Origin: Sinomicrobium pectinilyticum
GTDB lineage: Bacteria; Bacteroidota; Bacteroidia; Flavobacteriales; Flavobacteriaceae
DNA length: 64,000 nucleotides
Reading direction: 5' to 3'
Assembly: GCF_003725735.1 (NCBI RefSeq)
Contig: NZ_RJTM01000002.1
Location: 248,001 to 312,000, forward strand
This document shows positions 1-64,000 of this stretch, in pieces. The notes beneath the pieces were generated by a model, which saw only the letters and a list, made by a program, of their open reading frames with translations, ran no database searches and was not told the origin of the DNA. Position numbers and translations under genes: made by a program. How positions within the stretch are numbered: position 1 is the stretch's first letter; each line of letters starts with the position of its first letter.

Positions 1-128
1 AGCGAACCGTATATGCTGAAGTGCCGCCACGGGTGGAATACGAACTTACGGATATCGGAGAGCAGCTCGTACCCATACTGGACATGCTAAAAAAATGGGG
101 GACCAAACACAAGGAAACGATACAATAA
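1..128 (+). CDS. HxlR-family transcriptional regulator, C-terminal fragment
   Basis: The reading frame is open from base 3 and stops with TAA at 126-128, giving the last 41 residues of a protein whose start lies outside the window. The fragment contains [20 protein letters not shown] followed by a short helix ending in a KKW motif. This is the typical end of the winged-helix domain of HxlR/MarR-like regulators, where PP-x-V-x-Y-x-L-T forms the wing. HxlR proteins are small DNA-binding dimers, often redox or aldehyde responsive. The target cannot be judged because the neighbouring genes are missing on the left. The call rests on the wing motif only. Confidence 0.8.
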
Positions 129-156
129 ACCGTTCCGTAATAAGCACATCCCCCTA

Positions 157-2664
157 TCAATAATTTGTACTGTAATAGTCAAAATACTTGCAATGTGTCT
201 TTACTTCTTCATAGAATGCAGTGTGGCTGTATTCTTTGAGTAATTGGAAATAACGGCGGTATGCCGAGGTTTTTATTTCTATCCGGCGTGTTTGCCTGGC
301 TTTGTAATCCAGGTTTTTGAGATTGTTCAGTTCCGGGTCATTTTGGGTACTGTAGAAAATTCCCTGTTCACATTTGGAGGCGGCAAAAAGTATTCTTGCC
401 TTGAGTTCTTCATCACCGGTCTTATCGAGTGCAGTTGTCAGGTAAGCCAGCGGACGGTCAAAATTGTCTTTGAACCAGGGGCTCCATTCATAATCCTTGA
501 AATAAAGCAGGTATTCAGGTGCTTTTTCTTCGAAATGACCGTTCCAGTCGGGATAATTATGGAATTTGGAATTATTGGCGTTGGAGCCACTGAAGGTAAG
601 TATATTCCTGTAGTACCCGAGAAGTGAGGTATTGAAAAAGAAATTTCCCAGAAGGTAATTTGCCTTTGCCGCTTTCTCACCATTTCCTTCTCCTTCTTTT
701 TTCAGCCGGATAAGTATCTCCGCGAGTTGCTTTTTATTTACGGAAGGGGGAATAAAGGTAAAATCATTCATATAATCCGTTTGCATTACCTGTTCTTCCG
801 GGCATTCGAAGCACTCAATGCGGTTGTAACCGAATATACTGCCCGGAATGTCGGAAAAATTTTTATAGGAAGTATTATCCCCATTTGTTATTTTTCTGAA
901 CTCGGAGAGGGCTTTTTCAGGTTCTCCTTTCCATAGGTATACATTGCCTTTCATATTGGCGGCATAACTGTCCAGGTCAAACCCGGTTTTCTGTATATAC
1001 TTCTTGGCCTGGTAATCGTATTCCACCGGGGGAATGCTCTTAACCAGCATCTCTTCAAAAGAATTTTTGTTCTTCTTGTGACAGAGTTCTTCTATGGCAG
1101 AGAGAATTTCCAGGTCAGGGTTGTATTCCAGTGCAGTAATGGGGTTTTGAAGTAAAAATGCTTTGGCGTAGTCCTTCTGTAAAAAAAAGCGATTGGCCAG
1201 CACATCGGTTATAAAACCACGTGTGCCGTGAGAATCCGGTGAATAGTAGACATTAGCCGGTGTTTTCGTATCCAGTACGTTCCCGTATTTTTTCATTAAG
1301 GTCTCTTCAAAACCTTCGGTGATCTCCGGTTGTTGCGTAATGTCGATCAACATAGCGAGTTTATCTTTTTGCCCGAGGATCTTTACATTTTTGCTATTCA
1401 CTTTTTCCAGGTGATCTTCGGCGGCCTTATAGTTCCCCCGGATAAAATACAGCCAGGCCGTGGTCAGTTGCCAGAATTCCTGCTCGCGGACCTTATTGTT
1501 CCCGGCCTGCTGTAATGCACTTTCAAGAGCCTGTTTCAGAAAAGATTCGGCATTGTTGTCCATATTCAGGGGGATACGGTAATCTTCGAGACCTTCCATG
1601 CAGGCGGGGTTCCGGTAGGAGCAGTAATAACGGGTAGGGAAAAAATTCCTTTCCAGCTGGTTAACTGCTCTTGCCATAAGTACTTTAGCCTGCGGAGCAT
1701 TGGGATCGTTCTGTATTATCTTCTCAAAAGGCGATAGCGGATTATTGAAATCCCGGTATCCCAGCAGCATATACAGGTCGTTTTTTGCCGTGATGGTTTC
1801 CGCTTCGGACAGAAGCGCTTCAAAATCGAGGTCGCGGGTAACGCGCATGGAAGCGTAAGCCTGTTCTTTCCGGTTTTTGGTATGGGTGAAAAACCGGGAG
1901 AAATCGTAATGTGCCTGCATATAATTTCCGAGCCCTCTTTCGGCACCTCCTTTCTGGTCCAGGGCATAATAATATATTACCGGTTTATAGTCCAGGCTTT
2001 CCACATGAGTATTGAAATAACCTATGGCTTCCCGGTATCTCCGGGAATAATGGGCAAAACGGACCAATTGATAGCCATAACGGAGTTTGAGTTCTTTGTC
2101 GGTTTCTGCCTGCCAGCTTTTTTCCAGGACCTGTATCACCTTGTCGTAATCCAGTTCTTCCACGGTATGCTCGGGCACATTGCCCCAGTAATACCTGCGG
2201 TCTCCTTTTACAGCCATATAGGGTTCCAGGTACTTGGCATATGCCAGGTATAATAATGCCTGTTTGTATTTTTTTATGAAGTTCTTATCGATGAAACCCA
2301 GTTTTTTGTCGGCTACGGTCTTTTCCTGTGCCAATGCCCGGAGATCCTCCCTTCCTGATTGAAATACCAGGTAAAGGGCTTGTTCGTAAGATATGCCGAG
2401 GTACTTCTGCCACTCTTCTATGTTTTCATTGTTTTCCGTACCGTCCGTTTTGTCCGGGGTATAAAAACTGCTGTCGTAAGTGAGCAAAAAAGCCTGGTAA
2501 CGGGGTTCCTCTATATTTTCCTGTGCAAAGAGGTTATAATACGTATAATCTTCCCCGAAATCACCCGCACAATAAGAAGTGGTATGGTTACCAGGGGTAT
2601 GTGCCAATACGGAATAAGCGAAAGAGGTTAGTAAAAATGCGGTGTAGAATACTATTTGTTTCAT
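157..2664 (-). CDS. Large exported protein of unknown function, TPR-like
   Basis: About 835 residues. A start eight codons further upstream (2688) is possible, but the start at 2664 gives a clean signal peptide, MKQIVFYTAFLLTSFAYSVLA. The mature part is rich in aromatic and charged residues and has many helix pairs that resemble degenerate tetratricopeptide repeats, for example near WKGEPEKALSEFRKI, but no catalytic motif that I recognise. It probably acts in the periplasm or at the cell surface. It lies just downstream of, and on the same strand as, the lipoprotein at 2817-3806, so the two may form a unit (128-bp gap). No domain name can be given; the TPR description is inferred from sequence character. 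Confidence 0.75.
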   Translation of the reverse strand: MKQIVFYTAFLLTSFAYSVLAHTPGNHTTSYCAGDFGEDYTYYNLFAQENIEEPRYQAFLLTYDSSFYTPDKTDGTENNENIEEWQKYLGISYEQALYLVFQSGREDLRALAQEKTVADKKLGFIDKNFIKKYKQALLYLAYAKYLEPYMAVKGDRRYYWGNVPEHTVEELDYDKVIQVLEKSWQAETDKELKLRYGYQLVRFAHYSRRYREAIGYFNTHVESLDYKPVIYYYALDQKGGAERGLGNYMQAHYDFSRFFTHTKNRKEQAYASMRVTRDLDFEALLSEAETITAKNDLYMLLGYRDFNNPLSPFEKIIQNDPNAPQAKVLMARAVNQLERNFFPTRYYCSYRNPACMEGLEDYRIPLNMDNNAESFLKQALESALQQAGNNKVREQEFWQLTTAWLYFIRGNYKAAEDHLEKVNSKNVKILGQKDKLAMLIDITQQPEITEGFEETLMKKYGNVLDTKTPANVYYSPDSHGTRGFITDVLANRFFLQKDYAKAFLLQNPITALEYNPDLEILSAIEELCHKKNKNSFEEMLVKSIPPVEYDYQAKKYIQKTGFDLDSYAANMKGNVYLWKGEPEKALSEFRKITNGDNTSYKNFSDIPGSIFGYNRIECFECPEEQVMQTDYMNDFTFIPPSVNKKQLAEILIRLKKEGEGNGEKAAKANYLLGNFFFNTSLLGYYRNILTFSGSNANNSKFHNYPDWNGHFEEKAPEYLLYFKDYEWSPWFKDNFDRPLAYLTTALDKTGDEELKARILFAASKCEQGIFYSTQNDPELNNLKNLDYKARQTRRIEIKTSAYRRYFQLLKEYSHTAFYEEVKTHCKYFDYYSTNY

Positions 2665-2816
2665 AGGATTGCGGTTCGTTTTTAGCACTTTATTTCCCCG
2701 AAGGTTACGGAAACAGGTGTATGTGATATAGAGTTTTTTTTCAGCTTTTGTTTTGTTCCGGAAGTTAAAAGTAACCTATAGGGAACAAACAGAAAATACT
2801 CGGATTCCGGTATTTT

Positions 2817-3806
2817 TTATTGCAGGTCCTCCGGAGAAAACCTCGGAAGGAACAGGCTGTCCAGGTGATAATATATATAGTTATACCGTTTATTGATCTT
2901 CTTGCTGAGAAAGTCTTTGGCTTCCTGCAGCAATTCGGGAGATATATGTTCTACACGAATCCGGAACCCCCGGTTGAGATAGATACCCCGTAAAAAGGTA
3001 TCTTCCTGTAATTCGAAGGAGTGTTCGTCTGTTTTCCGGTAGATTTTATCCGGTAGTTCCTCCTTTGTAACACCGTTGATAAGTTTTGTCCTGCCCAGGT
3101 GGTTGGTCACTACGGCCCAGGAATAAAGGGGGAGGGCCACGTCAAAATCCAGGGGGTAATTTCCAATGTCCCCGAGATAATCCTTCAACAGGGTAAGGTC
3201 CAGAATGGAATTTTTTCCGTCGTTCTCTACAGGGCTGGAGGTAGCATAGGCCATAAGATACACCTTATCTGCCGGGGGAACTCCGGTTTCGTCCCGGTAT
3301 TTTACCTGGTGAAGCCGCAGGGTACACGTTGTTTTTTTACCGGAAACGGTTCGAAATGTATCCAGAAAACGGAAAAAACGGTCTTTGGTGGTAGCTGTCC
3401 AGTCACAGTCTATTTGTATTTCCTCCGGGTCTCCCAATTGATTGTCCGACATTATTTTCCGGACCAGGGCGAAGACATCTTTTGCCAGTTTATCGGTATC
3501 TGTGACGGATATATGCGTAAAGGTACGATTGGTAATAAACACTACCGGAATGTATTCCGCCGGTAATGCTTTCGCATCGAATGAACGGATTGCCGCCTGG
3601 GGTTGGGGTATTCCTTTCTGTATGTCTACATCAAAAAGGCGAAGGTATAGCCGGGTAGCTCCCAGCTGTTCGAAAAACTGTTTTTCCGTTTCCCCGATAC
3701 GGGTCTTGCTTTTCCAGTAATAAAACTGTACCGGATGTGTCTTTCGGTCCTCACATGACGAAAGGAGAAAAATACAGATAAGGATTAATGAAAGAAGATG
3801 ACGCAT
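2817..3806 (-). CDS. Predicted lipoprotein of unknown function
   Basis: The ATG at 3806 is preferred over a longer frame reaching 3983. It gives a lipoprotein signal, MRHLLSLILICIFLLSSC, with the lipidated Cys at residue 18. The protein has 329 residues. The early region reads FYYWKSKTRIGETE...LGATRLYLRLFDVD, later comes IQIDCDWTATTK, and then VYLMAYATSS. Alternating strands of this type ending in acidic residues suggest a TIM-barrel-like fold similar to glycosidase-like domains of unknown function (DUF3142-like is my guess, not verified). It is probably anchored in a periplasmic or outer membrane. It may be co-transcribed with the large exported protein downstream. Confidence 0.75.
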   Translation of the reverse strand: MRHLLSLILICIFLLSSCEDRKTHPVQFYYWKSKTRIGETEKQFFEQLGATRLYLRLFDVDIQKGIPQPQAAIRSFDAKALPAEYIPVVFITNRTFTHISVTDTDKLAKDVFALVRKIMSDNQLGDPEEIQIDCDWTATTKDRFFRFLDTFRTVSGKKTTCTLRLHQVKYRDETGVPPADKVYLMAYATSSPVENDGKNSILDLTLLKDYLGDIGNYPLDFDVALPLYSWAVVTNHLGRTKLINGVTKEELPDKIYRKTDEHSFELQEDTFLRGIYLNRGFRIRVEHISPELLQEAKDFLSKKINKRYNYIYYHLDSLFLPRFSPEDLQ

Positions 3807-3936
3807 GATTGCACATGGTATATGCTTCAATAATACGAAAAAGTATGATGTAAATAAATTTATTTTCAGGAAAGAATATCCGGGGATGAATTTTTCCCGG
3901 TTTAAAGTATGTTTTCTAAGATTCCTTAAGGCAGGG

Positions 3937-3974
3937 TTAAAATAAGGGCACGGGGATCTTACCCCCTGTGCCCT
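3937..3974 (-). terminator. Intrinsic terminator of the sigma/SusCD/epimerase operon
   Basis: On the minus strand an inverted repeat (AGGGCACAGGGGG, loop, CCCCGTGCCCT; one bulged base) is followed by TTATTTT. It begins about 10 bp after the stop codon of the DUF819 gene, where the leftward operon should end. Confidence 0.65.
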
Positions 3975-3983
3975 CTGTTTCAT

Positions 3984-5240
3984 TCATAAATAACCAAAAA
4001 TATTGTATAAAATAACCCCGCATATATAAGCGCCGTATGTACCCACGGCATATCCCAGTACGGCGAGAAGTACGCCGACGGGTGCCAGGTAAGGACTAAA
4101 GGAAGCTGCAACTATGGGAGCGGAAGCCGCGCCTCCTATATTGGCCTGGCTTCCCACCGCAATAAAAAAGAAAGGGGCTTTTATAATCCGGGCCACAATG
4201 AGCATGGTCGTTATATGTACCAGTATCCATACTATGCCTATGAGAAAGAACTTCGGATTGTTCAGCAGGGCCCCGAGATCCATATGCATGCCTATGGTAG
4301 CCACCAGGATATACAGAAATATACTGCCTGTCCTGGAGGCCCCGTACGCTTCTACCTGTCTTGCCCTGGTAAATGACAGGGCGAGCCCGAATGTCGTGGC
4401 CAGAACAACGAGCCAGAAAAAACTGCTGGTCAGGGAGTATTTTTCGAGTTGCGGATAATTATCCTGAAAAAAGGGCGCAATACCATCGGCCAGGAAATGG
4501 GCCAGGCCGGTAATGCCGAAACCTATGGCAATTAAGACCATCAACCTGTTGGCGGTAACCGGGAGCCATTGGCCTGCCTGTTGTTTTTCCAGCCGGCTTT
4601 CCAGTTCGTATATAGGCGTACTGTCTGCCTTTAACCATTTGTCTATAACCTGTGGACGCTGGGACCAGTACAACAGAAATCCCATCCATAAATTGGCTAC
4701 AAGAACATCTACAGCGATCATTTGGGCAAACAGGTCCGAACTGGCTCCAAACACTTCGTACATGGCGGTCTGGTTGGCCCCTCCGCCAATCCAGCTACCT
4801 GCAATGGTAGTAAGGCCGCGCCAGACCTCCTCTCCTCCGGGGTGTAATACGTCCGGGAAAACGGAACCTACGGTATAGAGTGCTATAGGGGCTCCCAGAA
4901 TGATACCCACTGTACCGGCAAGAAACATGATAATAGCTTTGCTTCCCAGTTTTTTGAGTTCCCGGAAGTTTATACTTATCGTCAGTAATACCAGACTTGC
5001 AGGCAGGAGATAACGGGAGGCCACGAAATACAAGCCGGATTTTTCACCATCTATTATATTGAAGGTATTGAACAATGCCGGAATGAAATAACACAGCAGT
5101 ACCGAAGGAACTATGCGGTAAAAACGCTTCAAGTAAGGATTATTACTGGCCGAAGTAATAAAAATCACTCCCAATGTAACGGCCAGTATTCCGAACACTA
5201 CAGCATCATTCGTTATCCATGGGGTTGATGTTTCACTCAT
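3984..5240 (-). CDS. DUF819 family multi-pass membrane protein
   Basis: 418 residues with about ten hydrophobic segments spread over the whole length, for example VVFGILAVTLGVIFI near the start and LAPVGVLLAVLGYAVGTYGAY near the end. A glycine-rich loop, GSWIGGGANQTAMYEVFG, and another, GSQANIGGAASAPIVAASF, match the conserved re-entrant-like regions of DUF819 (YjcL-type) proteins. These are predicted inner-membrane carriers without an agreed substrate. Its start overlaps the preceding serine hydrolase by 8 bp, so translation is probably coupled. Together with the epimerase and the SusC/D pair, the context suggests it exports or imports a peptide or amino-acid derivative; that is inference. 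Confidence 0.85.
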   Translation of the reverse strand: MSETSTPWITNDAVVFGILAVTLGVIFITSASNNPYLKRFYRIVPSVLLCYFIPALFNTFNIIDGEKSGLYFVASRYLLPASLVLLTISINFRELKKLGSKAIIMFLAGTVGIILGAPIALYTVGSVFPDVLHPGGEEVWRGLTTIAGSWIGGGANQTAMYEVFGASSDLFAQMIAVDVLVANLWMGFLLYWSQRPQVIDKWLKADSTPIYELESRLEKQQAGQWLPVTANRLMVLIAIGFGITGLAHFLADGIAPFFQDNYPQLEKYSLTSSFFWLVVLATTFGLALSFTRARQVEAYGASRTGSIFLYILVATIGMHMDLGALLNNPKFFLIGIVWILVHITTMLIVARIIKAPFFFIAVGSQANIGGAASAPIVAASFSPYLAPVGVLLAVLGYAVGTYGAYICGVILYNIFGYL

Positions 5241-6603
5241 CGGAGGTCATATTATGTCTGAGGTTATTCAATACTAGGGAAACAATATTTGCTTTCTCTT
5301 TTTCTCTGGTCTTGATATAGGTTTTCTCCAGTTTTTCAAGACTTTCCCTGTCCCAGTCCGCATCCCGGTTTTCTGTTTGCCAATCCGTAATATTACTGGC
5401 ATTCAGCTGGCATATTTCTTTTTGTAACCGGTCGTGGGCCTTGACCCGGGGAAGCCGAAGAGGTTTCCCTTTTACATAGGCATCTACGCTCCTACGAATA
5501 TCTTTCATATAGGCGGACTCAAAAGTATTATTGAGTATAATGACGAGGCTCCCCGTCTTTGTAAACCTCTTGATGTAAGACAGGTTTCCCGCCCAGCTCC
5601 CTGTGTGGTATACGATTTTCCCGAGACTGTCGTCCTGCCGGATGTGCCATCCGAAACCGTAATCAGAATCTTCCGTGGAAGGAGGGTATGCCCTGAAGAT
5701 TGTTTTTTTACTTTCGGCATTGAGAATTTTATCGGTATACAATATACTGTCCCAGCGAATAAGGTCATCCAGGCTGGAAGAAAGCCGCCCGGGGCCAAGT
5801 CTGCCGCTGAGAAAACGATAATAGTATTTCCCGGAGAGGGTTTCCGGCCGGACATAGGTACAGGTGGCGGGATCGATGCGGTAGGCGGGAGCATAATTTT
5901 CCATAGACCAGATACTGTCGCGTTCGTAAAAACCGCTGTTTACCATTCCGGCTTTTTCAAAAATGTTTTCCCGGAGGAATACATCCAGGGTTTTACCACT
6001 TACGGCACGGACTATTTCCGCGAGGAGTACAAATCCGGAATTGGAATAATGGAACTCCGTGCCGGGACTGCTTAAGAGGGCAGGTTTTTTCTCCTTAAAG
6101 TAAGCCAGTATATCAGCGTTGCAGGCAATACGTGTGGTATCCCATTGTTTACGGAAATAATCCTCGTAATCCGGTAACCCGGAAGTATGGGTCAGTAAAT
6201 TTTTGACTGTGATATTCCTGTAAGGAAAATCCTGTCCGAGATAGTTATATGCGGGAAGGTCCGTCTCGAGCTTTCCCTGCTGTTGAAGGAGTTGAATGGC
6301 AGCTGCCGTAAATTGTTTGGAAACGGAAGCTATTTCCATAGCTGTGTGTGGTGTAAAAGGAGTCTTTCTTTCCATATTGGCCTTGCCATATGTTTTTTTG
6401 AAAATGAGTACCCCGTCTTTTTTTACGGCTACGGCTCCGTTAAACATTTTCTTCGTGTACAAAGTGTCGAAGAAATTTTCCAGGGCTGTATCATTAATGA
6501 ACTGCTGTTCCTGCTTTTTTTCTTTTTTTTCACGGGTACATGCCATGGAAAAAAGAAGCAGCAAAGTGGCTGTTATTAAAAAGAGGTATAATTTACTGTA
6601 CAT
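5233..6603 (-). CDS. Serine beta-lactamase-like hydrolase, lipoprotein
   Basis: 456 residues of the class C beta-lactamase / DD-peptidase fold. The three active-site motifs are visible: S93-V-S-K96 (nucleophile and base), Y186-S-N188 and H333-T-G335. The N-terminus MYSKLYLFLITATLLLLFSMAC looks like a lipoprotein signal with Cys22, although the residues before the Cys are not the ideal consensus. Family members hydrolyse beta-lactams, D-amino-acid peptides or esters. Sitting between a dipeptide epimerase (11-bp overlap) and DUF819 (8-bp overlap), a D-aminopeptidase or carboxypeptidase-type role on imported peptides is more likely than antibiotic resistance. About 120 residues after the HTG motif have no clear assignment. 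Confidence 0.85.
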   Translation of the reverse strand: MYSKLYLFLITATLLLLFSMACTREKKEKKQEQQFINDTALENFFDTLYTKKMFNGAVAVKKDGVLIFKKTYGKANMERKTPFTPHTAMEIASVSKQFTAAAIQLLQQQGKLETDLPAYNYLGQDFPYRNITVKNLLTHTSGLPDYEDYFRKQWDTTRIACNADILAYFKEKKPALLSSPGTEFHYSNSGFVLLAEIVRAVSGKTLDVFLRENIFEKAGMVNSGFYERDSIWSMENYAPAYRIDPATCTYVRPETLSGKYYYRFLSGRLGPGRLSSSLDDLIRWDSILYTDKILNAESKKTIFRAYPPSTEDSDYGFGWHIRQDDSLGKIVYHTGSWAGNLSYIKRFTKTGSLVIILNNTFESAYMKDIRRSVDAYVKGKPLRLPRVKAHDRLQKEICQLNASNITDWQTENRDADWDRESLEKLEKTYIKTREKEKANIVSLVLNNLRHNMTSDE

Positions 6604-7636
6604 CGGGTTTAATTTTATCCCAGTTTGGTGTTACCAGTCCCAACCCTGGAAGACCATTGGGTTTAATGATTCCGTTTTCTACTTTATGCCCGGTAAAGGG
6701 ATCGTTTTTAATTCCGAGATTTCCGTCCAGGTCAATCCAGTCGGCCATGGCTCCCAACTGGGAAGCCGCGGCAATAGCACAGGAGGTTTCGGACATGCAC
6801 CCCAGCATAATTTTTAAGCCTGTTTTTCTGGCCGCCGATGCCATCCGGTACGCCTCCCGGAGCCCGGTGGATTTCATCAATTTAATATTGATAGCGTGGA
6901 AGTACCTTCCGGCAGATATCACACCCGTAAATCTTTGAATGCTTTCGTCGCCTATAAGCGGAAGGGGAGACCGTGCTACAAGCCATTCCATGTCCTTCAG
7001 GGCGGTTGTGGGCATGGGCTGTTCTATAAAAATAACATTCTGATCTCTGAGCCATTCGATTTTGTCAAGAGCTTTCTCTTTATCTTTCCATCCCTGGTTG
7101 GCATCTATATATAAAGGCTTATCTGTTTCTTGACGGACAGTATCTATAATTTCCCTGTCATTTTCTCCACCCAGCTTAATTTTGAGAAACCTGAAATCAT
7201 GTGCCTCTCTTACCCTTTCGCGGATGATATCTGCTGTGTCTATCCCTATGGTTTTACTGGTAACGAGTTCTTTTCCGGGAAGACCGAAATAAGAATGCAG
7301 GGGGATGTGGAGCAGTTTACCGATAAGGTCGTGCAGGGCGATATCTATGGATGCTTTTACCGCAGGATTTCCCGGGGCAATATGGTCTACATAATCCAGT
7401 ATTTCTTCCGCATTAAAGGGATCTTTAAAAGGAGCAAGGTCTACACGGGACAAAAAATCAGTTGCGGTAGCGATGCTTTCGCCGTACAAGGGCGGCATGG
7501 AAGCTTCACCGAAACCGTCCACACTTTCGAAACGGAGGCGTACCAGGACAACAGGGGTACTTGTCCTGGTACTTCCTGCGATCCGGAAGACATGTTTTTT
7601 GTATAGGGTATAGGGCTTGTATGATAAGGAAATCAT
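6593..7636 (-). CDS. Dipeptide epimerase (enolase superfamily, Ala-Glu epimerase type)
   Basis: 347 residues. The enolase-superfamily layout is complete: the KxK base pair K152-I-K154, metal ligands D178 (IDAN), E205 (FIEQP) and D230 (GDES), the second base K252 (INIKLMK), and the D302-L-D304-G motif that binds the dipeptide amino group in Ala-Glu-type epimerases. The reaction is inversion of the alpha carbon of the C-terminal residue of a dipeptide, as in L-Ala-D-Glu recycling from murein, although some family members take other dipeptides. There is no signal peptide, so it is cytosolic. It overlaps the SusD stop by 1 bp and the hydrolase start by 11 bp, which shows a tight operon. Confidence 0.9.
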   Translation of the reverse strand: MISLSYKPYTLYKKHVFRIAGSTRTSTPVVLVRLRFESVDGFGEASMPPLYGESIATATDFLSRVDLAPFKDPFNAEEILDYVDHIAPGNPAVKASIDIALHDLIGKLLHIPLHSYFGLPGKELVTSKTIGIDTADIIRERVREAHDFRFLKIKLGGENDREIIDTVRQETDKPLYIDANQGWKDKEKALDKIEWLRDQNVIFIEQPMPTTALKDMEWLVARSPLPLIGDESIQRFTGVISAGRYFHAINIKLMKSTGLREAYRMASAARKTGLKIMLGCMSETSCAIAAASQLGAMADWIDLDGNLGIKNDPFTGHKVENGIIKPNGLPGLGLVTPNWDKIKPDVQ

Positions 7637-9051
7637 TAGTAACCTGGGTTTTGTGGTGCTATATCAGGATTGGCATTGAGTTCGTTTAAAGGAATAGGGA
7701 GTATAAATTTATCGTTGGGATAAGGTGCCTCTATAATATTTTCGCTTTGAATGATCCTCACATCTTTTTTGTTGCGGTTGAGGTCAAACAGACGATGACC
7801 CTCAAATGCCAGTTCTTTTCTTCTTTCCAGGAGAATGCGATCTACCAGTGCATCTCCGCTTTCGCCTGCGGCACTTGCGCCGGGGGTGGCCCTTTCCATA
7901 ACTTTCAGGAGGTCTGCACGTGCCTCGGCATCTTTCCCGGTTTTGGCATAGGCCTCTGCCCGGATCAGGAACTGTTCGGCAAGGCGGAGGATGCGGACAT
8001 TATCATCTCTTGATGTTCCCCGGGGAAATTTGTAGACAAAAAGCGCATTTTCTTCCGCCCCTGTCTTGGAACCTTTTTTTATGGCTCCCAGCCTGGCATC
8101 ATTACTGTCATAGAGGTTAAACAAGTCGGTGGTAACCAGGGCATCTGCATAACCACCCGGATCGAAATAATGCCCAAGTCCGTTGGTTCCCGCATTATCC
8201 GCCACGGTATTGACGATCTCAAAAATAGATTCGGAATTGAATTCTTCTGCCCATAAATCAGGATAATTCTCATTGCCCGCCAGGCTGAACCCTCCGTTAT
8301 CTATAACTTCCGTACTGTATTTTATGGCATTGGTATAATCCTCCTGGTATAGATATGACCTGGCAGCAAGGGCTTTAACGGCATAGGAGGTAAACCTGCC
8401 GTTCTTTTTATCGGCGGTAATTTTTTCGAGGGCCTTAGCAAGATCGGTATTTACTTGCTCATATACTTCTTTGACGGTGTTTCGGGCCGGAGAGATCTCA
8501 TTATCTTCGGAACGGTTAATGACCGGAATGCCCGGATGGTCTGCATCGGGGGTATAATTATAAGGCTGGGCAAAAAGCCTGACCAGGTCAAAATGGGCCA
8601 GGGCCCTCAGCGCATAGGCCTCACCCACGAGCTGGTTGATCTGTTCCTGTTGTTCACCGGAAACAATCTCCAGTTTTTCACCGCCTTCTATGGCTTTGGA
8701 AGCATTGACGATAACCTCGTACAAGGTGTTCCACAACCCATCTGCAAAAGTATCTTCTTCGCTTACTACAAAACCGTCGTAATCCAGGTATCTTCCCGTA
8801 TTCCGGATACTCAGGGCCAGGTTATCCGCCATGAGTTCGGGGATAACATACATACTGCGTCCGTAATAATCGGAACTTTGCAGTTTGCTGTACACGCCGT
8901 TTATTGCGGTTTGCAGGGTATTGACATCAGTTATTGCCTGTTCTGCGGAAACATTTTGTTCCGGTTCTATGTCGAGAAAATCACTGCTGCAGGAAACCAT
9001 ACAGGTTATAAGAAGCAATGAAGTAATGGTATGTTTTATATTTCGGATCAT
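7636..9051 (-). CDS. SusD/RagB-family nutrient-binding outer-membrane lipoprotein
   Basis: 471 residues. The signal ends in LLLITCMVSCSSDFLDIEPE, with the lipidated Cys followed by the SDFLD motif typical of SusD proteins. The helical TPR-like core contains GEAYALRALAHFDLVRLF, and the C-terminus ends in the family pattern NPDIAPQNPGY. SusD sits as a lid on the SusC barrel and captures the ligand at the cell surface. It starts 12 bp after the SusC stop. The downstream genes (epimerase, serine hydrolase) suggest a peptide ligand, as in RagAB, rather than a glycan. Confidence 0.93.
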   Translation of the reverse strand: MIRNIKHTITSLLLITCMVSCSSDFLDIEPEQNVSAEQAITDVNTLQTAINGVYSKLQSSDYYGRSMYVIPELMADNLALSIRNTGRYLDYDGFVVSEEDTFADGLWNTLYEVIVNASKAIEGGEKLEIVSGEQQEQINQLVGEAYALRALAHFDLVRLFAQPYNYTPDADHPGIPVINRSEDNEISPARNTVKEVYEQVNTDLAKALEKITADKKNGRFTSYAVKALAARSYLYQEDYTNAIKYSTEVIDNGGFSLAGNENYPDLWAEEFNSESIFEIVNTVADNAGTNGLGHYFDPGGYADALVTTDLFNLYDSNDARLGAIKKGSKTGAEENALFVYKFPRGTSRDDNVRILRLAEQFLIRAEAYAKTGKDAEARADLLKVMERATPGASAAGESGDALVDRILLERRKELAFEGHRLFDLNRNKKDVRIIQSENIIEAPYPNDKFILPIPLNELNANPDIAPQNPGY

Positions 9052-9063
9052 TGGTTTAAAGTT

Positions 9064-12000
9064 TTAGAATGAGAGATCTAGGCCGAACATGAACTGTTTG
9101 GAAATGGGAATTCTAAGATCGGATTGTCCGTCAATACCCACTTCGGGATCAACTTCTATTTTATTGTCTTTTACCCAGGTAAGTATATTGGTGGTTTTTA
9201 TATAAAACCGGAGATTGTTTATGGAAAGGGTCTCCGTTACGTTTTTGGGTAAAGAATAAGAGAAAGTTACGTCCCTTAATCTCAGGTAGGTACCGTCATA
9301 CAAGAAGCGGCTGGAATGTTGCGTAGATCTTCCGGACTGGGTATTGCCCCACACCACTTTAGGCACATCGGTAATATCGCCGGGCTGCCGCCACCTGTTA
9401 TCATAAATGTTCCGGGTCATGTTCCCACGGTCGTTGAGTCCTGCGCTTCCGTCACTGTTGGTGTACCGGCCCCAGTAGTCATATACCTTATTGCCGTAGT
9501 TGAGATATAGCAGGAACGAAAGATTAAAGTTCTTATAGCTAAGACTATTGGTAAGCCCTGCATAGAATTTTGGAAGCGCACTTCCCTGCTTAAAAGGCTG
9601 TGCCTGTGAATATTCGTTGGTGGTCTCTGTTCTTGTTCCGTCCGTATACCAGAGGGCATCACCGTTAGCCGGATCTACACCGGCATATCCGGGCATGTAG
9701 AACGTATAAAAATCATCGCCGATTTCCCGTATATACTGGCCGTCCACAATAGGAGCGTCATCCTGGAGTTTGGTGATTGTATTGGAATTGGAAGTGAAAT
9801 TGAGCCCTGTGGTCCAACCGAAACCTTCCGGGTTTTCTATATTGATCGAATTCAGGGAAATTTCCCATCCGGAATTTTTCATCTCCCCGATATTGGCCAG
9901 GTAACTGGTGAGCCCGTTTGTTGCCGAAATCGGAACCTGGAAAAGCAGGTCGGTAGTGGTACGGGTGTAATATTCTACGGTACCGTCGATCTTGTTGAAC
10001 AGGCTGAAATCAACACCGACATTAAAAGGCTTGTTCTTTTCCCAGGTGAGACGGGGATTGGATTGCTGGCTATAGGCATAGCCGGGTTCCCCGTCATAGT
10101 CTTCACCGGTACCGTACAGGCCCCGGGAGGCAAAGTCACCTATTTCCTGGTTTCCGTTTATCCCGTAACTGCTTCGCAATTTCAGGCGGTTTACGAAGTT
10201 TACGTTCTCCATAAAATCTTCTGAACTGATATTCCAGGCAAAGCCTACAGAACCGAAATTGGCATATCGTACATCGGAGCCAAACCTGGAGGAACCGTCT
10301 CTTCGGGCAGTAACATTGAACACGTATTTGTTTTGGTACGTATAATTTACATTAAAGAAGTAAGAAGCTATGGATGAAGCGGTCTTGCTGCTGGACGCTT
10401 CCCGGTATACGGAAGCATTTTCCAGGGTTTTCAGTCCCGGGGCACCGTAATTGCTGGCAAAGGCGAAGACGGAACTACGGGTGATCTTCTGGGCTTCCTG
10501 GCCAAGTATGAAATTCAGGTTGTGATCCTGGTTAATATGCCATTTGTATTTGAGAAGGTTGGTAATGTTGTAGTTTAGGATTTTATTGTCGTATGCCCGT
10601 CCCAGGCCGCCGTCATTCCTGCCTTCACCGAAATAAGGATTATCATACCGGAATTCATCGGCGAGATTGAAGTCTATATTTCCCTTGGTCTCGAAACTGA
10701 GGTTTTCCGTAAAATCATAAGTGAGCCCCAGGTTTCCCAGAATACCGTATAATTTGGTTTCCCGGATATTCTCATTGACCAGTCCGACGGGGTTATATGT
10801 CAAAAGTATGTCCGTGTTATAGGAGCCGTCATCGTTGTACACGGGTTCCCACGGTACAACCCTGAACAGTGCTCTTACCGGGTTGGCGGCATTTCCCGCA
10901 TCGCTGTTGGTATGCAGTTTCTGGTTGCTGGCGGAGACCCCGAAATCGATGGTGAGTTTGTCCGTAGCCTTATGTGTTACATTGAGTTTGGCATTCAGTT
11001 TCTTGTAATCGATACCGATGATAACCCCCTGCTGATCGAACAGGCCGAGGGAAGCATAGAAACTGGTCTTATCACTTCCACCGCTGGCACTGAGGTTATA
11101 CTGGTGGTACTGACCGTTACGGGTAATTACGTCTACCCAGTCCGTATCTGTATTTCTGTTTATCCTGCTGAAGATATAATCCTCGGCCTCTTCGCGCGTT
11201 TCGCCGGTATTTGTCCGGCCCTCGATCAGAAGTTCGGAGAGTTGCCCGGTATTGAGTGGTCTCAGCCTGTCCGGGAGTATCATACTGCTCACCCCGTATT
11301 GCGTACTGAAATCGAACCTGGTTTTTCCGGACTTTCCTTTCTTGGTGGTAATGAGTATGACCCCGTTAGCCCCTCTGGAACCATATATGGCCGTGGCGGA
11401 TGCGTCTTTCAGTACAGTTATGGAGGCAATATCTTTGGGGTTGATTCCCGCTATGGTGTTGGAACTTGTGGCAATCTGGGCAATATTACCCGATACAACG
11501 GGAATCCCGTCTATAACATACAGCGGGTCCGAACCTGCGTTGATAGAGCCTATTCCCCGTATACGGATATTAGGCGCGGCCCCCGGTTGCCCGCTTTGTG
11601 TGGACATCTGCACACCTGCAACATTTCCTTGTAAACCTTCCTGAAAAGAAGCCAGGGGTGATTCTTCTATTTTTTTGATGTCTACATCCACGGCAGCCCC
11701 GGTATAGGATGCCTTACTCTGCTTATCATAAGCTACTACAATGACCTCATTGAGCTGGTCTGCTTCCGGTTGCAGGGTTATGGTAAAATCAGTTTTACTG
11801 CCGTCCAGGGTAATAAGCTGCTTTTTAAAACCGATATAGCTTAATTCCAGTACATCTCCCTTTGCGGCCTGTATACCGAACTTGCCGTCAAAATCAGTTT
11901 GTGTACCCGAAGTGGTGCCCTGTACCAGAATATTTACTCCGGGTAGCGGAACACCGGTATCATCGAGGACAGTTCCCGTGATATTCATTTTGTCCTGTAA

Positions 12001-12450
12001 CGGCTTGCCTATGGGAACCGCGCCGACAAAACCCGGTATATCTTCTTCGTTTTCGGGAGGAGTATTATCTGTATTATCTTCTTTGTACAGTACGATACTC
12101 TGGCTTAATATCTTAAACCGGATACCGGTATTCTTAAGCAGTGCGTTCAGTACCTCACCGATATTATTACTGGTAAGACTGATATCGATCTTCATTTTTT
12201 CGTCTACTATTTTTGTGTTGTAGAAGAAAATATAATCGGTTTGCTCTTCTATGGTCTGTAAAATTTCCTTGAGTTCTGTATCCCGGTAGTTCAGCGCTAC
12301 GTTCTGACTGTAAACGGAAGTGCTCCATGCGGATATTTTGACAATGGTGATGCAGAGAAGTAGAGAATAGATCTTCATAATACGGTAGAGCCTTCCCGGA
12401 CAGAAACATCGGTGTGATGCCTGCCGGGCAACTTGTTGCTTTTTTTTCAT
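9064..12450 (-). CDS. SusC/RagA-family TonB-dependent transporter with STN signalling domain
   Basis: About 1128 residues from the chosen start at 12450; the frame is open to 12552, and an internal start at 12378 also precedes the hydrophobic segment. After a basic stretch and a signal segment (MKIYSLLLCITIVKISAWS) comes an STN domain (ALNYRDTELKEILQTIEEQT). A carboxypeptidase-regulatory-like beta domain follows (ITGTVLDDTGVPLPGVNILV), then the TonB box/plug region (IRIRGIGSINAGSDPLYVID) and a 22-strand-type barrel ending in FGLDLSF. The STN domain is the part that signals to FecR. The gene for FecR lies directly upstream, so uptake should induce this operon through the sigma factor at 13580. 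Confidence 0.95.
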   Translation of the reverse strand: MKKKQQVARQASHRCFCPGRLYRIMKIYSLLLCITIVKISAWSTSVYSQNVALNYRDTELKEILQTIEEQTDYIFFYNTKIVDEKMKIDISLTSNNIGEVLNALLKNTGIRFKILSQSIVLYKEDNTDNTPPENEEDIPGFVGAVPIGKPLQDKMNITGTVLDDTGVPLPGVNILVQGTTSGTQTDFDGKFGIQAAKGDVLELSYIGFKKQLITLDGSKTDFTITLQPEADQLNEVIVVAYDKQSKASYTGAAVDVDIKKIEESPLASFQEGLQGNVAGVQMSTQSGQPGAAPNIRIRGIGSINAGSDPLYVIDGIPVVSGNIAQIATSSNTIAGINPKDIASITVLKDASATAIYGSRGANGVILITTKKGKSGKTRFDFSTQYGVSSMILPDRLRPLNTGQLSELLIEGRTNTGETREEAEDYIFSRINRNTDTDWVDVITRNGQYHQYNLSASGGSDKTSFYASLGLFDQQGVIIGIDYKKLNAKLNVTHKATDKLTIDFGVSASNQKLHTNSDAGNAANPVRALFRVVPWEPVYNDDGSYNTDILLTYNPVGLVNENIRETKLYGILGNLGLTYDFTENLSFETKGNIDFNLADEFRYDNPYFGEGRNDGGLGRAYDNKILNYNITNLLKYKWHINQDHNLNFILGQEAQKITRSSVFAFASNYGAPGLKTLENASVYREASSSKTASSIASYFFNVNYTYQNKYVFNVTARRDGSSRFGSDVRYANFGSVGFAWNISSEDFMENVNFVNRLKLRSSYGINGNQEIGDFASRGLYGTGEDYDGEPGYAYSQQSNPRLTWEKNKPFNVGVDFSLFNKIDGTVEYYTRTTTDLLFQVPISATNGLTSYLANIGEMKNSGWEISLNSINIENPEGFGWTTGLNFTSNSNTITKLQDDAPIVDGQYIREIGDDFYTFYMPGYAGVDPANGDALWYTDGTRTETTNEYSQAQPFKQGSALPKFYAGLTNSLSYKNFNLSFLLYLNYGNKVYDYWGRYTNSDGSAGLNDRGNMTRNIYDNRWRQPGDITDVPKVVWGNTQSGRSTQHSSRFLYDGTYLRLRDVTFSYSLPKNVTETLSINNLRFYIKTTNILTWVKDNKIEVDPEVGIDGQSDLRIPISKQFMFGLDLSF

Positions 12451-12544
12451 AACTTTAAACGGTTTTTGATTGTTAAAATGCCCTTTTAGCAATTTCGAAT
12501 CCCAAACAGAAGGGAAGTGCTGCAACACTTCCCTTTTTACAGGA

Positions 12545-13510
12545 TTAATCACGTTGTTTTAATGTCACGTGTTTTTTTGTTTTATCATAATTATAATGGA
12601 TTGGTGATGAGGTTCTTAAAATATCGAGAACCTGGGTTATGTTGTATTCTTTTCGGAATTTTCCCGAAAATGTATAGTCTTCAATGGCCGGGTCCTCAAT
12701 ACGGATAGAGATCCCATACCATCTTTCGATGTCCTTGACCACACTGCTCAGCGGGGCATTGTCAAAGGTCAGGATACCTTCTTTCCAGGAGGTTATTGCT
12801 TCGGTAGCGACCTGTTCTATACGAATGTCCTGTTCTTCTTTCCGGAAAACGGCCTTTTGCCTGGGTGCCAGCACAGCGGAAGGAGAGGTGTTATCCTCTT
12901 CATATATTTCCACTTTACCACTTACCAGAGTGGTTTCTATGGTGTTGTTATCTTTATAGGACCTTATATTGAAACTTGTGCCAAGTACTTTTATTTTTAC
13001 GCCACTGCGGGTTTCTACGATAAAAGGCACCTGTTCGTTTCGGGCTACATCAAAAAAAGCTTCACCATTTAATTTTACGGTCCGTGTTTCTTTATTGAAC
13101 CCGGGGGAAATTTCCAGGGTACTTTCGGAATTGAGAAATATTCTGCTCCCGTCTGCAAGGGTAAATTCTTTTTGTTCTGACGCTATGGCAGAAAACAAGG
13201 TGTTGTCTTTAGTTTCCCCGGAGCGAAGCATGAAAAAAACAGAAGCAAAGATGGCTATAGCCGCAATGGCTGCAGTAGAAAATATCCCGGAGTAATTTCT
13301 TTTTTCGCGGCGGAGACGTTCGGAAAATTCCCGGAATTCCCCGGAAATATTATTTCTTCGGGAGGGGGAGAAAGCCATTACCTGCTCGGCCTTGAGACGA
13401 TTGAAATATTCCCGGTTTTCCCGGGATGCCTCAATCCAGGAAATTACCCTTTTCTGAAATTCAGAATCTCCCTGGTTGGCGATAAATTGCAAAAGTTCTT
13501 TTTTGTCCAT
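12545..13510 (-). CDS. FecR-family anti-sigma factor
   Basis: 321 residues. The N-terminal cytosolic part (MDKKELLQFIANQGDSEFQK) binds the sigma factor. A single membrane segment follows at about residues 78-96 (IFSTAAIAAIAIFASVFFML), and then the periplasmic FecR domain with FTLADGSRIFLNSESTLEIS and GEAFFDVARNEQVPFIV. The C-terminal FecR_C/STN-like domain (ILTFDNAPLSSVVKDIERWY) docks with the transporter. It is placed between the sigma gene (70 bp upstream) and the STN-bearing SusC, which is the standard order of the cell-surface signalling cassette. Confidence 0.95.
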   Translation of the reverse strand: MDKKELLQFIANQGDSEFQKRVISWIEASRENREYFNRLKAEQVMAFSPSRRNNISGEFREFSERLRREKRNYSGIFSTAAIAAIAIFASVFFMLRSGETKDNTLFSAIASEQKEFTLADGSRIFLNSESTLEISPGFNKETRTVKLNGEAFFDVARNEQVPFIVETRSGVKIKVLGTSFNIRSYKDNNTIETTLVSGKVEIYEEDNTSPSAVLAPRQKAVFRKEEQDIRIEQVATEAITSWKEGILTFDNAPLSSVVKDIERWYGISIRIEDPAIEDYTFSGKFRKEYNITQVLDILRTSSPIHYNYDKTKKHVTLKQRD

Positions 13511-13579
13511 ACGTATTAAGAACGATTTATATTAAAGTTACCCCTATGTTAAATAGGTGTTTTTTTATCGGGGAAACTG

Positions 13580-14158
13580 TTAAAAAAATAAAGTGAAGTA
13601 TTCGCTGAGTTCATTTCTAAGATATCGGAGCGCTTTGGATATCTGATTTTCAACGGTTTTCGGAGAGATATTGAGTTCGTCGGCTATTTCCTTGTACTTG
13701 AGGCCCTCGAACCTGCTTTTTATGAAAATTTCCCGGCATCCCGGAGGAAGGTCATTGATAAGCCGGTTTACTTTTTGCAACAATTCGTCTTCTATGAGTT
13801 GCAGGCTCGGATCGTCCTGAAGGGAACTTTCCAATATCCTGGCACGGTCTTTCTCTATTTCTTCCCGGTACCTGTATTTCACTTTGAGATGTTTGAAGTA
13901 GTCCAGGCAATCATTTTTAACCATGGAAAAGAGGTATGCATTCAGGTTGATGTCTACGGGAAGGGTACCCTTTTTTTTCCAGAGTTTGTAGAAGGTATTT
14001 TGGACAATTTCCCGGGCATCTTCGGAATTCTCAATATAACTGGTGGCAAAATGGTGCAGTTTTTCGAAGTAGAGATGAAATAACGCTTCAAACGCTGTTT
14101 CTTCTCCTTTTTTCAGCTGATGAATAAGAAAAGAGTTATTTACGCCGTTTGCACTCAA
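13580..14158 (-). CDS. ECF RNA polymerase sigma factor (FecI/RpoE type)
   Basis: 192 residues. Region 2 reads FEALFHLYFEKLHHFATSYI...AREIVQNTFYKLWKK, and region 4 reads LPPGCREIFIKSRFEGLKYKEIADELNISPKTVENQIS, which contains the recognition helix-turn-helix. It is the typical sigma-70-like partner of a FecR anti-sigma factor in Bacteroidota nutrient loci. It should direct transcription of the susC/susD/epimerase operon when the transporter signals that ligand is bound. The upstream region holds a TAnnTTTG-like box with one extra base at about 14258-14266 on the minus strand. Confidence 0.95.
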   Translation of the reverse strand: MSANGVNNSFLIHQLKKGEETAFEALFHLYFEKLHHFATSYIENSEDAREIVQNTFYKLWKKKGTLPVDINLNAYLFSMVKNDCLDYFKHLKVKYRYREEIEKDRARILESSLQDDPSLQLIEDELLQKVNRLINDLPPGCREIFIKSRFEGLKYKEIADELNISPKTVENQISKALRYLRNELSEYFTLFF

Positions 14159-14302
14159 ATTTGTAGAAGATTAACGGGTGACAAGGTAAACAATTTTACC
14201 GAAATAATTTCCGGCCCTTGTAATACGGAAAAAGAAGGAAAAATCCGTATATATTACAAAGATTAAGCTTTGTATAAAATGACAGTCAGATGTATATAAA
14301 TG

Positions 14303-14323
14303 AAAAAACCCCCTTACGGGGGT
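14303..14323 (-). terminator. Hairpin plus T-run, leftward
   Basis: On the minus strand ACCCCC-GTAA-GGGGGT is followed at once by TTTTT. The stem has six perfect pairs and a 4-base loop. It is an intrinsic terminator by form, but it stands upstream of the sigma gene rather than behind a known gene. Confidence 0.65.
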
Positions 14324-14359
14324 CGTGCTAAATAAAACCAAAACTAACCTTGTAACACG
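14303..14359 (-). ncRNA. Candidate short transcript upstream of the sigma gene
   Basis: A perfect -7 box (TATATTTG, minus strand 14370-14363) lies 40 bp before a perfect GC-rich hairpin with a T6 tail (minus strand 14323-14303). Transcription from this box would give an RNA of about 55 nt ending at the hairpin and containing no open frame of note. It could be a free small RNA or a leader whose read-through feeds the sigma gene 145 bp further on. No family is recognised with certainty. Confidence 0.35.
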
Positions 14360-14365
14360 TTACAA
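14350..14365. repeat. Palindrome TTGTAAC-AC-GTTACAA
   Basis: Two perfect 7-bp arms separated by AC. It overlaps the leftward -7 box (14363-14370) and its expected start site, the place for a repressor site. A second inverted repeat, TTACAT-ATA-ATGTAA, lies at 14382-14396. Confidence 0.5.
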
Positions 14366-14370
14366 ATATA
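14363..14370 (-). promoter_or_regulatory. Leftward -7 box TATATTTG
   Basis: Exact match to the Bacteroidota -7 consensus TAnnTTTG on the minus strand. No clear -33 TTG is seen at the usual distance. The inverted repeat at 14382-14396 covers part of the spacer and -33 region. Confidence 0.4.
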
Positions 14371-14643
14371 TAAATAAATTCTTACATATAATGTAAATTA
14401 TATTTTAAAAATTATTGACAAATGTTATTTTAACGTAAAATCAGGTGTTTTTATCCTTTCTTCTTGTTATTTAAACTTGTGGAAGATCTTTAAGAAAGCC
14501 TTCCGGTGTTCTCAGGCCTTTCCCATAAAAAAAATAAGCATGTAATTTCTGTACAAAAATATAGGTTGTATTTAAATAACATAAGAATTTATTATTGTTA
14601 AATATAGGTTATTCTCTTATAACTTGAAGGACATAAATATTAA

Positions 14644-14657
14644 CGAAATCGTTTTCG
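14644..14657. promoter_or_regulatory. Imperfect LacI-like palindrome
   Basis: CGAAATCGTTTTCG is a 14-bp palindrome centred on CG with one mismatched pair. It resembles LacI/CcpA-type operators but not the TRYAATCGATTRYA sites found elsewhere in this window. It lies about 50 bp upstream of the -7 box at 14705. Confidence 0.3.
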
Positions 14658-14704
14658 ATGAGAAGCCGGATGGGAATGATACTTTTCGGTGTAAAGATAC
14701 TTTA

Positions 14705-14712
14705 TATATTTG
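14705..14712 (+). promoter_or_regulatory. -7 box TATATTTG for the susC at 14957
   Basis: Exact TAnnTTTG match. It implies a 5' leader of about 240 nt. A TTTTCG 18 bp upstream could serve as a weak -33 element. Confidence 0.5.
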
Positions 14713-14956
14713 TGTTATCGTGAACATTGTTATAATATGCTTTTATGTCCCAATATCGTATATACTTATCAATAATTTTTGATTTTTATTTTTAAATATT
14801 AATTCGCATATTAGTGTTTTGTTAACACTTATAACGTTCGATCTATTAAAAAAGAGCGTTTTTTCCTGGGTATTCTGTTTCGATTTTTTCTGATTATGTA
14901 AGTATTTACAACATTATTGAAAGAATTATTTTTAACACCAATCAAAATTTAATTTT
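14713..14956 (+). other. Long AT-rich leader before susC
   Basis: No gene is visible. The stretch is very AT-rich and holds a small inverted repeat (AGTGTT-TTGTT-AACACT, 14813-14829). Bases 14159-14704 to its left are also without a gene, apart from the sites listed separately and an inverted repeat ATACGGA/TCCGTAT at 14223-14250. Confidence 0.4.
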
Positions 14957-17900
14957 ATGAAGAAAACTGGATTTAGTGCCTTGATGGTATTATGGCGGAA
15001 TACAATTTGTATTTTGTTAATCAGCAGCATGACCGGCCTGCTGTATGCTAGGGATGTTTCCTCTCCGGCAGAAACCGGATTGGAAAGTGCTCCACTTTTT
15101 CATTCCGTGACCGGGCAGGTAACTGCCCAGACCGACGGAATGCCTCTTGCAGGAGCAAGTATTATGGAGAAGGGTACAACCAACGGCGTTGTGGCTGATT
15201 TTGACGGCAATTATTCTATAGAAGTTTCCGGACCGGATGCGGTACTGGTAATATCTTACGTAGGATTTAAAACCACGGAAGTGGCGGTTGAAGGAAAGGA
15301 AGTTGTGAATATAGCGCTTCAGGAAGACCTTGCACAGCTCGATGAAGTTGTCGTAGTGGGGTACGGCGAGCAGAAAAGGGAAACGGTTACCGGTTCTGTT
15401 GCCACCATTCAGAGCAAAGAACTGGCAAAATCCCCCACGGTAAACGTTTCCAATGCCATTGCCGGGCGTATGCCCGGGGTGATTGCTACACAGGACAGCG
15501 GAGAACCTGGTGCGGATGATTCCAATATCCGTATCCGCGGTAGCAATTCTTTTGGCGATAGCAGTCCCCTGGTGGTTATAGACGGGATTCCCGCACGGGA
15601 AGGAGGTTTTTCCCGGCTGAACCCCGCCGATATTGAAAACATCTCCGTTCTGAAAGATGCATCGGCAGCGATTTACGGGGCACGGGCCGCCAACGGGGTG
15701 ATCCTCGTTACTACAAAAAGGGGAAGCGATGGCAAACCCCGGCTCAGCTATAATTATAACCTCGGGTTTTCACAGCCTACCGTAATTCCCGACCTTGCCA
15801 ATGCCACACAGTATGCCGAGATGCGAAACGATCTGGAAGTTTATAAACTGCCGGTATCCGAATGGCAGGGTGCTACTACTGCCTTCCGGGAGAGCGGTAC
15901 CTATACCCGTCCGAACGGAAATACGGTTACCGCACCTTTCATGCCCGATGATTTCCAGAAGTTCCGTGATGGTTCCGATCCCTGGGGACATCCGGATACG
16001 GACTGGTTTGATGCTACTTTTAAGAACTGGTCCAAACAGGAAAGGCACAATATTCAACTCACCGGGGGAAATGAGAATATGAAGTTCCTTACCTCCCTGG
16101 GGTACCAGAAACAGGATGCGTATTACAAGAATTCCGCAACGAACTATGAACAGTATGACCTGCGTATAAACCTGGACGCAAAGGTAAACGAATACATTAC
16201 TACCCAGATAGGAGTACTTGGAAGGCAGGAAGACAGAAATTACCCGACAAAAGCGGCAAGTGCCATATTCCGTATGCTGATGCGGGGTAACCCCACACAG
16301 CCTGCTTTCTGGCCCAACGGAATGCCGGGGCCGGATATCGAATACGGGGAAAACCCGGTGGTTATTACCACAAGTCAGACCGGGTATGACCGCGACCGGA
16401 GGTATTACTTTCAAACCAATGGAAAAATAGAGATCAAAATCCCGTGGGTGGAAGGATTGAAGTTTACCGGGACTGCAGCTGTGGATAAATACATTCAGCA
16501 GAAAAAACGCTGGGAGACTCCCTGGTATCTCTATACCTGGCAGGGAGAATACGAAGAGGACGGGGAAACTCCGAAACTGGTTGCCGGTAAACGCGGACCT
16601 GCCGAGCCGAACCTGCGGCAGGAAAACCAGGACCAGCTGAACATATTGCTGGGAGGTGTACTTACTTACGATCGTAAGTTCGGGGACCATGAACTCAATT
16701 TTCTTGCCGGGGTAAACCGGGAGACTATAAGGAATGACAATTTCTTCGCTTTCCGTCGCTACTTTATTTCCGCCGTTATTGACCAGATGTTTGCGGGTGG
16801 AGCAGCGGAAAGAAATAACGGGGGAGATGCCTGGGAACGGGCACGTCTCAATTACTTCGGAAGGGTTGGCTATAACTATAAGGAAAAATACCTTGCCGAA
16901 TTTTTATGGCGATACGATGGCTCCTACATGTTCCCCCAGGACAGCCGGTACGGTTTCTTTCCCGGGGTTATGCTGGGATGGCGTATCTCCGAAGAGAATT
17001 TCTGGAAAGACAATGTAGAGTTCGTAAACTACCTGAAACTCCGGGCTTCCTGGGGGCAAATGGGTAATGATAATATCTATTTCGATGCCAATGGAGATGG
17101 CGAACAAACACTACAGGAATACCAGTATTATTCTACTTATGGCTTCGGTTCTTATATAGTAGATGGAAATGTGACAAGTAGCCTGTTCGAAAGCCGGGTG
17201 CCTAATACGATGATCACCTGGGAAGAGGCGAATAACTACAACATAGGACTGGACGGACAATTGTTTAACGGAAGGGTGAACTTCGAACTGGATATGTTCC
17301 TGAACAAGCGGAGCAGTATTCTCTGGAGGAGAAATGCTTCCGTACCGCAAACCACCGGGATGACGCTTCCGGCGGAAAACATCGGTAAGCTGGAGAACCG
17401 CGGATGGGAATTCAACGTCGGGTATAACGGTACCGCCGGAGAAGTACAGTACAATGTAAGTGTAAACGGGGGATATGCCAAGAACAAGATCAAATTCTGG
17501 GACGAAGCGCCCGGTGCCCCGGAATGGCAACGGTCTACCGGAAGTGCCATAGATGCCGGACTCTACTATATCTACGACGGTGTATTCCGCGACGAAGAAG
17601 AAATAGCCAATAATTCACTGGACTACAGTGATATTACCAACACCCTGCGGCCCGGGGATATGAAGTATAAGGATTATGACGGCGACGGAAGAATAACACC
17701 GGATGACCGGGTGCGCCGCGACAGGAATAATCAGCCGACATTTCAGGGAGGCCTTAACCTGGGTGCGCAGTATAAAGATTTCGATCTTTCCATCCTCTTC
17801 CAGGGAGCAGCCGGAGGAGAGCTACGGGTAGGTACGGACGAATCCGGGGCTATAGGAAACTATCTGCTGGATTTCTATGAAAACCGCTGGACGGTAGACA

Positions 17901-18199
17901 ACCCCAGCAGTGTACATCCCAGGATTACCGATCGCAGCGATCAATATTATTCGTTCGACAATACCTACTGGTTGAGGAGCACAAACTATATCCGCCTGAA
18001 AAACGTGGAACTGGGCTATAACCTTCCTGCCGAAGTAGGAGATAAAATAGGGGTGAGCAGCCTTCGGGTATACCTGAGCGGGCTCAACCTGGCTACGTGG
18101 AGCAAAATAAAAGTACTGGATCCGGAATCCGTGAACTCCATCGGACATTATTATCCGCAGTCCCGTATCGTGAACATGGGAGTATCCGTAACCTTTTAA
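14957..18199 (+). CDS. SusC/RagA-family TonB-dependent outer-membrane transporter
   Basis: 1080 residues. A signal region (WRNTICILLISSMTGLLYA) is followed by a carboxypeptidase-regulatory-like domain (VTGQVTAQTDGMPLAGASIM), the TonB box DEVVVVGYG, a plug domain with DSNIRIRGSNSFGDSSPLVV, and a long beta barrel ending in NMGVSVTF. There is no STN domain, so unlike the transporter at 9064 it is not wired to a FecR. It pairs with the SusD 11 bp downstream. The substrate is not shown by the gene itself; the DUF4861 gene downstream and the pectin genes later in the window suggest a uronate-containing glycan. Confidence 0.95.
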   Translation: MKKTGFSALMVLWRNTICILLISSMTGLLYARDVSSPAETGLESAPLFHSVTGQVTAQTDGMPLAGASIMEKGTTNGVVADFDGNYSIEVSGPDAVLVISYVGFKTTEVAVEGKEVVNIALQEDLAQLDEVVVVGYGEQKRETVTGSVATIQSKELAKSPTVNVSNAIAGRMPGVIATQDSGEPGADDSNIRIRGSNSFGDSSPLVVIDGIPAREGGFSRLNPADIENISVLKDASAAIYGARAANGVILVTTKRGSDGKPRLSYNYNLGFSQPTVIPDLANATQYAEMRNDLEVYKLPVSEWQGATTAFRESGTYTRPNGNTVTAPFMPDDFQKFRDGSDPWGHPDTDWFDATFKNWSKQERHNIQLTGGNENMKFLTSLGYQKQDAYYKNSATNYEQYDLRINLDAKVNEYITTQIGVLGRQEDRNYPTKAASAIFRMLMRGNPTQPAFWPNGMPGPDIEYGENPVVITTSQTGYDRDRRYYFQTNGKIEIKIPWVEGLKFTGTAAVDKYIQQKKRWETPWYLYTWQGEYEEDGETPKLVAGKRGPAEPNLRQENQDQLNILLGGVLTYDRKFGDHELNFLAGVNRETIRNDNFFAFRRYFISAVIDQMFAGGAAERNNGGDAWERARLNYFGRVGYNYKEKYLAEFLWRYDGSYMFPQDSRYGFFPGVMLGWRISEENFWKDNVEFVNYLKLRASWGQMGNDNIYFDANGDGEQTLQEYQYYSTYGFGSYIVDGNVTSSLFESRVPNTMITWEEANNYNIGLDGQLFNGRVNFELDMFLNKRSSILWRRNASVPQTTGMTLPAENIGKLENRGWEFNVGYNGTAGEVQYNVSVNGGYAKNKIKFWDEAPGAPEWQRSTGSAIDAGLYYIYDGVFRDEEEIANNSLDYSDITNTLRPGDMKYKDYDGDGRITPDDRVRRDRNNQPTFQGGLNLGAQYKDFDLSILFQGAAGGELRVGTDESGAIGNYLLDFYENRWTVDNPSSVHPRITDRSDQYYSFDNTYWLRSTNYIRLKNVELGYNLPAEVGDKIGVSSLRVYLSGLNLATWSKIKVLDPESVNSIGHYYPQSRIVNMGVSVTF

Positions 18200-18210
18200 A
18201 ATCTTTTGTA

Positions 18211-20088
18211 ATGAACACATCAAGAATAAAACAAATATATATGTACGTGTTTGTCGCATTTTTTGCGACAGCATCATGTAGCGATGATTTTGTAGATACA
18301 AAACCGTTGAATGAAGTAGAGGCTTCCGAAGTATGGGCGGATGAGGGCTTGTCCGAGGCGTTCGTTATTGATATATACAACGGTTTCGGACAGGGTGGCT
18401 TTGACGAGGAAATGCTGGCTTCCGCGTCTGATGAAGCACTGTTTACCCATTCCGGCCGGGGGTATAAAGAGTTCAATGGCGCCAATTCCAATCCCGCCAG
18501 CCAGGGATGGATAAGTGATAATTATGAATGGGGGAACATGTACAAGCGTATCCGTGCCACTAATATAGCCCTTAAAAACCTCGAAGATCCCCTGTTTGAC
18601 AATCCGGAACTCGTGGAAAGGCTCAAAGGAGAGGCCCGTTTTCTGCGCGCCTTCTTTTACCAGCAGTTGTTACGGTATTACGGGGCAGTTCCCCTGATAG
18701 AGAAGGTATATGAATTGCGGGAGGAAGACTATACTGTTCCTAGAAATACCTATGAAGAATGTATCAATTTTATTGTGGCAGACTGTGATGCGGCAATAGA
18801 ATTGCTGGACGGACAGCCTACTGCGCTCGGAAGAGCGACGAATATTTCGGCAATGGCCCTGAAGGCTCGCGTATTATTGTACGCGGCAAGCGACCTGCAC
18901 GATATCCCGACTGCTTCGTCCAATTCTTCCTTAATTGCAGGATACTCCAATCCCGAATATCTCGGTTATACCTCCGGAAGCAGAACCGAACGATGGGAAA
19001 AAGCCAAAGCGGCCGCCAAAGCAGTTGTGGACATGAACAAGGGATATCAACTAAACCTGTCCGAACCCGTAACTCCCGAAGAAGGAGAAGAAAATTATAT
19101 AGCCGTTTCTTTAGGAGGCGGAAGCTCCGTGGCCGATGCGTCTGCAGGTATAGAATTGCTCCTGGGGCGGTATTTTGTAGATGAAAAAGACGAAGGAGGG
19201 GCTTATGTGGGAAGAAACAACGGCCCCAATGGTTACCATAACTGGTCCGGTAACACTCCCACCCAGAACCTGGTGGACGATTATGAAATGATTGACGGCA
19301 GTCGTTTTGACTGGAATAATCCCGTACACGCCGGGGCCCCGTATAATAATCGCGATCCCCGCCTGTATGCCAGTATCCTGCACGATGGTGCGGACTGGAA
19401 ACCCAGGACAGATGATGTTACCGAGAGAGACACGGTAAACCAGATACAGACAGGGCGCTATGAAGTTATTAATAGCCAGGGAGAGAAAGAAGTATTTTAT
19501 GGTCTGGATACCAGAAACAGTCCTATTGAAGACTGGAACGGTAGTTATACGGGGTATACCATGCGCAAATTCATAGATCCCAACCCGGCTATCGTAGATC
19601 AGAACACCAGGCAGCAGATCCCGTGGCCGGTACTGAAGTATACCGAAGCGGTCCTGAATTATGTGGAAGCCTGTATAGAACTCGGGGAAGACGAGGAAGC
19701 GCGGAACTGGCTCAATAAAATACGTTACCGTGTAGGGATGCCTGAAATTACCGAATCCGGAGATGCCCTGATGGAAAGGTACAGGAACGAACGCCGCGTG
19801 GAACTGGCATATGAAGAACACCGTTTTCACGATGTCAGGAGATGGATGATAGCCGAGGAGACCGTCGGGCAGCAGGTACGCACCATCAGTATATTCGGTG
19901 CTTTAAAACCGGGTGCTGATGTAAGTGTATATCACTATGATCCGGAGAGCTATGATTATACCTATACTCCGCAAACTCTTGATCCCGGAATTGAAAACAG
20001 GACCTGGCTGGATAAGATGTATTTTATTTCTATTCACCGGGATGAGATGAACCGGAACGATAAACTGGTTCAGAACCCGGGCTACTAA
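18211..20088 (+). CDS. SusD/RagB-family outer-membrane lipoprotein
   Basis: 625 residues from the ATG at 18211, 11 bp after the susC stop. The frame is open further upstream inside susC, but only this start gives the lipoprotein signal MYVFVAFFATASCSDDFVDT. The SusD core motif GEARFLRAFFYQQLLRYYGA is near residue 140, and the C-terminus ends in DKLVQNPGY. It should be the ligand-binding lid of the SusC at 14957. It is longer than the other two SusD proteins in the window, mainly through inserts in the ligand-binding half. Confidence 0.95.
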   Translation: MNTSRIKQIYMYVFVAFFATASCSDDFVDTKPLNEVEASEVWADEGLSEAFVIDIYNGFGQGGFDEEMLASASDEALFTHSGRGYKEFNGANSNPASQGWISDNYEWGNMYKRIRATNIALKNLEDPLFDNPELVERLKGEARFLRAFFYQQLLRYYGAVPLIEKVYELREEDYTVPRNTYEECINFIVADCDAAIELLDGQPTALGRATNISAMALKARVLLYAASDLHDIPTASSNSSLIAGYSNPEYLGYTSGSRTERWEKAKAAAKAVVDMNKGYQLNLSEPVTPEEGEENYIAVSLGGGSSVADASAGIELLLGRYFVDEKDEGGAYVGRNNGPNGYHNWSGNTPTQNLVDDYEMIDGSRFDWNNPVHAGAPYNNRDPRLYASILHDGADWKPRTDDVTERDTVNQIQTGRYEVINSQGEKEVFYGLDTRNSPIEDWNGSYTGYTMRKFIDPNPAIVDQNTRQQIPWPVLKYTEAVLNYVEACIELGEDEEARNWLNKIRYRVGMPEITESGDALMERYRNERRVELAYEEHRFHDVRRWMIAEETVGQQVRTISIFGALKPGADVSVYHYDPESYDYTYTPQTLDPGIENRTWLDKMYFISIHRDEMNRNDKLVQNPGY

Positions 20089-20122
20089 CGGATAGGAAAA
20101 AGCGGATGTAATTCCGATATCA

Positions 20123-20160
20123 ACAGGCCCTCCCGGCGTTATTTCCGGGGCAGGGTCTGT
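20123..20160 (+). terminator. Imperfect hairpin after susD
   Basis: ACAGGCCCTCCCGG pairs imperfectly with CCGGGGCAGGGTCTGT across a short AT loop and is followed by ATGTTTTTGT. It is a plausible terminator for the susC/susD pair. Confidence 0.4.
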
Positions 20161-20255
20161 ATGTTTTTGTAAAAATATGATCATTTTTTAACCAACGAGC
20201 ACCATAATTGTATTTTACAACCCCCTGAGCAGATAAGGCTTTTTGCTCATTTGTT

Positions 20256-20263
20256 TATCTTTG
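20256..20263 (+). promoter_or_regulatory. -7 box TATCTTTG for the DUF4861 gene
   Basis: Exact TAnnTTTG match 46 bp before the ATG at 20310. A small inverted repeat GAGCA/TGCTC (20227-20248) lies just upstream and could be a binding site. No -33 element is clear. Confidence 0.5.
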
Positions 20264-20309
20264 AAGGAACAGACAGATCGATCAAGTTTAATTTTAAAAA
20301 AATCAATTT

Positions 20310-21497
20310 ATGAAAAAACTGACCGCGGGGATTTTATTACTGGGGGCATTGATGGGTTGTGAACAGCCTTCCCCGGTATTGGAATTCTCGGTTAAAAACC
20401 CCCTCGATACAGATCGCTCTTCGGAAACGGTAAGTATAGCCGCGGAAAAATTTGCCGCATTGACCGCTACTGCCGGCCCGGAAAGACTTTTTATTACGGA
20501 TAAAGTCTCCGGAGATACCCTGGTGACCCAATTGCTGGACAGTGATTCGGACGGGACCCCGGACGAACTTCTTTTTCAGGTAGACCTCAAGGATGGGGAA
20601 ATCAGGAAACTAACGGCCGGTATAGCCGAAAGCGGCTTTCGCGGACCACAGACTGAATTATCTACCTTTTCGCGTTTTGTTCCCGAGAGGACCGATGACT
20701 ATGCCTGGGAGAACGATAGGGTAGCCTTTCGTACTTACGGACCGGATGCCCAGCGAAGGGCAGAGGAAAACCTGCCCGACGGAACATTGTCTAGCGGAAT
20801 GGATGCCTGGCTGAAGAGAGTGCCGTACCCTATTATAAACAAATGGTACAAGAACAACGATGAGAAAAAAGGTGCTTACCACATCGATTCCGGGGAAGGC
20901 TACGATCCGTATCATGTAGGGTCCAGCCGCGGAGTAGGAGGTACGGGTATATGGATTAAAGATTCACTGTATACCTCCAGGAACTTTACGGACTATAAGA
21001 CCATTGCAACAGGTCCCATACGTACTGTGTTTGAACTGCAATACGCTTCCTGGAATGCGGACAGTATACAGGTAAAGGAAACAAAACGCATAAGTCTTGA
21101 CCTGGGATCCAATCTCAGTCATTTTGAATCTTCTTTCGAAAGTAATGAGCCGCTACCCAATATAACCATAGGACTCACACTCCATGAAAAAGAAGGAAAG
21201 GTCAGGACGAATAAGGAAGAAGGGTGGTTCAGCTACTGGGAACCGATGGATGGTTCGGAGCTTGGTGTAGGCGTGGTTATAGACCCCGCGCTGATATTGG
21301 ATTATAAAGATCACCGCACGGATTATAAAGACGGGAGCCAGTTGTTGATCATGGCCGGTGCGGAGGATAAAAAAGTGTCCTATTACGCAGGTTTCGGATG
21401 GGATAAAAGTAAGCAGTTTGCCAACGCAGGGGAATGGAACACTTACCTGAAAAATTTTGCTGTGAGACTCGCCAATCCCGTGGAAGTACAGTTTTAA
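20310..21497 (+). CDS. DUF4861 family lipoprotein
   Basis: 395 residues with a lipoprotein signal ending in LLLGALMGCEQ. It carries the DUF4861 signature: NPLDTDRSSETVS near the start, SDSDGTPDELLFQVDL, RFVPERTDDYAWENDRVAFR, and KRVPYPIINKWYK. DUF4861 proteins are common in pectin and other uronic-polysaccharide loci of Bacteroidota; they are predicted beta-sandwich proteins and may be lyases or hydrolases, but I know of no firm assignment. It stands alone, with its own promoter box upstream and a terminator 175 bp downstream. Confidence 0.88.
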   Translation: MKKLTAGILLLGALMGCEQPSPVLEFSVKNPLDTDRSSETVSIAAEKFAALTATAGPERLFITDKVSGDTLVTQLLDSDSDGTPDELLFQVDLKDGEIRKLTAGIAESGFRGPQTELSTFSRFVPERTDDYAWENDRVAFRTYGPDAQRRAEENLPDGTLSSGMDAWLKRVPYPIINKWYKNNDEKKGAYHIDSGEGYDPYHVGSSRGVGGTGIWIKDSLYTSRNFTDYKTIATGPIRTVFELQYASWNADSIQVKETKRISLDLGSNLSHFESSFESNEPLPNITIGLTLHEKEGKVRTNKEEGWFSYWEPMDGSELGVGVVIDPALILDYKDHRTDYKDGSQLLIMAGAEDKKVSYYAGFGWDKSKQFANAGEWNTYLKNFAVRLANPVEVQF

Positions 21498-21672
21498 GAC
21501 CTATTTTGACCCCGGGACCGAAATTAACGATCCCGGTTCTGGTCAGCCGGTCCGGAAACTGTTACGGGTACAGTCATCGGCCGGGAGAACGGACCATGCT
21601 TAAGAAGAAAAAATGCTTGCTTGCTGAGTTTTAAGAGGTTGTAGATAAGGTGATTACTAGTATAGAAGAAAT

Positions 21673-21701
21673 GCCAATGCTCAATAGTGTTGGCTTTTTT
21701 T
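21673..21701 (+). terminator. Intrinsic terminator
   Basis: GCCAATGC-TCAATA-GTGTTGGC (two wobble pairs) followed by T7. It ends the DUF4861 transcript and insulates the next susC. The rest of the 21498-21951 gap holds only the operator at 21829. Confidence 0.7.
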
Positions 21702-21828
21702 ATAGATATATTAATTATTCAATACTTTTTTTGTGTACTGTTCACATTTAATTTTGTTTTAGTCTTAAATTCTTCTAAATTTATCCCTTATTACTTACGG
21801 TTTTGTATTCTCTGGAAAAATTTCCGCT

Positions 21829-21850
21829 AAAATACAATCGATTGTATTTT
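21829..21850. promoter_or_regulatory. 22-bp perfect palindrome, probable LacI-type operator
   Basis: AAAATACAATC is followed directly by its reverse complement GATTGTATTTT. The centre TACAATCGATTGTA fits the TRYAATCGATTRYA form of the sites before kduI and the pectinesterase. It lies 101 bp before the susC ATG and overlaps a 7-of-8 match to the -7 box (TATTTTTA, 21845-21852). Confidence 0.65.
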
Positions 21851-21951
21851 TAGAGATGTTTAGCTGAGACTAATATCAAAAGGATGATAGATCTGCCGGA
21901 GAGTAAGGGAAGGAATGAAACAAATTAACCAATTAACCAAATTTTTAAAGT

Positions 21952-24900
21952 ATGAAATGGACCCGAAAAACAGTATTGGGCATTTGGTGCGTACTGTCAG
22001 TAAACATGGTTTCGATAGTGAGACTGTATGCCGATGATACAAGACATGACGGAAAAATTGTGAGAGATGTTGTGCAGGGAATAACCGGACAGGTAACCTC
22101 TGCTGCAGATGGCCAGCCTCTTCCCGGGACTTCAGTGATGGTCAAGGGCACCACAAAAGGGGTGGTCACTGATTTTGACGGACACTATGAATTGGAGGTC
22201 GGTAACCCGGATGCCGTGCTCGTATTTTCTTATGTAGGATTTAAAAATCAGGAAATAACGGTAAACGGAAAGGAGGTTATCCACGTTGCATTGGAAGAAG
22301 ATCTTGCCCAGTTGGACGAGGTCGTGGTAATAGGGTATGGTACGCAGAAGCGATCGGATGTAACCGGGGCAGTGGTTTCTGTACCTAAAGAACGCCTGTC
22401 CAATCTCCCTGTGACCAATCTTTCCCAGGCCATACAGGGAACTACGGCAGGTCTTAATATCAGCCAGAATTCGTCTGTACCCGGAAGCACGGGCCAGATA
22501 CAGATACGCGGGGTAAATTCCATCAATGCCAATACCAGTCCGTTTATCGTGGTTGACGGCTCTCCTTTTTTTGGTACTACCAATGATATTAACCCCGGAG
22601 ATATCGAGTCCATAGAAATTTTGAAAGATGCTTCTGCCGTAGCCATATACGGTACACGGGGCTCCAACGGAGTGATATTGATTACCACTAAAAGAGGGCT
22701 CTCCGGCAAACCCAGGATCAGCTATAACGGCTATGCGGGGCTCGAAAGCCTTGCGCACAGGCTGGAACCGCGAGGCCCGGAGGCTTATGTACAAAAATAT
22801 GCCGATTACATGCGGGCAAGGGGGCTGGAGCAGACCGATGTGCTTCCGAATACCTTTGAGATAAATAATTATAATGCCGGGATTACTACCGACTGGCTGG
22901 ATGCCGTAACCCGGGCCGGGACCATACAGGAACACAATATAAGCGTGTCCGGAGGTACGGAAAAAGTAAAATATTATGTGTCCGGGGGCTATCTGGACCA
23001 GGAAGGCGTAATAAAAGGATACCAGTTCAACCGGACGAGTTTCCGTTCTAACCTGGATATTCAAATTACCGATTATTTAAAAGTAGGGACTTCTGCCTTT
23101 TTTACGGCCAACAACTACGACGGTGGCAGGGCGAATTTCCTTTTTGCCGCAGCAATGAGCCCGTATTCACAGGTATACAACGATGAAGGCAATTATGAAA
23201 TATATCCGATGTCACCCGAACAGTTGTTTGAAAATCCTATGTTGGGCCTTGCCACCGACAGGCTGGAAAGGGATAAGAACCTTACCGGAAGTGGTTATGC
23301 CGAACTTACCCCGGGTTTTATAGATGGTCTGAAATACCGGTTGAACGTTTCTTACGTACACAGGCCGGGCCGCCTGGCCACTTACGAAGGACGTGCGGCG
23401 AATGACAATAACGGTACCGCTTATATCCGGAATACCGAAGAGAACAACTGGGTCGTTGAGAATATCCTTACCTGGAATAAGGATTTTGGTAAACATCATA
23501 TAGATATCACCGCCCTGTACAGTGCCCAGGAAAATGAATATTTTGCCACGGCTGTAGATGCGGTTGGCTTTGTTAATGATGAATTATCTTTCAATAATAT
23601 AAATGCAGCGGCTAATATAAGTGCCGGATTTATTGCCGATAATGTACCCAGGGGCTCCTATAGCTGGCAATCCACACTGGTTTCGCAGATGGGGAGGATC
23701 AATTATTCCTATGACAGCCGCTATTTGCTGACGCTGACCGCGAGAAGGGACGGATACTCCGCATTTGGTTCAAATACCGATAAATATGGAGTGTTCCCCT
23801 CACTGGCATTGGGGTGGAATATTCACAATGAGAAGTTCCTGTCCGGGTCGGAGAAGGTCAATCAGTTAAAATTGCGCTTTTCATACGGGGAAACGGGCAA
23901 CCAGGCAGTCGGGGTCAACCAGAGTATTACCACGGCAAATACCGTCCTCTATCCGTTTGGCGGGTCAACGGCAGTAGGTGCCCTGGCTGGAAGAATCGGA
24001 AATCCCAATCTCAACTGGGAAACCACCGCTTCCGGGAATATAGGACTCGATTTCGGATTTTTCGGGAACAGGATTCGCGGAAGTATAGAAGCTTACAAAA
24101 ACAAGACCAGGGATATATTACTGGAGCGCAATATTCCCAGTGTCGGCGGTTACGAATCGGTATGGGATAATCTCGGAGAAATGCAGAATACCGGTCTGGA
24201 GGTTACGCTGAGTACGGTAAATGTACAAACTGATGATTTCAGTTGGGAAACCGATGTCAACTTTTCCACAAACAAGAACAAAATACTGGAAATATATGGT
24301 GATGGTGAAAATGATATCGCCAACCGATGGTTCATAGGTAAGTCGTTGCAGGCTATCTACGATTATAAAATGGTGGGGATATGGCAGGAAAATGAAATTG
24401 CCAATGAAGATCATTTGGGGCATGACCCTACGGCACGGCCGGGGGACATAAAATTTGCCGACCTCAATAATGATGGTATCATAGACCCGGAAAACGACAG
24501 GACCTATCTTGGAACCTCTCTTCCCAAATGGTACGGCGGACTTACCAATACGTTCCGCTACAAGAATTTCTACCTCAGTGTATTTGTACAGACCGCACAG
24601 GGAGGATTAAAGAATAATTCCGATATAAGCTATGGGGATGAAGCGGGCCGTAGAAATACTCCTGCGGAAGTGGGGTATTGGACACCTGAAAACCAGAGCG
24701 ATAAATGGCCTTCTTTGCGGTACACCAATACAAGGGGCTATGGCTATCCGCGGGATAACAGCTATGTACGTATAAAAGATGTAAGGCTTAGTTATTCCGT
24801 CCCATCATCCTTTCTGGAAGCTTACGGAGTGAACAGTTTAACGTTCTATATAGCTGCAAGAAACCTGTATACCTTTACTGACTGGATAGGCTGGGACCCG

Positions 24901-24993
24901 GAAAATAACCATGATCCGAGAGGTTCCCGGGAATGGGAGAATAATTACCCAATCACACGGACCATTTCATTCGGGCTGAACTTATCATTATAA
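21952..24993 (+). CDS. SusC/RagA-family TonB-dependent outer-membrane transporter
   Basis: 1013 residues. After the signal region (TVLGIWCVLSVNMVSIVRLYA) come the beta domain ITGQVTSAADGQPLPGTSVM, the DEVVVIGYGTQK segment, a plug domain with GQIQIRGVNSINANTSPFIV, and a barrel ending in ISFGLNLSL. There is no STN domain. It pairs with the SusD 39 bp downstream. Its promoter region carries the 22-bp palindrome shared with the uronate catabolic genes, so control by a LacI-type regulator of uronate use is likely. The enzymes that follow (DUF2264/GH16, BNR_4, GH88) point to a glucuronate- or galacturonate-bearing ligand. Confidence 0.95.
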   Translation: MKWTRKTVLGIWCVLSVNMVSIVRLYADDTRHDGKIVRDVVQGITGQVTSAADGQPLPGTSVMVKGTTKGVVTDFDGHYELEVGNPDAVLVFSYVGFKNQEITVNGKEVIHVALEEDLAQLDEVVVIGYGTQKRSDVTGAVVSVPKERLSNLPVTNLSQAIQGTTAGLNISQNSSVPGSTGQIQIRGVNSINANTSPFIVVDGSPFFGTTNDINPGDIESIEILKDASAVAIYGTRGSNGVILITTKRGLSGKPRISYNGYAGLESLAHRLEPRGPEAYVQKYADYMRARGLEQTDVLPNTFEINNYNAGITTDWLDAVTRAGTIQEHNISVSGGTEKVKYYVSGGYLDQEGVIKGYQFNRTSFRSNLDIQITDYLKVGTSAFFTANNYDGGRANFLFAAAMSPYSQVYNDEGNYEIYPMSPEQLFENPMLGLATDRLERDKNLTGSGYAELTPGFIDGLKYRLNVSYVHRPGRLATYEGRAANDNNGTAYIRNTEENNWVVENILTWNKDFGKHHIDITALYSAQENEYFATAVDAVGFVNDELSFNNINAAANISAGFIADNVPRGSYSWQSTLVSQMGRINYSYDSRYLLTLTARRDGYSAFGSNTDKYGVFPSLALGWNIHNEKFLSGSEKVNQLKLRFSYGETGNQAVGVNQSITTANTVLYPFGGSTAVGALAGRIGNPNLNWETTASGNIGLDFGFFGNRIRGSIEAYKNKTRDILLERNIPSVGGYESVWDNLGEMQNTGLEVTLSTVNVQTDDFSWETDVNFSTNKNKILEIYGDGENDIANRWFIGKSLQAIYDYKMVGIWQENEIANEDHLGHDPTARPGDIKFADLNNDGIIDPENDRTYLGTSLPKWYGGLTNTFRYKNFYLSVFVQTAQGGLKNNSDISYGDEAGRRNTPAEVGYWTPENQSDKWPSLRYTNTRGYGYPRDNSYVRIKDVRLSYSVPSSFLEAYGVNSLTFYIAARNLYTFTDWIGWDPENNHDPRGSREWENNYPITRTISFGLNLSL

Positions 24994-25032
24994 GCAGCCA
25001 GGTTTTATCTAATAACCAAAAAGTTTGAGAAA

Positions 25033-26634
25033 ATGAAAACATACATAAAAATAATAAGCTGCTTTTGCATGGCATTGCTCCTGTGTATATCCTGCAGCAA
25101 GTCCTTTCTTGATGAAGATTCCCGATCCAACTATACCCCGGAAGCTCTGACCAATGCTCTTGGGTTTGAGGCTTCCCTGGTCGGTTTGTATAATCATTTG
25201 AGTAACTGGTATTCCAAGAGTGACCGCCAGGGCTGGGTAAGCGTATGGCAATCCGGTACCGATATTGTATGGCCTACACAGCCCGAAGGGATTGAAGTGC
25301 CTTACTACGAATACGATCTGCTCACCGCAGATGACGCGGCGGCATATTTTACCTGGCGCTGGGCCTATCAGATGATTAACAACGCCAATATTATCATTGC
25401 CAATATCGAAAACCCTGAACTGGAGATCACCGGGATGACCGAAGAAGACAAGGACAAGGTCAATGCTGAAGCCCGTTTTTTCCGTGCCCTGGCCTATAAC
25501 ATCCTGGCCACATGTTACGGCGGGGTGCCCTTAACCACAGAACCTTTGTCCGAACCTAAAACTGATTATGTAAGAGCTTCCCTGGGTGAGGTAAACACAT
25601 TGATAGAGGAGGACCTTCTTTATGCGGTGAACAATCTCCCCGAAGTAGGGGAAGCCCCGGCCGAAGCCAGGGCAAATAAGTACGTTGCGGCACAATTGCT
25701 TGCCGTTGCCTACCTGCGTATGGACCAACCTGCTAAAGCAGAAGAACAGTGCGATTTCATTATAGACAGTGAAAAATACAGCCTTATAACCAGCCGGTAC
25801 GGTGTAAATGCTTCCGGAGCGGGAGATCCTTTTTCGGATATGTTTATTTACGGCAATCAGCGCAGGTCACAGGGCAATACGGAAGCCATCTGGGTGCTGG
25901 AAGCAGAAAACCCCAGTGACGTACCGGGAGGAATGACCGGAAACCCACAGCAACGAAGAGTATGGGGAGGTGCATATCACAATCGAAAAGGCATGCTCCC
26001 TGCCGATTCTCTCGGTGGCAGGGGATTGTCCAGGATGCGGCTGAATAATTGGGTTTTATATGATCTCTACGAAGATGGGGATATGCGGAATTCCCAACAC
26101 AATATCCGCAGGGAGTTCTGGTATAATGACCCCCAGGATGAAAACTACGGACAAAAAGTGGCCTATCAGGGCCCGGATACGCTCTTTATCATTAATCCTT
26201 ACACGATGAAGTGGAGACATTTCGATCCGAGGGATACTTTTGGTTTTGGAATGTGGAAAGATTTTATTCTCATGCGACTGGGAGAGACCTACCTGCTTAG
26301 GGCAGAAGCACAGCTCATGCAGGGAAAAACAGCAGAAGCTGCCCTATCCGTCAATGCCATCCGCAAAAGAGCCAATACCTCAGAGGTTTCTGCCGGGGAT
26401 ATCGATATGGATTTTATACTCGATGAAAGGGTACGCGAACTCATTGGGGAAGAAAACCGCCGGATGACCCTCATGCGCACCGGGACACTGGTAGAACGGG
26501 CAGCGCTGAATACCGGGGCTCCCACGGGAATGCAGATACGGGGATTGACCCCGACTCACCTGTTGCTGCCTATCCCCCTCAGAGAGATACAACTGAACAA
26601 AGATGCTACCCTGGAGCAAAATCCGGGATATTAA
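25033..26634 (+). CDS. SusD/RagB-family outer-membrane lipoprotein
   Basis: 533 residues. The lipoprotein signal ends in ALLLCISCSKSFLDEDSR. The core has NAEARFFRALAYNILATCYG, and the end is KDATLEQNPGY, both typical of the family. It is the surface ligand-binding partner of the SusC at 21952. The short gap to that gene and the shared upstream operator indicate one transcript. Confidence 0.95.
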   Translation: MKTYIKIISCFCMALLLCISCSKSFLDEDSRSNYTPEALTNALGFEASLVGLYNHLSNWYSKSDRQGWVSVWQSGTDIVWPTQPEGIEVPYYEYDLLTADDAAAYFTWRWAYQMINNANIIIANIENPELEITGMTEEDKDKVNAEARFFRALAYNILATCYGGVPLTTEPLSEPKTDYVRASLGEVNTLIEEDLLYAVNNLPEVGEAPAEARANKYVAAQLLAVAYLRMDQPAKAEEQCDFIIDSEKYSLITSRYGVNASGAGDPFSDMFIYGNQRRSQGNTEAIWVLEAENPSDVPGGMTGNPQQRRVWGGAYHNRKGMLPADSLGGRGLSRMRLNNWVLYDLYEDGDMRNSQHNIRREFWYNDPQDENYGQKVAYQGPDTLFIINPYTMKWRHFDPRDTFGFGMWKDFILMRLGETYLLRAEAQLMQGKTAEAALSVNAIRKRANTSEVSAGDIDMDFILDERVRELIGEENRRMTLMRTGTLVERAALNTGAPTGMQIRGLTPTHLLLPIPLREIQLNKDATLEQNPGY

Positions 26635-27054
26635 AGTAAGTTTGATTCGAATACTATACCAATTATCGATTATCAACTTGATTAAGAACATATAACCGCC
26701 TCAATCCGGCATATGGTAATTAAGTGATAGTATTTCTATGAAGTATAAACTGATTCTCATGTGAGCGTAATTTTTTATATTCGGAAGAGATAAAGACGGA
26801 ATATTTTTCCCCTTGCTCTACGTGACAGCTAATGTATTCGGAAACTAAACCACTCCTATGGACATGAAGTTCACAGGTTTGTGACAGACTGAAAGTCTGT
26901 TTGGCCATGAATTCGCCAATATTTTTATAAGTACAAGCCCATATTCATTCGTGAATTGGTGGCATAAATAACTTTTTAGAACCTGAAAGGAAGATACACT
27001 AAAGTGCATAGTTTTAAACTTTTTTTAAGACCAATAAAATTTCAAGGACAAGAT
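26635..27054. other. Gap between susD and the DUF2264 gene
   Basis: No convincing gene. It contains one perfect small hairpin (26884-26900: ACAGACT-GAA-AGTCTGT) with no T-run behind it, and a 7-of-8 match to the -7 box (TATTTTTA, 26920-26927). The enzyme genes may therefore have their own promoter. Confidence 0.35.
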
Positions 27055-29049
27055 ATGCGTAAACATTTTGTAGCCCTACTGTTGTTATTTTTCATTTCCG
27101 TTCCTTCGGGATTCGCACAAGGACAGGACGAAGGAATTCCGGATGGTAAGAAATCCCGGGAATATTTTATCGCCAGTCTTGTAAAAATAGCATCCCCGGT
27201 GCTGGAAGCGATAAGCAGGGACGAGTTAAAAAAAACAATGCCCGTAGAGACCACTGCCAATCCCTGGGGAGACCGGAAACAGGTGACCTACCTGGAGGCG
27301 TTTGGCAGGACACTTTCGGGGATGGCCCCCTGGCTGGAACTCGGACCGGACAATACCGCAGAAGGGAAGCTCAGGGAAAAATATATCCGGTTAGCGTTGA
27401 AAGGTATACAGCATGCCACTGATCCGGATGCTGCCGACTTTATGAACTTTACGGAGGGCGGGCAGCCCCTGGTCGATGCCGCTTTTTTTGCCCAGGGTTT
27501 GCTGCGTGCCCCTACACAATTATGGGAAAGACTGGACAAAGAAACACAGGCCAATGTGTTAACGGCTCTCAAAGCTACCCGCGACATTTCCCCGGCATAC
27601 AGCAACTGGCTGTTGTTTACTGCCATGGTGGAGGCTGCTCTGTTGAAATTTGAAGGGAAAGCAGACCTGGTCCGTATAGAGTATGCCCTGAACAAACATA
27701 AAGAATGGTATCTGGGAGATGGTGTTTACGGAGACGGGCCGGACTTTCACTGGGATTATTACAACAGTTATGTCATACAGCCCATGTTGCTCGATATAGG
27801 TGCTGTTCTCAGGGAAAAAAGGGATACCTCGGGAGACGATAAATACAACCGGTTTCTGCATGATTACCGCCTGTTGACAGAGCGGGCCCAACGCTATGCC
27901 GCAATACAGGAAAGGCTGATATCTCCGGAGGGAACCTATCCTCCCATCGGCCGGTCCCTGCCATACAGGTACGGTGCTTTCCAGGCTTTATCACAGATGG
28001 CCTTACTGGAGAAATTACCGGAAGGGATTGCTCCTGCACAGGTGCGCTCGGCCCTTCATGCGGTAATACAAAGGCATCAGCAGGCCCCGGATATGTTTGA
28101 TGAGAACGGATGGCTCACCCTCGGGTTTTACGGTCGTGATCCGGAGATTGCCGAAGGATACCTTTCTACCGGCAGCCTGTATTTGTGCACGGAAGTGTTT
28201 CTGGTACTCGGACTGCCTGCAGATGCCCCTTTCTGGACAGATGCCCCGGCCAGCTGGACGCAGAAGAAAATATGGAGCGGAAGAAAAATTTCGCGCGATC
28301 ATGCATATTATCCGCAAAAAGATAAAGAACCGGACTGGGAAACAGTCATAGACGGTACTTCCTTCAGCGATTACAACAATCTGGAGATGCACTGGAATTA
28401 CTTGTATCCCTGGGGCAGCGATCACAATGGTTCGGCCAGGATGTATGCAGGCCCGGAAAACCGGGAACAGTTAATGCTAAACGATAATGTTCTTCAGATC
28501 AAGGCAACCCCCGTGGAGAAAGATGAAGGAAAGAGCAGTAGTCCACCGTATCAGAAAATACGATACCATTCCGCAGCCATACATGCCAAACATCATATTA
28601 CCGTAAGCAAGGAATACCCCGTATACAAGGTTTCCGGAGAGTTCCGTGCCCCGACAGCCAGGGGGACATGGCCCGCTTTCTGGCTAACGGCGGTAGACGG
28701 ATGGCCGCCGGAAAGTGATATACTGGAATTCAAAGGAGATCCCTATAACTGGCAAAATACCTTTATAACCCCGGAGGAGGTTTCTACGATCAAGAAAAAT
28801 ATTCCTTCAGCTATGGAAACCTGGCATACTTACACGGCCATACTGAAACGGGTAAATGATGAAAATATAACAATAGAATATTTTATAGACGGGAAAAGAA
28901 CGGGTACCCACCGGGCGGATTTTACAGGAAAACCGCTCTGGCTGATCATCAACCTGCAGATGGAAGGCTCTTCCGGTTCACCCGGACCCGGAACGGAGAC
29001 TTACTATTATGCGAAAAATGTAACGGTACAAAGATCACGCTCCTTATAA
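27055..29049 (+). CDS. Secreted DUF2264 protein fused to a GH16-like domain
   Basis: 664 residues from the ATG at 27055; a GTG at 27004 is in frame, but only the ATG gives the signal peptide MRKHFVALLLLFFISVPSGFA. Residues about 25-400 match DUF2264, an (alpha/alpha)-barrel family linked to uronic-acid glycosidase activity (I recall it as GH154, not verified); typical pieces are FHWDYYNSYVIQPMLLD and YPPIGRSLPYRYGAFQALSQ. Residues about 410-660 form a second, jelly-roll-like domain with W539-P-A-F-W and E553-S-D-I-L-E558, which fits the GH16 catalytic pattern ExDxxE. GH16 enzymes cut beta-glucans or beta-galactans. The fusion of two glycosidase-like modules is unusual. It is followed 10 bp later by the BNR_4 gene. 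Confidence 0.82.
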   Translation: MRKHFVALLLLFFISVPSGFAQGQDEGIPDGKKSREYFIASLVKIASPVLEAISRDELKKTMPVETTANPWGDRKQVTYLEAFGRTLSGMAPWLELGPDNTAEGKLREKYIRLALKGIQHATDPDAADFMNFTEGGQPLVDAAFFAQGLLRAPTQLWERLDKETQANVLTALKATRDISPAYSNWLLFTAMVEAALLKFEGKADLVRIEYALNKHKEWYLGDGVYGDGPDFHWDYYNSYVIQPMLLDIGAVLREKRDTSGDDKYNRFLHDYRLLTERAQRYAAIQERLISPEGTYPPIGRSLPYRYGAFQALSQMALLEKLPEGIAPAQVRSALHAVIQRHQQAPDMFDENGWLTLGFYGRDPEIAEGYLSTGSLYLCTEVFLVLGLPADAPFWTDAPASWTQKKIWSGRKISRDHAYYPQKDKEPDWETVIDGTSFSDYNNLEMHWNYLYPWGSDHNGSARMYAGPENREQLMLNDNVLQIKATPVEKDEGKSSSPPYQKIRYHSAAIHAKHHITVSKEYPVYKVSGEFRAPTARGTWPAFWLTAVDGWPPESDILEFKGDPYNWQNTFITPEEVSTIKKNIPSAMETWHTYTAILKRVNDENITIEYFIDGKRTGTHRADFTGKPLWLIINLQMEGSSGSPGPGTETYYYAKNVTVQRSRSL

Positions 29050-29059
29050 AAAAGAAAAA

Positions 29060-30436
29060 ATGACAGTAATGCGTAACCGTTACAGGAGGAAACAGCGGGG
29101 CAGAAAGAAAATGATCAGTACAATCTGTACCCTCTTTTTTCTTTCCGTGTCCATTGCCCAGGACGTGCGGGAGACCGTCGTGGGACGGGGATGGGCTAAC
29201 AATTCGGTAAATACGGTAGTATTCCGGAAAAACTCCCTGGTCAGTCATAAGGGGAGGCAGTTTACAGCTTACTATGATGAAGATACTTTTCTGGTTCTCG
29301 GCACGCGGCAACTTACGGATACAGTATGGACAGTGCGGAAAACCCGGTTTAAGGGCAACATATCCGATGCTCACAATTCCATAAGTATGGCCATAGACGG
29401 AGACGGGTACCTGCATGTGGCATGGGACCACCACAATACGCCGTTGCGGTATGCGCAGAGCAGGGAGCCCTTGGCCCTGGAGCTGGGAGAAGAACGAATG
29501 ATGACCGGCGTGGAAGAAGACATGGTGACCTACCCGGAGTTTTATGCATTACCCGGTGGTAACCTGTTGTTTTTCTACAGGTCCGGAGGGTCGGGACGCG
29601 GGAATATGGTGGTCAGTACTTATGATGTTTCCCGGAAACAGTGGAAGCTTCTGCACCGTAATCTCATAGACGGAGAAGAACAACGAAGTGCTTACTGGCA
29701 GGCCTGTGTGGATGATAGAGGGACCATACATCTTTCCTGGGTATGGAGAGAGACATGGGATGTGGCGTCCAATCACGATTTATGCTATGCCAGATCACGT
29801 GACGGCGGAATCAGCTGGGAAAAATCTACGGGCGAAAAGTATGTATTACCCATTACAGAATCTACGGCAGAATATGCCTGGCAGGTTCCCGAAGGGAGCG
29901 GTCTTATAAACCAGACATCAATGGCGGCCGATGCCCGTGGAGTACCCTATATAGCAACTTACTGGGAACAGGACGGGGTACCGCAATACCAGGTAGTATA
30001 TAAAGAAAGCAAAGACTGGAAAAGACGTGTGACCGGATTCCGGCAGACACCTTTTGAACTGGGAGGCAGCGGGACCAAGAGAATACCGCTTTCCCGTCCC
30101 CAGTTATTACTGACCGAAGAAAACGAAAATATATCGCTCCATTTGCTTTTCCGGGATGAAGAAAGAGAAAATAAAATTTCCCTGGTAAGTACAGGTATCA
30201 ATGATAGTGCCGGGTGGAGGGTGTACGACCTCACATCGTCATCCGTGGGACAGTGGGAGCCATCTTATGATACGGAGCTATGGAAAAGCAGGAAGCAATT
30301 GCACCTTTTTGTTCAGGAAGTAGAACAAACAGATCATGAAGGCATAGCAATAAGGCCGGCAACTCCCGTGCGTGTTCTGGAAATACCCCGGGCATGGTTT
30401 AAACGTGACAGCTACGTAGAAGACCGGAAAAAATAA
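29060..30436 (+). CDS. BNR_4 repeat protein, probable polysaccharide lyase-like beta-propeller
   Basis: 458 residues from the first ATG; a start at 29111 would give the shorter signal MISTICTLFFLSVSIAQ and is equally possible. The protein has propeller repeats with Asp-box-like stretches (YARSRDGGISWEKSTG) and conserved pieces SDAHNSISMAIDGDGYLHVAW, WDHHNTPLRYAQS and EEDMVTYPEF. These fit the BNR_4 family, which contains ulvan lyases (PL24/PL25) and, as far as I recall, rhamnose-glucuronate lyases (PL42). A lyase here would create the unsaturated uronate end that the GH88 enzyme downstream removes. The exact substrate is open; no sulfatase is nearby, which speaks against ulvan. Confidence 0.8.
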   Translation: MTVMRNRYRRKQRGRKKMISTICTLFFLSVSIAQDVRETVVGRGWANNSVNTVVFRKNSLVSHKGRQFTAYYDEDTFLVLGTRQLTDTVWTVRKTRFKGNISDAHNSISMAIDGDGYLHVAWDHHNTPLRYAQSREPLALELGEERMMTGVEEDMVTYPEFYALPGGNLLFFYRSGGSGRGNMVVSTYDVSRKQWKLLHRNLIDGEEQRSAYWQACVDDRGTIHLSWVWRETWDVASNHDLCYARSRDGGISWEKSTGEKYVLPITESTAEYAWQVPEGSGLINQTSMAADARGVPYIATYWEQDGVPQYQVVYKESKDWKRRVTGFRQTPFELGGSGTKRIPLSRPQLLLTEENENISLHLLFRDEERENKISLVSTGINDSAGWRVYDLTSSSVGQWEPSYDTELWKSRKQLHLFVQEVEQTDHEGIAIRPATPVRVLEIPRAWFKRDSYVEDRKK

Positions 30437-30467
30437 GTTGAACCTAACAAACCAAACAAAAGAAAAA

Positions 30468-31661
30468 ATGAAAAAAGTGATCTTTTTAATCCTGGTACTG
30501 ACTTTTGCAGTTCCGGCAGCCGCCCAGAAAAATAATAACGATCTGTATACGGCGGCAGACCGGGTACTGCAAAGAGCGGTTGTTCAGTATAAGCATATGA
30601 TGACACTGTTGCCCGATGACAGATTCCCGAAAACGTATTATGCGGAATCAGATAAACTGGAAACTAGTGATTCCGGATGGTGGTGCAGTGGTTTCTATCC
30701 CGGTGTTTTGTTGTATTTATACGAAAATACGGGAGATGGTACTCTGAAAAAGGAAGCCGACCGTATTATGGAGATACTCGCTAAAGAACAATTCAATACC
30801 GGGACGCACGACCTGGGTTTTATGATGTTCTGCAGTTTCGGTAATACCGAGAGAATGGCTCCTTCACCGGCCTATGAAGAAATATTGATGAACAGTGCAA
30901 AGTCGCTTGCCTCCAGGTTCGATGAAACCGTCGGGTGTATACGTTCCTGGGATTCGAATAATGACGATTTCCTGGTTATTATAGATAATATGATGAACCT
31001 GGAACTTCTTTTCTGGGCGACTGAACACAGCGGGGATTCAACCTATTATGATATAGCGGTAAGGCATGCGGACACTACCATGAAAAACCATTTCCGTAAA
31101 GACAACAGTTCTTATCACGTACTTAATTATGATGTGAATACCGGAAAGGTCAAAGAAAAGAAAACGGCTCAGGGCTTCTCCGATGCATCTGCGTGGGCGA
31201 GGGGACAGGCCTGGGGGCTCTATGGGTATACGGTAATGTACCGGGCAACAGGTAAGCGTAAATACCTGGACCAGGCGGTAAAGATCGCCGAATTTATACT
31301 GAACCATCCTAATCTGCCGGAAGATAAAGTTCCTTACTGGGATTTCGACGCACCTGATATTCCGGATGCTTTGAGAGATTCTTCGGCAGGTGCCATTATA
31401 GCGTCAGCTTTACTGGAACTTAAAAATTATGTAAAAAGGGATAAAGCTGAAAAATACGCGGTAAATGCCCAAAAAATACTTCATACCCTCGCTACGGAAA
31501 ATTATGTAGCTTCCGAAGGGACTAACGGGGGATTCCTTTTAAAACACGGGGTAGGGCATATACCTCAGAAATCCGAAGTGGATGTACCGCTTACCTATGG
31601 CGATTATTATTTTATAGAGGCATTACTCCGGTACCAGAAGGAGTATGATAAGAAAGATTAG
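30468..31661 (+). CDS. GH88 unsaturated glucuronyl hydrolase
   Basis: 397 residues from the ATG at 30468; an in-frame TTG 30 bp earlier lacks support. The signal peptide is MKKVIFLILVLTFAVPAAAQ, so the protein is periplasmic. It is an (alpha/alpha)6 barrel with the two Asp residues expected for GH88: D115 in GTHDLGFMMF and D173 in VIIDNMMNLELL. Other family pieces are SASAWARGQAWGLYGY-like (residues around 240) and DSSAGAIIASALLEL. It hydrates the double bond of the terminal unsaturated uronate of lyase products and releases the keto acid that KduI and KduD use. It is the last gene of the locus and meets the convergent apaG with a 12-bp gap. Confidence 0.93.
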   Translation: MKKVIFLILVLTFAVPAAAQKNNNDLYTAADRVLQRAVVQYKHMMTLLPDDRFPKTYYAESDKLETSDSGWWCSGFYPGVLLYLYENTGDGTLKKEADRIMEILAKEQFNTGTHDLGFMMFCSFGNTERMAPSPAYEEILMNSAKSLASRFDETVGCIRSWDSNNDDFLVIIDNMMNLELLFWATEHSGDSTYYDIAVRHADTTMKNHFRKDNSSYHVLNYDVNTGKVKEKKTAQGFSDASAWARGQAWGLYGYTVMYRATGKRKYLDQAVKIAEFILNHPNLPEDKVPYWDFDAPDIPDALRDSSAGAIIASALLELKNYVKRDKAEKYAVNAQKILHTLATENYVASEGTNGGFLLKHGVGHIPQKSEVDVPLTYGDYYFIEALLRYQKEYDKKD

Positions 31662-31673
31662 AAAAGATCTTAT

Positions 31674-32060
31674 TTAATTAAGTGCAAAGGGGGCGCATAA
31701 TTTAAATGTGGGAATATACACCCGGAACTTTCGGGTAGAAGTAAAATTCACCATATTATAATGCCCCCGCATGGCCCCGATAGGGGATGTCAGCAGGCAC
31801 CCGGAACTGTAAGAGTGAGATTCTCCCGGTTTTAACACCGGTTTTTTGCCTATTACTCCCTCCCCGTCTACAAATTCGGGGTGGTTGAGTGAATCGTAAA
31901 TCTGCCAGTGCCTTGAAGTGAGCTGTACGGAATCCTTGCTCTGGTTCTCTATGGTGATCTTGTAACCGAAAGCAAAATGCATCCTGTAGTTCTTGAAGAA
32001 GGTACCTTCAAAACTGGTGATTACCGAGATTTTTATGCCTTTGGTTATTTGTGTGATCAT
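31674..32060 (-). CDS. apaG: ApaG (DUF525) protein
   Basis: 128 residues forming a single fibronectin-like beta sandwich. Family motifs visible are ITKGIKISV, FAFGYKITIENQS, LTSRHWQIYDS, GEGVIGKKPVLKPGESHSYS and MRGHYNMVN. ApaG is a small cytosolic protein linked to cobalt/magnesium tolerance and Ap4A metabolism in enterobacteria; its molecular role is not settled. It is monocistronic and converges on the GH88 gene. Confidence 0.95.
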   Translation of the reverse strand: MITQITKGIKISVITSFEGTFFKNYRMHFAFGYKITIENQSKDSVQLTSRHWQIYDSLNHPEFVDGEGVIGKKPVLKPGESHSYSSGCLLTSPIGAMRGHYNMVNFTSTRKFRVYIPTFKLCAPFALN

Positions 32061-32209
32061 ATGAAAAGCTTAAAGTAGTATAACCACAATGCCGGGTTGT
32101 TTACAGGTACGGATATAGTATCCCTCCAAACAAAAATACAAATTTTAGTTTTATCTGATTCAATTTGCGAATAAATTTTTTTATCCGGGACCCCGTAAGG
32201 GCAGCCTGC

Positions 32210-33478
32210 TTAATTGGAGATGTTTACCGAAGTACCGCTTCCGATACCGATGAGACTGTCATACATATCGCCGAAATTCCGGTAATATACCAGGACAAGA
32301 TAGTTGTTCTCCGTTTCAAAATGATTGCCGTTTATGGTGGTATAATCTGTTCCGTCCGTCCCGGCCATGACAAACTTGTAGTTGTAGAACCCTTGTTTAA
32401 GGCGGATCTTAACCTGCAGCCTTTCACCGCTTTCGTCCAGGGTCATTCTGTTTTGTTCGGTAAGCTGGTAGTTGTTGAACTTGCCGTATACATAAACCTC
32501 ATTGAGTCCCAGTTCCTGGTCATACTTCAAGCTGAAATGGACGTCGGCATAGTCCGCTTCCGTAGCATTGTCCCTGTCATTTCCGTCCAGTGTACGTATT
32601 TCAAAATCCCCGTTGATGTCCGGGTAATAGGTGTAGGGTTTGCCGGTATCGACCGTATTGGTAAACAAATAGGTATTGTATACATCGAGCAGTTCCGTGC
32701 CGGAAATCGTATTGGTGGAAGCCCGTATTTCTTTGTTGTCGAAATACAGGTATTCGTTACCCCCGTCAAACGAGGTCTCTTTATCGTATTTGTAAATTAA
32801 CTGGTTACCGGAGTAGAACTGCGGCTTGATCCCGGTGATCGCCGTATTCCAGTTGTGGTTTTGCAGTATAACGACCTTCACTTCCTGCTGCGGGTTTACC
32901 AGGGGCTGGCCATTGGTGTTTATGGTGAGTTGTACAACCTGTTTTTCAGCGATCACAGCCATTTCCCGGGCTCTTTTCAGCACCACGCCTACCGAAACCA
33001 TGTCTTTAAAAACGACAAAACGCCTGGAGAACATCAGTTTGTTGTTGCTGTCATATATTTTAAGGATATAATTACCCGAGAGTTTCAGCCGGGTTCGCGA
33101 ATTGGGTAATGTAAGGTCATAATGTGAGTAGGGCTGCAGGGTGGTGACCGAATTCCGGTAATCCTGTATCCTCTGATTGTCCACACCATCCAGGAATTGC
33201 GATTTTAGCAGGTCCGAAGGGGTCCAGTCCGCATTGCAGTGGAGAATACGGTAATAGTAGTCCGATTCCCTTGCCCGCAGGTCATCAAAAGACAAGGTGA
33301 AAGTTTCTCCCAGTGTTATAATGGGAAACTGGTCGTCCTTGTTCTCCCCGTCGCTTTTAAAAACGATGGATTTTATATATTCCGGCGGTTCTACCTCGTA
33401 TTCTGCCTGTGCAAAGAGACCGGACAGGGTTAAGGGTATGAGTGCCAGGAGGAGGAAATACTTTTTTCTGTGCATCAT
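32210..33478 (-). CDS. Type IX secretion system plug-type protein (DUF5103)
   Basis: 422 residues from the ATG at 33478, followed by a second ATG. The longer frame to 33532 runs through the promoter and is rejected. The signal peptide is MHRKKYFLLLALIPLTLSGLFA. The N-terminal domain has PPEYIKSIVFKSDGENKDDQ, then FPIITLGETFTLSFDDL, YYYRILHCNADWTPSDL and SQFLDGVDNQRIQDYRNS, which are hallmarks of the family formerly called DUF5103. These proteins close the SprA translocon of the gliding/type IX secretion system on its periplasmic side. The C-terminal part (ELGLNEVYVYGKFNNYQL) is the second plug domain. It is monocistronic. Confidence 0.88.
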   Translation of the reverse strand: MMHRKKYFLLLALIPLTLSGLFAQAEYEVEPPEYIKSIVFKSDGENKDDQFPIITLGETFTLSFDDLRARESDYYYRILHCNADWTPSDLLKSQFLDGVDNQRIQDYRNSVTTLQPYSHYDLTLPNSRTRLKLSGNYILKIYDSNNKLMFSRRFVVFKDMVSVGVVLKRAREMAVIAEKQVVQLTINTNGQPLVNPQQEVKVVILQNHNWNTAITGIKPQFYSGNQLIYKYDKETSFDGGNEYLYFDNKEIRASTNTISGTELLDVYNTYLFTNTVDTGKPYTYYPDINGDFEIRTLDGNDRDNATEADYADVHFSLKYDQELGLNEVYVYGKFNNYQLTEQNRMTLDESGERLQVKIRLKQGFYNYKFVMAGTDGTDYTTINGNHFETENNYLVLVYYRNFGDMYDSLIGIGSGTSVNISN

Positions 33479-33482
33479 GCGG

Positions 33483-33490
33483 TAAAGATA
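33483..33490 (-). promoter_or_regulatory. -7 box TATCTTTA abutting the plug-gene start
   Basis: A 7-of-8 match to TAnnTTTG on the minus strand, separated from the ATG at 33478 by only CCGC. The expected transcription start falls at or next to the ATG, so the mRNA may be leaderless. Confidence 0.5.
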
Positions 33491-33756
33491 CACAAAAAAT
33501 GAGATGGAAGACAGGTATGCCCGTTGCTGCACTTTTCCGGTCTGCCGGGGAGAATACGCCGGAATTGTGGTGTTACGGACTATATGTGGTTTGCGGGGGA
33601 CAGTTTTTTTATAACGCGACTTCGGTCAATATGCTTCGGTCTTTTCTGACGGTGTTGTTTGTGGGGTTTGGAATCAAAAACAAAGCATTTGTTTAGAATA
33701 AATATAAATAACGAAAACAGTGCTTTCCCTTAGATAATAAATACTCTATAAATTTA

Positions 33757-33764
33757 TAAATTTG
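33757..33764 (+). promoter_or_regulatory. nqrA: -7 box TAAATTTG of the nqr operon
   Basis: Exact TAnnTTTG match 46 bp before the nqrA ATG, in an AT-rich stretch. The rest of the 33479-33756 gap shows no gene or clear signal. Confidence 0.55.
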
Positions 33765-33810
33765 CATGAATTTTTGAATAACCTATTTTTCAAAACAATC
33801 CAATTGTAAC

Positions 33811-35151
33811 ATGTCCAATGACATTCGTATCAGAAAAGGTTTAAACATCAATTTGAAAGGGGAGGCGGAAAAAGTAGTTTCAGAGGCCCCGAGAGTTAAA
33901 ACCTTCGCACTAAAACCCACTGATTTTCACAACACTACTCCTAAAATGGTTGTGAAAGAGGGAGAAAAAGTAAAAGCAGGTGATGTTATTTTCTATTCCA
34001 AGTACAACGAAAAAATAAAATTCGTAGCTCCGGTAAGCGGGACACTCGCGGAAATCAGAAGAGGCGCTAAGCGTAGAATACTCGAAGTAGTAATTGAAGC
34101 CGATGACCAGGATGTTTACAACGAGTTTGATGCCAAGGACCCGGCACACCTTTCTTCTGAAGAAGTAAAGGCGTTTTTACTGGAAAGCGGATGCTGGCCT
34201 TTTATCCGGCAGCGTCCCTATGACGTAATTGCCAATCCGGATGACACTCCCAAAGCTATTTTTATTTCAGCTTACACAAGTGCTCCGCTGGCGGCCGATA
34301 CGGAGTTTGTACTTCAGGGCAGGGAAGAGGATTTCCAAGCAGGAATCAATGCCGTGGCCAAACTGACAGCAGGGAAGACCCATTTGTCTGTTGGTAAAGG
34401 CTCTTCTTTTTTCAATAATATAAAAGGAGTGGAAATTCACCGGGTTTCCGGTCCGCACCCTGCCGGAAATGTGGGCGTGCAGATACATCATATCGATCCT
34501 GTAAATGCAGGAGAACGGGTTTGGGTTATCAACCCCGAAGATGTGGCCATAATAGGTAAACTGTTCCGCACCGGTAAATTCGATGCTACGCGTACGGTTG
34601 CCCTGGCAGGTTCCGAAGCGGATAAGCCTCAGTATTACAGGGTGAAGATAGGATCTGCCGTAAAAGCCCTTGTGGATAATGATTCTGCCGATGTAAGGAT
34701 TATCAGCGGTGATGTACTTACGGGAGACAAGATATCCGCAGACGGTTTTATCGGGTTCTATCACAATACGGTTACCCTCATTCCCGAAGGCAATGAATAC
34801 AGGATGTTCGGATGGTTACCTTTCAAAGATAACAACATACCGAGTACGCACCATACTTCTTTTGCATGGTTGTTCCCCAATAAGAAATATAAGGTAAATA
34901 CCAACCTGAACGGTGAAGAGAGGGCACTGGTAGTCACCGGTGAGATGGAAAAGGTAATGCCGATGGATGTTTACCCCATGCAGTTGTTGAAAGCCTGTAT
35001 GGTAAACAATATCGAGAAAATGGAAAACCTGGGGATTTACGAAGTAGCTCCCGAAGACTTTGCACTGGTGGATTATACCTGTACTTCCAAGATCGAAGCA
35101 CAGGAAATTATCAGACAGGGACTGGATTTAATGATTAAAGAAGTTGGCTAA
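33811..35151 (+). CDS. nqrA: Na+-translocating NADH:quinone reductase subunit A
   Basis: 446 residues, cytosolic and without membrane segments, as expected for NqrA. The start MSNDIRIRKGLNINLKGEAE and the stretch ISAYTSAPLAADTEFVLQG are family features. HRVSGPHPAGNVGVQIHHID and FGWLPFKDNNIPSTHHTSFA match the ubiquinone-side domain. NqrA is the membrane-associated subunit involved in quinone binding. It is the first gene of a six-gene operon in the standard order A-F, all on the plus strand with very short gaps. Confidence 0.97.
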   Translation: MSNDIRIRKGLNINLKGEAEKVVSEAPRVKTFALKPTDFHNTTPKMVVKEGEKVKAGDVIFYSKYNEKIKFVAPVSGTLAEIRRGAKRRILEVVIEADDQDVYNEFDAKDPAHLSSEEVKAFLLESGCWPFIRQRPYDVIANPDDTPKAIFISAYTSAPLAADTEFVLQGREEDFQAGINAVAKLTAGKTHLSVGKGSSFFNNIKGVEIHRVSGPHPAGNVGVQIHHIDPVNAGERVWVINPEDVAIIGKLFRTGKFDATRTVALAGSEADKPQYYRVKIGSAVKALVDNDSADVRIISGDVLTGDKISADGFIGFYHNTVTLIPEGNEYRMFGWLPFKDNNIPSTHHTSFAWLFPNKKYKVNTNLNGEERALVVTGEMEKVMPMDVYPMQLLKACMVNNIEKMENLGIYEVAPEDFALVDYTCTSKIEAQEIIRQGLDLMIKEVG

Positions 35152-35161
35152 TATATAAGCT

Positions 35162-36325
35162 ATGAAGTTTTTAAGAAATAAAATAGATCAACTGAAGAAA
35201 CCCTTCGGAAAAGGGGAAAAATGGGAGAAGTTCGCACCTGCGATCAATGCGTTGGACACGTTCCTTTACGTGCCCAACCATACCACGAAAAAAGGTGCGC
35301 ATATCCGTGATGCGGTAGACCTGAAACGTACCATGATCACTGTGGTAATTGCACTTCTGCCGGCTCTGATTTACGGTATTTATAATACGGGGTACCAATA
35401 CCTGCACCAGCTCAACGGCGGAGACGTGGCTTTTATGGATGCATTCACTCACGGTCTGTGGAAGGTGCTTCCTCTTATAATAGTGTCTTACGGAGTAGGT
35501 CTTACCATAGAATTTATCTTTGCGATATACAGGGGGCATGAAGTAAACGAAGGGTATCTGGTAACAGGAATGCTGATTCCTATGATCATGCCTGTGGATA
35601 TCCCTTTATGGATGGTAGGTCTTTCCGTTGCATTTGCCGTGTTGATCGGAAAAGAAGCCTTTGGCGGTACGGGTATGAATATTCTGAACCCCGCTTTGGT
35701 TGCCAGGGCTTTTGCCTTTTTTGCATACCCTACATTTATGTCGGGAAACAAGGTATGGGTTTCCGAAGCTACCAATGTTGATGCGATTTCAGGAGAGACC
35801 ATCCTGGGAAGCCTGGCAGCCGGACACGAGGTTCATTTCAGTATGTTTGATATGTTTAGCGGAGCTATTCCGGGATCTATAGGCGAGACATCCACCCTGT
35901 TTATCCTGGTGGGAGCGGCACTATTAATCTTTACCGGAGTAGGAAGCTGGAGAATTATGCTAGGCGGAGTAATTGGAGGCTCCATAATGGGGCTGCTGTT
36001 CAACCTTTGGGACGCTAATGCATTGATGGCTTTCCCGTGGTATCAGCATCTTATTGTAGGCGGTTTTGCTTTCGGTATCGTGTTTATGGCCACGGATCCC
36101 GTATCTGCGGCTCAAACAACCAAGGGGAAATGGATATACGGTATACTGGTAGGGTTCTTCTGTATTATGATCCGTGTGTTCAACCCCGCATACCCGGAAG
36201 GGGTAATGCTGGGAATACTGTTGATGAATGTCTTTGCGCCGACCATTGATCATTATGTTTTGGAAGCTAACATTAAAAGGAGAAAGAAGAGACTGGCCGC
36301 GTCTAAACAACTTAAAACTGCTTAG
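35162..36325 (+). CDS. nqrB: Na+-translocating NADH:quinone reductase subunit B
   Basis: 387 residues with about ten membrane helices. The family pieces are GKEAFGGTGMNILNPALVARAFAFFAYP and FSGAIPGSIGETSTLFILVGA, together with a late FATDPVSA-like segment near residue 313. NqrB forms much of the sodium channel and carries an FMN linked through a phosphoester to a Thr. In the well-studied enzymes this Thr lies in an SGAT motif; here the matching place reads S210-G-E-T213. Glu in place of Ala is worth noting, although the Thr itself is kept. The gene starts 10 bp after nqrA. Confidence 0.96.
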   Translation: MKFLRNKIDQLKKPFGKGEKWEKFAPAINALDTFLYVPNHTTKKGAHIRDAVDLKRTMITVVIALLPALIYGIYNTGYQYLHQLNGGDVAFMDAFTHGLWKVLPLIIVSYGVGLTIEFIFAIYRGHEVNEGYLVTGMLIPMIMPVDIPLWMVGLSVAFAVLIGKEAFGGTGMNILNPALVARAFAFFAYPTFMSGNKVWVSEATNVDAISGETILGSLAAGHEVHFSMFDMFSGAIPGSIGETSTLFILVGAALLIFTGVGSWRIMLGGVIGGSIMGLLFNLWDANALMAFPWYQHLIVGGFAFGIVFMATDPVSAAQTTKGKWIYGILVGFFCIMIRVFNPAYPEGVMLGILLMNVFAPTIDHYVLEANIKRRKKRLAASKQLKTA

Positions 36326-36327
36326 TG

Positions 36328-37041
36328 ATGAACCGAGAAAGTAATACATATACATTTATCTTTGCTATAGGGATGGTGGTAATCGTTGCGTTTCTGCTTG
36401 CTTTCGCAGCGACTTCCCTCAAACCGAAGCAGAGTGAGAATGTAAGGAAAGAAAAAATGCAGAATATCCTGAAATCTATCGGAATAGACGTGGAGCGGGA
36501 AGCTGCCGAAGGAAAATATAAAGACTATATTAAGGAAGAATTGTCATTGGTAGCTGATGGTTCCGTAGATGAAAGTTCCGATGCTTTTGATGTAGACCTG
36601 AACAAGGAATTGAAGCTTCCGGTTGACGAACAGCATTTTCCTCTTTACGTAGCGGATGTTGAAGGAGAAAAGTATTATATCGTACCTTTGAGGGGAGCGG
36701 GATTATGGAATGCCATATGGGGGTATGTTTCTCTGAAAGATGATCTGAATACCATAGTAGGGGTTACCTTTGACCATGCCGGTGAAACCCCTGGTCTGGG
36801 GGCGGAAATTACTCAGCCGTGGTTCCAGGCACAGTTTGAAGGTAAAAAGATATTTGACGAAAGTGACGAGCTTGTTGGTGTGCGTGTTTCCAAAAGCAGC
36901 GGTGCCAAAGGAGAAAATGAGGTAGATGCCATTTCCGGAGCAACAATTACCGGTAATGGGGTAACAGCAATGATAAAAGAACGTCTGTCACACTATCTGC
37001 CTTACTTTAAGAAACAAAAAACTCAATTAGCACTAAATTAA
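36328..37041 (+). CDS. nqrC: Na+-translocating NADH:quinone reductase subunit C
   Basis: 237 residues from the ATG at 36328, directly after the nqrB stop; a GTG three bases earlier is in frame. One N-terminal membrane helix (TFIFAIGMVVIVAFLLAFAA) anchors a periplasmic FMN-binding domain. The flavinylation motif SGAT is intact at residues 203-206 (DAISGATITG), with Thr206 as the FMN-bearing residue. TFDHAGETPGLGAEI is the typical upstream loop. The flavin is attached by ApbE, encoded at 43564. Confidence 0.96.
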   Translation: MNRESNTYTFIFAIGMVVIVAFLLAFAATSLKPKQSENVRKEKMQNILKSIGIDVEREAAEGKYKDYIKEELSLVADGSVDESSDAFDVDLNKELKLPVDEQHFPLYVADVEGEKYYIVPLRGAGLWNAIWGYVSLKDDLNTIVGVTFDHAGETPGLGAEITQPWFQAQFEGKKIFDESDELVGVRVSKSSGAKGENEVDAISGATITGNGVTAMIKERLSHYLPYFKKQKTQLALN

Positions 37042-37046
37042 TTGCC

Positions 37047-37760
37047 ATGAGTAAAAAAGAAAAAAAATCACCCATAGTTCTGTTTGTTTCCGAAGAAAAA
37101 GAACCGCTTTTTTCCAAAAAGAACAGACAGCTGATATCCGATCCGTTAAATGATAACAACCCGATTACCGTACAGGTACTGGGTATATGTTCTGCGCTTG
37201 CGATCACTGTTCAGTTGAAACCTGCAGTGGTAATGAGCCTTGCGGTATTGGCGGTACTTGCCTGTAGTAACGTTGTGGTATCGTTGCTCCGCAGCATGAT
37301 CCCCAGCCGTATCCGTATTATCGTGCAGCTTGTTATTGTTGCTTCCCTGGTAATTCTGGTAGACCAGGTGCTGAAAGCTTTTGCCTATGATGTAAGTAAA
37401 CAGCTTTCCGTATTCGTAGGTTTGATTATTACCAACTGTATCCTGATGGGGCGCCTGGAAGCTTTTGCCCTAGGTAATGGCCCGTGGAAGTCTTTCCTGG
37501 ATGCCATAGGTAACGCGGCCGGTTATGGCCTTATCCTTATCGTAGTGGCTTTCTTCAGGGAGTTGTTCGGTTCTGGTAAATTATTCGGTATAGAGGTATT
37601 GGGGCATAAAGGGGTTACCATGGCAGAATCTACCGGTTTGTATGCACTGGGATATGAGAATAACGGGTTTATGCTGTTCCCGCCTATGGCGTTGATAACC
37701 GTTGGTATCTTCATCTGGATGCAACGTTCCAGGAACAGAAAATTAATAGAAAAAGAATAG
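37047..37760 (+). CDS. nqrD: Na+-translocating NADH:quinone reductase subunit D
   Basis: 237 residues, six membrane helices. Family pieces are [38 protein letters not shown] and [13 protein letters not shown]. NqrD pairs with NqrE as an inverted-topology dimer around the buried iron centre; a conserved Cys lies in the ITNCI segment. The first 30 residues form a charged cytosolic tail ([20 protein letters not shown]), longer than in proteobacterial homologues. Confidence 0.96.
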
Positions 37761-37788
37761 AGGCAACACCCTTGTAAAAATCAGAAAC

Positions 37789-38403
37789 ATGGATTACGTA
37801 AATCTTTTTGTAAGGAGTATTTTCATAGAGAACATGATTTTTGCCTACTTCCTGGGCATGTGTTCTTACCTTGCGGTATCCAAAACCGTAAAAACAGCAG
37901 TTGGTCTCGGAGCCGCCGTTATTTTTGTACTGGCGATTACGGTTCCTATCAACTATTTGCTGGATAACTATCTTTTGAAACCCGGAGCTTTGTCGTGGAT
38001 GGGTGAGAGTTATGCAAATGTGGATTTAAGCTTTCTCAGCTACATCATGTTTATTGCGGTGATCGCGTCAATGGTGCAGCTTGTGGAGATGGTTGTAGAA
38101 AAATTTGCTCCCGCGCTATACGGAGCACTCGGTATATTCCTCCCTCTTATTGCGGTAAACTGTGCTATCCTCGGGGGATCGCTGTTCATGCAGCAAAAGG
38201 ACTTCGGAGGTGTAGGAGAGTCCGCTATATACGGAGTTGGCTCCGGTATAGGTTGGTTCCTTGCCATATTGGCCATTGCCGCTATCCGTGAAAAAATCAC
38301 CTATTCCAATGTTCCCGCACCCCTGCGTGGACTGGGGATAACTTTTATCATTACCGGGTTGATGGCGATAGGCTTTATGAGTTTTATGGGAATTTCATTA
38401 TAA
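37789..38403 (+). CDS. nqrE: Na+-translocating NADH:quinone reductase subunit E
   Basis: 204 residues, six membrane helices. Family motifs are [21 protein letters not shown] at the start and [19 protein letters not shown] in the middle. The paired Cys residues in FLGMC and AVNCAI fit the Fe ligands shared with NqrD. The stretch [20 protein letters not shown] precedes the last helix. It follows nqrD after 28 bp. Confidence 0.97.
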
Positions 38404-38422
38404 ATTGTTTTATATTTAAGAT

Positions 38423-39721
38423 ATGGATTATTCAGTAATCTTAGTGAGTATTGTAGCATGTGTGTTATTGATCCTGGTATTGGTTATTATCCTCCTTGGG
38501 GCTAAGGCCAAATTAGTACCGTCAGGACCGGTATCCCTGCATATCAATGGCGAAAAGGATGTTGAGGTTTCTTCCGGGGGCACGCTGCTGTCAACCCTGG
38601 GGAACAACAAAATATTTCTGCCGTCTGCCTGTGGTGGCGGTGGCACCTGTATTCAGTGTAAGTGCCGGGTACTGGAAGGAGGAGGGAATATCCTTCCTAC
38701 GGAAGAACCGCACTTTACCAGGAAAGAGATTGCCGAAGGATGGCGGTTGGGTTGCCAGGTAAAAGTGAAGCAGGACATGACCATAGAAGTTCCGGAAGAA
38801 GTATTCGGGATCAAGAAATGGGAAGCGGTTGTGGTCAGGAATTATAACGTGGCTTCTTTTATTAAGGAATTCGTTGTGGAGATCCCCGAGGATATGGATT
38901 ATCAGCCGGGAGGTTACATCCAGATCGAAATCCCCAAATGTGTGGTGGAATTTAAGGATATCGATATTACCGCACACCCTAAGGAACACCCGGGAGAACC
39001 CGAAAAGTTCAAAATGGAGTGGGATAAATTCAATCTGTGGCCGTTGGTAATGAAAAACGACGAGACGGTTGAGCGTGCTTACTCCATGGCTTCTTACCCT
39101 GCGGAAGGAAGAGAGATCATGCTTAATGTCCGGGTTGCAACACCGCCTTGGGACCGCGCCAAAAATAACTGGATGGATGTAAATCCGGGTATAGCGTCTT
39201 CTTATATTTTCTCCAGGAAAAAAGGCGATAAAGTGGTTATTTCCGGACCTTACGGAGAATTCTTTATCAATCCTTCGGAGGCAGAAATGCTTTACGTAGG
39301 TGGAGGGGCAGGTATGGCCCCCATGCGTTCGCACCTGTATCACCTGTTCAAAACCCTGAGAACCGGTAGAAAAGTGAGTTACTGGTATGGAGGACGTTCC
39401 AAAAGGGAATTGTTCTACCTTGATCACTTTAAAGAACTGGAAGATGAATTCCCTAACTTCAAGTTCTATGTAGTGTTGTCCGAGCCGCTGCCGGAAGATA
39501 ACTGGAAAGAAAAGAAAAATGTAGATGATGCCGAAGGGGACGGATTCCTTGGATTCGTACACCAGGCGGTTATAGATCAGTACCTGAATCATCACGAGGC
39601 GCCCGAAGATATAGAGTTTTATTTCTGCGGACCTCCGTTGATGAACAAAGCGGTGGAAAAAATGTGCGATGACTTCGGCGTACCACCTGAGAATGTAAGA
39701 TTCGACGACTTCGGAGGATAA
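38423..39721 (+). CDS. nqrF: Na+-translocating NADH:quinone reductase subunit F
   Basis: 432 residues. An N-terminal membrane helix ([20 protein letters not shown]) is followed by a 2Fe-2S domain with ligands C70, C76, C79 and C111. The FAD domain shows RAYSMASYP, and the NADH domain shows [12 protein letters not shown] and [13 protein letters not shown]. NqrF is the entry point for electrons from NADH. It is the last gene of the operon and is followed 28 bp later by a strong terminator. Confidence 0.97.
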
Positions 39722-39748
39722 TCCGGTCCGGAGAGAATATTATTATAC

Positions 39749-39786
39749 AAAAGACCGATGCAATTGCTGCATCGGTCTTTTTGTTT
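39749..39786 (+). terminator. Strong terminator of the nqr operon
   Basis: A perfect 14-bp stem AAAAGACCGATGCA/TGCATCGGTCTTTT with loop ATTGC, followed by further T residues. Confidence 0.9.
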
Positions 39787-39908
39787 TTTCAGATTTCTCT
39801 GCATCAATACCAACAACAGGTTGTAATCCGCAACCCGAAGTTTTGCTTCCCTGCCGGTCCCTGGAATTCAAAAAATAACATTTAGGTTAATTGTAGTTGT
39901 ATAATTGT

Positions 39909-39916
39909 TATTTTTG
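39909..39916 (+). promoter_or_regulatory. -7 box TATTTTTG of the M49 peptidase gene
   Basis: Exact TAnnTTTG match 28 bp before the chosen ATG at 39944. It supports that start over an upstream in-frame codon at 39905, which would precede the box. Confidence 0.5.
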
Positions 39917-39943
39917 TGTCATTCTATTCAAAAATCACTAAAC

Positions 39944-41980
39944 ATGAATACAAAAATAGGGGTTAGCTTTTTGTTGGCATGCGGATTATTATTTTCCTGT
40001 GGCGATGAAAAAAAGGAGAACCGGGAGAAAAAACCGGAAGTTTCGGAAAAAAAGTTTGATTATGTCGTAGAGCAGTTTGCGGACCTTCGTGTTCTCCGTT
40101 ATCAGATACCGGGCTGGGATAACCTGAGCCTTAAAGAACAAAAACTGGTTTATTACCTTACGCAGGCAGGTCTTTCAGGAAGAGATATCATGTGGGACCA
40201 GAATTACAAACACAACCTGACAATACGAAAGGCCCTGGAAAATATTTATAAAAGCTATCAGGGAGATAAAGAGTCGGACAACTGGAAGGCATTTGAAGTT
40301 TACCTCAAGCGTGTATGGTTTTCCAATGGTATCCATCACCATTATTCCAATGATAAAATAAAACCGGGTTTTAGTAAAGAATATCTGGATATCCTTCTGA
40401 AGGAAACGGGGACAGAACTTGACGGTGCCGTTGCGGACATACTCTTTAATGATGCCGATGCCAAAAAAGTAAACCTGGATGCTTCCAAAGGCCTGATAAA
40501 GGGATCGGCAATAAATTTCTACGGTGAGGACATCAGCGCGGATGAAGTAGATGCCTTCTATGCGAAGATGAAATCTCCCGACCCGGCAAAACCGCTTTCT
40601 TTCGGCCTTAATTCAAAACTGGTTAAGGAAAATGGTAAGCTGGTAGAGAAAGTCTGGAAAAGCGGCGGAATGTATGGTAAAGCCATTGACAAGATCATTT
40701 ACTGGCTTGAGAAGGCTAAAGGAGTGGCAGAAAATAAAAAACAGGGAGAAGCCCTCGGTTTACTTATAGATTATTACAAAACTGGGGACCTGCGAACCTG
40801 GGATGAGTATAATGTAGCCTGGACCGAAGCCACGGAAGGCAATATCGATTATATCAACAGTTTCATAGAGGTGTACAACGATCCCAAGGGATATCGCGGT
40901 TCATATGAATCCATTGTACAAATCAAGGATTTTGAGATGTCTAAAAAGATGGAAGTTCTGGCCCATAATGCACAATGGTTTGAAGACAATTCGCCTTTAA
41001 TGCCCGAACACAAAAAGGAAAATGTAGTGGGAGTGTCTTACAAAACCGTGATCGTAGCCGGTGAGGCCGGAGATGCATCTCCCAGCACTCCCATAGGGGT
41101 AAATCTTCCCAATGCAAACTGGATCCGCACAGCACATGGCTCCAAATCCGTGTCTTTGGGAAATATCATAGAGGCATATAACAATGCCGGAAGCGGGGAT
41201 CGTTTAAAAGAATTTGTCAATGATGAGGAAGAACTGGAATTGGCCAGAAAGTACGGCGACCTGGGAGGAAAACTGCATACGGCCCTCCATGAAGTGATAG
41301 GACATGCTTCCGGAAAACTGAATCCGGGTGTCGGGGAAACCAAGGAAACTCTTAAAAACTATGCCTCTACGCTCGAAGAAGGAAGAGCGGACCTGGTAGG
41401 GCTGTATTATATTATGGACCCTAAAATACAGGAACTTGGCCTGGCTGATGATTATCGAAAGGTCGCCATGGCAGAATATGACGGCTACATACGCAATGGT
41501 TTGCTCACACAGCTTGTTCGCCTGGAACTTGGCAAGGATGTGGAAGAAGCACATATGCGAAACCGCCAGTGGGTAGCTGCCTGGGTCTACGAAAAAGGTA
41601 AGAAGGACAATGTCATAGAAAAGATAAACAGGGATGGTAAGACCTATTACAATATTAACGATTACGATAAACTGAGAGAATTATTCGGGGAATTGCTTCG
41701 CGAGACCCAGCGCATAAAGTCCGAAGGGGATTACGAAGCGGCCAAAGCGCTTGTGGAAGGATACGGGGTGAAGGTAGACCCGGAGGTGCACAAGGAAGTC
41801 CTGGACAGGAACAAAGTATTTAAATCGGCTCCTTACAGTGGTTTTGTAAACCCTGTGCTGGTACCGGAAACCGATGATGCCGGTGAGATTACCGCTATTA
41901 AAGTAACGCAGCCGGAGAGCTTTGAAGCACAGATGCTGGATTATTCCGAAAATTACGGATTTCTGCCGCTTAAAAATTAG
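39944..41980 (+). CDS. Dipeptidyl peptidase III (peptidase family M49), lipoprotein
   Basis: 678 residues from the ATG at 39944, which gives the lipoprotein signal MNTKIGVSFLLACGLLFSC. The zinc motif HEVIGH is at 449-454 and the second motif EEGRAD at 478-483, both diagnostic of M49. DPP III removes dipeptides from the N-terminus of short peptides. The lipid anchor places it in the cell envelope rather than the cytosol, which is usual in Bacteroidota. It has its own promoter box and terminator, so it is monocistronic. Confidence 0.93.
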   Translation: MNTKIGVSFLLACGLLFSCGDEKKENREKKPEVSEKKFDYVVEQFADLRVLRYQIPGWDNLSLKEQKLVYYLTQAGLSGRDIMWDQNYKHNLTIRKALENIYKSYQGDKESDNWKAFEVYLKRVWFSNGIHHHYSNDKIKPGFSKEYLDILLKETGTELDGAVADILFNDADAKKVNLDASKGLIKGSAINFYGEDISADEVDAFYAKMKSPDPAKPLSFGLNSKLVKENGKLVEKVWKSGGMYGKAIDKIIYWLEKAKGVAENKKQGEALGLLIDYYKTGDLRTWDEYNVAWTEATEGNIDYINSFIEVYNDPKGYRGSYESIVQIKDFEMSKKMEVLAHNAQWFEDNSPLMPEHKKENVVGVSYKTVIVAGEAGDASPSTPIGVNLPNANWIRTAHGSKSVSLGNIIEAYNNAGSGDRLKEFVNDEEELELARKYGDLGGKLHTALHEVIGHASGKLNPGVGETKETLKNYASTLEEGRADLVGLYYIMDPKIQELGLADDYRKVAMAEYDGYIRNGLLTQLVRLELGKDVEEAHMRNRQWVAAWVYEKGKKDNVIEKINRDGKTYYNINDYDKLRELFGELLRETQRIKSEGDYEAAKALVEGYGVKVDPEVHKEVLDRNKVFKSAPYSGFVNPVLVPETDDAGEITAIKVTQPESFEAQMLDYSENYGFLPLKN

Positions 41981-42009
41981 GCGAAGAGATTGATAAATTG
42001 ATAAGCAGG

Positions 42010-42043
42010 GCCTGCCGGATCATTCGTCCGGCAGGCTTTTTCT
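42010..42043 (+). terminator. Terminator of the M49 gene
   Basis: Perfect 10-bp stem GCCTGCCGGA/TCCGGCAGGC with a 7-base loop, followed by T5CT. Confidence 0.85.
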
Positions 42044-42060
42044 ATAATGCCTTCGGGTAC

Positions 42061-42474
42061 TTAATGCGGCAATTTATCTTTGAGCAGTCCGTATGCAAAA
42101 GTTCCGGCCAGGGCACCCACGATAACGATACCCATACTCCAGAAACCTGCCCCGAAAAGAATGTACATGGGCCCGGGACATGCCCCGGCCAGTGCCCATC
42201 CGAGCCCGAAGAGAATGCCCCCCAAAAGATAACGGGTGATACCTTTGTCCTTATCCGGAATCCGGATGATCTCCCCTTCCGTATTTTTCATCTTTTTGCG
42301 TTTGTAAACCTGTATGCCCATAACCCCGGTACCTATGGCTACCATGATAATACCGTACATGTGAAAGGACTGAAAGTGGAACATTTCATATATCCTGTAC
42401 CACGAAACCGCCTCGGACTTGGTGAGTACAATTCCGAAAAAGATACCTACGAGCAAGAACTTGATAAATTTCAT
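42061..42474 (-). CDS. YeeE/YedE-type membrane protein, second half (DUF6691-like)
   Basis: 137 residues from the ATG at 42474; the frame continues upstream into the partner gene, but MKFIKFLLVGIFFGIVLTKSEA is the natural start. Four hydrophobic segments and the motif GWALAGACPGPMYILFGAG, with the Cys conserved in YeeE/YedE transporters, are visible. The family moves thiosulfate or related sulfur compounds across the inner membrane. In Bacteroidota it is often split into two half-size genes, as here, with the partner 29 bp upstream. Confidence 0.85.
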   Translation of the reverse strand: MKFIKFLLVGIFFGIVLTKSEAVSWYRIYEMFHFQSFHMYGIIMVAIGTGVMGIQVYKRKKMKNTEGEIIRIPDKDKGITRYLLGGILFGLGWALAGACPGPMYILFGAGFWSMGIVIVGALAGTFAYGLLKDKLPH

Positions 42475-42503
42475 ATAACAATTGTTTTTAGGCTGATCTC
42501 TTG

Positions 42504-43061
42504 TCAAAAGATAAGCGGGAGTATAAAATGGGACATCAGCAATCCGCCCAGGAAAAAACCGATAACAGCGATCACCGAGGGCAGTTGCAGGTTGCTTATG
42601 CCGCTTATGGCATGTCCGGAAGTGCATCCTCCCGCATAACGGGCCCCGAATCCCACAAGAAAACCTCCCCCCAGCAATATCAGTAGGCCTTTCGGAGTGA
42701 AAGCATTCTCCATACCGAATATGGCATCCGGTAGCAGTTTTCCTTCCGGTGCATCAATATTCATTCGGCCCAGTTGAGCAACCGTCTCCGGGTTCAGGTT
42801 TACACCGCTGCCGTCCGACAGAAAATGAACTGCGATAAATCCGCCGATCATCGCTCCCAGAACAACGAGAAGGTTCCACCGCTGGGCTTTCCAGTCAAAA
42901 CGAAAAAATCCGGAATATTTACCGCCCCCGAAAACAGAACAAAGGGTACGGAGGTTCGAAGACATACCAAAATTTTTACCCATGTATATTAACAGGAGCA
43001 TCACGGCTCCGATAAGCACCCCGGAGAGGTACCACGGAAATGGTTTAAAGATAAAATCCAT
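42504..43061 (-). CDS. YeeE/YedE-type membrane protein, first half
   Basis: 185 residues from the ATG at 43061 (MDFIFKPFPWYLSGVLIGAV); ATGs at 43070 and 43097 are in frame. The protein has about four to five membrane helices and the motif GARYAGGCTSGHAISGISN, the characteristic Cys-containing loop of YeeE/YedE proteins. Together with the downstream half it should form a sulfur-compound channel. No rhodanese or sulfur-oxidation gene is adjacent. Confidence 0.87.
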   Translation of the reverse strand: MDFIFKPFPWYLSGVLIGAVMLLLIYMGKNFGMSSNLRTLCSVFGGGKYSGFFRFDWKAQRWNLLVVLGAMIGGFIAVHFLSDGSGVNLNPETVAQLGRMNIDAPEGKLLPDAIFGMENAFTPKGLLILLGGGFLVGFGARYAGGCTSGHAISGISNLQLPSVIAVIGFFLGGLLMSHFILPLIF

Positions 43062-43217
43062 AATCTGCATAAAATTATGGAACAAAAGTACGTACAACTT
43101 TCCGGAACTGTGTAACAGTGGTTACAGAGAAGAAAAGGCGTGCGCGTACCATCGTAGTACCTAACCTGCTTTTCTATACAAACCGTGGTTTTAGGCGGCG
43201 AATCCCTTTTAAATAAG

Positions 43218-43225
43218 TATCTTTG
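43218..43225 (+). promoter_or_regulatory. -7 box TATCTTTG abutting a start codon
   Basis: Exact TAnnTTTG match separated from the ATG at 43230 by only CCGC, the same arrangement as at the plug gene. The transcript is expected to be leaderless or nearly so. Confidence 0.6.
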
Positions 43226-43229
43226 CCGC

Positions 43230-43589
43230 ATGGAAATTCTTAGTGAACAGGAATTGCATAACCTCGCTATGAACGTTGTCGGGAAAGACCTGGAAGCAAA
43301 GGGTTTTGAGTTTATCGCTGTAAACAGCAAGCTCAAAAAAGACCCCCAGTTTGTATGCCTGAAGAACAAAAAACTGCACTTTGTGGTGGTAAAGGCCGTG
43401 CTTTATCCTGAAAACCCCAAAGAGTTCGATGTGGTATATATGGAGATTATGAGAGAGCACGCTCTTAAGTTCAAGGCGAGGACGTACTATGCCGGTGTGG
43501 GTATAGCCAATGCGGAAAATTATGAAGAACCGGTTGTAAGAGACCGTAATTATGTTATAAACTATGATGGTATCCAGGAGATTGTTTAA
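43230..43589 (+). CDS. Small conserved protein upstream of apbE
   Basis: 119 residues, soluble, without signal peptide or cysteine cluster. Key pieces are NVVGKDLEAKGFEFIAVNSK, PQFVCLKNKKLHFVVVKAVL and YYAGVGIANAENYEEPVVRD. I recall homologues carrying the database name NADH-quinone reductase subunit F, but no 2Fe-2S, FAD or NADH motif is present, so that name does not fit. The fold looks like a small alpha/beta nuclease- or stress-type domain; the function is unknown. It overlaps apbE by 26 bp, which suggests co-translation and a role linked to flavin transfer or the Nqr pump. Confidence 0.8.
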   Translation: MEILSEQELHNLAMNVVGKDLEAKGFEFIAVNSKLKKDPQFVCLKNKKLHFVVVKAVLYPENPKEFDVVYMEIMREHALKFKARTYYAGVGIANAENYEEPVVRDRNYVINYDGIQEIV

Positions 43590-44601
43590 CATAGCAGCAG
43601 TATTATTTATAACAGGTGCCGGACTTACGGGCTGCCAGCCGGCTACCAAGCCCGAAGCGGTAATTATCCGTGGAGAGGCGCAGGGGAGTACTTATAATAT
43701 AAAATATATAACGGACCGTAAAGGAGAAGATCTTAAACCCGCGATAGATTCCATATTGCTGTCCATAGACATGTCCATGTCCACGTACCGGCCGGATTCG
43801 GATATATCCAAAATCAATTCCGGCGACAGTACCGTAGTGGTGGACGAGAATTTCCGGAATGTTTTCCTGGCCTCACAGAGCGTATGGGAGGAATCGGGGG
43901 GAAGCTTCGATCCTACAATAGGTACTTTGGTCAGGGCCTGGGGATTTGGTCCCGATCATCACAGGATACCTCTGGACAGCACCAAGGTGGACAGCCTGTT
44001 GCAATATTGTGGTTTTGATAAGGTGGCCCTTACTTCCCGTAATACCATTCGCAAGAAAAACAAAAACATATATTTTGATTTTAATGCCATTGCGCAGGGA
44101 TATACGGTAGATGTTATCGTTGATTTTTTTCTCGACAGGGGGATTGACAATTTTATAGCCGAAGTAGGGGGTGAGCTCGCCACACGTGGCAGGAATACGG
44201 CCAAGGACAGGGAATGGGTGGTTGCCATAGATGATCCTTTACAGGAGGAGGAAGAGCGTTCTTTTATAGCTAAAATTCACCTGAAAGACATGGGAATGGC
44301 CACTTCCGGAAATTATCGCAAGACTATTACCGATACCATCACCGGTGAAAAATATGTGCATACCATAGACCCGGTCACCGGATATACCAAAAAGGGAAAT
44401 GTATTAAGTACCACAATAGTTGCCAGAACCTGTATGGAGGCCGATGCCTATGCGACCACATTTATGGTGACGGGATTGGAAAAAGCTAAAGAATTGCTGA
44501 AAAAGAAACCCGACGTACATGCATTCATCCTGTATATGGATGAAAATAACAAAATGCAGAGATATATGACAGAAGGGTTTAAATCCCTTATTGTGGAGTA
44601 A
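43564..44601 (+). CDS. apbE: ApbE, FAD:protein FMN transferase, lipoprotein
   Basis: 345 residues with a lipoprotein signal ending in ITGAGLTGCQ. Family motifs are EAQGSTYNIKY, the MSMSTYRPDSDISKIN loop, FDPTIGTLVRAWGFG, FDFNAIAQGYTVDVI and NFIAEVGGELATRG, with TIDPVTGYTKKGN and EADAYATTFMV towards the end. ApbE uses FAD and Mg2+ to attach FMN to Thr in proteins exported to the periplasm. The obvious clients are NqrC and NqrB, encoded 7 kb upstream. It overlaps the small conserved gene before it. Confidence 0.96.
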   Translation: MMVSRRLFNIAAVLFITGAGLTGCQPATKPEAVIIRGEAQGSTYNIKYITDRKGEDLKPAIDSILLSIDMSMSTYRPDSDISKINSGDSTVVVDENFRNVFLASQSVWEESGGSFDPTIGTLVRAWGFGPDHHRIPLDSTKVDSLLQYCGFDKVALTSRNTIRKKNKNIYFDFNAIAQGYTVDVIVDFFLDRGIDNFIAEVGGELATRGRNTAKDREWVVAIDDPLQEEEERSFIAKIHLKDMGMATSGNYRKTITDTITGEKYVHTIDPVTGYTKKGNVLSTTIVARTCMEADAYATTFMVTGLEKAKELLKKKPDVHAFILYMDENNKMQRYMTEGFKSLIVE

Positions 44602-44628
44602 AAAATTGAAAAGGTTCCGGACTTCTTC

Positions 44629-45393
44629 TTATTTGAAACAAACGGGAATGATTTCTCCCGGGGCCAAGACATGGCGTTGTACTGCTTCCGGAGGAAGTTG
44701 TCGGGTATAATCCACTTCTTTGACCTTAAAGCCTATGCTGCGCAGTTTGTCGAAATAATCCCGTCCGTATACCCTTACATGATCGTACTGGCCGAAAATC
44801 GCCGCCCTTTCCCTGGGATCGGTGATGGAGTTGTCCTCAAAGGTGTCTTCCCGGTTAAGGTCCTGCGGTATCTGGAAAATTCCCATTCCGCCCGGTTTCA
44901 GTACGCGATATAGCTCACGCATGGCTGTAGTGTCATCCGGAATATGTTCCAGAACATGGTTACAGAGAATAATGTCGAAACTGTTGTCCTCGAAAGGGAG
45001 ATGACAGATATCCGCCTTTACATCGGCCAACGGTGATTCCAGGTCGGTGGTGGTATAATCAAGGTTCTGCTGTTTGCGGAAGCGTTTATAGAAAGCCTGC
45101 TCCGGGGCAAAATGCAATACTTTTTTCGGAGCGGTGAAAAAATCTGTCTCATGCTTCAGGTAAAGCCACAGGAGCCGGTGCCTCTCCAGGGAAAGCGTAC
45201 CGGGCGACAGGACGTTTTCCCGCTGTTTTTCATATCCGTAAGGGAGAAAAGACCGGTAGCTTCTGCCGTCTATGGGATCGGTGTAAGTATTTCCACGCAT
45301 GGCAACGGCCATCACAGGACTCACCCAGTAACTCGCCCGTATAAGCCAGGGCCTGGGTATAAAACGCAATATGGCTTTAAACAACCTTTTCAT
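44629..45393 (-). CDS. Class I SAM-dependent methyltransferase
   Basis: 254 residues. The methyltransferase core begins near residue 90 with VLHFAPEQAFYKRFRKQQ, followed by DYTTTDLESPLADVKADI, LPFEDNSFDIILCNHVLEHI and ELYRVLKPGGMGIFQIPQD. These correspond to motifs I-IV of the Methyltransf_11 fold. The glycine-rich motif I is replaced by HFAPEQ, a recurrent variant. The N-terminal 80 residues contain a basic, partly hydrophobic helix that may touch the membrane. The substrate is unknown. It lies 50 bp downstream of map on the same strand and may be co-transcribed. Confidence 0.85.
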   Translation of the reverse strand: MKRLFKAILRFIPRPWLIRASYWVSPVMAVAMRGNTYTDPIDGRSYRSFLPYGYEKQRENVLSPGTLSLERHRLLWLYLKHETDFFTAPKKVLHFAPEQAFYKRFRKQQNLDYTTTDLESPLADVKADICHLPFEDNSFDIILCNHVLEHIPDDTTAMRELYRVLKPGGMGIFQIPQDLNREDTFEDNSITDPRERAAIFGQYDHVRVYGRDYFDKLRSIGFKVKEVDYTRQLPPEAVQRHVLAPGEIIPVCFK

Positions 45394-45443
45394 TACGGGG
45401 GCTTCCGGGACAAACGGGATTGGGATATTGGAAAAAAGGCATA

Positions 45444-46262
45444 TTACAGTACGAGGGCCTCTTTCCGGAATTCGTCTTCTTCATTGCTTTGAATTCCCAG
45501 GGCCTCGTAAATATAGGCAAAAGTGGAAAGCAGTTCGGGCTTACCGTTTACAATAGCTACATCATGTTCAAAATGCGCACTGGGTTTGCCATCGGCAGTG
45601 AGGATGGTCCAGCCGTCCCTCAGTTGTTTGATGCGCTGTGTGCCCATATTTATCATCGGTTCGATAGCGACCACCATACCTTCGGCAAATTTCTTTCCCC
45701 GGCCCCGTTTGCCGTAATTGGGCATTTCCGGATCTTCGTGCATTTTAGAGCCCAGTCCGTGGCCAACCAGTTCGCGTACCACACCATAACCGTGGTTTTC
45801 ACAGTATTGCTGTATGGCAAACCCCACATCACCTACCCTGTTACCGGCACGGAATTGTCTTATTCCCTCGTAGAGTGATTCTTTGGTGATACGGAGTAGA
45901 TTTTTTATATCGTCACTCACTTCGCCGACTTCGAAAGTATAGGCATGGTCTCCGTAGAATCCGTTTTTCACTGCTCCGCAATCGATAGAAATAATATCGC
46001 CTTCTTCCATAGGAGTGTCGTTCGGAATACCATGAACTACCTGGGCATTGGGGCTCATACAAAGTGTATTCGGAAAGTCATACAATCCCAGGAAGCCCGG
46101 TTCGGCCCCGTGATCGCGAATGAACTCTTCCGCCAGTTTGTCGAGATATAAAGTAGTAACACCGGGTTTTACTTCTTTGGCCAGCATACCCAGTGTCCTG
46201 GATACGATCAGGGCACTTTCCCGCATCAGCTCTATTTGTTCCGGTGATTTGATCTGTATCAT
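45444..46262 (-). CDS. map: Methionine aminopeptidase, type I
   Basis: 272 residues. The pita-bread fold ligands are in place: D in ISIDCGAVKNGFYGDHAYTF (two Asp), H in YGVVRELVGHGLGSKMHEDP, and Glu residues in VVAIEPMINMG and SAHFEHDVAIV. The enzyme removes the initiator Met in the cytosol and is essential. The C-terminus has a short extension (LGIQSNEEDEFRKEALVL). A -7 box lies about 54 bp upstream. Confidence 0.96.
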   Translation of the reverse strand: MIQIKSPEQIELMRESALIVSRTLGMLAKEVKPGVTTLYLDKLAEEFIRDHGAEPGFLGLYDFPNTLCMSPNAQVVHGIPNDTPMEEGDIISIDCGAVKNGFYGDHAYTFEVGEVSDDIKNLLRITKESLYEGIRQFRAGNRVGDVGFAIQQYCENHGYGVVRELVGHGLGSKMHEDPEMPNYGKRGRGKKFAEGMVVAIEPMINMGTQRIKQLRDGWTILTADGKPSAHFEHDVAIVNGKPELLSTFAYIYEALGIQSNEEDEFRKEALVL

Positions 46263-46315
46263 TTTCTTTCGGTATTATAAGTTGTTCGCCAAAAATGAGC
46301 AAACCATATGTGCCG

Positions 46316-46323
46316 CAAAAATA
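46316..46323 (-). promoter_or_regulatory. map: -7 box TATTTTTG of map
   Basis: Exact TAnnTTTG match on the minus strand, about 54 bp before the map ATG. No -33 element is obvious. Confidence 0.45.
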
Positions 46324-46421
46324 GGAATTAATATGGAAACATTGTTAGTTTGGTCTCACAGGTTCGTTACAGGGGTTTTTCTCCCGGTGCTTTGCGGATT
46401 GAAATAGCGGGGCACCTGCCG

Positions 46422-46892
46422 TTAACGGATAATATCCGTATCAACCGGAATATATCCCAGGTGCCTGCTCAGGGAAAGTACCTGCCCTTTATGGTGAAAT
46501 TCATGGGTAATGACATGGGTGAACAGCTGTAGTGGCCGGATATTTTCGGTCTCTCCCTTTTTACGAACGGTTATGGCCTTGCTGAAGTCGGGCAGATAGC
46601 GGTTGAGAAATTCCTCCATGAGCATGTCGATGTCTTTGTAAAAAAGCCGTAATTCGTTCACCGCAGGGATGGCATGATAGGGAGTGGGCACCTTCACTTT
46701 CTGCAATGCCTGTTCCCCTATCCAGAATTCATAGGTGTTACCTGTATGTACCAGCAGGTTCCGGATGCTTCCCCTGCCAAATGTGCTGTTTTCTGCCGTA
46801 AAGTCTTTCGGGGAAATGCCGGCGCAGTAATCCAGCAATATCTCCCGCGATTGCTTTACCAGTTCGTACTGGGTGTGGATCATATTCTTCAT
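46422..46892 (-). CDS. DinB-family protein
   Basis: 156 residues forming a four-helix bundle. The metal-binding histidines are visible: LLVHTGNTYEFWIG for the first and HVITHEFHHKGQVLSLSRHL for the second and third. DinB/YfiT-like proteins are metal-dependent and some act as thiol S-transferases; the substrate here is unknown. It starts 3 bp after the DoxX gene, so the two are probably one transcript. Confidence 0.88.
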   Translation of the reverse strand: MKNMIHTQYELVKQSREILLDYCAGISPKDFTAENSTFGRGSIRNLLVHTGNTYEFWIGEQALQKVKVPTPYHAIPAVNELRLFYKDIDMLMEEFLNRYLPDFSKAITVRKKGETENIRPLQLFTHVITHEFHHKGQVLSLSRHLGYIPVDTDIIR

Positions 46893-46895
46893 GGG

Positions 46896-47333
46896 CTAAA
46901 AGGTTTGAACATGCCGTTGGTGTTTTTTTTTCTTTTTTTCCAGGTAGGCATCTGCCGAATATTTTCCTGCATGGGCAAAATATATCAGGAAGGCTACAAC
47001 CAGCATATGGATAGCAGGAGCTGTTTGTATATAAGAATCTCCGTGCCACAGGTGTACCTGTATAATGGCAATGGTAAAGTTAAGCAGCATCAACAGGCTG
47101 AAAACCCTGACCTTATATCCGATGATCCAGCTTATACCTGCAAATAATTGAGTATACACGGAAATAAGGCCGCATATCAGGGGGAAGGGAAAGCCGTTTT
47201 CGAGAAGAAAATCACGGAATTCCAGCATCCGGTCCCAGTGCATGATATTATCCGATACGCCGTATATCAGTCGGAAGCCAAAAGCCAGCCGTATTGCCAG
47301 CAGGGCTATATCCATTCGTTTCTTTCGGTTCAT
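46896..47333 (-). CDS. DoxX-family small membrane protein
   Basis: 145 residues with four predicted helices: IALLAIRLAFGFRLIYGV, FPLICGLISVYTQLFAGISWIIGY, FSLLMLLNFTIAIIQV and AIHMLVVAFLIYFAHAG. The layout and the LRLAFG-like start of helix one fit DoxX proteins, inner-membrane proteins linked to thiosulfate:quinone oxidoreductase and redox stress but mostly uncharacterised. The C-terminus is very lysine-rich (YLEKKKKKHQR). It is paired with the DinB gene. Confidence 0.82.
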   Translation of the reverse strand: MNRKKRMDIALLAIRLAFGFRLIYGVSDNIMHWDRMLEFRDFLLENGFPFPLICGLISVYTQLFAGISWIIGYKVRVFSLLMLLNFTIAIIQVHLWHGDSYIQTAPAIHMLVVAFLIYFAHAGKYSADAYLEKKKKKHQRHVQTF

Positions 47334-47429
47334 GTGGGGAGTTTAGCGGGGTTTTCCATAAAGATAAGAATTAATAAGGAATCGCGGGGCAGGCAGAAGA
47401 AGAGGAGCGGGACTATGCGAAATTCTTTT

Positions 47430-47437
47430 TATCTTTA
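47430..47437 (+). promoter_or_regulatory. -7 box TATCTTTA of the PPK2 gene
   Basis: A 7-of-8 match to TAnnTTTG, 17 bp before the ATG at 47455, giving a very short leader. Confidence 0.4.
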
Positions 47438-47454
47438 ACCGTAAACCACGTTAT

Positions 47455-48333
47455 ATGGAAAAAATCAAGACTTCGCACTACAGGATAGAAGAAACTGTCC
47501 GGTTAAAAGACATCCCTACCCTGAATACGCTGGGGGCAACGGAGGAAGAGCTGGAAGAAGCCCTTTCGGGAGAACGGAAGAAACTGGCAGAGTTTCAGAA
47601 CCGGATGTATGCCCACGGAAAATACGGCGTACTGATCTGTATCCAGGGAATGGACACTGCCGGAAAGGATAGCCTTATCCGCGAGGTTTTCAAGGACCTC
47701 AATGCCCGTGGTGTAGTGGTGCACAGTTTTAAAATCCCCTCAATGCTGGAATTGCGGCACGATTATCTGTGGCGGCATTATCTCGCATTGCCGGAACGCG
47801 GGAAATTCAGCGTGTTCAACCGCACTCATTACGAAAACGTACTGGTAACACGGGTCCACCCGGAGTATGTGCTGAATGAAAATATTCCCGGTATCGAAAG
47901 TGTGAACGACATAGGCCCGGAATTCTGGGACAAACGTTTTGAACAGATCAATAACTTCGAAAAGCTCGTGGCGGAGAACGGTACGCTGATCTTTAAATTT
48001 TTTCTGCATATTTCCAAGGAAGAGCAAAGGCAACGCCTGCTCCGCCGGCTGAACAAAAAGAGCAAGAACTGGAAATTTTCCCCGGGCGACCTGGAGGAAC
48101 GCAAACTTTGGGATGAGTACCTGAAATATTACGAGGAAGCTATAAACCGTACTTCAACGGCGCATGCCCCCTGGTATGTGCTTCCGGCCGATAATAAAAA
48201 AGCCTGTAGGCTTATCCTCGCGGACATTCTGTATGACGAACTCAAAAAGTACAAAAACATAAAGGAGCCGCAACTGGATGAAGATACCATGGCAAACCTG
48301 GAATATTATAAAAAACAGTTGGAGGGGGAATAG
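47455..48333 (+). CDS. Polyphosphate kinase 2 (PPK2) family protein
   Basis: 292 residues. Walker A is GMDTAGKDS at 65-73. The second conserved block is HSFKIPSMLELRHDYLWRHY with the following FNRTHYENVLVTRVHP, which holds the Walker B and lid residues of PPK2. KFFLHISKEEQRQRLLRRL and WKFSPGDLEERKLWDEYLKYYEEAI complete the signature. These cytosolic enzymes move phosphate between polyphosphate and nucleotides (AMP, ADP or GDP, depending on class). The single-domain length fits a class I or III enzyme; I cannot decide which. Confidence 0.93.
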   Translation: MEKIKTSHYRIEETVRLKDIPTLNTLGATEEELEEALSGERKKLAEFQNRMYAHGKYGVLICIQGMDTAGKDSLIREVFKDLNARGVVVHSFKIPSMLELRHDYLWRHYLALPERGKFSVFNRTHYENVLVTRVHPEYVLNENIPGIESVNDIGPEFWDKRFEQINNFEKLVAENGTLIFKFFLHISKEEQRQRLLRRLNKKSKNWKFSPGDLEERKLWDEYLKYYEEAINRTSTAHAPWYVLPADNKKACRLILADILYDELKKYKNIKEPQLDEDTMANLEYYKKQLEGE

Positions 48334-48354
48334 GATATTGTGAGCAATAGTTCT

Positions 48355-48362
48355 TATTTTTG
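48355..48362 (+). promoter_or_regulatory. -7 box TATTTTTG of the M28 peptidase gene
   Basis: Exact TAnnTTTG match just after the PPK2 stop and about 105 bp before the chosen ATG at 48468. It makes the in-frame codon at 48360 an unlikely start. Confidence 0.45.
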
Positions 48363-48467
48363 AATCGTCAGGGTAGAAAAGCAGTAAAGGTAAACACCGT
48401 TCCCGTATTTTCTCACCTTAACTGCCTTCCCGGACATCATGTTAATCCTAAACCACCTGTTTCACGT

Positions 48468-49841
48468 ATGAGGAAATTGATCTTTTTAGTCTTTTTAATA
48501 GCTTTGGGCCCGGTTTTCGGGCAAAATAAAGATGAAAAACAAATAAGGGCCATATACGATACTGCCCTGCTGGACGCGAAGGGATATGACTGGCTGGAGT
48601 ACCTGTCCAATCAGATAGGAGGAAGGCTTTCCGGTTCCCTGAATGCGGAAATGGCCGTAAACTATACCAAAAAACAACTGGATTCCCTCGGGCTGGATAA
48701 CGTATGGCTGCAGCCCGTAATGGTCCCGAAATGGGTAAGAGGCACTCCCGAAATAGCATACATAGAAACATCCCCGGGAAAAACTACCAATGTCCCGGTA
48801 TGTGCACTCGGAGGTTCCGTAGCCACCCCGGCCACCGGAATTAAGGCACAGGTAGTGGAGGTACAGGGGCTCGAGGACCTTGAAAAACTCGGAAGAGAAA
48901 AGGTAGAAGGAAAGATCGTTTTTTACAACCGGCCCATGCAGGCCAACCTGATACAAACTTTTGAGGCTTATGGCGGATGTGTGGACCAACGTTACTCCGG
49001 GGCTATGGAAGCCGGGAAATACGGTGCAGTCGGGGTTATCGTCCGTTCTATGAACCTGCGCCTGGACGATTATCCGCATGCCGGGGCCATGAGCTATGGA
49101 GATATGCCCGAGTCACAACGCATTCCGGCTGCGGCGATCAGCACAAACGGTGCCGAGTTGCTGAGCGGTATGCTGAAACTCAATCCGGATATACGCTTTT
49201 ACCTCAAACAAACCTGCCGGCAGTACGAAGATGTAAAATCCTATAATGTAATCGGTGAGATAAAGGGAAGTGAACGTCCTGATGAGATCATGGTTGTAGG
49301 CGGACACCTGGATTCCTGGGATCTCGGTGATGGCGCTCACGATGATGGCGCGGGTTGCGTGCAAAGCATGGAAGTGCTGCGGCTTTTAAAAAAAACCGGG
49401 TATAAACCCAAACGCACCCTTCGCGTGGTATTGTTCATGAATGAAGAAAACGGACTGAGAGGAGGAAACAAATACGCCGAAGTGGCCAGAGCGAAAAACG
49501 AAAAACACGTATTTGCCCTTGAAAGTGATGCCGGAGGATTTACCCCGCGGGGGTTCAACCTGGAATGCAATGACAGCCAATACAATCTTATAAATAGCTG
49601 GAAACCTTTATTTGAGCCTTACCTGATCCATCTTTTCCGGAAAGGACATAGCGGGGCAGATATCAGGCCGCTGAAAGAAAATGATATTGTACTGGCCGGA
49701 CTAATGCCTGATTCACAGCGTTATTTTGACCACCACCATGCTGCAAACGATACCTTCGAACATGTAAACAAGCGCGAATTGCAATTGGGGGCAGCGACCA
49801 TGGCTTCGCTGGTTTACCTGGTGGACAAATACCTGAAATAG
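48468..49841 (+). CDS. M28-family zinc metallopeptidase, exported
   Basis: 457 residues from the ATG at 48468, which opens a signal peptide (MRKLIFLVFLIALGPVFG). A protease-associated domain lies around residues 130-230 (KVEGKIVFYNRPMQANLIQT). The M28 zinc site follows: VVGGHLDSWDLGDGAHDDGAG with the His and Asp ligands, EENGLRGG with the catalytic Glu-Glu pair, and FALESDAGG with a further acidic ligand. HHHAANDTFEHV near the end supplies the last His. The family contains aminopeptidases and carboxypeptidases of the periplasm. It is monocistronic. Confidence 0.92.
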   Translation: MRKLIFLVFLIALGPVFGQNKDEKQIRAIYDTALLDAKGYDWLEYLSNQIGGRLSGSLNAEMAVNYTKKQLDSLGLDNVWLQPVMVPKWVRGTPEIAYIETSPGKTTNVPVCALGGSVATPATGIKAQVVEVQGLEDLEKLGREKVEGKIVFYNRPMQANLIQTFEAYGGCVDQRYSGAMEAGKYGAVGVIVRSMNLRLDDYPHAGAMSYGDMPESQRIPAAAISTNGAELLSGMLKLNPDIRFYLKQTCRQYEDVKSYNVIGEIKGSERPDEIMVVGGHLDSWDLGDGAHDDGAGCVQSMEVLRLLKKTGYKPKRTLRVVLFMNEENGLRGGNKYAEVARAKNEKHVFALESDAGGFTPRGFNLECNDSQYNLINSWKPLFEPYLIHLFRKGHSGADIRPLKENDIVLAGLMPDSQRYFDHHHAANDTFEHVNKRELQLGAATMASLVYLVDKYLK

Positions 49842-50382
49842 GAAATACGGTACGGGGACCGGAGGAATATGCAGGGTTTCCCATTGTTTACAGAAAGCCG
49901 GGACCTGTAGTTCGTAACGGTCTGGCATATAAATTCAACAATATCTAAAAACATGTCATCCGGTCGGGGTTGTGCTACAGTTCTCCGTAAGTATACTTCA
50001 CAACTCCGTTCCGTATGGCGCCCTTTCCTGTAAGGGTTGTCGGGTTTGTTGCCCGGATGGAAAACTTAAAACTTAACGGGCTTCTGTTCTGTAAATCCCG
50101 GATTTTAAAACAGGTGTTTTCCACATCGTTCCCCGCTATTTTCGAAATCACCCTTTTTTCCGGTTGTTTTTCCTTTTTTCCGGACCTGTGTTTTTTGCCG
50201 GTAAACGGGAATTCGTAATACATTTCACAAACTTTACAAAATCTTTTAGAAAACCGTTATTGACAGGAAGAAAATATTTGATAGTTTTGTGAATTAGCTA
50301 TTATAGCTTGTGCTTTTTATTAAAAAAATGTTTCTATTGTTGAAAAAAACAAAAATTATTAAGTACAAGCAAATTTTTATTT
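49842..50382. other. Intergenic region before kduI
   Basis: No gene can be supported. Short open frames exist on both strands around 49975-50223 but without start signals or known motifs. It holds a 12-bp direct repeat CCTTTTTTCCGG at 50152-50163 and 50172-50183 (20-bp period). The last 150 bp are very AT-rich and lead into the kduI promoter. Confidence 0.5.
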
Positions 50383-50390
50383 TATATTTG
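50383..50390 (+). promoter_or_regulatory. kduI: -7 box TATATTTG of the uronate operon
   Basis: Exact TAnnTTTG match, ending one base before the operator palindrome. The start site should fall inside the operator, about 30 bp before the kduI ATG. Confidence 0.65.
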
Positions 50391-50404
50391 TGTAATCGAT
50401 TGCA
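50391..50404. promoter_or_regulatory. LacI-type operator before kduI
   Basis: TGTAATCGATTGCA, a 14-bp palindrome centred on CG with one mismatched pair. It directly follows the -7 box, so a bound repressor would cover the transcription start. It differs by one base from the site at 63387. Confidence 0.7.
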
Positions 50405-50428
50405 TTAACCAAAAATACATTTGTTCAA

Positions 50429-51265
50429 ATGACTACAGCAGAATTCAGATATGCGGCCAGCCCAAAGGACGCAAAAACGTATGACACACAAAAACTGAGA
50501 GATGAATTTCTAATTGACCCTGTTTTCTCGGGAGATGAAATAAAACTCACTTATTCCATGTATGACAGGTATATTGTCGGAGGTGCCATGCCGGTAAAAA
50601 AAGATCTGGTTCTGGAGACCATACCTTATCTGAAATCCGAGAATTTTCTTGATCGCAGGGAAATGGGGGTTATCAATGTAGGGGCAACCGGTAAAGTAAT
50701 TGTGGACGGGGTAGAGTATACCCTGCACAAAAAAGAGGCCCTTTATATAGGTAAAGAGAGCAAGGAAGTGATCTTTTCCGCTTCTGTGGAAGGACAGCCG
50801 CTTTTCTATATAAATTCCGCGCCGGCACATAAAAAGTTCCCCACTAAAAAAGTGGGTAAGGATGAGGCTGAAATCATACCGCTCGGTGATGACAAATCCG
50901 CAAACAAAAGGATACTCAATAAGCTGATCGTAAACAGTATAGTAGAAACCTGCCAGTTGCAAATGGGGTTGACGGAACTTGTAGAGGGCAATATATGGAA
51001 CACCATGCCGGCACATACACACGAAAGAAGGATGGAAGCATATTTCTATTTTGACCTGGCCGAAGGGCATGCCGTATGTCATTTTATGGGACAACCGCAG
51101 GAAACCAGGCATATATTTATGCACAACCACCAGGCAGTATTGTCGCCGGAATGGTCTATCCACTCCGGGGCAGGCACTTCCAATTACTCCTTTATCTGGG
51201 GAATGGCAGGGGAGAACCTCGATTATGGGGACATGGATGTATGCCCGCCGAACGAAATGAAATAA
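50429..51265 (+). CDS. kduI: 5-dehydro-4-deoxy-D-glucuronate isomerase
   Basis: 278 residues, the usual length of KduI. The protein is a double cupin with the zinc site in THERRMEAYFYFDLAEGHAV (His and Glu) and HIFMHNHQAVLSPEWSIHSG (His). Other family pieces are RREMGVINVGATGKVIVDG and FYINSAPAHKKFPTKK. It converts 4-deoxy-L-threo-5-hexosulose uronate, formed from unsaturated uronates, into 3-deoxy-D-glycero-2,5-hexodiulosonate in the cytosol. It is the first gene of the uronate cluster, directly behind an operator-covered promoter, and is followed by KduD, the next enzyme of the pathway. Confidence 0.96.
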   Translation: MTTAEFRYAASPKDAKTYDTQKLRDEFLIDPVFSGDEIKLTYSMYDRYIVGGAMPVKKDLVLETIPYLKSENFLDRREMGVINVGATGKVIVDGVEYTLHKKEALYIGKESKEVIFSASVEGQPLFYINSAPAHKKFPTKKVGKDEAEIIPLGDDKSANKRILNKLIVNSIVETCQLQMGLTELVEGNIWNTMPAHTHERRMEAYFYFDLAEGHAVCHFMGQPQETRHIFMHNHQAVLSPEWSIHSGAGTSNYSFIWGMAGENLDYGDMDVCPPNEMK

Positions 51266-51287
51266 AAAAGAAGATAACAATGGCCGC

Positions 51288-51334
51288 ATAAACGGAAACG
51301 CCTCCGGGAACAATCGTTCCGGGTTTCGGTTTAT
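51288..51334 (+). other. Imperfect stem-loop between kduI and kduD
   Basis: ATAAACGGAAAC...CCGGGAAC pairs with GTTCCGGGTTTCGGTTTAT with a 5-base bulge and a few unpaired bases; the loop is AATC. It has no long T-run behind it, so it may stabilise the kduI message or weaken read-through. Confidence 0.4.
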
Positions 51335-51361
51335 GTGACCGGTCTAAAAATATAATACCAT

Positions 51362-52147
51362 ATGGATTTATTCAGTTTAGCGAACAAACGCGCAATGGTT
51401 ACGGGAGGGACACATGGCCTGGGAATGGCTATGGCAGAAGGTCTCGGCGAAGCGGGGGCGGAACTGGTAATCACCAGCACAACTCCTTCCAAACTGGAAA
51501 GCGCCCTGAAACATTACACTTCCAAAGGATATAAAACGTCGGGATATATTTTTGACGTAACCGATGAGAAAGCTGCTGCCGAAAATGTGGAGAAGATAGA
51601 AAGAGAAGTCGGTCCTGTCGACATCCTGGTCAACAATGCGGGAATCATCAAACGCGAACTGGCACTGGATATGGCCGTGGAAGATTTTCGAAGGGTCATA
51701 GATGTGGATCTTGTAGGGCCTTTTATAATGAGCAGACTTGTGGCAAAAGGAATGGTAGAAAGAAAAGCCGGAAAGATTATTAATATCTGCTCAATGATGA
51801 GTGAACTGGGAAGGAACAATGTAAGTGCTTATGCGGCGGCCAAAGGAGGCCTGAAAATGCTTACCCGCAACCTGGCTACGGAATGGGCCAAATACAATAT
51901 CCAGGTGAATGGTATTGGTCCGGGGTATTTTGCCACGTCCCAGACGGCACCTATACGTGTGGATGGCAACCCCTTCAACGAGTTTATTATTAACCGTACC
52001 CCCACCGGCAGATGGGGCGATCCGGAAGATCTGGCCGGGACCGTGGTTTTCCTGGCATCCAGGGCGAGTGATTTTGTCAACGGACAGATCGTTTATGTGG
52101 ACGGGGGTATACTGGCCACCATAGGAAAACCCGCAAATGAAAAATAG
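51362..52147 (+). CDS. kduD: 2-dehydro-3-deoxy-D-gluconate 5-dehydrogenase (SDR family)
   Basis: 261 residues, a classical short-chain dehydrogenase. The nucleotide loop TGGTHGLG is at 14-21, the structural NNAG follows (VNNAGIIKRE), and the catalytic triad is S144, Y157 and K161. The C-terminus FLASRASDFVNGQIVYVDGG is typical of KduD/GNO-type SDRs. It reduces 3-deoxy-D-glycero-2,5-hexodiulosonate to KDG with NAD(P)H in the cytosol. The call between KduD and a general gluconate 5-dehydrogenase rests on its place directly after kduI. Confidence 0.94.
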   Translation: MDLFSLANKRAMVTGGTHGLGMAMAEGLGEAGAELVITSTTPSKLESALKHYTSKGYKTSGYIFDVTDEKAAAENVEKIEREVGPVDILVNNAGIIKRELALDMAVEDFRRVIDVDLVGPFIMSRLVAKGMVERKAGKIINICSMMSELGRNNVSAYAAAKGGLKMLTRNLATEWAKYNIQVNGIGPGYFATSQTAPIRVDGNPFNEFIINRTPTGRWGDPEDLAGTVVFLASRASDFVNGQIVYVDGGILATIGKPANEK

Positions 52148-52150
52148 AAG

Positions 52151-52181
52151 AACAGGAGATAGGGGAAAACCCTAACCTGTT
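52151..52181 (+). other. Stem-loop between kduD and uxaC
   Basis: AACAGG-AGA-TAGGG and CCCTA-A-CCTGTT pair around a short A-rich loop. No T-run follows, so it is not a classical terminator. Confidence 0.4.
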
Positions 52182-52216
52182 CACAGAGATAGAACATATT
52201 CAGATAATATCTTACC

Positions 52217-53614
52217 ATGAGTTTTATTAAGGACGAAAGCTTTTTACTGAGCAACGATTACGCTAGGGAACTGTATTTTAACTATGCGGAAAAACAACCC
52301 ATTATCGATTACCATTGCCATTTGCCTCCCGATCAGATCGCCGGGGACAAGGTTTTTGAGAACCTTACACAGATATGGATCTATGGAGATCATTACAAGT
52401 GGCGTGCCATGCGTACCCTGGGTATCGATGAGAAGTACATAACCGGGAACGGAACAGATGAGGAAAAATTCCGGGCATGGGCAGAAACAGTGCCTTACAC
52501 GCTGCGCAATCCCCTTTACCACTGGACACACCTGGAGCTCAAAAGATATTTCGGTATAGAGACATTACTGAGCGAAAAAACGGCAGATGAGATATACAGG
52601 CAGGCCAATGAGAAACTGAATACGACGGCATACAGTTGTCGCGGCTTGCTGACCAAAATGAACGTGGAAGTGGTTTGTACTACGGAAGACCCTACGGATT
52701 CGCTGGAACATCACCAAAAGCTGGCAGGAAGTGACTACCCGGTGAAAGTGACCACTTCTTTCCGCCCCGATAAGGCTATTATGATCACCAACGAAGGGTT
52801 TAATGACTATGTGGAAAAACTCGGGGAAGCGGCGGGAATGGCTATAGGGAATTACAATGATCTTCTGGAAGTGCTGAAAAAAAGGATACAGTACTTCCAC
52901 GATAACGGAAGCAGGGTTTCCGATCACGGATTGGAACAGATATACAGTGAAGATTATACCGAGGCGGAAGTAAAAGCTGTTTTTGAAAAGAAAAGAAACG
53001 GGAAAACAATAACTCGTGAAGAAGCTTTGAAATTCCAGAGTGCCGTATTGTACTTCCTGGCGGAAACTTATTGTGAATTTGGTTGGGTGCAGCAGTTTCA
53101 CCTGGGAGCACTGAGAAATAACAACAGCAGGATGAACCGCCTTCTCGGACCTGACACCGGATGGGATTCTATTGGTGATTTTACGCAATCGGTAGCGTTG
53201 TCCCGTTTTCTGAATAAACTGGACAGTAAAAACAAGCTTGCCAAAACCATTTTGTACAACCTTAACCCTGCAGATAATGAGGTTATGGCCAGTATGATAG
53301 GTAATTTTAACGACGGCAGTGTAAAGGGAAAGGTACAGTTCGGTTCCGGATGGTGGTTCCTGGATCAGAAAGACGGAATGACCAAACAGATGAACGCCCT
53401 CTCCAATATGGGACTTATCAGTTGTTTTGTGGGCATGCTTACCGATTCGAGAAGCTTTCTGTCATTCCCGAGACATGAGTATTTCCGAAGACTGGTATGT
53501 AACCTCTTCGGGGAAGAGATCGAAAACGGGGAACTGCCCGCCGATATGGAGTGGATAGGAAAAATAGTTTCGGATATCTGCTACAATAATGCGAAAGACT
53601 ATTTCGGGTTCTGA
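52217..53614 (+). CDS. uxaC: Uronate isomerase
   Basis: 465 residues, an amidohydrolase-fold TIM barrel. The metal-binding PIIDYHCHLPPDQIA near residue 30, the LKRYFGIETLLSE stretch and VCTTEDPTDSLEHH are diagnostic of UxaC. Later pieces are VQQFHLGALRNNNSRMNRLLG, MIGNFNDGSVKGKVQFGSGWW and TDSRSFLSFPRHEYFRR. The enzyme interconverts D-galacturonate and D-tagaturonate, or D-glucuronate and D-fructuronate. Together with the UxaB and UxaA genes 5-9 kb downstream it forms the saturated-uronate branch that ends in KDG. Confidence 0.97.
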   Translation: MSFIKDESFLLSNDYARELYFNYAEKQPIIDYHCHLPPDQIAGDKVFENLTQIWIYGDHYKWRAMRTLGIDEKYITGNGTDEEKFRAWAETVPYTLRNPLYHWTHLELKRYFGIETLLSEKTADEIYRQANEKLNTTAYSCRGLLTKMNVEVVCTTEDPTDSLEHHQKLAGSDYPVKVTTSFRPDKAIMITNEGFNDYVEKLGEAAGMAIGNYNDLLEVLKKRIQYFHDNGSRVSDHGLEQIYSEDYTEAEVKAVFEKKRNGKTITREEALKFQSAVLYFLAETYCEFGWVQQFHLGALRNNNSRMNRLLGPDTGWDSIGDFTQSVALSRFLNKLDSKNKLAKTILYNLNPADNEVMASMIGNFNDGSVKGKVQFGSGWWFLDQKDGMTKQMNALSNMGLISCFVGMLTDSRSFLSFPRHEYFRRLVCNLFGEEIENGELPADMEWIGKIVSDICYNNAKDYFGF

Positions 53615-53843
53615 TCAGGTAGTAAGATGTCGGATTTCCGCCTCTATGTTACAGGGAAGATTTAACAGTTACCTCGGGTACTTCTGTTTTGTTCCTGACG
53701 ATATATTAAAACAAACAGCCGATTACCGGGTGAGATTAAACCAGGTTGATTATTCGGGATAAATAAAAAACGGTTTCGGATTCGGGACGGAACAGGGAGG
53801 AAGAAAAACCAAAGATCACTATATTGCCAATAAAAAGAATTTT

Positions 53844-54848
53844 ATGGATAAAACGGTTACTTTCGGAGAAGTACTTATGAGGCTGTCCCCGGAAGGGTAT
53901 AAAAAGATAAGCCAGAGTAATAAACTGGAATTTTACTTCGGGGGAACCGAAATGAACGTGGGAGCCTCACTGGCAAATTTCGGGAATGAAGTAAAGCATG
54001 TAACCTGTGTTTCCGATGATATCGTAGGGCAGGCGGCAATAGGTACGATGAAACGGTATGGCATAAATACTTCCGGGGTGGTAAAACGCAATGCTCCTCT
54101 GGGACTTTATTTTCTCGAAGTCGGTGCGGTTATGCGTTCCAGTACCATAGCATATAACAGGGCCCATTCCGCATTTGCCGGAATACAGCCGGAGATGGTA
54201 AACTGGGAAGAGATAATGGAGGGCGCCGGCTGGTTTCACTGGACAGGGATAACTCCCGCGATTTCCGAAGGAGCGTGGTTAACGCTGCAGGAAGGGCTGA
54301 AACAGGCCCGGAAGAACGGAATGAACGTCACGGCAGATCCTACCTACAGGAAAGACCTCTGGAATTATGGTAAAGATGCCCGCAGGATACTGACAGATAT
54401 GCTGGAATATTCGACGATTTTTATCGGTGGTGTAAACGAGATCAATGAAATACTCGGAACAACCCACACAAGTGATAAAGATGGCTTTACAGAAGCAGCC
54501 AAAGAATTGTTAGAACGGTTTCCTTCCATAACAAAGGTCTTTGACAAAGTGAGGAACGGGGGCAATGCCTCCTCACAGAAAATAAGCGCCAGGGCCTGGA
54601 ACGGAGAGGAATACCTGGAGACCGAAGCGCTGGAAGTTGCCCATGTAGTAGACAGGATAGGTACCGGGGATGCTTACGCTGCCGGGCTTATCTACGGATT
54701 GCAACACTTCGATGACCGGAAAACCATAGCATTTGCCAATGCCGCCTGCGCCCTGAAACATACCATTGAAGGAGACGTAAACCTCGTATCGGTAGCGGAA
54801 GTTTTAGAGGTGGTCGAAGGGAATATATCCGGTAGGATAAAACGGTAA
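53844..54848 (+). CDS. kdgK: 2-dehydro-3-deoxygluconokinase (PfkB family)
   Basis: 334 residues of the ribokinase/PfkB fold. The start TFGEVLMRLSPEGYKKISQS and GGTEMNVGASLANFGNEVKHVT are the sugar-binding face. Signature 2 is DRIGTGDAYAAGLIYGLQ, with the catalytic Asp in GTGDA. The enzyme phosphorylates KDG to KDPG with ATP. It precedes the KDPG aldolase gene, with 79 bp and a hairpin between them. The 229-bp gap to uxaC holds only a small stem-loop (53668-53690). Confidence 0.95.
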   Translation: MDKTVTFGEVLMRLSPEGYKKISQSNKLEFYFGGTEMNVGASLANFGNEVKHVTCVSDDIVGQAAIGTMKRYGINTSGVVKRNAPLGLYFLEVGAVMRSSTIAYNRAHSAFAGIQPEMVNWEEIMEGAGWFHWTGITPAISEGAWLTLQEGLKQARKNGMNVTADPTYRKDLWNYGKDARRILTDMLEYSTIFIGGVNEINEILGTTHTSDKDGFTEAAKELLERFPSITKVFDKVRNGGNASSQKISARAWNGEEYLETEALEVAHVVDRIGTGDAYAAGLIYGLQHFDDRKTIAFANAACALKHTIEGDVNLVSVAEVLEVVEGNISGRIKR

Positions 54849-54874
54849 TAATAACCATACCGATGGTCATTATT
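54847..54874 (+). other. Stem-loop between kdgK and kdgA
   Basis: AATAATAACCAT and ATGGTCATTATT form a 12-bp stem with one mismatch and an ACCG loop, beginning at the kdgK stop codon. It is AT-rich, with no T-run, so it is more likely a processing or stability element than a full terminator. Confidence 0.45.
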
Positions 54875-54927
54875 TAAATAGCAGTGAACCCGATAATATA
54901 AATAACCAGATAACACAATAATAGCTT

Positions 54928-55596
54928 ATGTCCCGATTTACAAGAATATCCGTAGCGTTAAAGATGAAAGAAACCGGTATCGTTCCGGTCTTCTATCACA
55001 AGGATGCGGAAGTATGCAAAACGGTTTTAAAGGCCTGTTATGATGGCGGTGCCAGGGTTTTTGAATTTACCAACAGGGGCGATTATGCGCACGAAGTTTT
55101 CGCCGAACTCAATAGATATGCCGAAAAAGAACTTCCGGAGATGATACTCGGAGTAGGTTCCGTAGTGGACCCCGGTACCACATCGCTTTATCTGCAATTG
55201 GGCGCAGCCTTTATAGTATCTCCCGTACTAAACCCGGAGATGGCTAAGGTATGTAACCGCAGAAAAGTAATGTGGTCTCCCGGTTGCGGTTCACTCACAG
55301 AGATTTCCCATGCCGAAGAACTGGGTGCCGAAGTCGTAAAAATATTTCCGGGAACACAGGTAGGAGGACCTGAATTTGTGAAGGCAGTGAAAGGCCCGTT
55401 TCCGTGGACAAGCATTATGCCTACCGGAGGAGTAGAACCTACGGAAGAAAATCTTTCCGCCTGGTTCGGTGCCGGAGTACACTGTGTGGGCATAGGATCT
55501 AAACTCTTCACGAAAAATGCGGACGGCAGCTATGACCCGGAGAGGATTACCGGCACGGTGAAAGAGGTCGTAGCCATAATAAATAAGGTCAGATAA
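54928..55596 (+). CDS. kdgA: KDPG aldolase (2-dehydro-3-deoxy-6-phosphogluconate aldolase)
   Basis: 222 residues, a class I aldolase TIM barrel. Motifs are GIVPVFYHKDAEVCKTVLKA, GGARVFEFTNRGDYAHEVFA with the catalytic Glu, and EVVKIFPGTQVGGPEFVKAV with the Schiff-base Lys. PWTSIMPTGGVEP closes the phosphate site. It splits KDPG into pyruvate and glyceraldehyde 3-phosphate, the last step of the pathway. The same fold can act on 4-hydroxy-2-oxoglutarate. The gene name eda is used for the same protein in other species. Confidence 0.96.
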   Translation: MSRFTRISVALKMKETGIVPVFYHKDAEVCKTVLKACYDGGARVFEFTNRGDYAHEVFAELNRYAEKELPEMILGVGSVVDPGTTSLYLQLGAAFIVSPVLNPEMAKVCNRRKVMWSPGCGSLTEISHAEELGAEVVKIFPGTQVGGPEFVKAVKGPFPWTSIMPTGGVEPTEENLSAWFGAGVHCVGIGSKLFTKNADGSYDPERITGTVKEVVAIINKVR

Positions 55597-55655
55597 TAAG
55601 GCGTATGCAGTAAAGAGACCGCAAAAGACAATAATCAATCAATCTTGCCAAAAAA

Positions 55656-56639
55656 ATGATAAAAAAACGAAGTTCGATTCAATATACCGTCCTTGCCCTG
55701 TTTTTTATGCTCTTTTCTTCCTGTCAGGAAGCCGGAAAAGTGAAAGTGATAAAACTGGGGCATGGCCTGGACGCCTCGCACCCGGTCCACGAAGCCATGA
55801 CTTTTATGGCCAAACGACTCGCGGAGAAATCGGACGGCAGCATGCAGATAAAGATATATCCCAGTCAGCAGCTGGGAACGGAAAGAGAGTGCCTGGAGTT
55901 ACTGCAGATAGGCAGCCTGGGAATGACTAAAGTCTCCGTAGGAGTACTCGAAAATTTTGTTCCCGATTTTAAATTGTTCGGATTGCCTTTCTTGTTCCGG
56001 GACAAGGCACACTCCCATAAAGTTATGGACGGAGAAATAGGAAAACAACTTCTGAATGCCAGTGTGGGAGTAAGATTAAAGGGGGTTGCTTTTTACGATG
56101 CGGGAAGCCGGAGTTTTTATACCAAGAAACCCGTGCGTAAACCGGAAGACCTTAGGGGGTTAAAACTCCGTGTGATGGAGAGCCAGACAGCTATAGATAT
56201 GGTTAAGAGCCTGGGAGGGTCACCTACCCCGATCTCCTGGGGAGAGCTGTATACCGCTTTACAGCAAGGCATTGTGGACGGAGCGGAAAATAACCTGCCC
56301 AGCTTTTATCTGTCGCATCATTACGAAGTGTGTAAGTATTATATTGTCGATGAACACACTACCCTTCCGGATATGCTGCTGATAAGTACTACTATCTGGA
56401 ATTCGCTGAGCGACCAGGAAAAGAAATGGCTGGAAGAAGCGGCCATGGAATCGGTTGTATACGAGAGGAAGATATGGGAAGAAGCGGAGAATCATGCACT
56501 CGAGGAGATCAAAAAAGCAGGAGTAGAGGTTATATATCCGGATAAAGAACCTTTCCGGGAAAAAGTTTCCGTTATGTATGAGGCTTTTAAAAAGGACAAA
56601 CACCTGAAAGAGATCATAGAAGCTATTCAGGCAGAATAA
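55656..56639 (+). CDS. dctP: TRAP transporter solute-binding protein, DctP type, lipoprotein
   Basis: 327 residues. The N-terminus carries a lipoprotein signal ending in LFFMLFSSCQ rather than a plain signal peptide, so the protein should be anchored in the envelope. The DctP domain shows GHGLDASHPVHEAMTFMAKR, IYPSQQLGTERECLELLQIG and KPEDLRGLKLRVMESQTAID, where the Arg of LRVME normally binds the ligand carboxylate. GELYTALQQGIVDGAENNLP is the helix typical of the family. It captures organic acids, here most likely galacturonate, glucuronate or their short derivatives, and hands them to DctQM. It follows kdgA after 59 bp. Confidence 0.95.
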   Translation: MIKKRSSIQYTVLALFFMLFSSCQEAGKVKVIKLGHGLDASHPVHEAMTFMAKRLAEKSDGSMQIKIYPSQQLGTERECLELLQIGSLGMTKVSVGVLENFVPDFKLFGLPFLFRDKAHSHKVMDGEIGKQLLNASVGVRLKGVAFYDAGSRSFYTKKPVRKPEDLRGLKLRVMESQTAIDMVKSLGGSPTPISWGELYTALQQGIVDGAENNLPSFYLSHHYEVCKYYIVDEHTTLPDMLLISTTIWNSLSDQEKKWLEEAAMESVVYERKIWEEAENHALEEIKKAGVEVIYPDKEPFREKVSVMYEAFKKDKHLKEIIEAIQAE

Positions 56640-56702
56640 ACCCGGTCAATCCGGAATAAATCAAATCAATCAATTTTATTAAAAAAACCAACTTAACGGA
56701 TT

Positions 56703-57170
56703 ATGAAGAAAAAAATAGACAGGTTACTTGGAGGTTTTCTCGTGGTACTTCTCGCCATACTGGTAGTGGCTGTTTTATGGCAGGTTTTTTCCCGATACAT
56801 ACTTAATGCACCGAGTTCGGTAACCGAAGAAATAGCCAGGTTTTTACTCATTTGGGTAGGTATTCTGGGCGCGGCCTACTGCTCCGGACAGCAAGACCAT
56901 CTTGCTATAGAAATACTGCCTCCCAGACTGAAAAAAGCAGACAGGATGAACCTCAGAATATTTATCAACTGTCTTATTATGTTATTCAGTATTCTGGTAT
57001 TTATCATAGGTGGTGCCAGACTGGTATATCTCAATCATATCCTGGGGCAGAGCTCCGCAGCTTTGCACCTGCCATTGTCTTATGTGTACACTGTTATACC
57101 GTTGAGCGGTGTGGTGATACTCATATACAAGTGGATAGAAATTACGAACCCTGAAAAATATTTGATATGA
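56703..57170 (+). CDS. dctQ: TRAP transporter small membrane subunit, DctQ type
   Basis: 155 residues with four membrane helices: GGFLVVLLAILVVAVLWQVF, EEIARFLLIWVGILGAAYC, FINCLIMLFSILVFIIGG and YVYTVIPLSGVVILIYKWIE. The RYILNAPSSVTEEIARFLLI segment is the conserved DctQ motif. It is the structural partner of DctM in the inner membrane. Its TGA overlaps the dctM ATG by 4 bp, so translation is coupled. Confidence 0.95.
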   Translation: MKKKIDRLLGGFLVVLLAILVVAVLWQVFSRYILNAPSSVTEEIARFLLIWVGILGAAYCSGQQDHLAIEILPPRLKKADRMNLRIFINCLIMLFSILVFIIGGARLVYLNHILGQSSAALHLPLSYVYTVIPLSGVVILIYKWIEITNPEKYLI

Positions 57171-58459
57171 TTACCGAGATACTTATACTTCTGATATCGT
57201 TTGTCCTGTTACTGGCCATAGGTGTTCCGGTGGCCTGGAGCATAGGTATATCCAGCCTGGTTACCATGCTGGTTACCATAGATTCTCTTCCGGCTTTTAC
57301 CACGGTGGCCCAGCGAATGGCTACCGGCCTGGATAGTTTTGCCCTGCTGGCCATTCCTTTCTTTGTACTGGCAGGCCAAATCATGAACCAGGGCGGTATA
57401 GCCGAAAGGCTTATTACATTTGCCAAGTCGCTCATAGGCTCATTGCCGGGGGGCTTGTCTTACGTAAACGTAGTTTCGGCAATGCTGTTCGGGGCTATTT
57501 CCGGTTCGGCGCTGGCCGCAACCTCCGCCATAGGCGGTATACTGGGGCCTCATATGGAAAAAGAAGGTTATTCCAGGGAGTTTGGCGCCGCACTGAATGT
57601 AACTTCTTCGACAACAGGACTGGTTATTCCGCCTTCCAACATCCTTATTGTATATTCACTGGCAAGTGGCGGGGTTTCCATAGCGGCCCTGTTTCTGGCA
57701 GGTTATATTCCCGGTATTCTGATGGGGCTTGCTCTCATGGCAGTTGCCGCGGTATGGATAAAACGAAAGAAATATCCGGCAGGAGAAAGATCTACGGTAA
57801 AGCAGGTACTTACCTCTTTTTTGAATGCATTTCCCAGTCTGTTTTTGCTGGTTGTGGTTATAGGTGGTATAGTCGCCGGGATATTCACAGCTACCGAAGC
57901 GTCGGGGATTGCCGTTTTATACAGCCTGGTACTTTCCTTTGTATACAAGGAAATGGACATGAAAAAATTGTACAGAGTATTTCTGAGTTCGGCAAGGACC
58001 AATTCTATCGTAATGCTCCTTATAGCGACTTCCATGGCCATGTCATGGGTGATGTCCTACGAAGATATACCCCAGTCCGTAAGTGCGGCTTTGCTTGGGC
58101 TCAGTGATAATAAGTATGTTATCCTGCTGATGATAAACCTCATATTGCTGGTTGTAGGGATGTTTATGGATATGACCCCGGCAGTACTGATATTTACGCC
58201 CATATTTTTGCCCGTGGTGAAAGATCTGGGGGTGGACCCGGTGCATTTCGGGATCATGATGGTAATGAATCTTTGTGTAGGACTCTGTACACCACCGGTA
58301 GGATCGGTCCTTTTTGTCGGTGTAGGCATAGCACAGACTACCATTCAAAAGGTGATAAAGCCCCTGGTGCCACTTTTCATCGCCATGTTTATAGTGCTGT
58401 TGCTGGTTACCTATATTCCGGAAATCTCTACCTGGCTGCCTGGCCTTATGGAGGATTAA
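57167..58459 (+). CDS. dctM: TRAP transporter large membrane subunit, DctM type
   Basis: 430 residues with about twelve membrane helices. Family motifs are AIPFFVLAGQIMNQGGIAER, SAMLFGAISGSALAATSAIG and STTGLVIPPSNILIVYSLAS, and later GMFMDMTPAVLIFTPIFLPV and GLCTPPVGSVLFVGVGIA. It is the sodium-coupled channel of the TRAP system, so uptake of uronate here would draw on the sodium gradient made by the Nqr pump encoded in the same window. It is the last of the three transporter genes. Confidence 0.96.
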   Translation: MITEILILLISFVLLLAIGVPVAWSIGISSLVTMLVTIDSLPAFTTVAQRMATGLDSFALLAIPFFVLAGQIMNQGGIAERLITFAKSLIGSLPGGLSYVNVVSAMLFGAISGSALAATSAIGGILGPHMEKEGYSREFGAALNVTSSTTGLVIPPSNILIVYSLASGGVSIAALFLAGYIPGILMGLALMAVAAVWIKRKKYPAGERSTVKQVLTSFLNAFPSLFLLVVVIGGIVAGIFTATEASGIAVLYSLVLSFVYKEMDMKKLYRVFLSSARTNSIVMLLIATSMAMSWVMSYEDIPQSVSAALLGLSDNKYVILLMINLILLVVGMFMDMTPAVLIFTPIFLPVVKDLGVDPVHFGIMMVMNLCVGLCTPPVGSVLFVGVGIAQTTIQKVIKPLVPLFIAMFIVLLLVTYIPEISTWLPGLMED

Positions 58460-58673
58460 GCGGGGGCGTTATGTGAGTGTTATGATGCCATGACAGGCAT
58501 AGGGATACCTGTAGTGCTGATAATTAAAGTGTATTTAAAACACGAATTAAACCGGTTATAATATTAAATGCCGGAGAGAATAACCGATTAACAAAAATAA
58601 ACTAACTGAAATCCGGAGAGCCGGGCTGTTGTCCGCACTTCGGAGCAAGAGAAATAAACGGATTAAAAAACAA

Positions 58674-60125
58674 ATGAAAAAACTGGACAGGAAGAGTCAG
58701 GAACTTGAAGCGAAGTTCCCGGTAAAGGTGGTGCAATTCGGTGAAGGTAACTTTTTGAGGGCCTTTGTCGATTATGTCATAGATAAGCTGAACGAAGAAG
58801 CGGATTTTCAGGCGGGAGTCGCAGTGGTCCAGCCGCTGGAGAACGGATTGGTAAACCTTCTCAATGATCAGGACGGATTGTATACGTTGTTTATGAAAGG
58901 TGTTCAGAAGGGCGAGGAAATACAGGAAAAAAGATTAATATCCTGTATTCAGCAGGGAATTGATCCGTACGCCGGTTTTGGTGCCTACCTAGATCTGGCC
59001 GAAGAGGAAGAACTTCAGTTTGTTATTTCCAATACCACGGAAGCCGGGATAGCCTTTGAAGAGAAAGACACGCCCGATATGCAGCCACCTTCTTCTTTCC
59101 CGGGGAAACTAACGGTGCTGTTACACCGCAGGTTTAAGCATTTTAAGGGAGACCCGGCGAAAGGACTGACGATCATTCCTTGTGAACTTATCAATAACAA
59201 TGCTGATGCCCTGAAGGAAATTATCCTGAAGTATGTGGAATTGTGGGAACTTGGCAGCGAATTTAAAGACTGGATAGAACAGCACAACAGTTTTCATAAT
59301 ACCCTGGTAGACCGTATTGTTCCCGGATATCCCAAAGATCAACTCGGGGAATTCCAGGGCCAGTTGTCTTATGAAGATAAACTGATGGTATCTGCCGAAA
59401 CCTTTTTGCTGTGGGTTATAGAAGGCAAAGAGGAACTGACGGCAAAAATACCGCTGGACAAAGCCGGACTGGACATAAAAATAGTGGATAGCATACAACC
59501 TTATCGCACCCGTAAAGTGCGTATACTGAACGGAGCACATACGGCGATGGTGCCGTTTTCACTCCTGTACGGCAACGAAACCGTAAAAGAGACTATTGAC
59601 GACGGGTTTACAGGCGGTTTTGTAAAGGATGTGGTATTTGATGAGATCATTCCAACACTTGATATGGATGAAACGGAACTCCGGGATTTTGCGGAACAGG
59701 TAATGGACCGCTTCCGGAACCCGTTTATAAAGCATCGGCTGGCAAGTATAGCTCTCAATTCGGTTTCCAAATTCAAGGTAAGGGTGTTGCCCAGCCTTAC
59801 GGAATATTACCGGCGAAAAGGTGAACTTCCGGTAAACCTGGTATACGCCATGGCATGCCTGATCCGTTTTTACAAAGGGGAATGGAAAGGTGCCGGCCTG
59901 CCGGTACAGGACAGTAACGATATCGTAAAGGCTTTTGAAGAAGCATGGGAGCTCCCGGGATATGGAGAGACGGTAAACAGTATACTCGGCAATACGTATT
60001 TCTGGGATGAGGACCTGACAAAAACGGCCCCCGGACTTGAAGATGCCGTAGCCGCCGCCCTGGAGAATATCGAAGAACACGGTGTGGAAAAAGGCCTGGA
60101 GAAATACAGGGAAACAGCCGTGTAA
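58674..60125 (+). CDS. uxaB: Tagaturonate reductase
   Basis: 483 residues from the ATG at 58674, equal to the usual UxaB length; an in-frame TTG at 58629 would add a basic tail with no counterpart. The nucleotide-binding VVQFGEGNFLRAFVDYVID and the C-terminal domain with RIVPGYPKDQ, VRILNGAHTAMVPFSLLYG and FRNPFIKHRLASIALNSVSKF are the mannitol dehydrogenase/UxaB signature, with the catalytic Lys in FIKHRL. It reduces D-tagaturonate to D-altronate with NADH. A 214-bp gap separates it from dctM and holds no gene. Confidence 0.95.
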   Translation: MKKLDRKSQELEAKFPVKVVQFGEGNFLRAFVDYVIDKLNEEADFQAGVAVVQPLENGLVNLLNDQDGLYTLFMKGVQKGEEIQEKRLISCIQQGIDPYAGFGAYLDLAEEEELQFVISNTTEAGIAFEEKDTPDMQPPSSFPGKLTVLLHRRFKHFKGDPAKGLTIIPCELINNNADALKEIILKYVELWELGSEFKDWIEQHNSFHNTLVDRIVPGYPKDQLGEFQGQLSYEDKLMVSAETFLLWVIEGKEELTAKIPLDKAGLDIKIVDSIQPYRTRKVRILNGAHTAMVPFSLLYGNETVKETIDDGFTGGFVKDVVFDEIIPTLDMDETELRDFAEQVMDRFRNPFIKHRLASIALNSVSKFKVRVLPSLTEYYRRKGELPVNLVYAMACLIRFYKGEWKGAGLPVQDSNDIVKAFEEAWELPGYGETVNSILGNTYFWDEDLTKTAPGLEDAVAAALENIEEHGVEKGLEKYRETAV

Positions 60126-60223
60126 ATGAGGGCTGAGGTATGGGAAAACGGGTTTAAGGGCAAAGTAAAACCCCTGTCTCCCGTGCCGGATGCAGTTGTT
60201 CAGAACTAAAAAATGGATTGAAG

Positions 60224-61840
60224 ATGAAAACGAAATTAATTAAAGTACACCCGGAGGATAATGTAGCTGTAGCCTTGTCAGATCTGAAGGCAGGCGAAAC
60301 AGTGACCTTCGAAGGGAGTGATATCCGGGTGATATCCGATAGCAGGGCGAAACATAAAATAGCGCTTACGGACCTGGAAGAAGGGGACCGGATACTGATG
60401 TATGGTGTGCTTGTGGGGAAGGCCAGTGAATATATTCCCAAAGGAGGTCTTTTAACCACGGAGAACGTGAAGCACCAGAGCGGTAAAGTTTCCGGAAAAA
60501 CGGAAACCACTTCCTGGAAAGCCCCGGATATAACCCGGTGGAAAGACAGGACCTTTATGGGATACCCCAGAGAGGACGGACAGGTAGGAACAGCCAATGT
60601 ATGGCTCTTCTTCCCTCTGGTATTTTGTGAAAACCGGAATATAGAATTACTGAAAGATGTTTTCGAAAAAGAACTGTCCTATTACAAGACCAACAGCCAA
60701 AGGCTCCTGCTCCGTAGCCTGATAAGCGGGGATACCGGGAAAACCCCCGTTATGGAAGAAGAGCGGGACAAAGGGATCTTTGATAACATAGAAGTAAGGT
60801 TTATCACCCATCAGGGAGGTTGCGGAGGTATCCGGCAGGATTCCGTAACACTGGCCAGGCTTCTGGCAGGGTATGTGAATAATCCGAATGTAGCCGGTGC
60901 AACGGTACTCAGCCTCGGATGTCAGAACCTGCAGATAGATATTTTCCAGGCAGCGGTAAAAAAGATCAATCCCGATCTCAAAAAGCCCGTCCTTATTTAC
61001 GAGCAACAGAAGATGGGCACCGTAGAGGATATGCTCAATACCATAATCAGGGAATCTTTTGAGGCCATTAAAGAAGCAGATAAGATAAAACGGATACCCG
61101 CACCTTTGTCTAAGCTTAAAGTGGGGCTGGAGTGCGGAGGTTCTGACGGATTTTCCGGGATTTCCGCCAATCCCGCACTGGGCTATGCCTCAGATCTGCT
61201 GGCTGCCCTCGGAGGATCTCCCGTACTTTCCGAATTCCCCGAGTTGTGCGGGGTAGAGCAGGAACTTGTTAACCGTTGTGTGGAAGATGAAGATGCGGAA
61301 AAATTCCTGGCCCTTATGAAAGCCTATGAGCAATCGGCCATAGATGCCGGTTCCGGTTTTGATATGAACCCTTCCCCGGGGAATATCCGCGATGGTCTCA
61401 TTACCGATGCCATGAAGTCGGCAGGGGCAGCCAAAAAGGGAGGTACTTCTCCCGTAACTGCTGTTCTGGATTATACGGAATATGTAACCAAACCCGGGCT
61501 CAACCTGTTGTGTACACCCGGAAACGATGTGGAAAGTACTACTGGGCTGGCAGGTTCCGGGGCAAACATCATTGTATTTACTACCGGATTGGGGACACCT
61601 ACGGGTAATCCCGTTACCCCGGTTGTCAAGGTCTCTTCCAATACCGAACTGGTACGTAAAATGCCCGATATTATCGATGTGGATACGGGAGCCGTGATAC
61701 GGGGAGAGAAATCTATCGAAGAAATGGGGGAGGAAATATTAGAATTTATCGTGCGTGTGGCAAGTGGCGAAGAAAAGACAAAGGCCATGCAACTGGACCA
61801 GAATGATTTTATCCCCTGGAAAAGGGGTGTTTCCCTGTAA
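60224..61840 (+). CDS. uxaA: Altronate dehydratase
   Basis: 538 residues from the ATG at 60224. The N-terminal SAF-type domain (residues about 1-100) is followed by the dehydratase domain with GYPREDGQVGTANVWLFFPL, ITHQGGCGGIRQDSVTLARL, GLECGGSDGFSGISANPALG and TTGLGTPTGNPVTPVVKVSS. The Cys residues in QGGCGG, LGCQN and ECGG are the metal-site candidates. It removes water from D-altronate to give KDG. It is the last gene of the cluster and is followed by a long terminator. Confidence 0.95.
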   Translation: MKTKLIKVHPEDNVAVALSDLKAGETVTFEGSDIRVISDSRAKHKIALTDLEEGDRILMYGVLVGKASEYIPKGGLLTTENVKHQSGKVSGKTETTSWKAPDITRWKDRTFMGYPREDGQVGTANVWLFFPLVFCENRNIELLKDVFEKELSYYKTNSQRLLLRSLISGDTGKTPVMEEERDKGIFDNIEVRFITHQGGCGGIRQDSVTLARLLAGYVNNPNVAGATVLSLGCQNLQIDIFQAAVKKINPDLKKPVLIYEQQKMGTVEDMLNTIIRESFEAIKEADKIKRIPAPLSKLKVGLECGGSDGFSGISANPALGYASDLLAALGGSPVLSEFPELCGVEQELVNRCVEDEDAEKFLALMKAYEQSAIDAGSGFDMNPSPGNIRDGLITDAMKSAGAAKKGGTSPVTAVLDYTEYVTKPGLNLLCTPGNDVESTTGLAGSGANIIVFTTGLGTPTGNPVTPVVKVSSNTELVRKMPDIIDVDTGAVIRGEKSIEEMGEEILEFIVRVASGEEKTKAMQLDQNDFIPWKRGVSL

Positions 61841-61857
61841 GGTGAGGAGCGAATTTA

Positions 61858-61904
61858 AAAAACTGAGGTGCCCGGATAATTATTATCCGGGCACCTCAGT
61901 TTTT
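61858..61904 (+). terminator. Long perfect terminator of the uronate cluster
   Basis: A 23-bp perfect stem (AAACTGAGGTGCCCGGATAA and its complement, extended on both sides) with a one-base centre, then ACAGTTTTTTT. The A/T-rich ends make it potentially active in both directions, so it could also stop the convergent lacI transcript. Confidence 0.9.
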
Positions 61905-62011
61905 ACAGTTTTTTTGGATTCTGTCAGATCAGGAGCAGGAAGGCCCCGGGCCCCGGTTCAATTGTGCCTTGTGTTTGTAAATTAAAAAACCTAAACTCTA
62001 AAAGAAGTGGG

Positions 62012-62146
62012 ATGAATTGGAAAAGCTATGCTGTTTTAGTGGTTGCCTCTGGCTTATTTCAGCATGCTAATCATATTTTGCTGCGGAAAGGTCCGTTTAA
62101 GCATTCTGCAGGTATCATTTGCCTTGCCTCGGGCTTGATTGTTTAA
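62012..62146 (+). CDS. Possible 44-residue peptide between uxaA and lacI
   Basis: The frame starts MNWKSYAVLVVASGLFQHAN and ends in ICLASGLIV, hydrophobic at both ends. A purine-rich AAAAGAAGTGGG precedes the ATG. No homologue is recognised and no promoter box is seen, so this may be chance. The surrounding gap (61841-62156) otherwise contains only the terminator. Confidence 0.2.
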   Translation: MNWKSYAVLVVASGLFQHANHILLRKGPFKHSAGIICLASGLIV

Positions 62147-62156
62147 AGGTGCCCTG

Positions 62157-63182
62157 TTATTCCCTGCCTGTCCGGTTGGAAGAATCCCGGATAATAAGCT
62201 GGGGAGAAAGGACCACTTTCTTTTCGATGGCAACCGATATTTCCTCGTCTATCTGTTCAAGAAAGACCCGTGCGGACATCTTTCCCATCTTAATGGGGGT
62301 TTGGTCTACGGTTGTCATGGTAGGTTCCGTGTACTGGGTAAAAGATTCGTTACTGAAGCCGGAAATACATATATCTTCCGGTACTCTTATGCCGGTTTTT
62401 TTTAGTTCCTGTACAGCACCGAGGGCCGTAAAGTCACTGGAAGAGAAGATGGCATCCGGTGGTTCCGGAAGTTTCATGAGTTTTTTAACCGCAGCAGTAC
62501 CCGATTCCACCTTACTGTTAGTCTGGACTATATAGTCTTTGCTGTAAGGGAGGTTATAATCGGTCAGCGCCTTCAGGTAACCATTATAGCGGTCTTTATA
62601 GATTTCCAGGTTTATATTCCCCATAAAATGGGCTATGCGTTTACACCCCTGCCGGATAAGATGTTCCACAGACATATATGCCCCGTTGAAGTCATCGATA
62701 GTAACAGAACTAACCCCGGGCAGGTTTTTTTTACGGTCAAAGAATATGAGGGGGATTCCCTTTTGCAACACGCGGTCTATATGCAAAGTGTCTTTGGTCG
62801 TTTTGGAAACGGACATGAAAATACCGTCAACCTGGGCATTGAGCAGTGTATTGATGTTCTGGACCTCACTTTTGGCATCGTCGCGGGTCTGGCATATAAT
62901 AACATGATATCCGTGCGGATACAGCTCTTCTTCGATACCGCGGATTACGGAGGAAAAGAAACTCCGGTCCATATAAGGTACGAGTATCCCCACCGTATTG
63001 CTCTTCCCGCTTTTAAGGGCCAGGGCCAGTGTATTCTGCTCGTAATTCATTTCCGCGGCAGTCTTCATAACCAGTTCCCGCGTTTTAAGACTTATCTTCG
63101 GATTGTTATTCAGTGCCCTGGAAACTGTGGCCGCACTGATATTGAGTTTTTTGGAAATATCGTAAATGGTAACCTTGTTCAT
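62157..63182 (-). CDS. LacI-family transcriptional regulator, probable uronate regulator
   Basis: 341 residues. The N-terminal helix-turn-helix and hinge helix are clear: VTIYDISKKLNISAATVSRA, then LNNNPKISLKTRELVMKTAA and EMNYEQNTLALALKSGKS. The periplasmic-binding-protein-like effector domain follows with TVGILVPYMDRSFFSSVIRG, ISVSKTT-type stretches and DAIFSSSDFTALGAVQEL. It stands convergent to the uronate operon and divergent from the pectinesterase, so it is the best candidate to bind the palindromes at 50391, 63387 and 21829. An intermediate such as KDG would be a reasonable effector; this is inference. Confidence 0.93.
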   Translation of the reverse strand: MNKVTIYDISKKLNISAATVSRALNNNPKISLKTRELVMKTAAEMNYEQNTLALALKSGKSNTVGILVPYMDRSFFSSVIRGIEEELYPHGYHVIICQTRDDAKSEVQNINTLLNAQVDGIFMSVSKTTKDTLHIDRVLQKGIPLIFFDRKKNLPGVSSVTIDDFNGAYMSVEHLIRQGCKRIAHFMGNINLEIYKDRYNGYLKALTDYNLPYSKDYIVQTNSKVESGTAAVKKLMKLPEPPDAIFSSSDFTALGAVQELKKTGIRVPEDICISGFSNESFTQYTEPTMTTVDQTPIKMGKMSARVFLEQIDEEISVAIEKKVVLSPQLIIRDSSNRTGRE

Positions 63183-63219
63183 CGGTTTTGTTATCTTAAT
63201 CTATATGCCCGTTCTTACC

Positions 63220-63273
63220 TAATTGACAGCTTATTATCAGGACAAAGATGCATAAAAAAAGTTAATTGACAGC
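63220..63273. repeat. Direct repeats TAATTGACAGC in the lacI-pectinesterase gap
   Basis: Two identical 11-bp copies at 63220-63230 and 63263-63273, 43 bp apart. They flank a 7-of-8 match to a leftward -7 box (CATCTTTG on the minus strand, 63250-63243), the likely lacI promoter. Confidence 0.4.
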
Positions 63274-63378
63274 CGGGGGCCGTGGTCTTCTCGTATTTAC
63301 ATTTCCGTCCGGGTATCGTACCGGTCACTTTTTTTTAAATCATCAGCAAAAAAAGTTTGTGTATATTGCGAAAAGACA

Positions 63379-63386
63379 TAATTTAG
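63379..63386 (+). promoter_or_regulatory. -7 box TAATTTAG of the pectinesterase gene
   Basis: A 7-of-8 match to TAnnTTTG, with TTTG 19 bp upstream (63356-63359) as the -33 element. It ends directly before the operator, the same geometry as at kduI. Confidence 0.6.
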
Positions 63387-63400
63387 TGTAATCGATTACA
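63387..63400. promoter_or_regulatory. LacI-type operator before the pectinesterase
   Basis: TGTAATCGATTACA, a perfect 14-bp palindrome directly behind the -7 box and 17 bp before the ATG. A bound repressor would block the transcription start. Confidence 0.75.
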
Positions 63401-63417
63401 AAAATTTTCTAAATATA

Positions 63418-64000
63418 ATGAATTCTTTCAAAATGAAGTACAGGCTCACCACAGTTTTGTTATTGTTTGGGTTTTTTTGCGCAATCCAGGCTTCGAATGA
63501 CAAGGAATTTGATTTCGTGGTGGATAAAAACGGGGGCGGGGATTTTAAAACGGTAAGAGAGGCCATAAATGCCGTACCGGATTACAGGAAGAAGGAAACA
63601 AAGATATTGATAAAGAATGGCGAGTATAAAGAAAAACTCGTCTTACCGGCCTCCAAGACCAATGTTACTTTTATAGGAGAGAGTATGACATACACTATCC
63701 TCACCTATGATGATTACGCATCCAAAAAGAACATTTTCGGAGAGGAAATAGGAACTTCAGGCTCTTCTTCCTTTTTTGTTTTTGCAGATGATTTCAAAGC
63801 CAAAAATATCACATTCCGGAATAGCGCCGGACACGTGGGGCAGGCCGTAGCCATACGGATAGAAGGTGACAGGGCCATTTTTGAAAATTGTAAGTTTCTG
63901 GGCAACCAGGATACGCTTTATCTGCACGGTAAAAAAAGCAGGCAATACTATAAAAACTGTTACATCGAAGGGACTGTCGATTTTATATTCGGCTGGTCTA
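63418..64000 (+). CDS. Pectin methylesterase (CE8), cut by the window end
   Basis: 194 complete codons are visible and the frame runs off the window. A signal peptide (MKYRLTTVLLLFGFFCAIQA, after a possible earlier Met at 63418) is followed by the start of the right-handed beta-helix, FVVDKNGGGDFKTVREAINA. GQAVAIRIEGDRAIFENCKF and GNQDTLYLHGKKSRQYYKN carry the Gln and Asp of the CE8 active site, and GTVDFIFG holds the second catalytic Asp. It removes methyl esters from homogalacturonan in the periplasm or at the surface so that lyases and hydrolases can act. More pectin genes are expected to the right. Confidence 0.95.
   Translation, partial: MNSFKMKYRLTTVLLLFGFFCAIQASNDKEFDFVVDKNGGGDFKTVREAINAVPDYRKKETKILIKNGEYKEKLVLPASKTNVTFIGESMTYTILTYDDYASKKNIFGEEIGTSGSSSFFVFADDFKAKNITFRNSAGHVGQAVAIRIEGDRAIFENCKFLGNQDTLYLHGKKSRQYYKNCYIEGTVDFIFGWS

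Follow-up and report, generated by a model that had tools for sequence, protein, structure and literature searches.

A sigma/FecR-controlled SusCD operon of Sinomicrobium pectinilyticum with a predicted role in the uptake of small D-glutamate peptides

SusCD systems are chiefly associated with glycans. Uptake of other cargo is represented by RagAB of Porphyromonas gingivalis, a TonB-dependent system of the SusC/SusD type that has been linked to the uptake of protein (PMC11817032). We analyzed a 64,000-nucleotide stretch of S. pectinilyticum DNA (the window) that contains an operon in which a SusCD pair is combined with its own sigma factor and FecR and with peptide-type enzymes. Titles and abstract openings of papers on SusCD or SusD with peptidoglycan, muropeptides or D-glutamate, and on dipeptide epimerases, contain no description of this operon (subscription papers lie mostly outside this coverage). 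We lean towards a sensor-controlled operon for the uptake and use of small D-glutamate peptides, most likely murein stem-peptide fragments.

Organization of the operon and its borders

All seven genes lie on the minus strand (Table 1), and the gene order of the original prediction (sigma, FecR, STN-SusC, SusD, epimerase, S12 lipoprotein, DUF819) and its coordinates hold, with family searches backing the labels. The coordinates also bear out the predicted overlaps of the last four genes: SusD and epimerase share 1 bp, epimerase and S12 hydrolase 11 bp, and S12 hydrolase and DUF819 8 bp. Gaps of 69 and 12 bp separate sigma from FecR and SusC from SusD, respectively. FecR and SusC overlap by 8 bp if SusC starts at the first GTG; an alternative ATG 102 bp further in abolishes this overlap. 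The STN domain of SusC (residues 107-157) scores 27.1 bits, slightly below the cut-off of 28.4. The adjacent SusC and SusD genes mark a SusCD nutrient uptake locus, for which peptide import is a prediction. As had been proposed, family searches found no carbohydrate enzyme among the seven genes. The operon likewise contains no murein endopeptidase, amidase, or glycosidase, which counts against a murein-derived cargo.

Table 1. Features of the operon and its downstream neighbors (positions in the window)
Feature	Position	Strand	Basis
ECF sigma factor, operon gene 1	13580..14158	-	TIGR02985 182 bits, above cut-off
FecR-type anti-sigma	12545..13510	-	PF04773 + PF16344
SusC/RagA TonB-dependent transporter with STN domain	9064..12552	-	TIGR04056 834 bits
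SusD/RagB lipoprotein	7636..9051	-	PF14322 + PF07980
Dipeptide-epimerase-like enzyme, MR/MLE enolase superfamily, without export leader	6593..7636	-	3iji/3ijl/3ijq relatives 369 bits; PF13378 + PF02746
S12 (PF00144) serine hydrolase lipoprotein	5233..6603	-	PF00144 182 bits (gathering score 27); SVSK, YSN, HTG
DUF819 membrane carrier	3984..5240	-	PF05684 286 bits (gathering score 27), positions 1-377 of 379
Hairpin then TATTTT (operon direction), terminator-like	3945..3974	.	Directly past DUF819
LP329 lipoprotein, no known family; neighbor, not core	2817..3806	-	No Pfam or NCBIfam match
843-aa protein, no known family, LP329 partner; neighbor, not core	157..2688	-	No family match

LP329 and the 843-aa protein were at first counted with the operon because they lie 3′ of it in all five Sinomicrobium operons (the window and L045-L048). 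We rejected them as members, since operons of the other genera lack them. Where LP329 occurs without the operon, the large partner is adjacent in 15 of 20 other loci, and 4 more of these 20 have an unlabelled neighbor of 753-802 aa. Their absence from operons outside Sinomicrobium, these operon-free loci, and the hairpin that parts them from DUF819 in the window together indicate a separate module; no equally clear hairpin was seen in the folded relatives from Sinomicrobium.

Conservation of the core and the place of DUF819

An epimerase search recovered the orthologous operon from four of five other Sinomicrobium genomes; it is also found in Robertkochia, Joostella, Flavobacterium, and Formosa, and in a more distant version in Fodinibius. 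This recurrence within and beyond the genus makes the arrangement more than chance. Gene labels in these loci came from small custom profiles (1-6 sequences each), the key ones being verified by Pfam. The operon core is sigma-FecR-SusC-SusD-epimerase-S12 hydrolase, intact in 12 of 14 complete named loci; one exception lacks the epimerase (L207), the other SusCD and the regulators (L209). Sigma orthologues are the first operon gene elsewhere too, with an identity of only 32-33% in Formosa. In a contrast set of weaker S12 relatives from the host family (13 of 14 such hits), no epimerase, SusC, or DUF819 was found near the S12 gene in any of the 13 loci. A distant locus (L057) has the order FecR-SusC-SusD-epimerase-aminotransferase-DUF819-S12. 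Fodinibius SusC and SusD are just 33% and 29% identical; in that genus the role may therefore fall to another SusCD.

The operon is rare, being present in 6 of 397 sampled genomes of the host family. Across the phylum sample, SusC lies within 4 ORFs of the epimerase at 6 of 87 loci, in 3 of them on the same strand. The view that epimerase, hydrolase, and DUF819 form a phylum-wide unit is not supported: DUF819 is present in 7 of the 14 complete loci and absent from the other 7, and is thus not indispensable, and in the listed matches from 296 Bacteroidota genomes the window and G158 are the only cases of an epimerase gene next to DUF819. Nor does the trio occur mostly without SusCD, which accompanies it in six of seven named trio loci; in one locus (L202), two genes separate S12 from DUF819.

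The variation extends to Sinomicrobium itself, where DUF819 is fused in one of the related operons, missing from another, and replaced in position by DUF2339/DUF3999 in a third. In this last case, S. weinanense, the two genes may be an insertion instead of a carrier replacement. The fusion is a single 865-aa frame of S12 lipoprotein and DUF819 (L047/L197), with no ATG where DUF819 begins, and it supports DUF819 as a functional partner in the predicted pathway. Operon DUF819 proteins form one clade in the tree (98/97). An AlphaFold2 model of DUF819 built from 7 sequences is of low confidence (pLDDT 42).

There is a substantial, though minority, chance that DUF819 has only a loose link to the pathway and transports one amino acid (L-Glu, D-Ala) or an ion, the dipeptide entering through another permease. 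Its patchy presence would fit this, as would a Na+/H+ antiporter-family protein in the Fodinibius locus and the placement of DUF819 in a clan that includes a glutamate symporter family, with a Na+/H+ exchanger family as its closest relative (PMC8396727). The shared frame, the 8 bp overlap in the window, and the operon-specific clade argue for a closer tie. In Neisseria meningitidis, DUF819 adjoins an M15 peptidase gene (PMC12671195); the DUF819 passages of these two papers assign it no substrate. Elsewhere, DUF819 adjoins a YkfC-like NlpC/P60 gene (L228). Standalone DUF819 genes (20 loci; 20 chosen nearby proteins scanned) have mixed neighbors: M61, M23, NlpC/P60, PF13354, and M24 peptidases or hydrolases near several, unrelated genes near others, and we claim no enrichment.

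Candidate enzymes for D-glutamate peptides

The closest solved relatives of the epimerase, the 3iji/3ijl/3ijq chains, are listed as 'Muconate cycloisomerase'; we take them to be a Bacteroides (B. thetaiotaomicron) dipeptide epimerase. Enolase-superfamily epimerases depend on a KxK motif, D/E/D metal ligands, and a Lys in the second half; in dipeptide epimerases, DxD binds the free amino group of the dipeptide and Arg24 is also functional. K152/K154, D178, E205, D230, and K252/K255, as well as Arg24, D302, and D304 (DxD), are present in 16/16 operon epimerases. The NCBIfam cut-offs for L-Ala-D/L-Glu epimerases are missed (NF011708, 124 of 343 bits; NF041118, 127 of 500), and we therefore describe the protein as working like such an enzyme, not as an equivalog member.

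Operon epimerases form one clade (100/94), whose enclosing branch (92/99, below the starred level) also contains 12 of 14 NlpC/P60-linked epimerases. A Tat-like leader is found in 11 of these 14, compared with 0 of 16 operon epimerases. The operon-type enzyme is for this reason probably cytosolic and would need an inner-membrane carrier.

Other species' operons encode further D-glutamate-type enzymes, each matched below the NCBIfam cut-offs: amidohydrolases resembling D-aminoacylase or N-acyl-D-glutamate deacylase, a homologue of glutamate racemase that has both Cys and carries an export leader (Flavobacterium weaverense, L208), and, in L206, a D-amino acid dehydrogenase-like enzyme. These support D-glutamate as the residue predicted to recur across these operons, a sharpening of the earlier D-amino-acid idea. 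The original prediction is upheld in part: these enzymes and the S12-DUF819 fusion speak for a route dedicated to taking up D-residue peptides, whereas a phylum-wide trio is not supported.

The same enzymes could mean that the cargo is not murein but D-residue peptides in general or of non-ribosomal origin, or else N-acyl-D-amino acids, with an epimerase of another specificity. The top NCBIfam epimerase match, the N-acetyl-D-Glu racemase DgcA (NF042940, 189 bits, below the cut-off of 400), and the lack of a murein-specific endopeptidase point the same way. We consider this rather unlikely, given the invariant DxD (though DxD is common in the other compared epimerase groups too) and nearest clades that include epimerases from murein-recycling loci with NlpC/P60 and amidase. 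That kinship would also suit an operon that retrieves murein peptides shed into the medium by the cell itself, not foreign ones. We doubt this: recycling of a cell's own murein should be a widespread trait, and the operon is rare, patchy, and under sigma/FecR control.

The S12 family signature consists of SxxK, YxN, and a third motif, and all three positions are occupied in the aligned protein (Table 1); its lipobox C22 is invariant across 6 aligned rows. The best NCBIfam model is D-aminopeptidase (88.6 bits, below the cut-off of 443). S12 enzymes have a wide range of possible substrates, a caveat on our reading of the operon. A beta-lactamase or esterase within an antibiotic-response unit is very improbable: class C beta-lactamases do belong to PF00144, but their third motif is KTG, not HTG, the class C model NF033085 gives 66.5 bits against a cut-off of 415, D-aminopeptidase fits best, and the gene sits among SusCD and the epimerase.

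Proposed route and relation to known systems

If the operon handles small D-glutamate peptides, STN-SusC with its SusD lid would bring them through the outer membrane; once loaded, SusC would signal via FecR, leading to release of the ECF sigma factor. In the periplasm, the S12 lipoprotein would hydrolyze the peptides, and DUF819 would move the dipeptide so formed (or its glutamate) through the inner membrane. The epimerase, probably cytosolic, could then convert X-D-Glu (e.g., L-Ala-D-Glu) to X-L-Glu, to be cut by ordinary peptidases. A bolder version, less likely than not, is a dedicated double-membrane route for D-glutamyl murein peptides in Bacteroidota, with DUF819 as an inner-membrane L-Ala-D-Glu permease fed by a tethered periplasmic D-peptidase, and an alternative branch in which D-glutamate is cut off and racemized outside the cytoplasm via an exported glutamate racemase. 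A sensor-controlled SusCD operon for D-glutamate peptides would mean that these bacteria are also equipped to feed on cell-wall debris; DUF819, a transporter family without an assigned function, would gain a testable substrate; and the exported glutamate-racemase homologue would be opened up for study.

The window epimerase resembles YcjG of Escherichia coli, YkfB of Bacillus subtilis, and 3iji/3ijq in superfamily, catalytic motifs, and likely reaction; it differs in belonging to an outer-membrane SusCD uptake operon without an adjacent YkfC/MpaA-type endopeptidase. Murein-recycling loci of Bacteroidota (epimerase-NlpC/P60-MFS-BcrAD kinase-amidase, e.g., L058) have a related epimerase but differ in its frequent Tat-like leader and in having SusC nearby in only 1 of the 14 NlpC-linked cases (L074). 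The DUF819 protein is a full-length member of its family (PF05684, CPA/AT clan), joined to a lipoprotein hydrolase in one frame in one species. Compared with RagAB, the window operon adds D-peptide-type enzymes and its own sigma/FecR pair, and its cargo is inferred only.

Distribution of the operon and composition of related loci

ORF and family searches bore out the gene order, strand and overlaps originally predicted for the seven-gene operon of the 5.65-Mb genome. An epimerase search revealed an orthologous operon in four of the five other Sinomicrobium genomes. When 84,980 species genomes were scanned with the S12 alignment, restricted by two short peptide patterns, 16 loci were obtained; L205 (truncated by a contig end) and L210 (which looks like a remnant) were excluded from counts. 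SusC and SusD were present in 13 of the 14 counted loci (missing in L209; SusD is short in L207), as were sigma and FecR (missing in L209) and the epimerase (missing in L207), and DUF819 was present in seven. Judged by sequence, the Fodinibius locus L206 is a more distant version of the operon, since its SusC and SusD are just 33% and 29% identical to those of the window. Of 397 family genomes sampled, 20 had S12 hits with E-values of 1e-70 or lower. Six of the 397 scored >600 bits, all with the core operon and five with DUF819; 13 of the 14 weaker matches were fetched, and none had epimerase, SusC or DUF819 nearby. The locus and genome sets overlap and are not additive (L195=G300, L196=G297, L197=G298, L198=G299, L199=G664, L206=G286).

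The idea that epimerase, hydrolase and DUF819 form a trio conserved across Bacteroidota was not upheld. Epimerase matches were found in 158 and DUF819 in 92 of 296 Bacteroidota genomes, and among the matches listed the two were adjacent by coordinates only in the window and in one other genome (G158). From the listed matches 90 epimerase places, the window's excluded, were fetched, of which 87 yielded an unambiguous epimerase ORF. SusC lay within four ORFs in six loci (same strand in three), S12 was found in four and DUF819 in one; NlpC/P60 adjoined in 14 and a BioF/Kbl-like enzyme in nine.

A locus from another family of the same class (L057) reads FecR-SusC-SusD-epimerase-aminotransferase-DUF819-S12, its DUF819 and epimerase being 20% and 31% identical to the window's. 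L252 reads sigma-FecR-SusC-SusD-DUF4843-S12-glutamate racemase-amidohydrolase, without epimerase. The genus has a second SusCD-linked epimerase locus, FecR-SusC-SusD-DUF4843-S12-epimerase-S12 (L049, L050). In five Flavobacteriaceae loci (L051, L052, L053, L178, L183), a second epimerase type with a BioF/Kbl-like enzyme adjoins an opposing SusC-SusD pair.

Coordinates of features in the window and at related loci
Feature	Position	Remarks
S12 lipoprotein and DUF819 as a single 865-aa frame	L047:10697-13294 (=L197:9959-12556)	both Pfam domains present
Glutamate-racemase homologues	L202:13137-14678; L207:12973-14424; L208:13292-14827; also L252-L256	some adjoining D-aminoacylase-like or GH3-S12 genes
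SusC-SusD-GHL10-SSF-NlpC/P60, divergent DeoR regulator	L269:550-10967 (G000:C228, contig end)	window's own genome
184-aa protein, DUF2339, DUF3999-like protein	L045:3421-7739 (=L195:11592-15910)	S. weinanense; at relatives' DUF819 position
Homologue of 843-aa protein	L045:1-2136	S. weinanense; broken into two frames
LP329 lipoprotein and large partner (about 770-915 aa)	window 157-3806; L115-L134	recurrent pair, 15 of 20 loci; LP329 inside 874-aa frame in L133
SusCD pairs near operon with polysaccharide-lyase/glycosidase-like genes; hexuronate-catabolism-like cluster and TRAP-type carrier	window 14957-31661 and 50429-61840	translations judged by eye

DUF819 and the carrier slot

The S12-DUF819 frame of L197/L047 looks like a real fusion, with sequencing error the less likely cause: the frame stays open across the junction, where the ATG at which DUF819 begins in relatives is missing. 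The DUF819 row of one table in PMC8396727 gives 'Nou', taken here as N-out, an orientation that would suit an N-terminal periplasmic domain. In a 32-row tree, operon DUF819 proteins form a single clade (support 98/97) separate from the family's standalone copies, with which the window genome's own second copy is placed.

Three operons (L202, L207, L208) are extended by an amidohydrolase and a glutamate-racemase homologue, beside which L202 also has DUF819. Two of these amidohydrolases matched solved chains of D-aminoacylase (208-265 bits) and N-acyl-D-glutamate deacylase (155-241 bits). L206 contains an amidohydrolase, a Na+/H+ antiporter-family protein and a D-amino acid dehydrogenase-like enzyme (279 bits, below the cut-off of 383), and in L195 the slot holds DUF2339/DUF3999. 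At the operon loci L198, L199 and L200, neither DUF819 nor any of these other genes was found. DUF819 adjoins a YkfC-like NlpC/P60 in L228, and according to PMC12671195 the gene after an M15 peptidase gene encodes DUF819 in 75 of 128 N. meningitidis genomes.

On visual inspection, the glutamate-racemase homologues (483-527 aa) begin with leaders of lipoprotein or Sec-like type; their scores of 106 and 100 bits fall below the equivalog cut-off of 147. Motifs ACNTA and GCTHYP, whose cysteines are catalytic in glutamate racemase, are invariant in the three aligned homologues. Among 296 genomes of the phylum, five contain such a homologue. At L255 its gene comes immediately after those for an MFS protein and a GH3-S12 protein; at L254 four small ORFs separate it from a comparable upstream pair, and no such partner was seen at L253 or L256.

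Epimerase, substrate and comparison with recycling loci

The best solved relatives of the epimerase, 3iji/3ijl/3ijq (369 bits; listed as 'Muconate cycloisomerase'), are presumably Bacteroides dipeptide epimerase. The S12 (PF00144) lipoprotein has motifs SVSK, YSN and HTG. All 16 epimerases from operons group in a single clade (100/94), joined at 92/99 by those of L049 and L050. In this tree, which took in 30 of 63 'other' epimerases, one branch unites operon epimerases with 12 of 14 NlpC/P60-linked ones (92/99, below the starred level). A Tat-like leader is present in 11 of the 14 NlpC-linked enzymes versus none of the 16 from operons. All 16 keep Arg24 and DxD, which have functional roles in dipeptide epimerases; DxD is common in other epimerase groups too.

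The original prediction of a route for D-amino-acid peptides is strengthened and narrowed to peptides containing D-glutamate; a murein origin for these is likely. Since a cytosolic epimerase would need its dipeptide brought inward, DUF819 may be the transporter of the pathway, as fusion, linkage and location suggest. Against this reading, DUF819 is missing from half of the operons, equivalog scores fall under cut-offs, and structure prediction gave no usable DUF819 model. L269 is possibly a second murein-directed SusCD locus of the window's genome. Its NlpC/P60 matches solved dipeptidyl-peptidase VI chains and might provide the endopeptidase activity missing from the operon. For such an NlpC/P60, the other five genus genomes gave weak matches only (best 73 bits versus 351).

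A recycling locus, L058, combines epimerase, NlpC/P60, MFS, BcrAD kinase, amidase and GHL10. YcjG and YkfB are described in PMC5808125 as L-Ala-D/L-Glu epimerases with a proposed role in peptidoglycan degradation and recycling.
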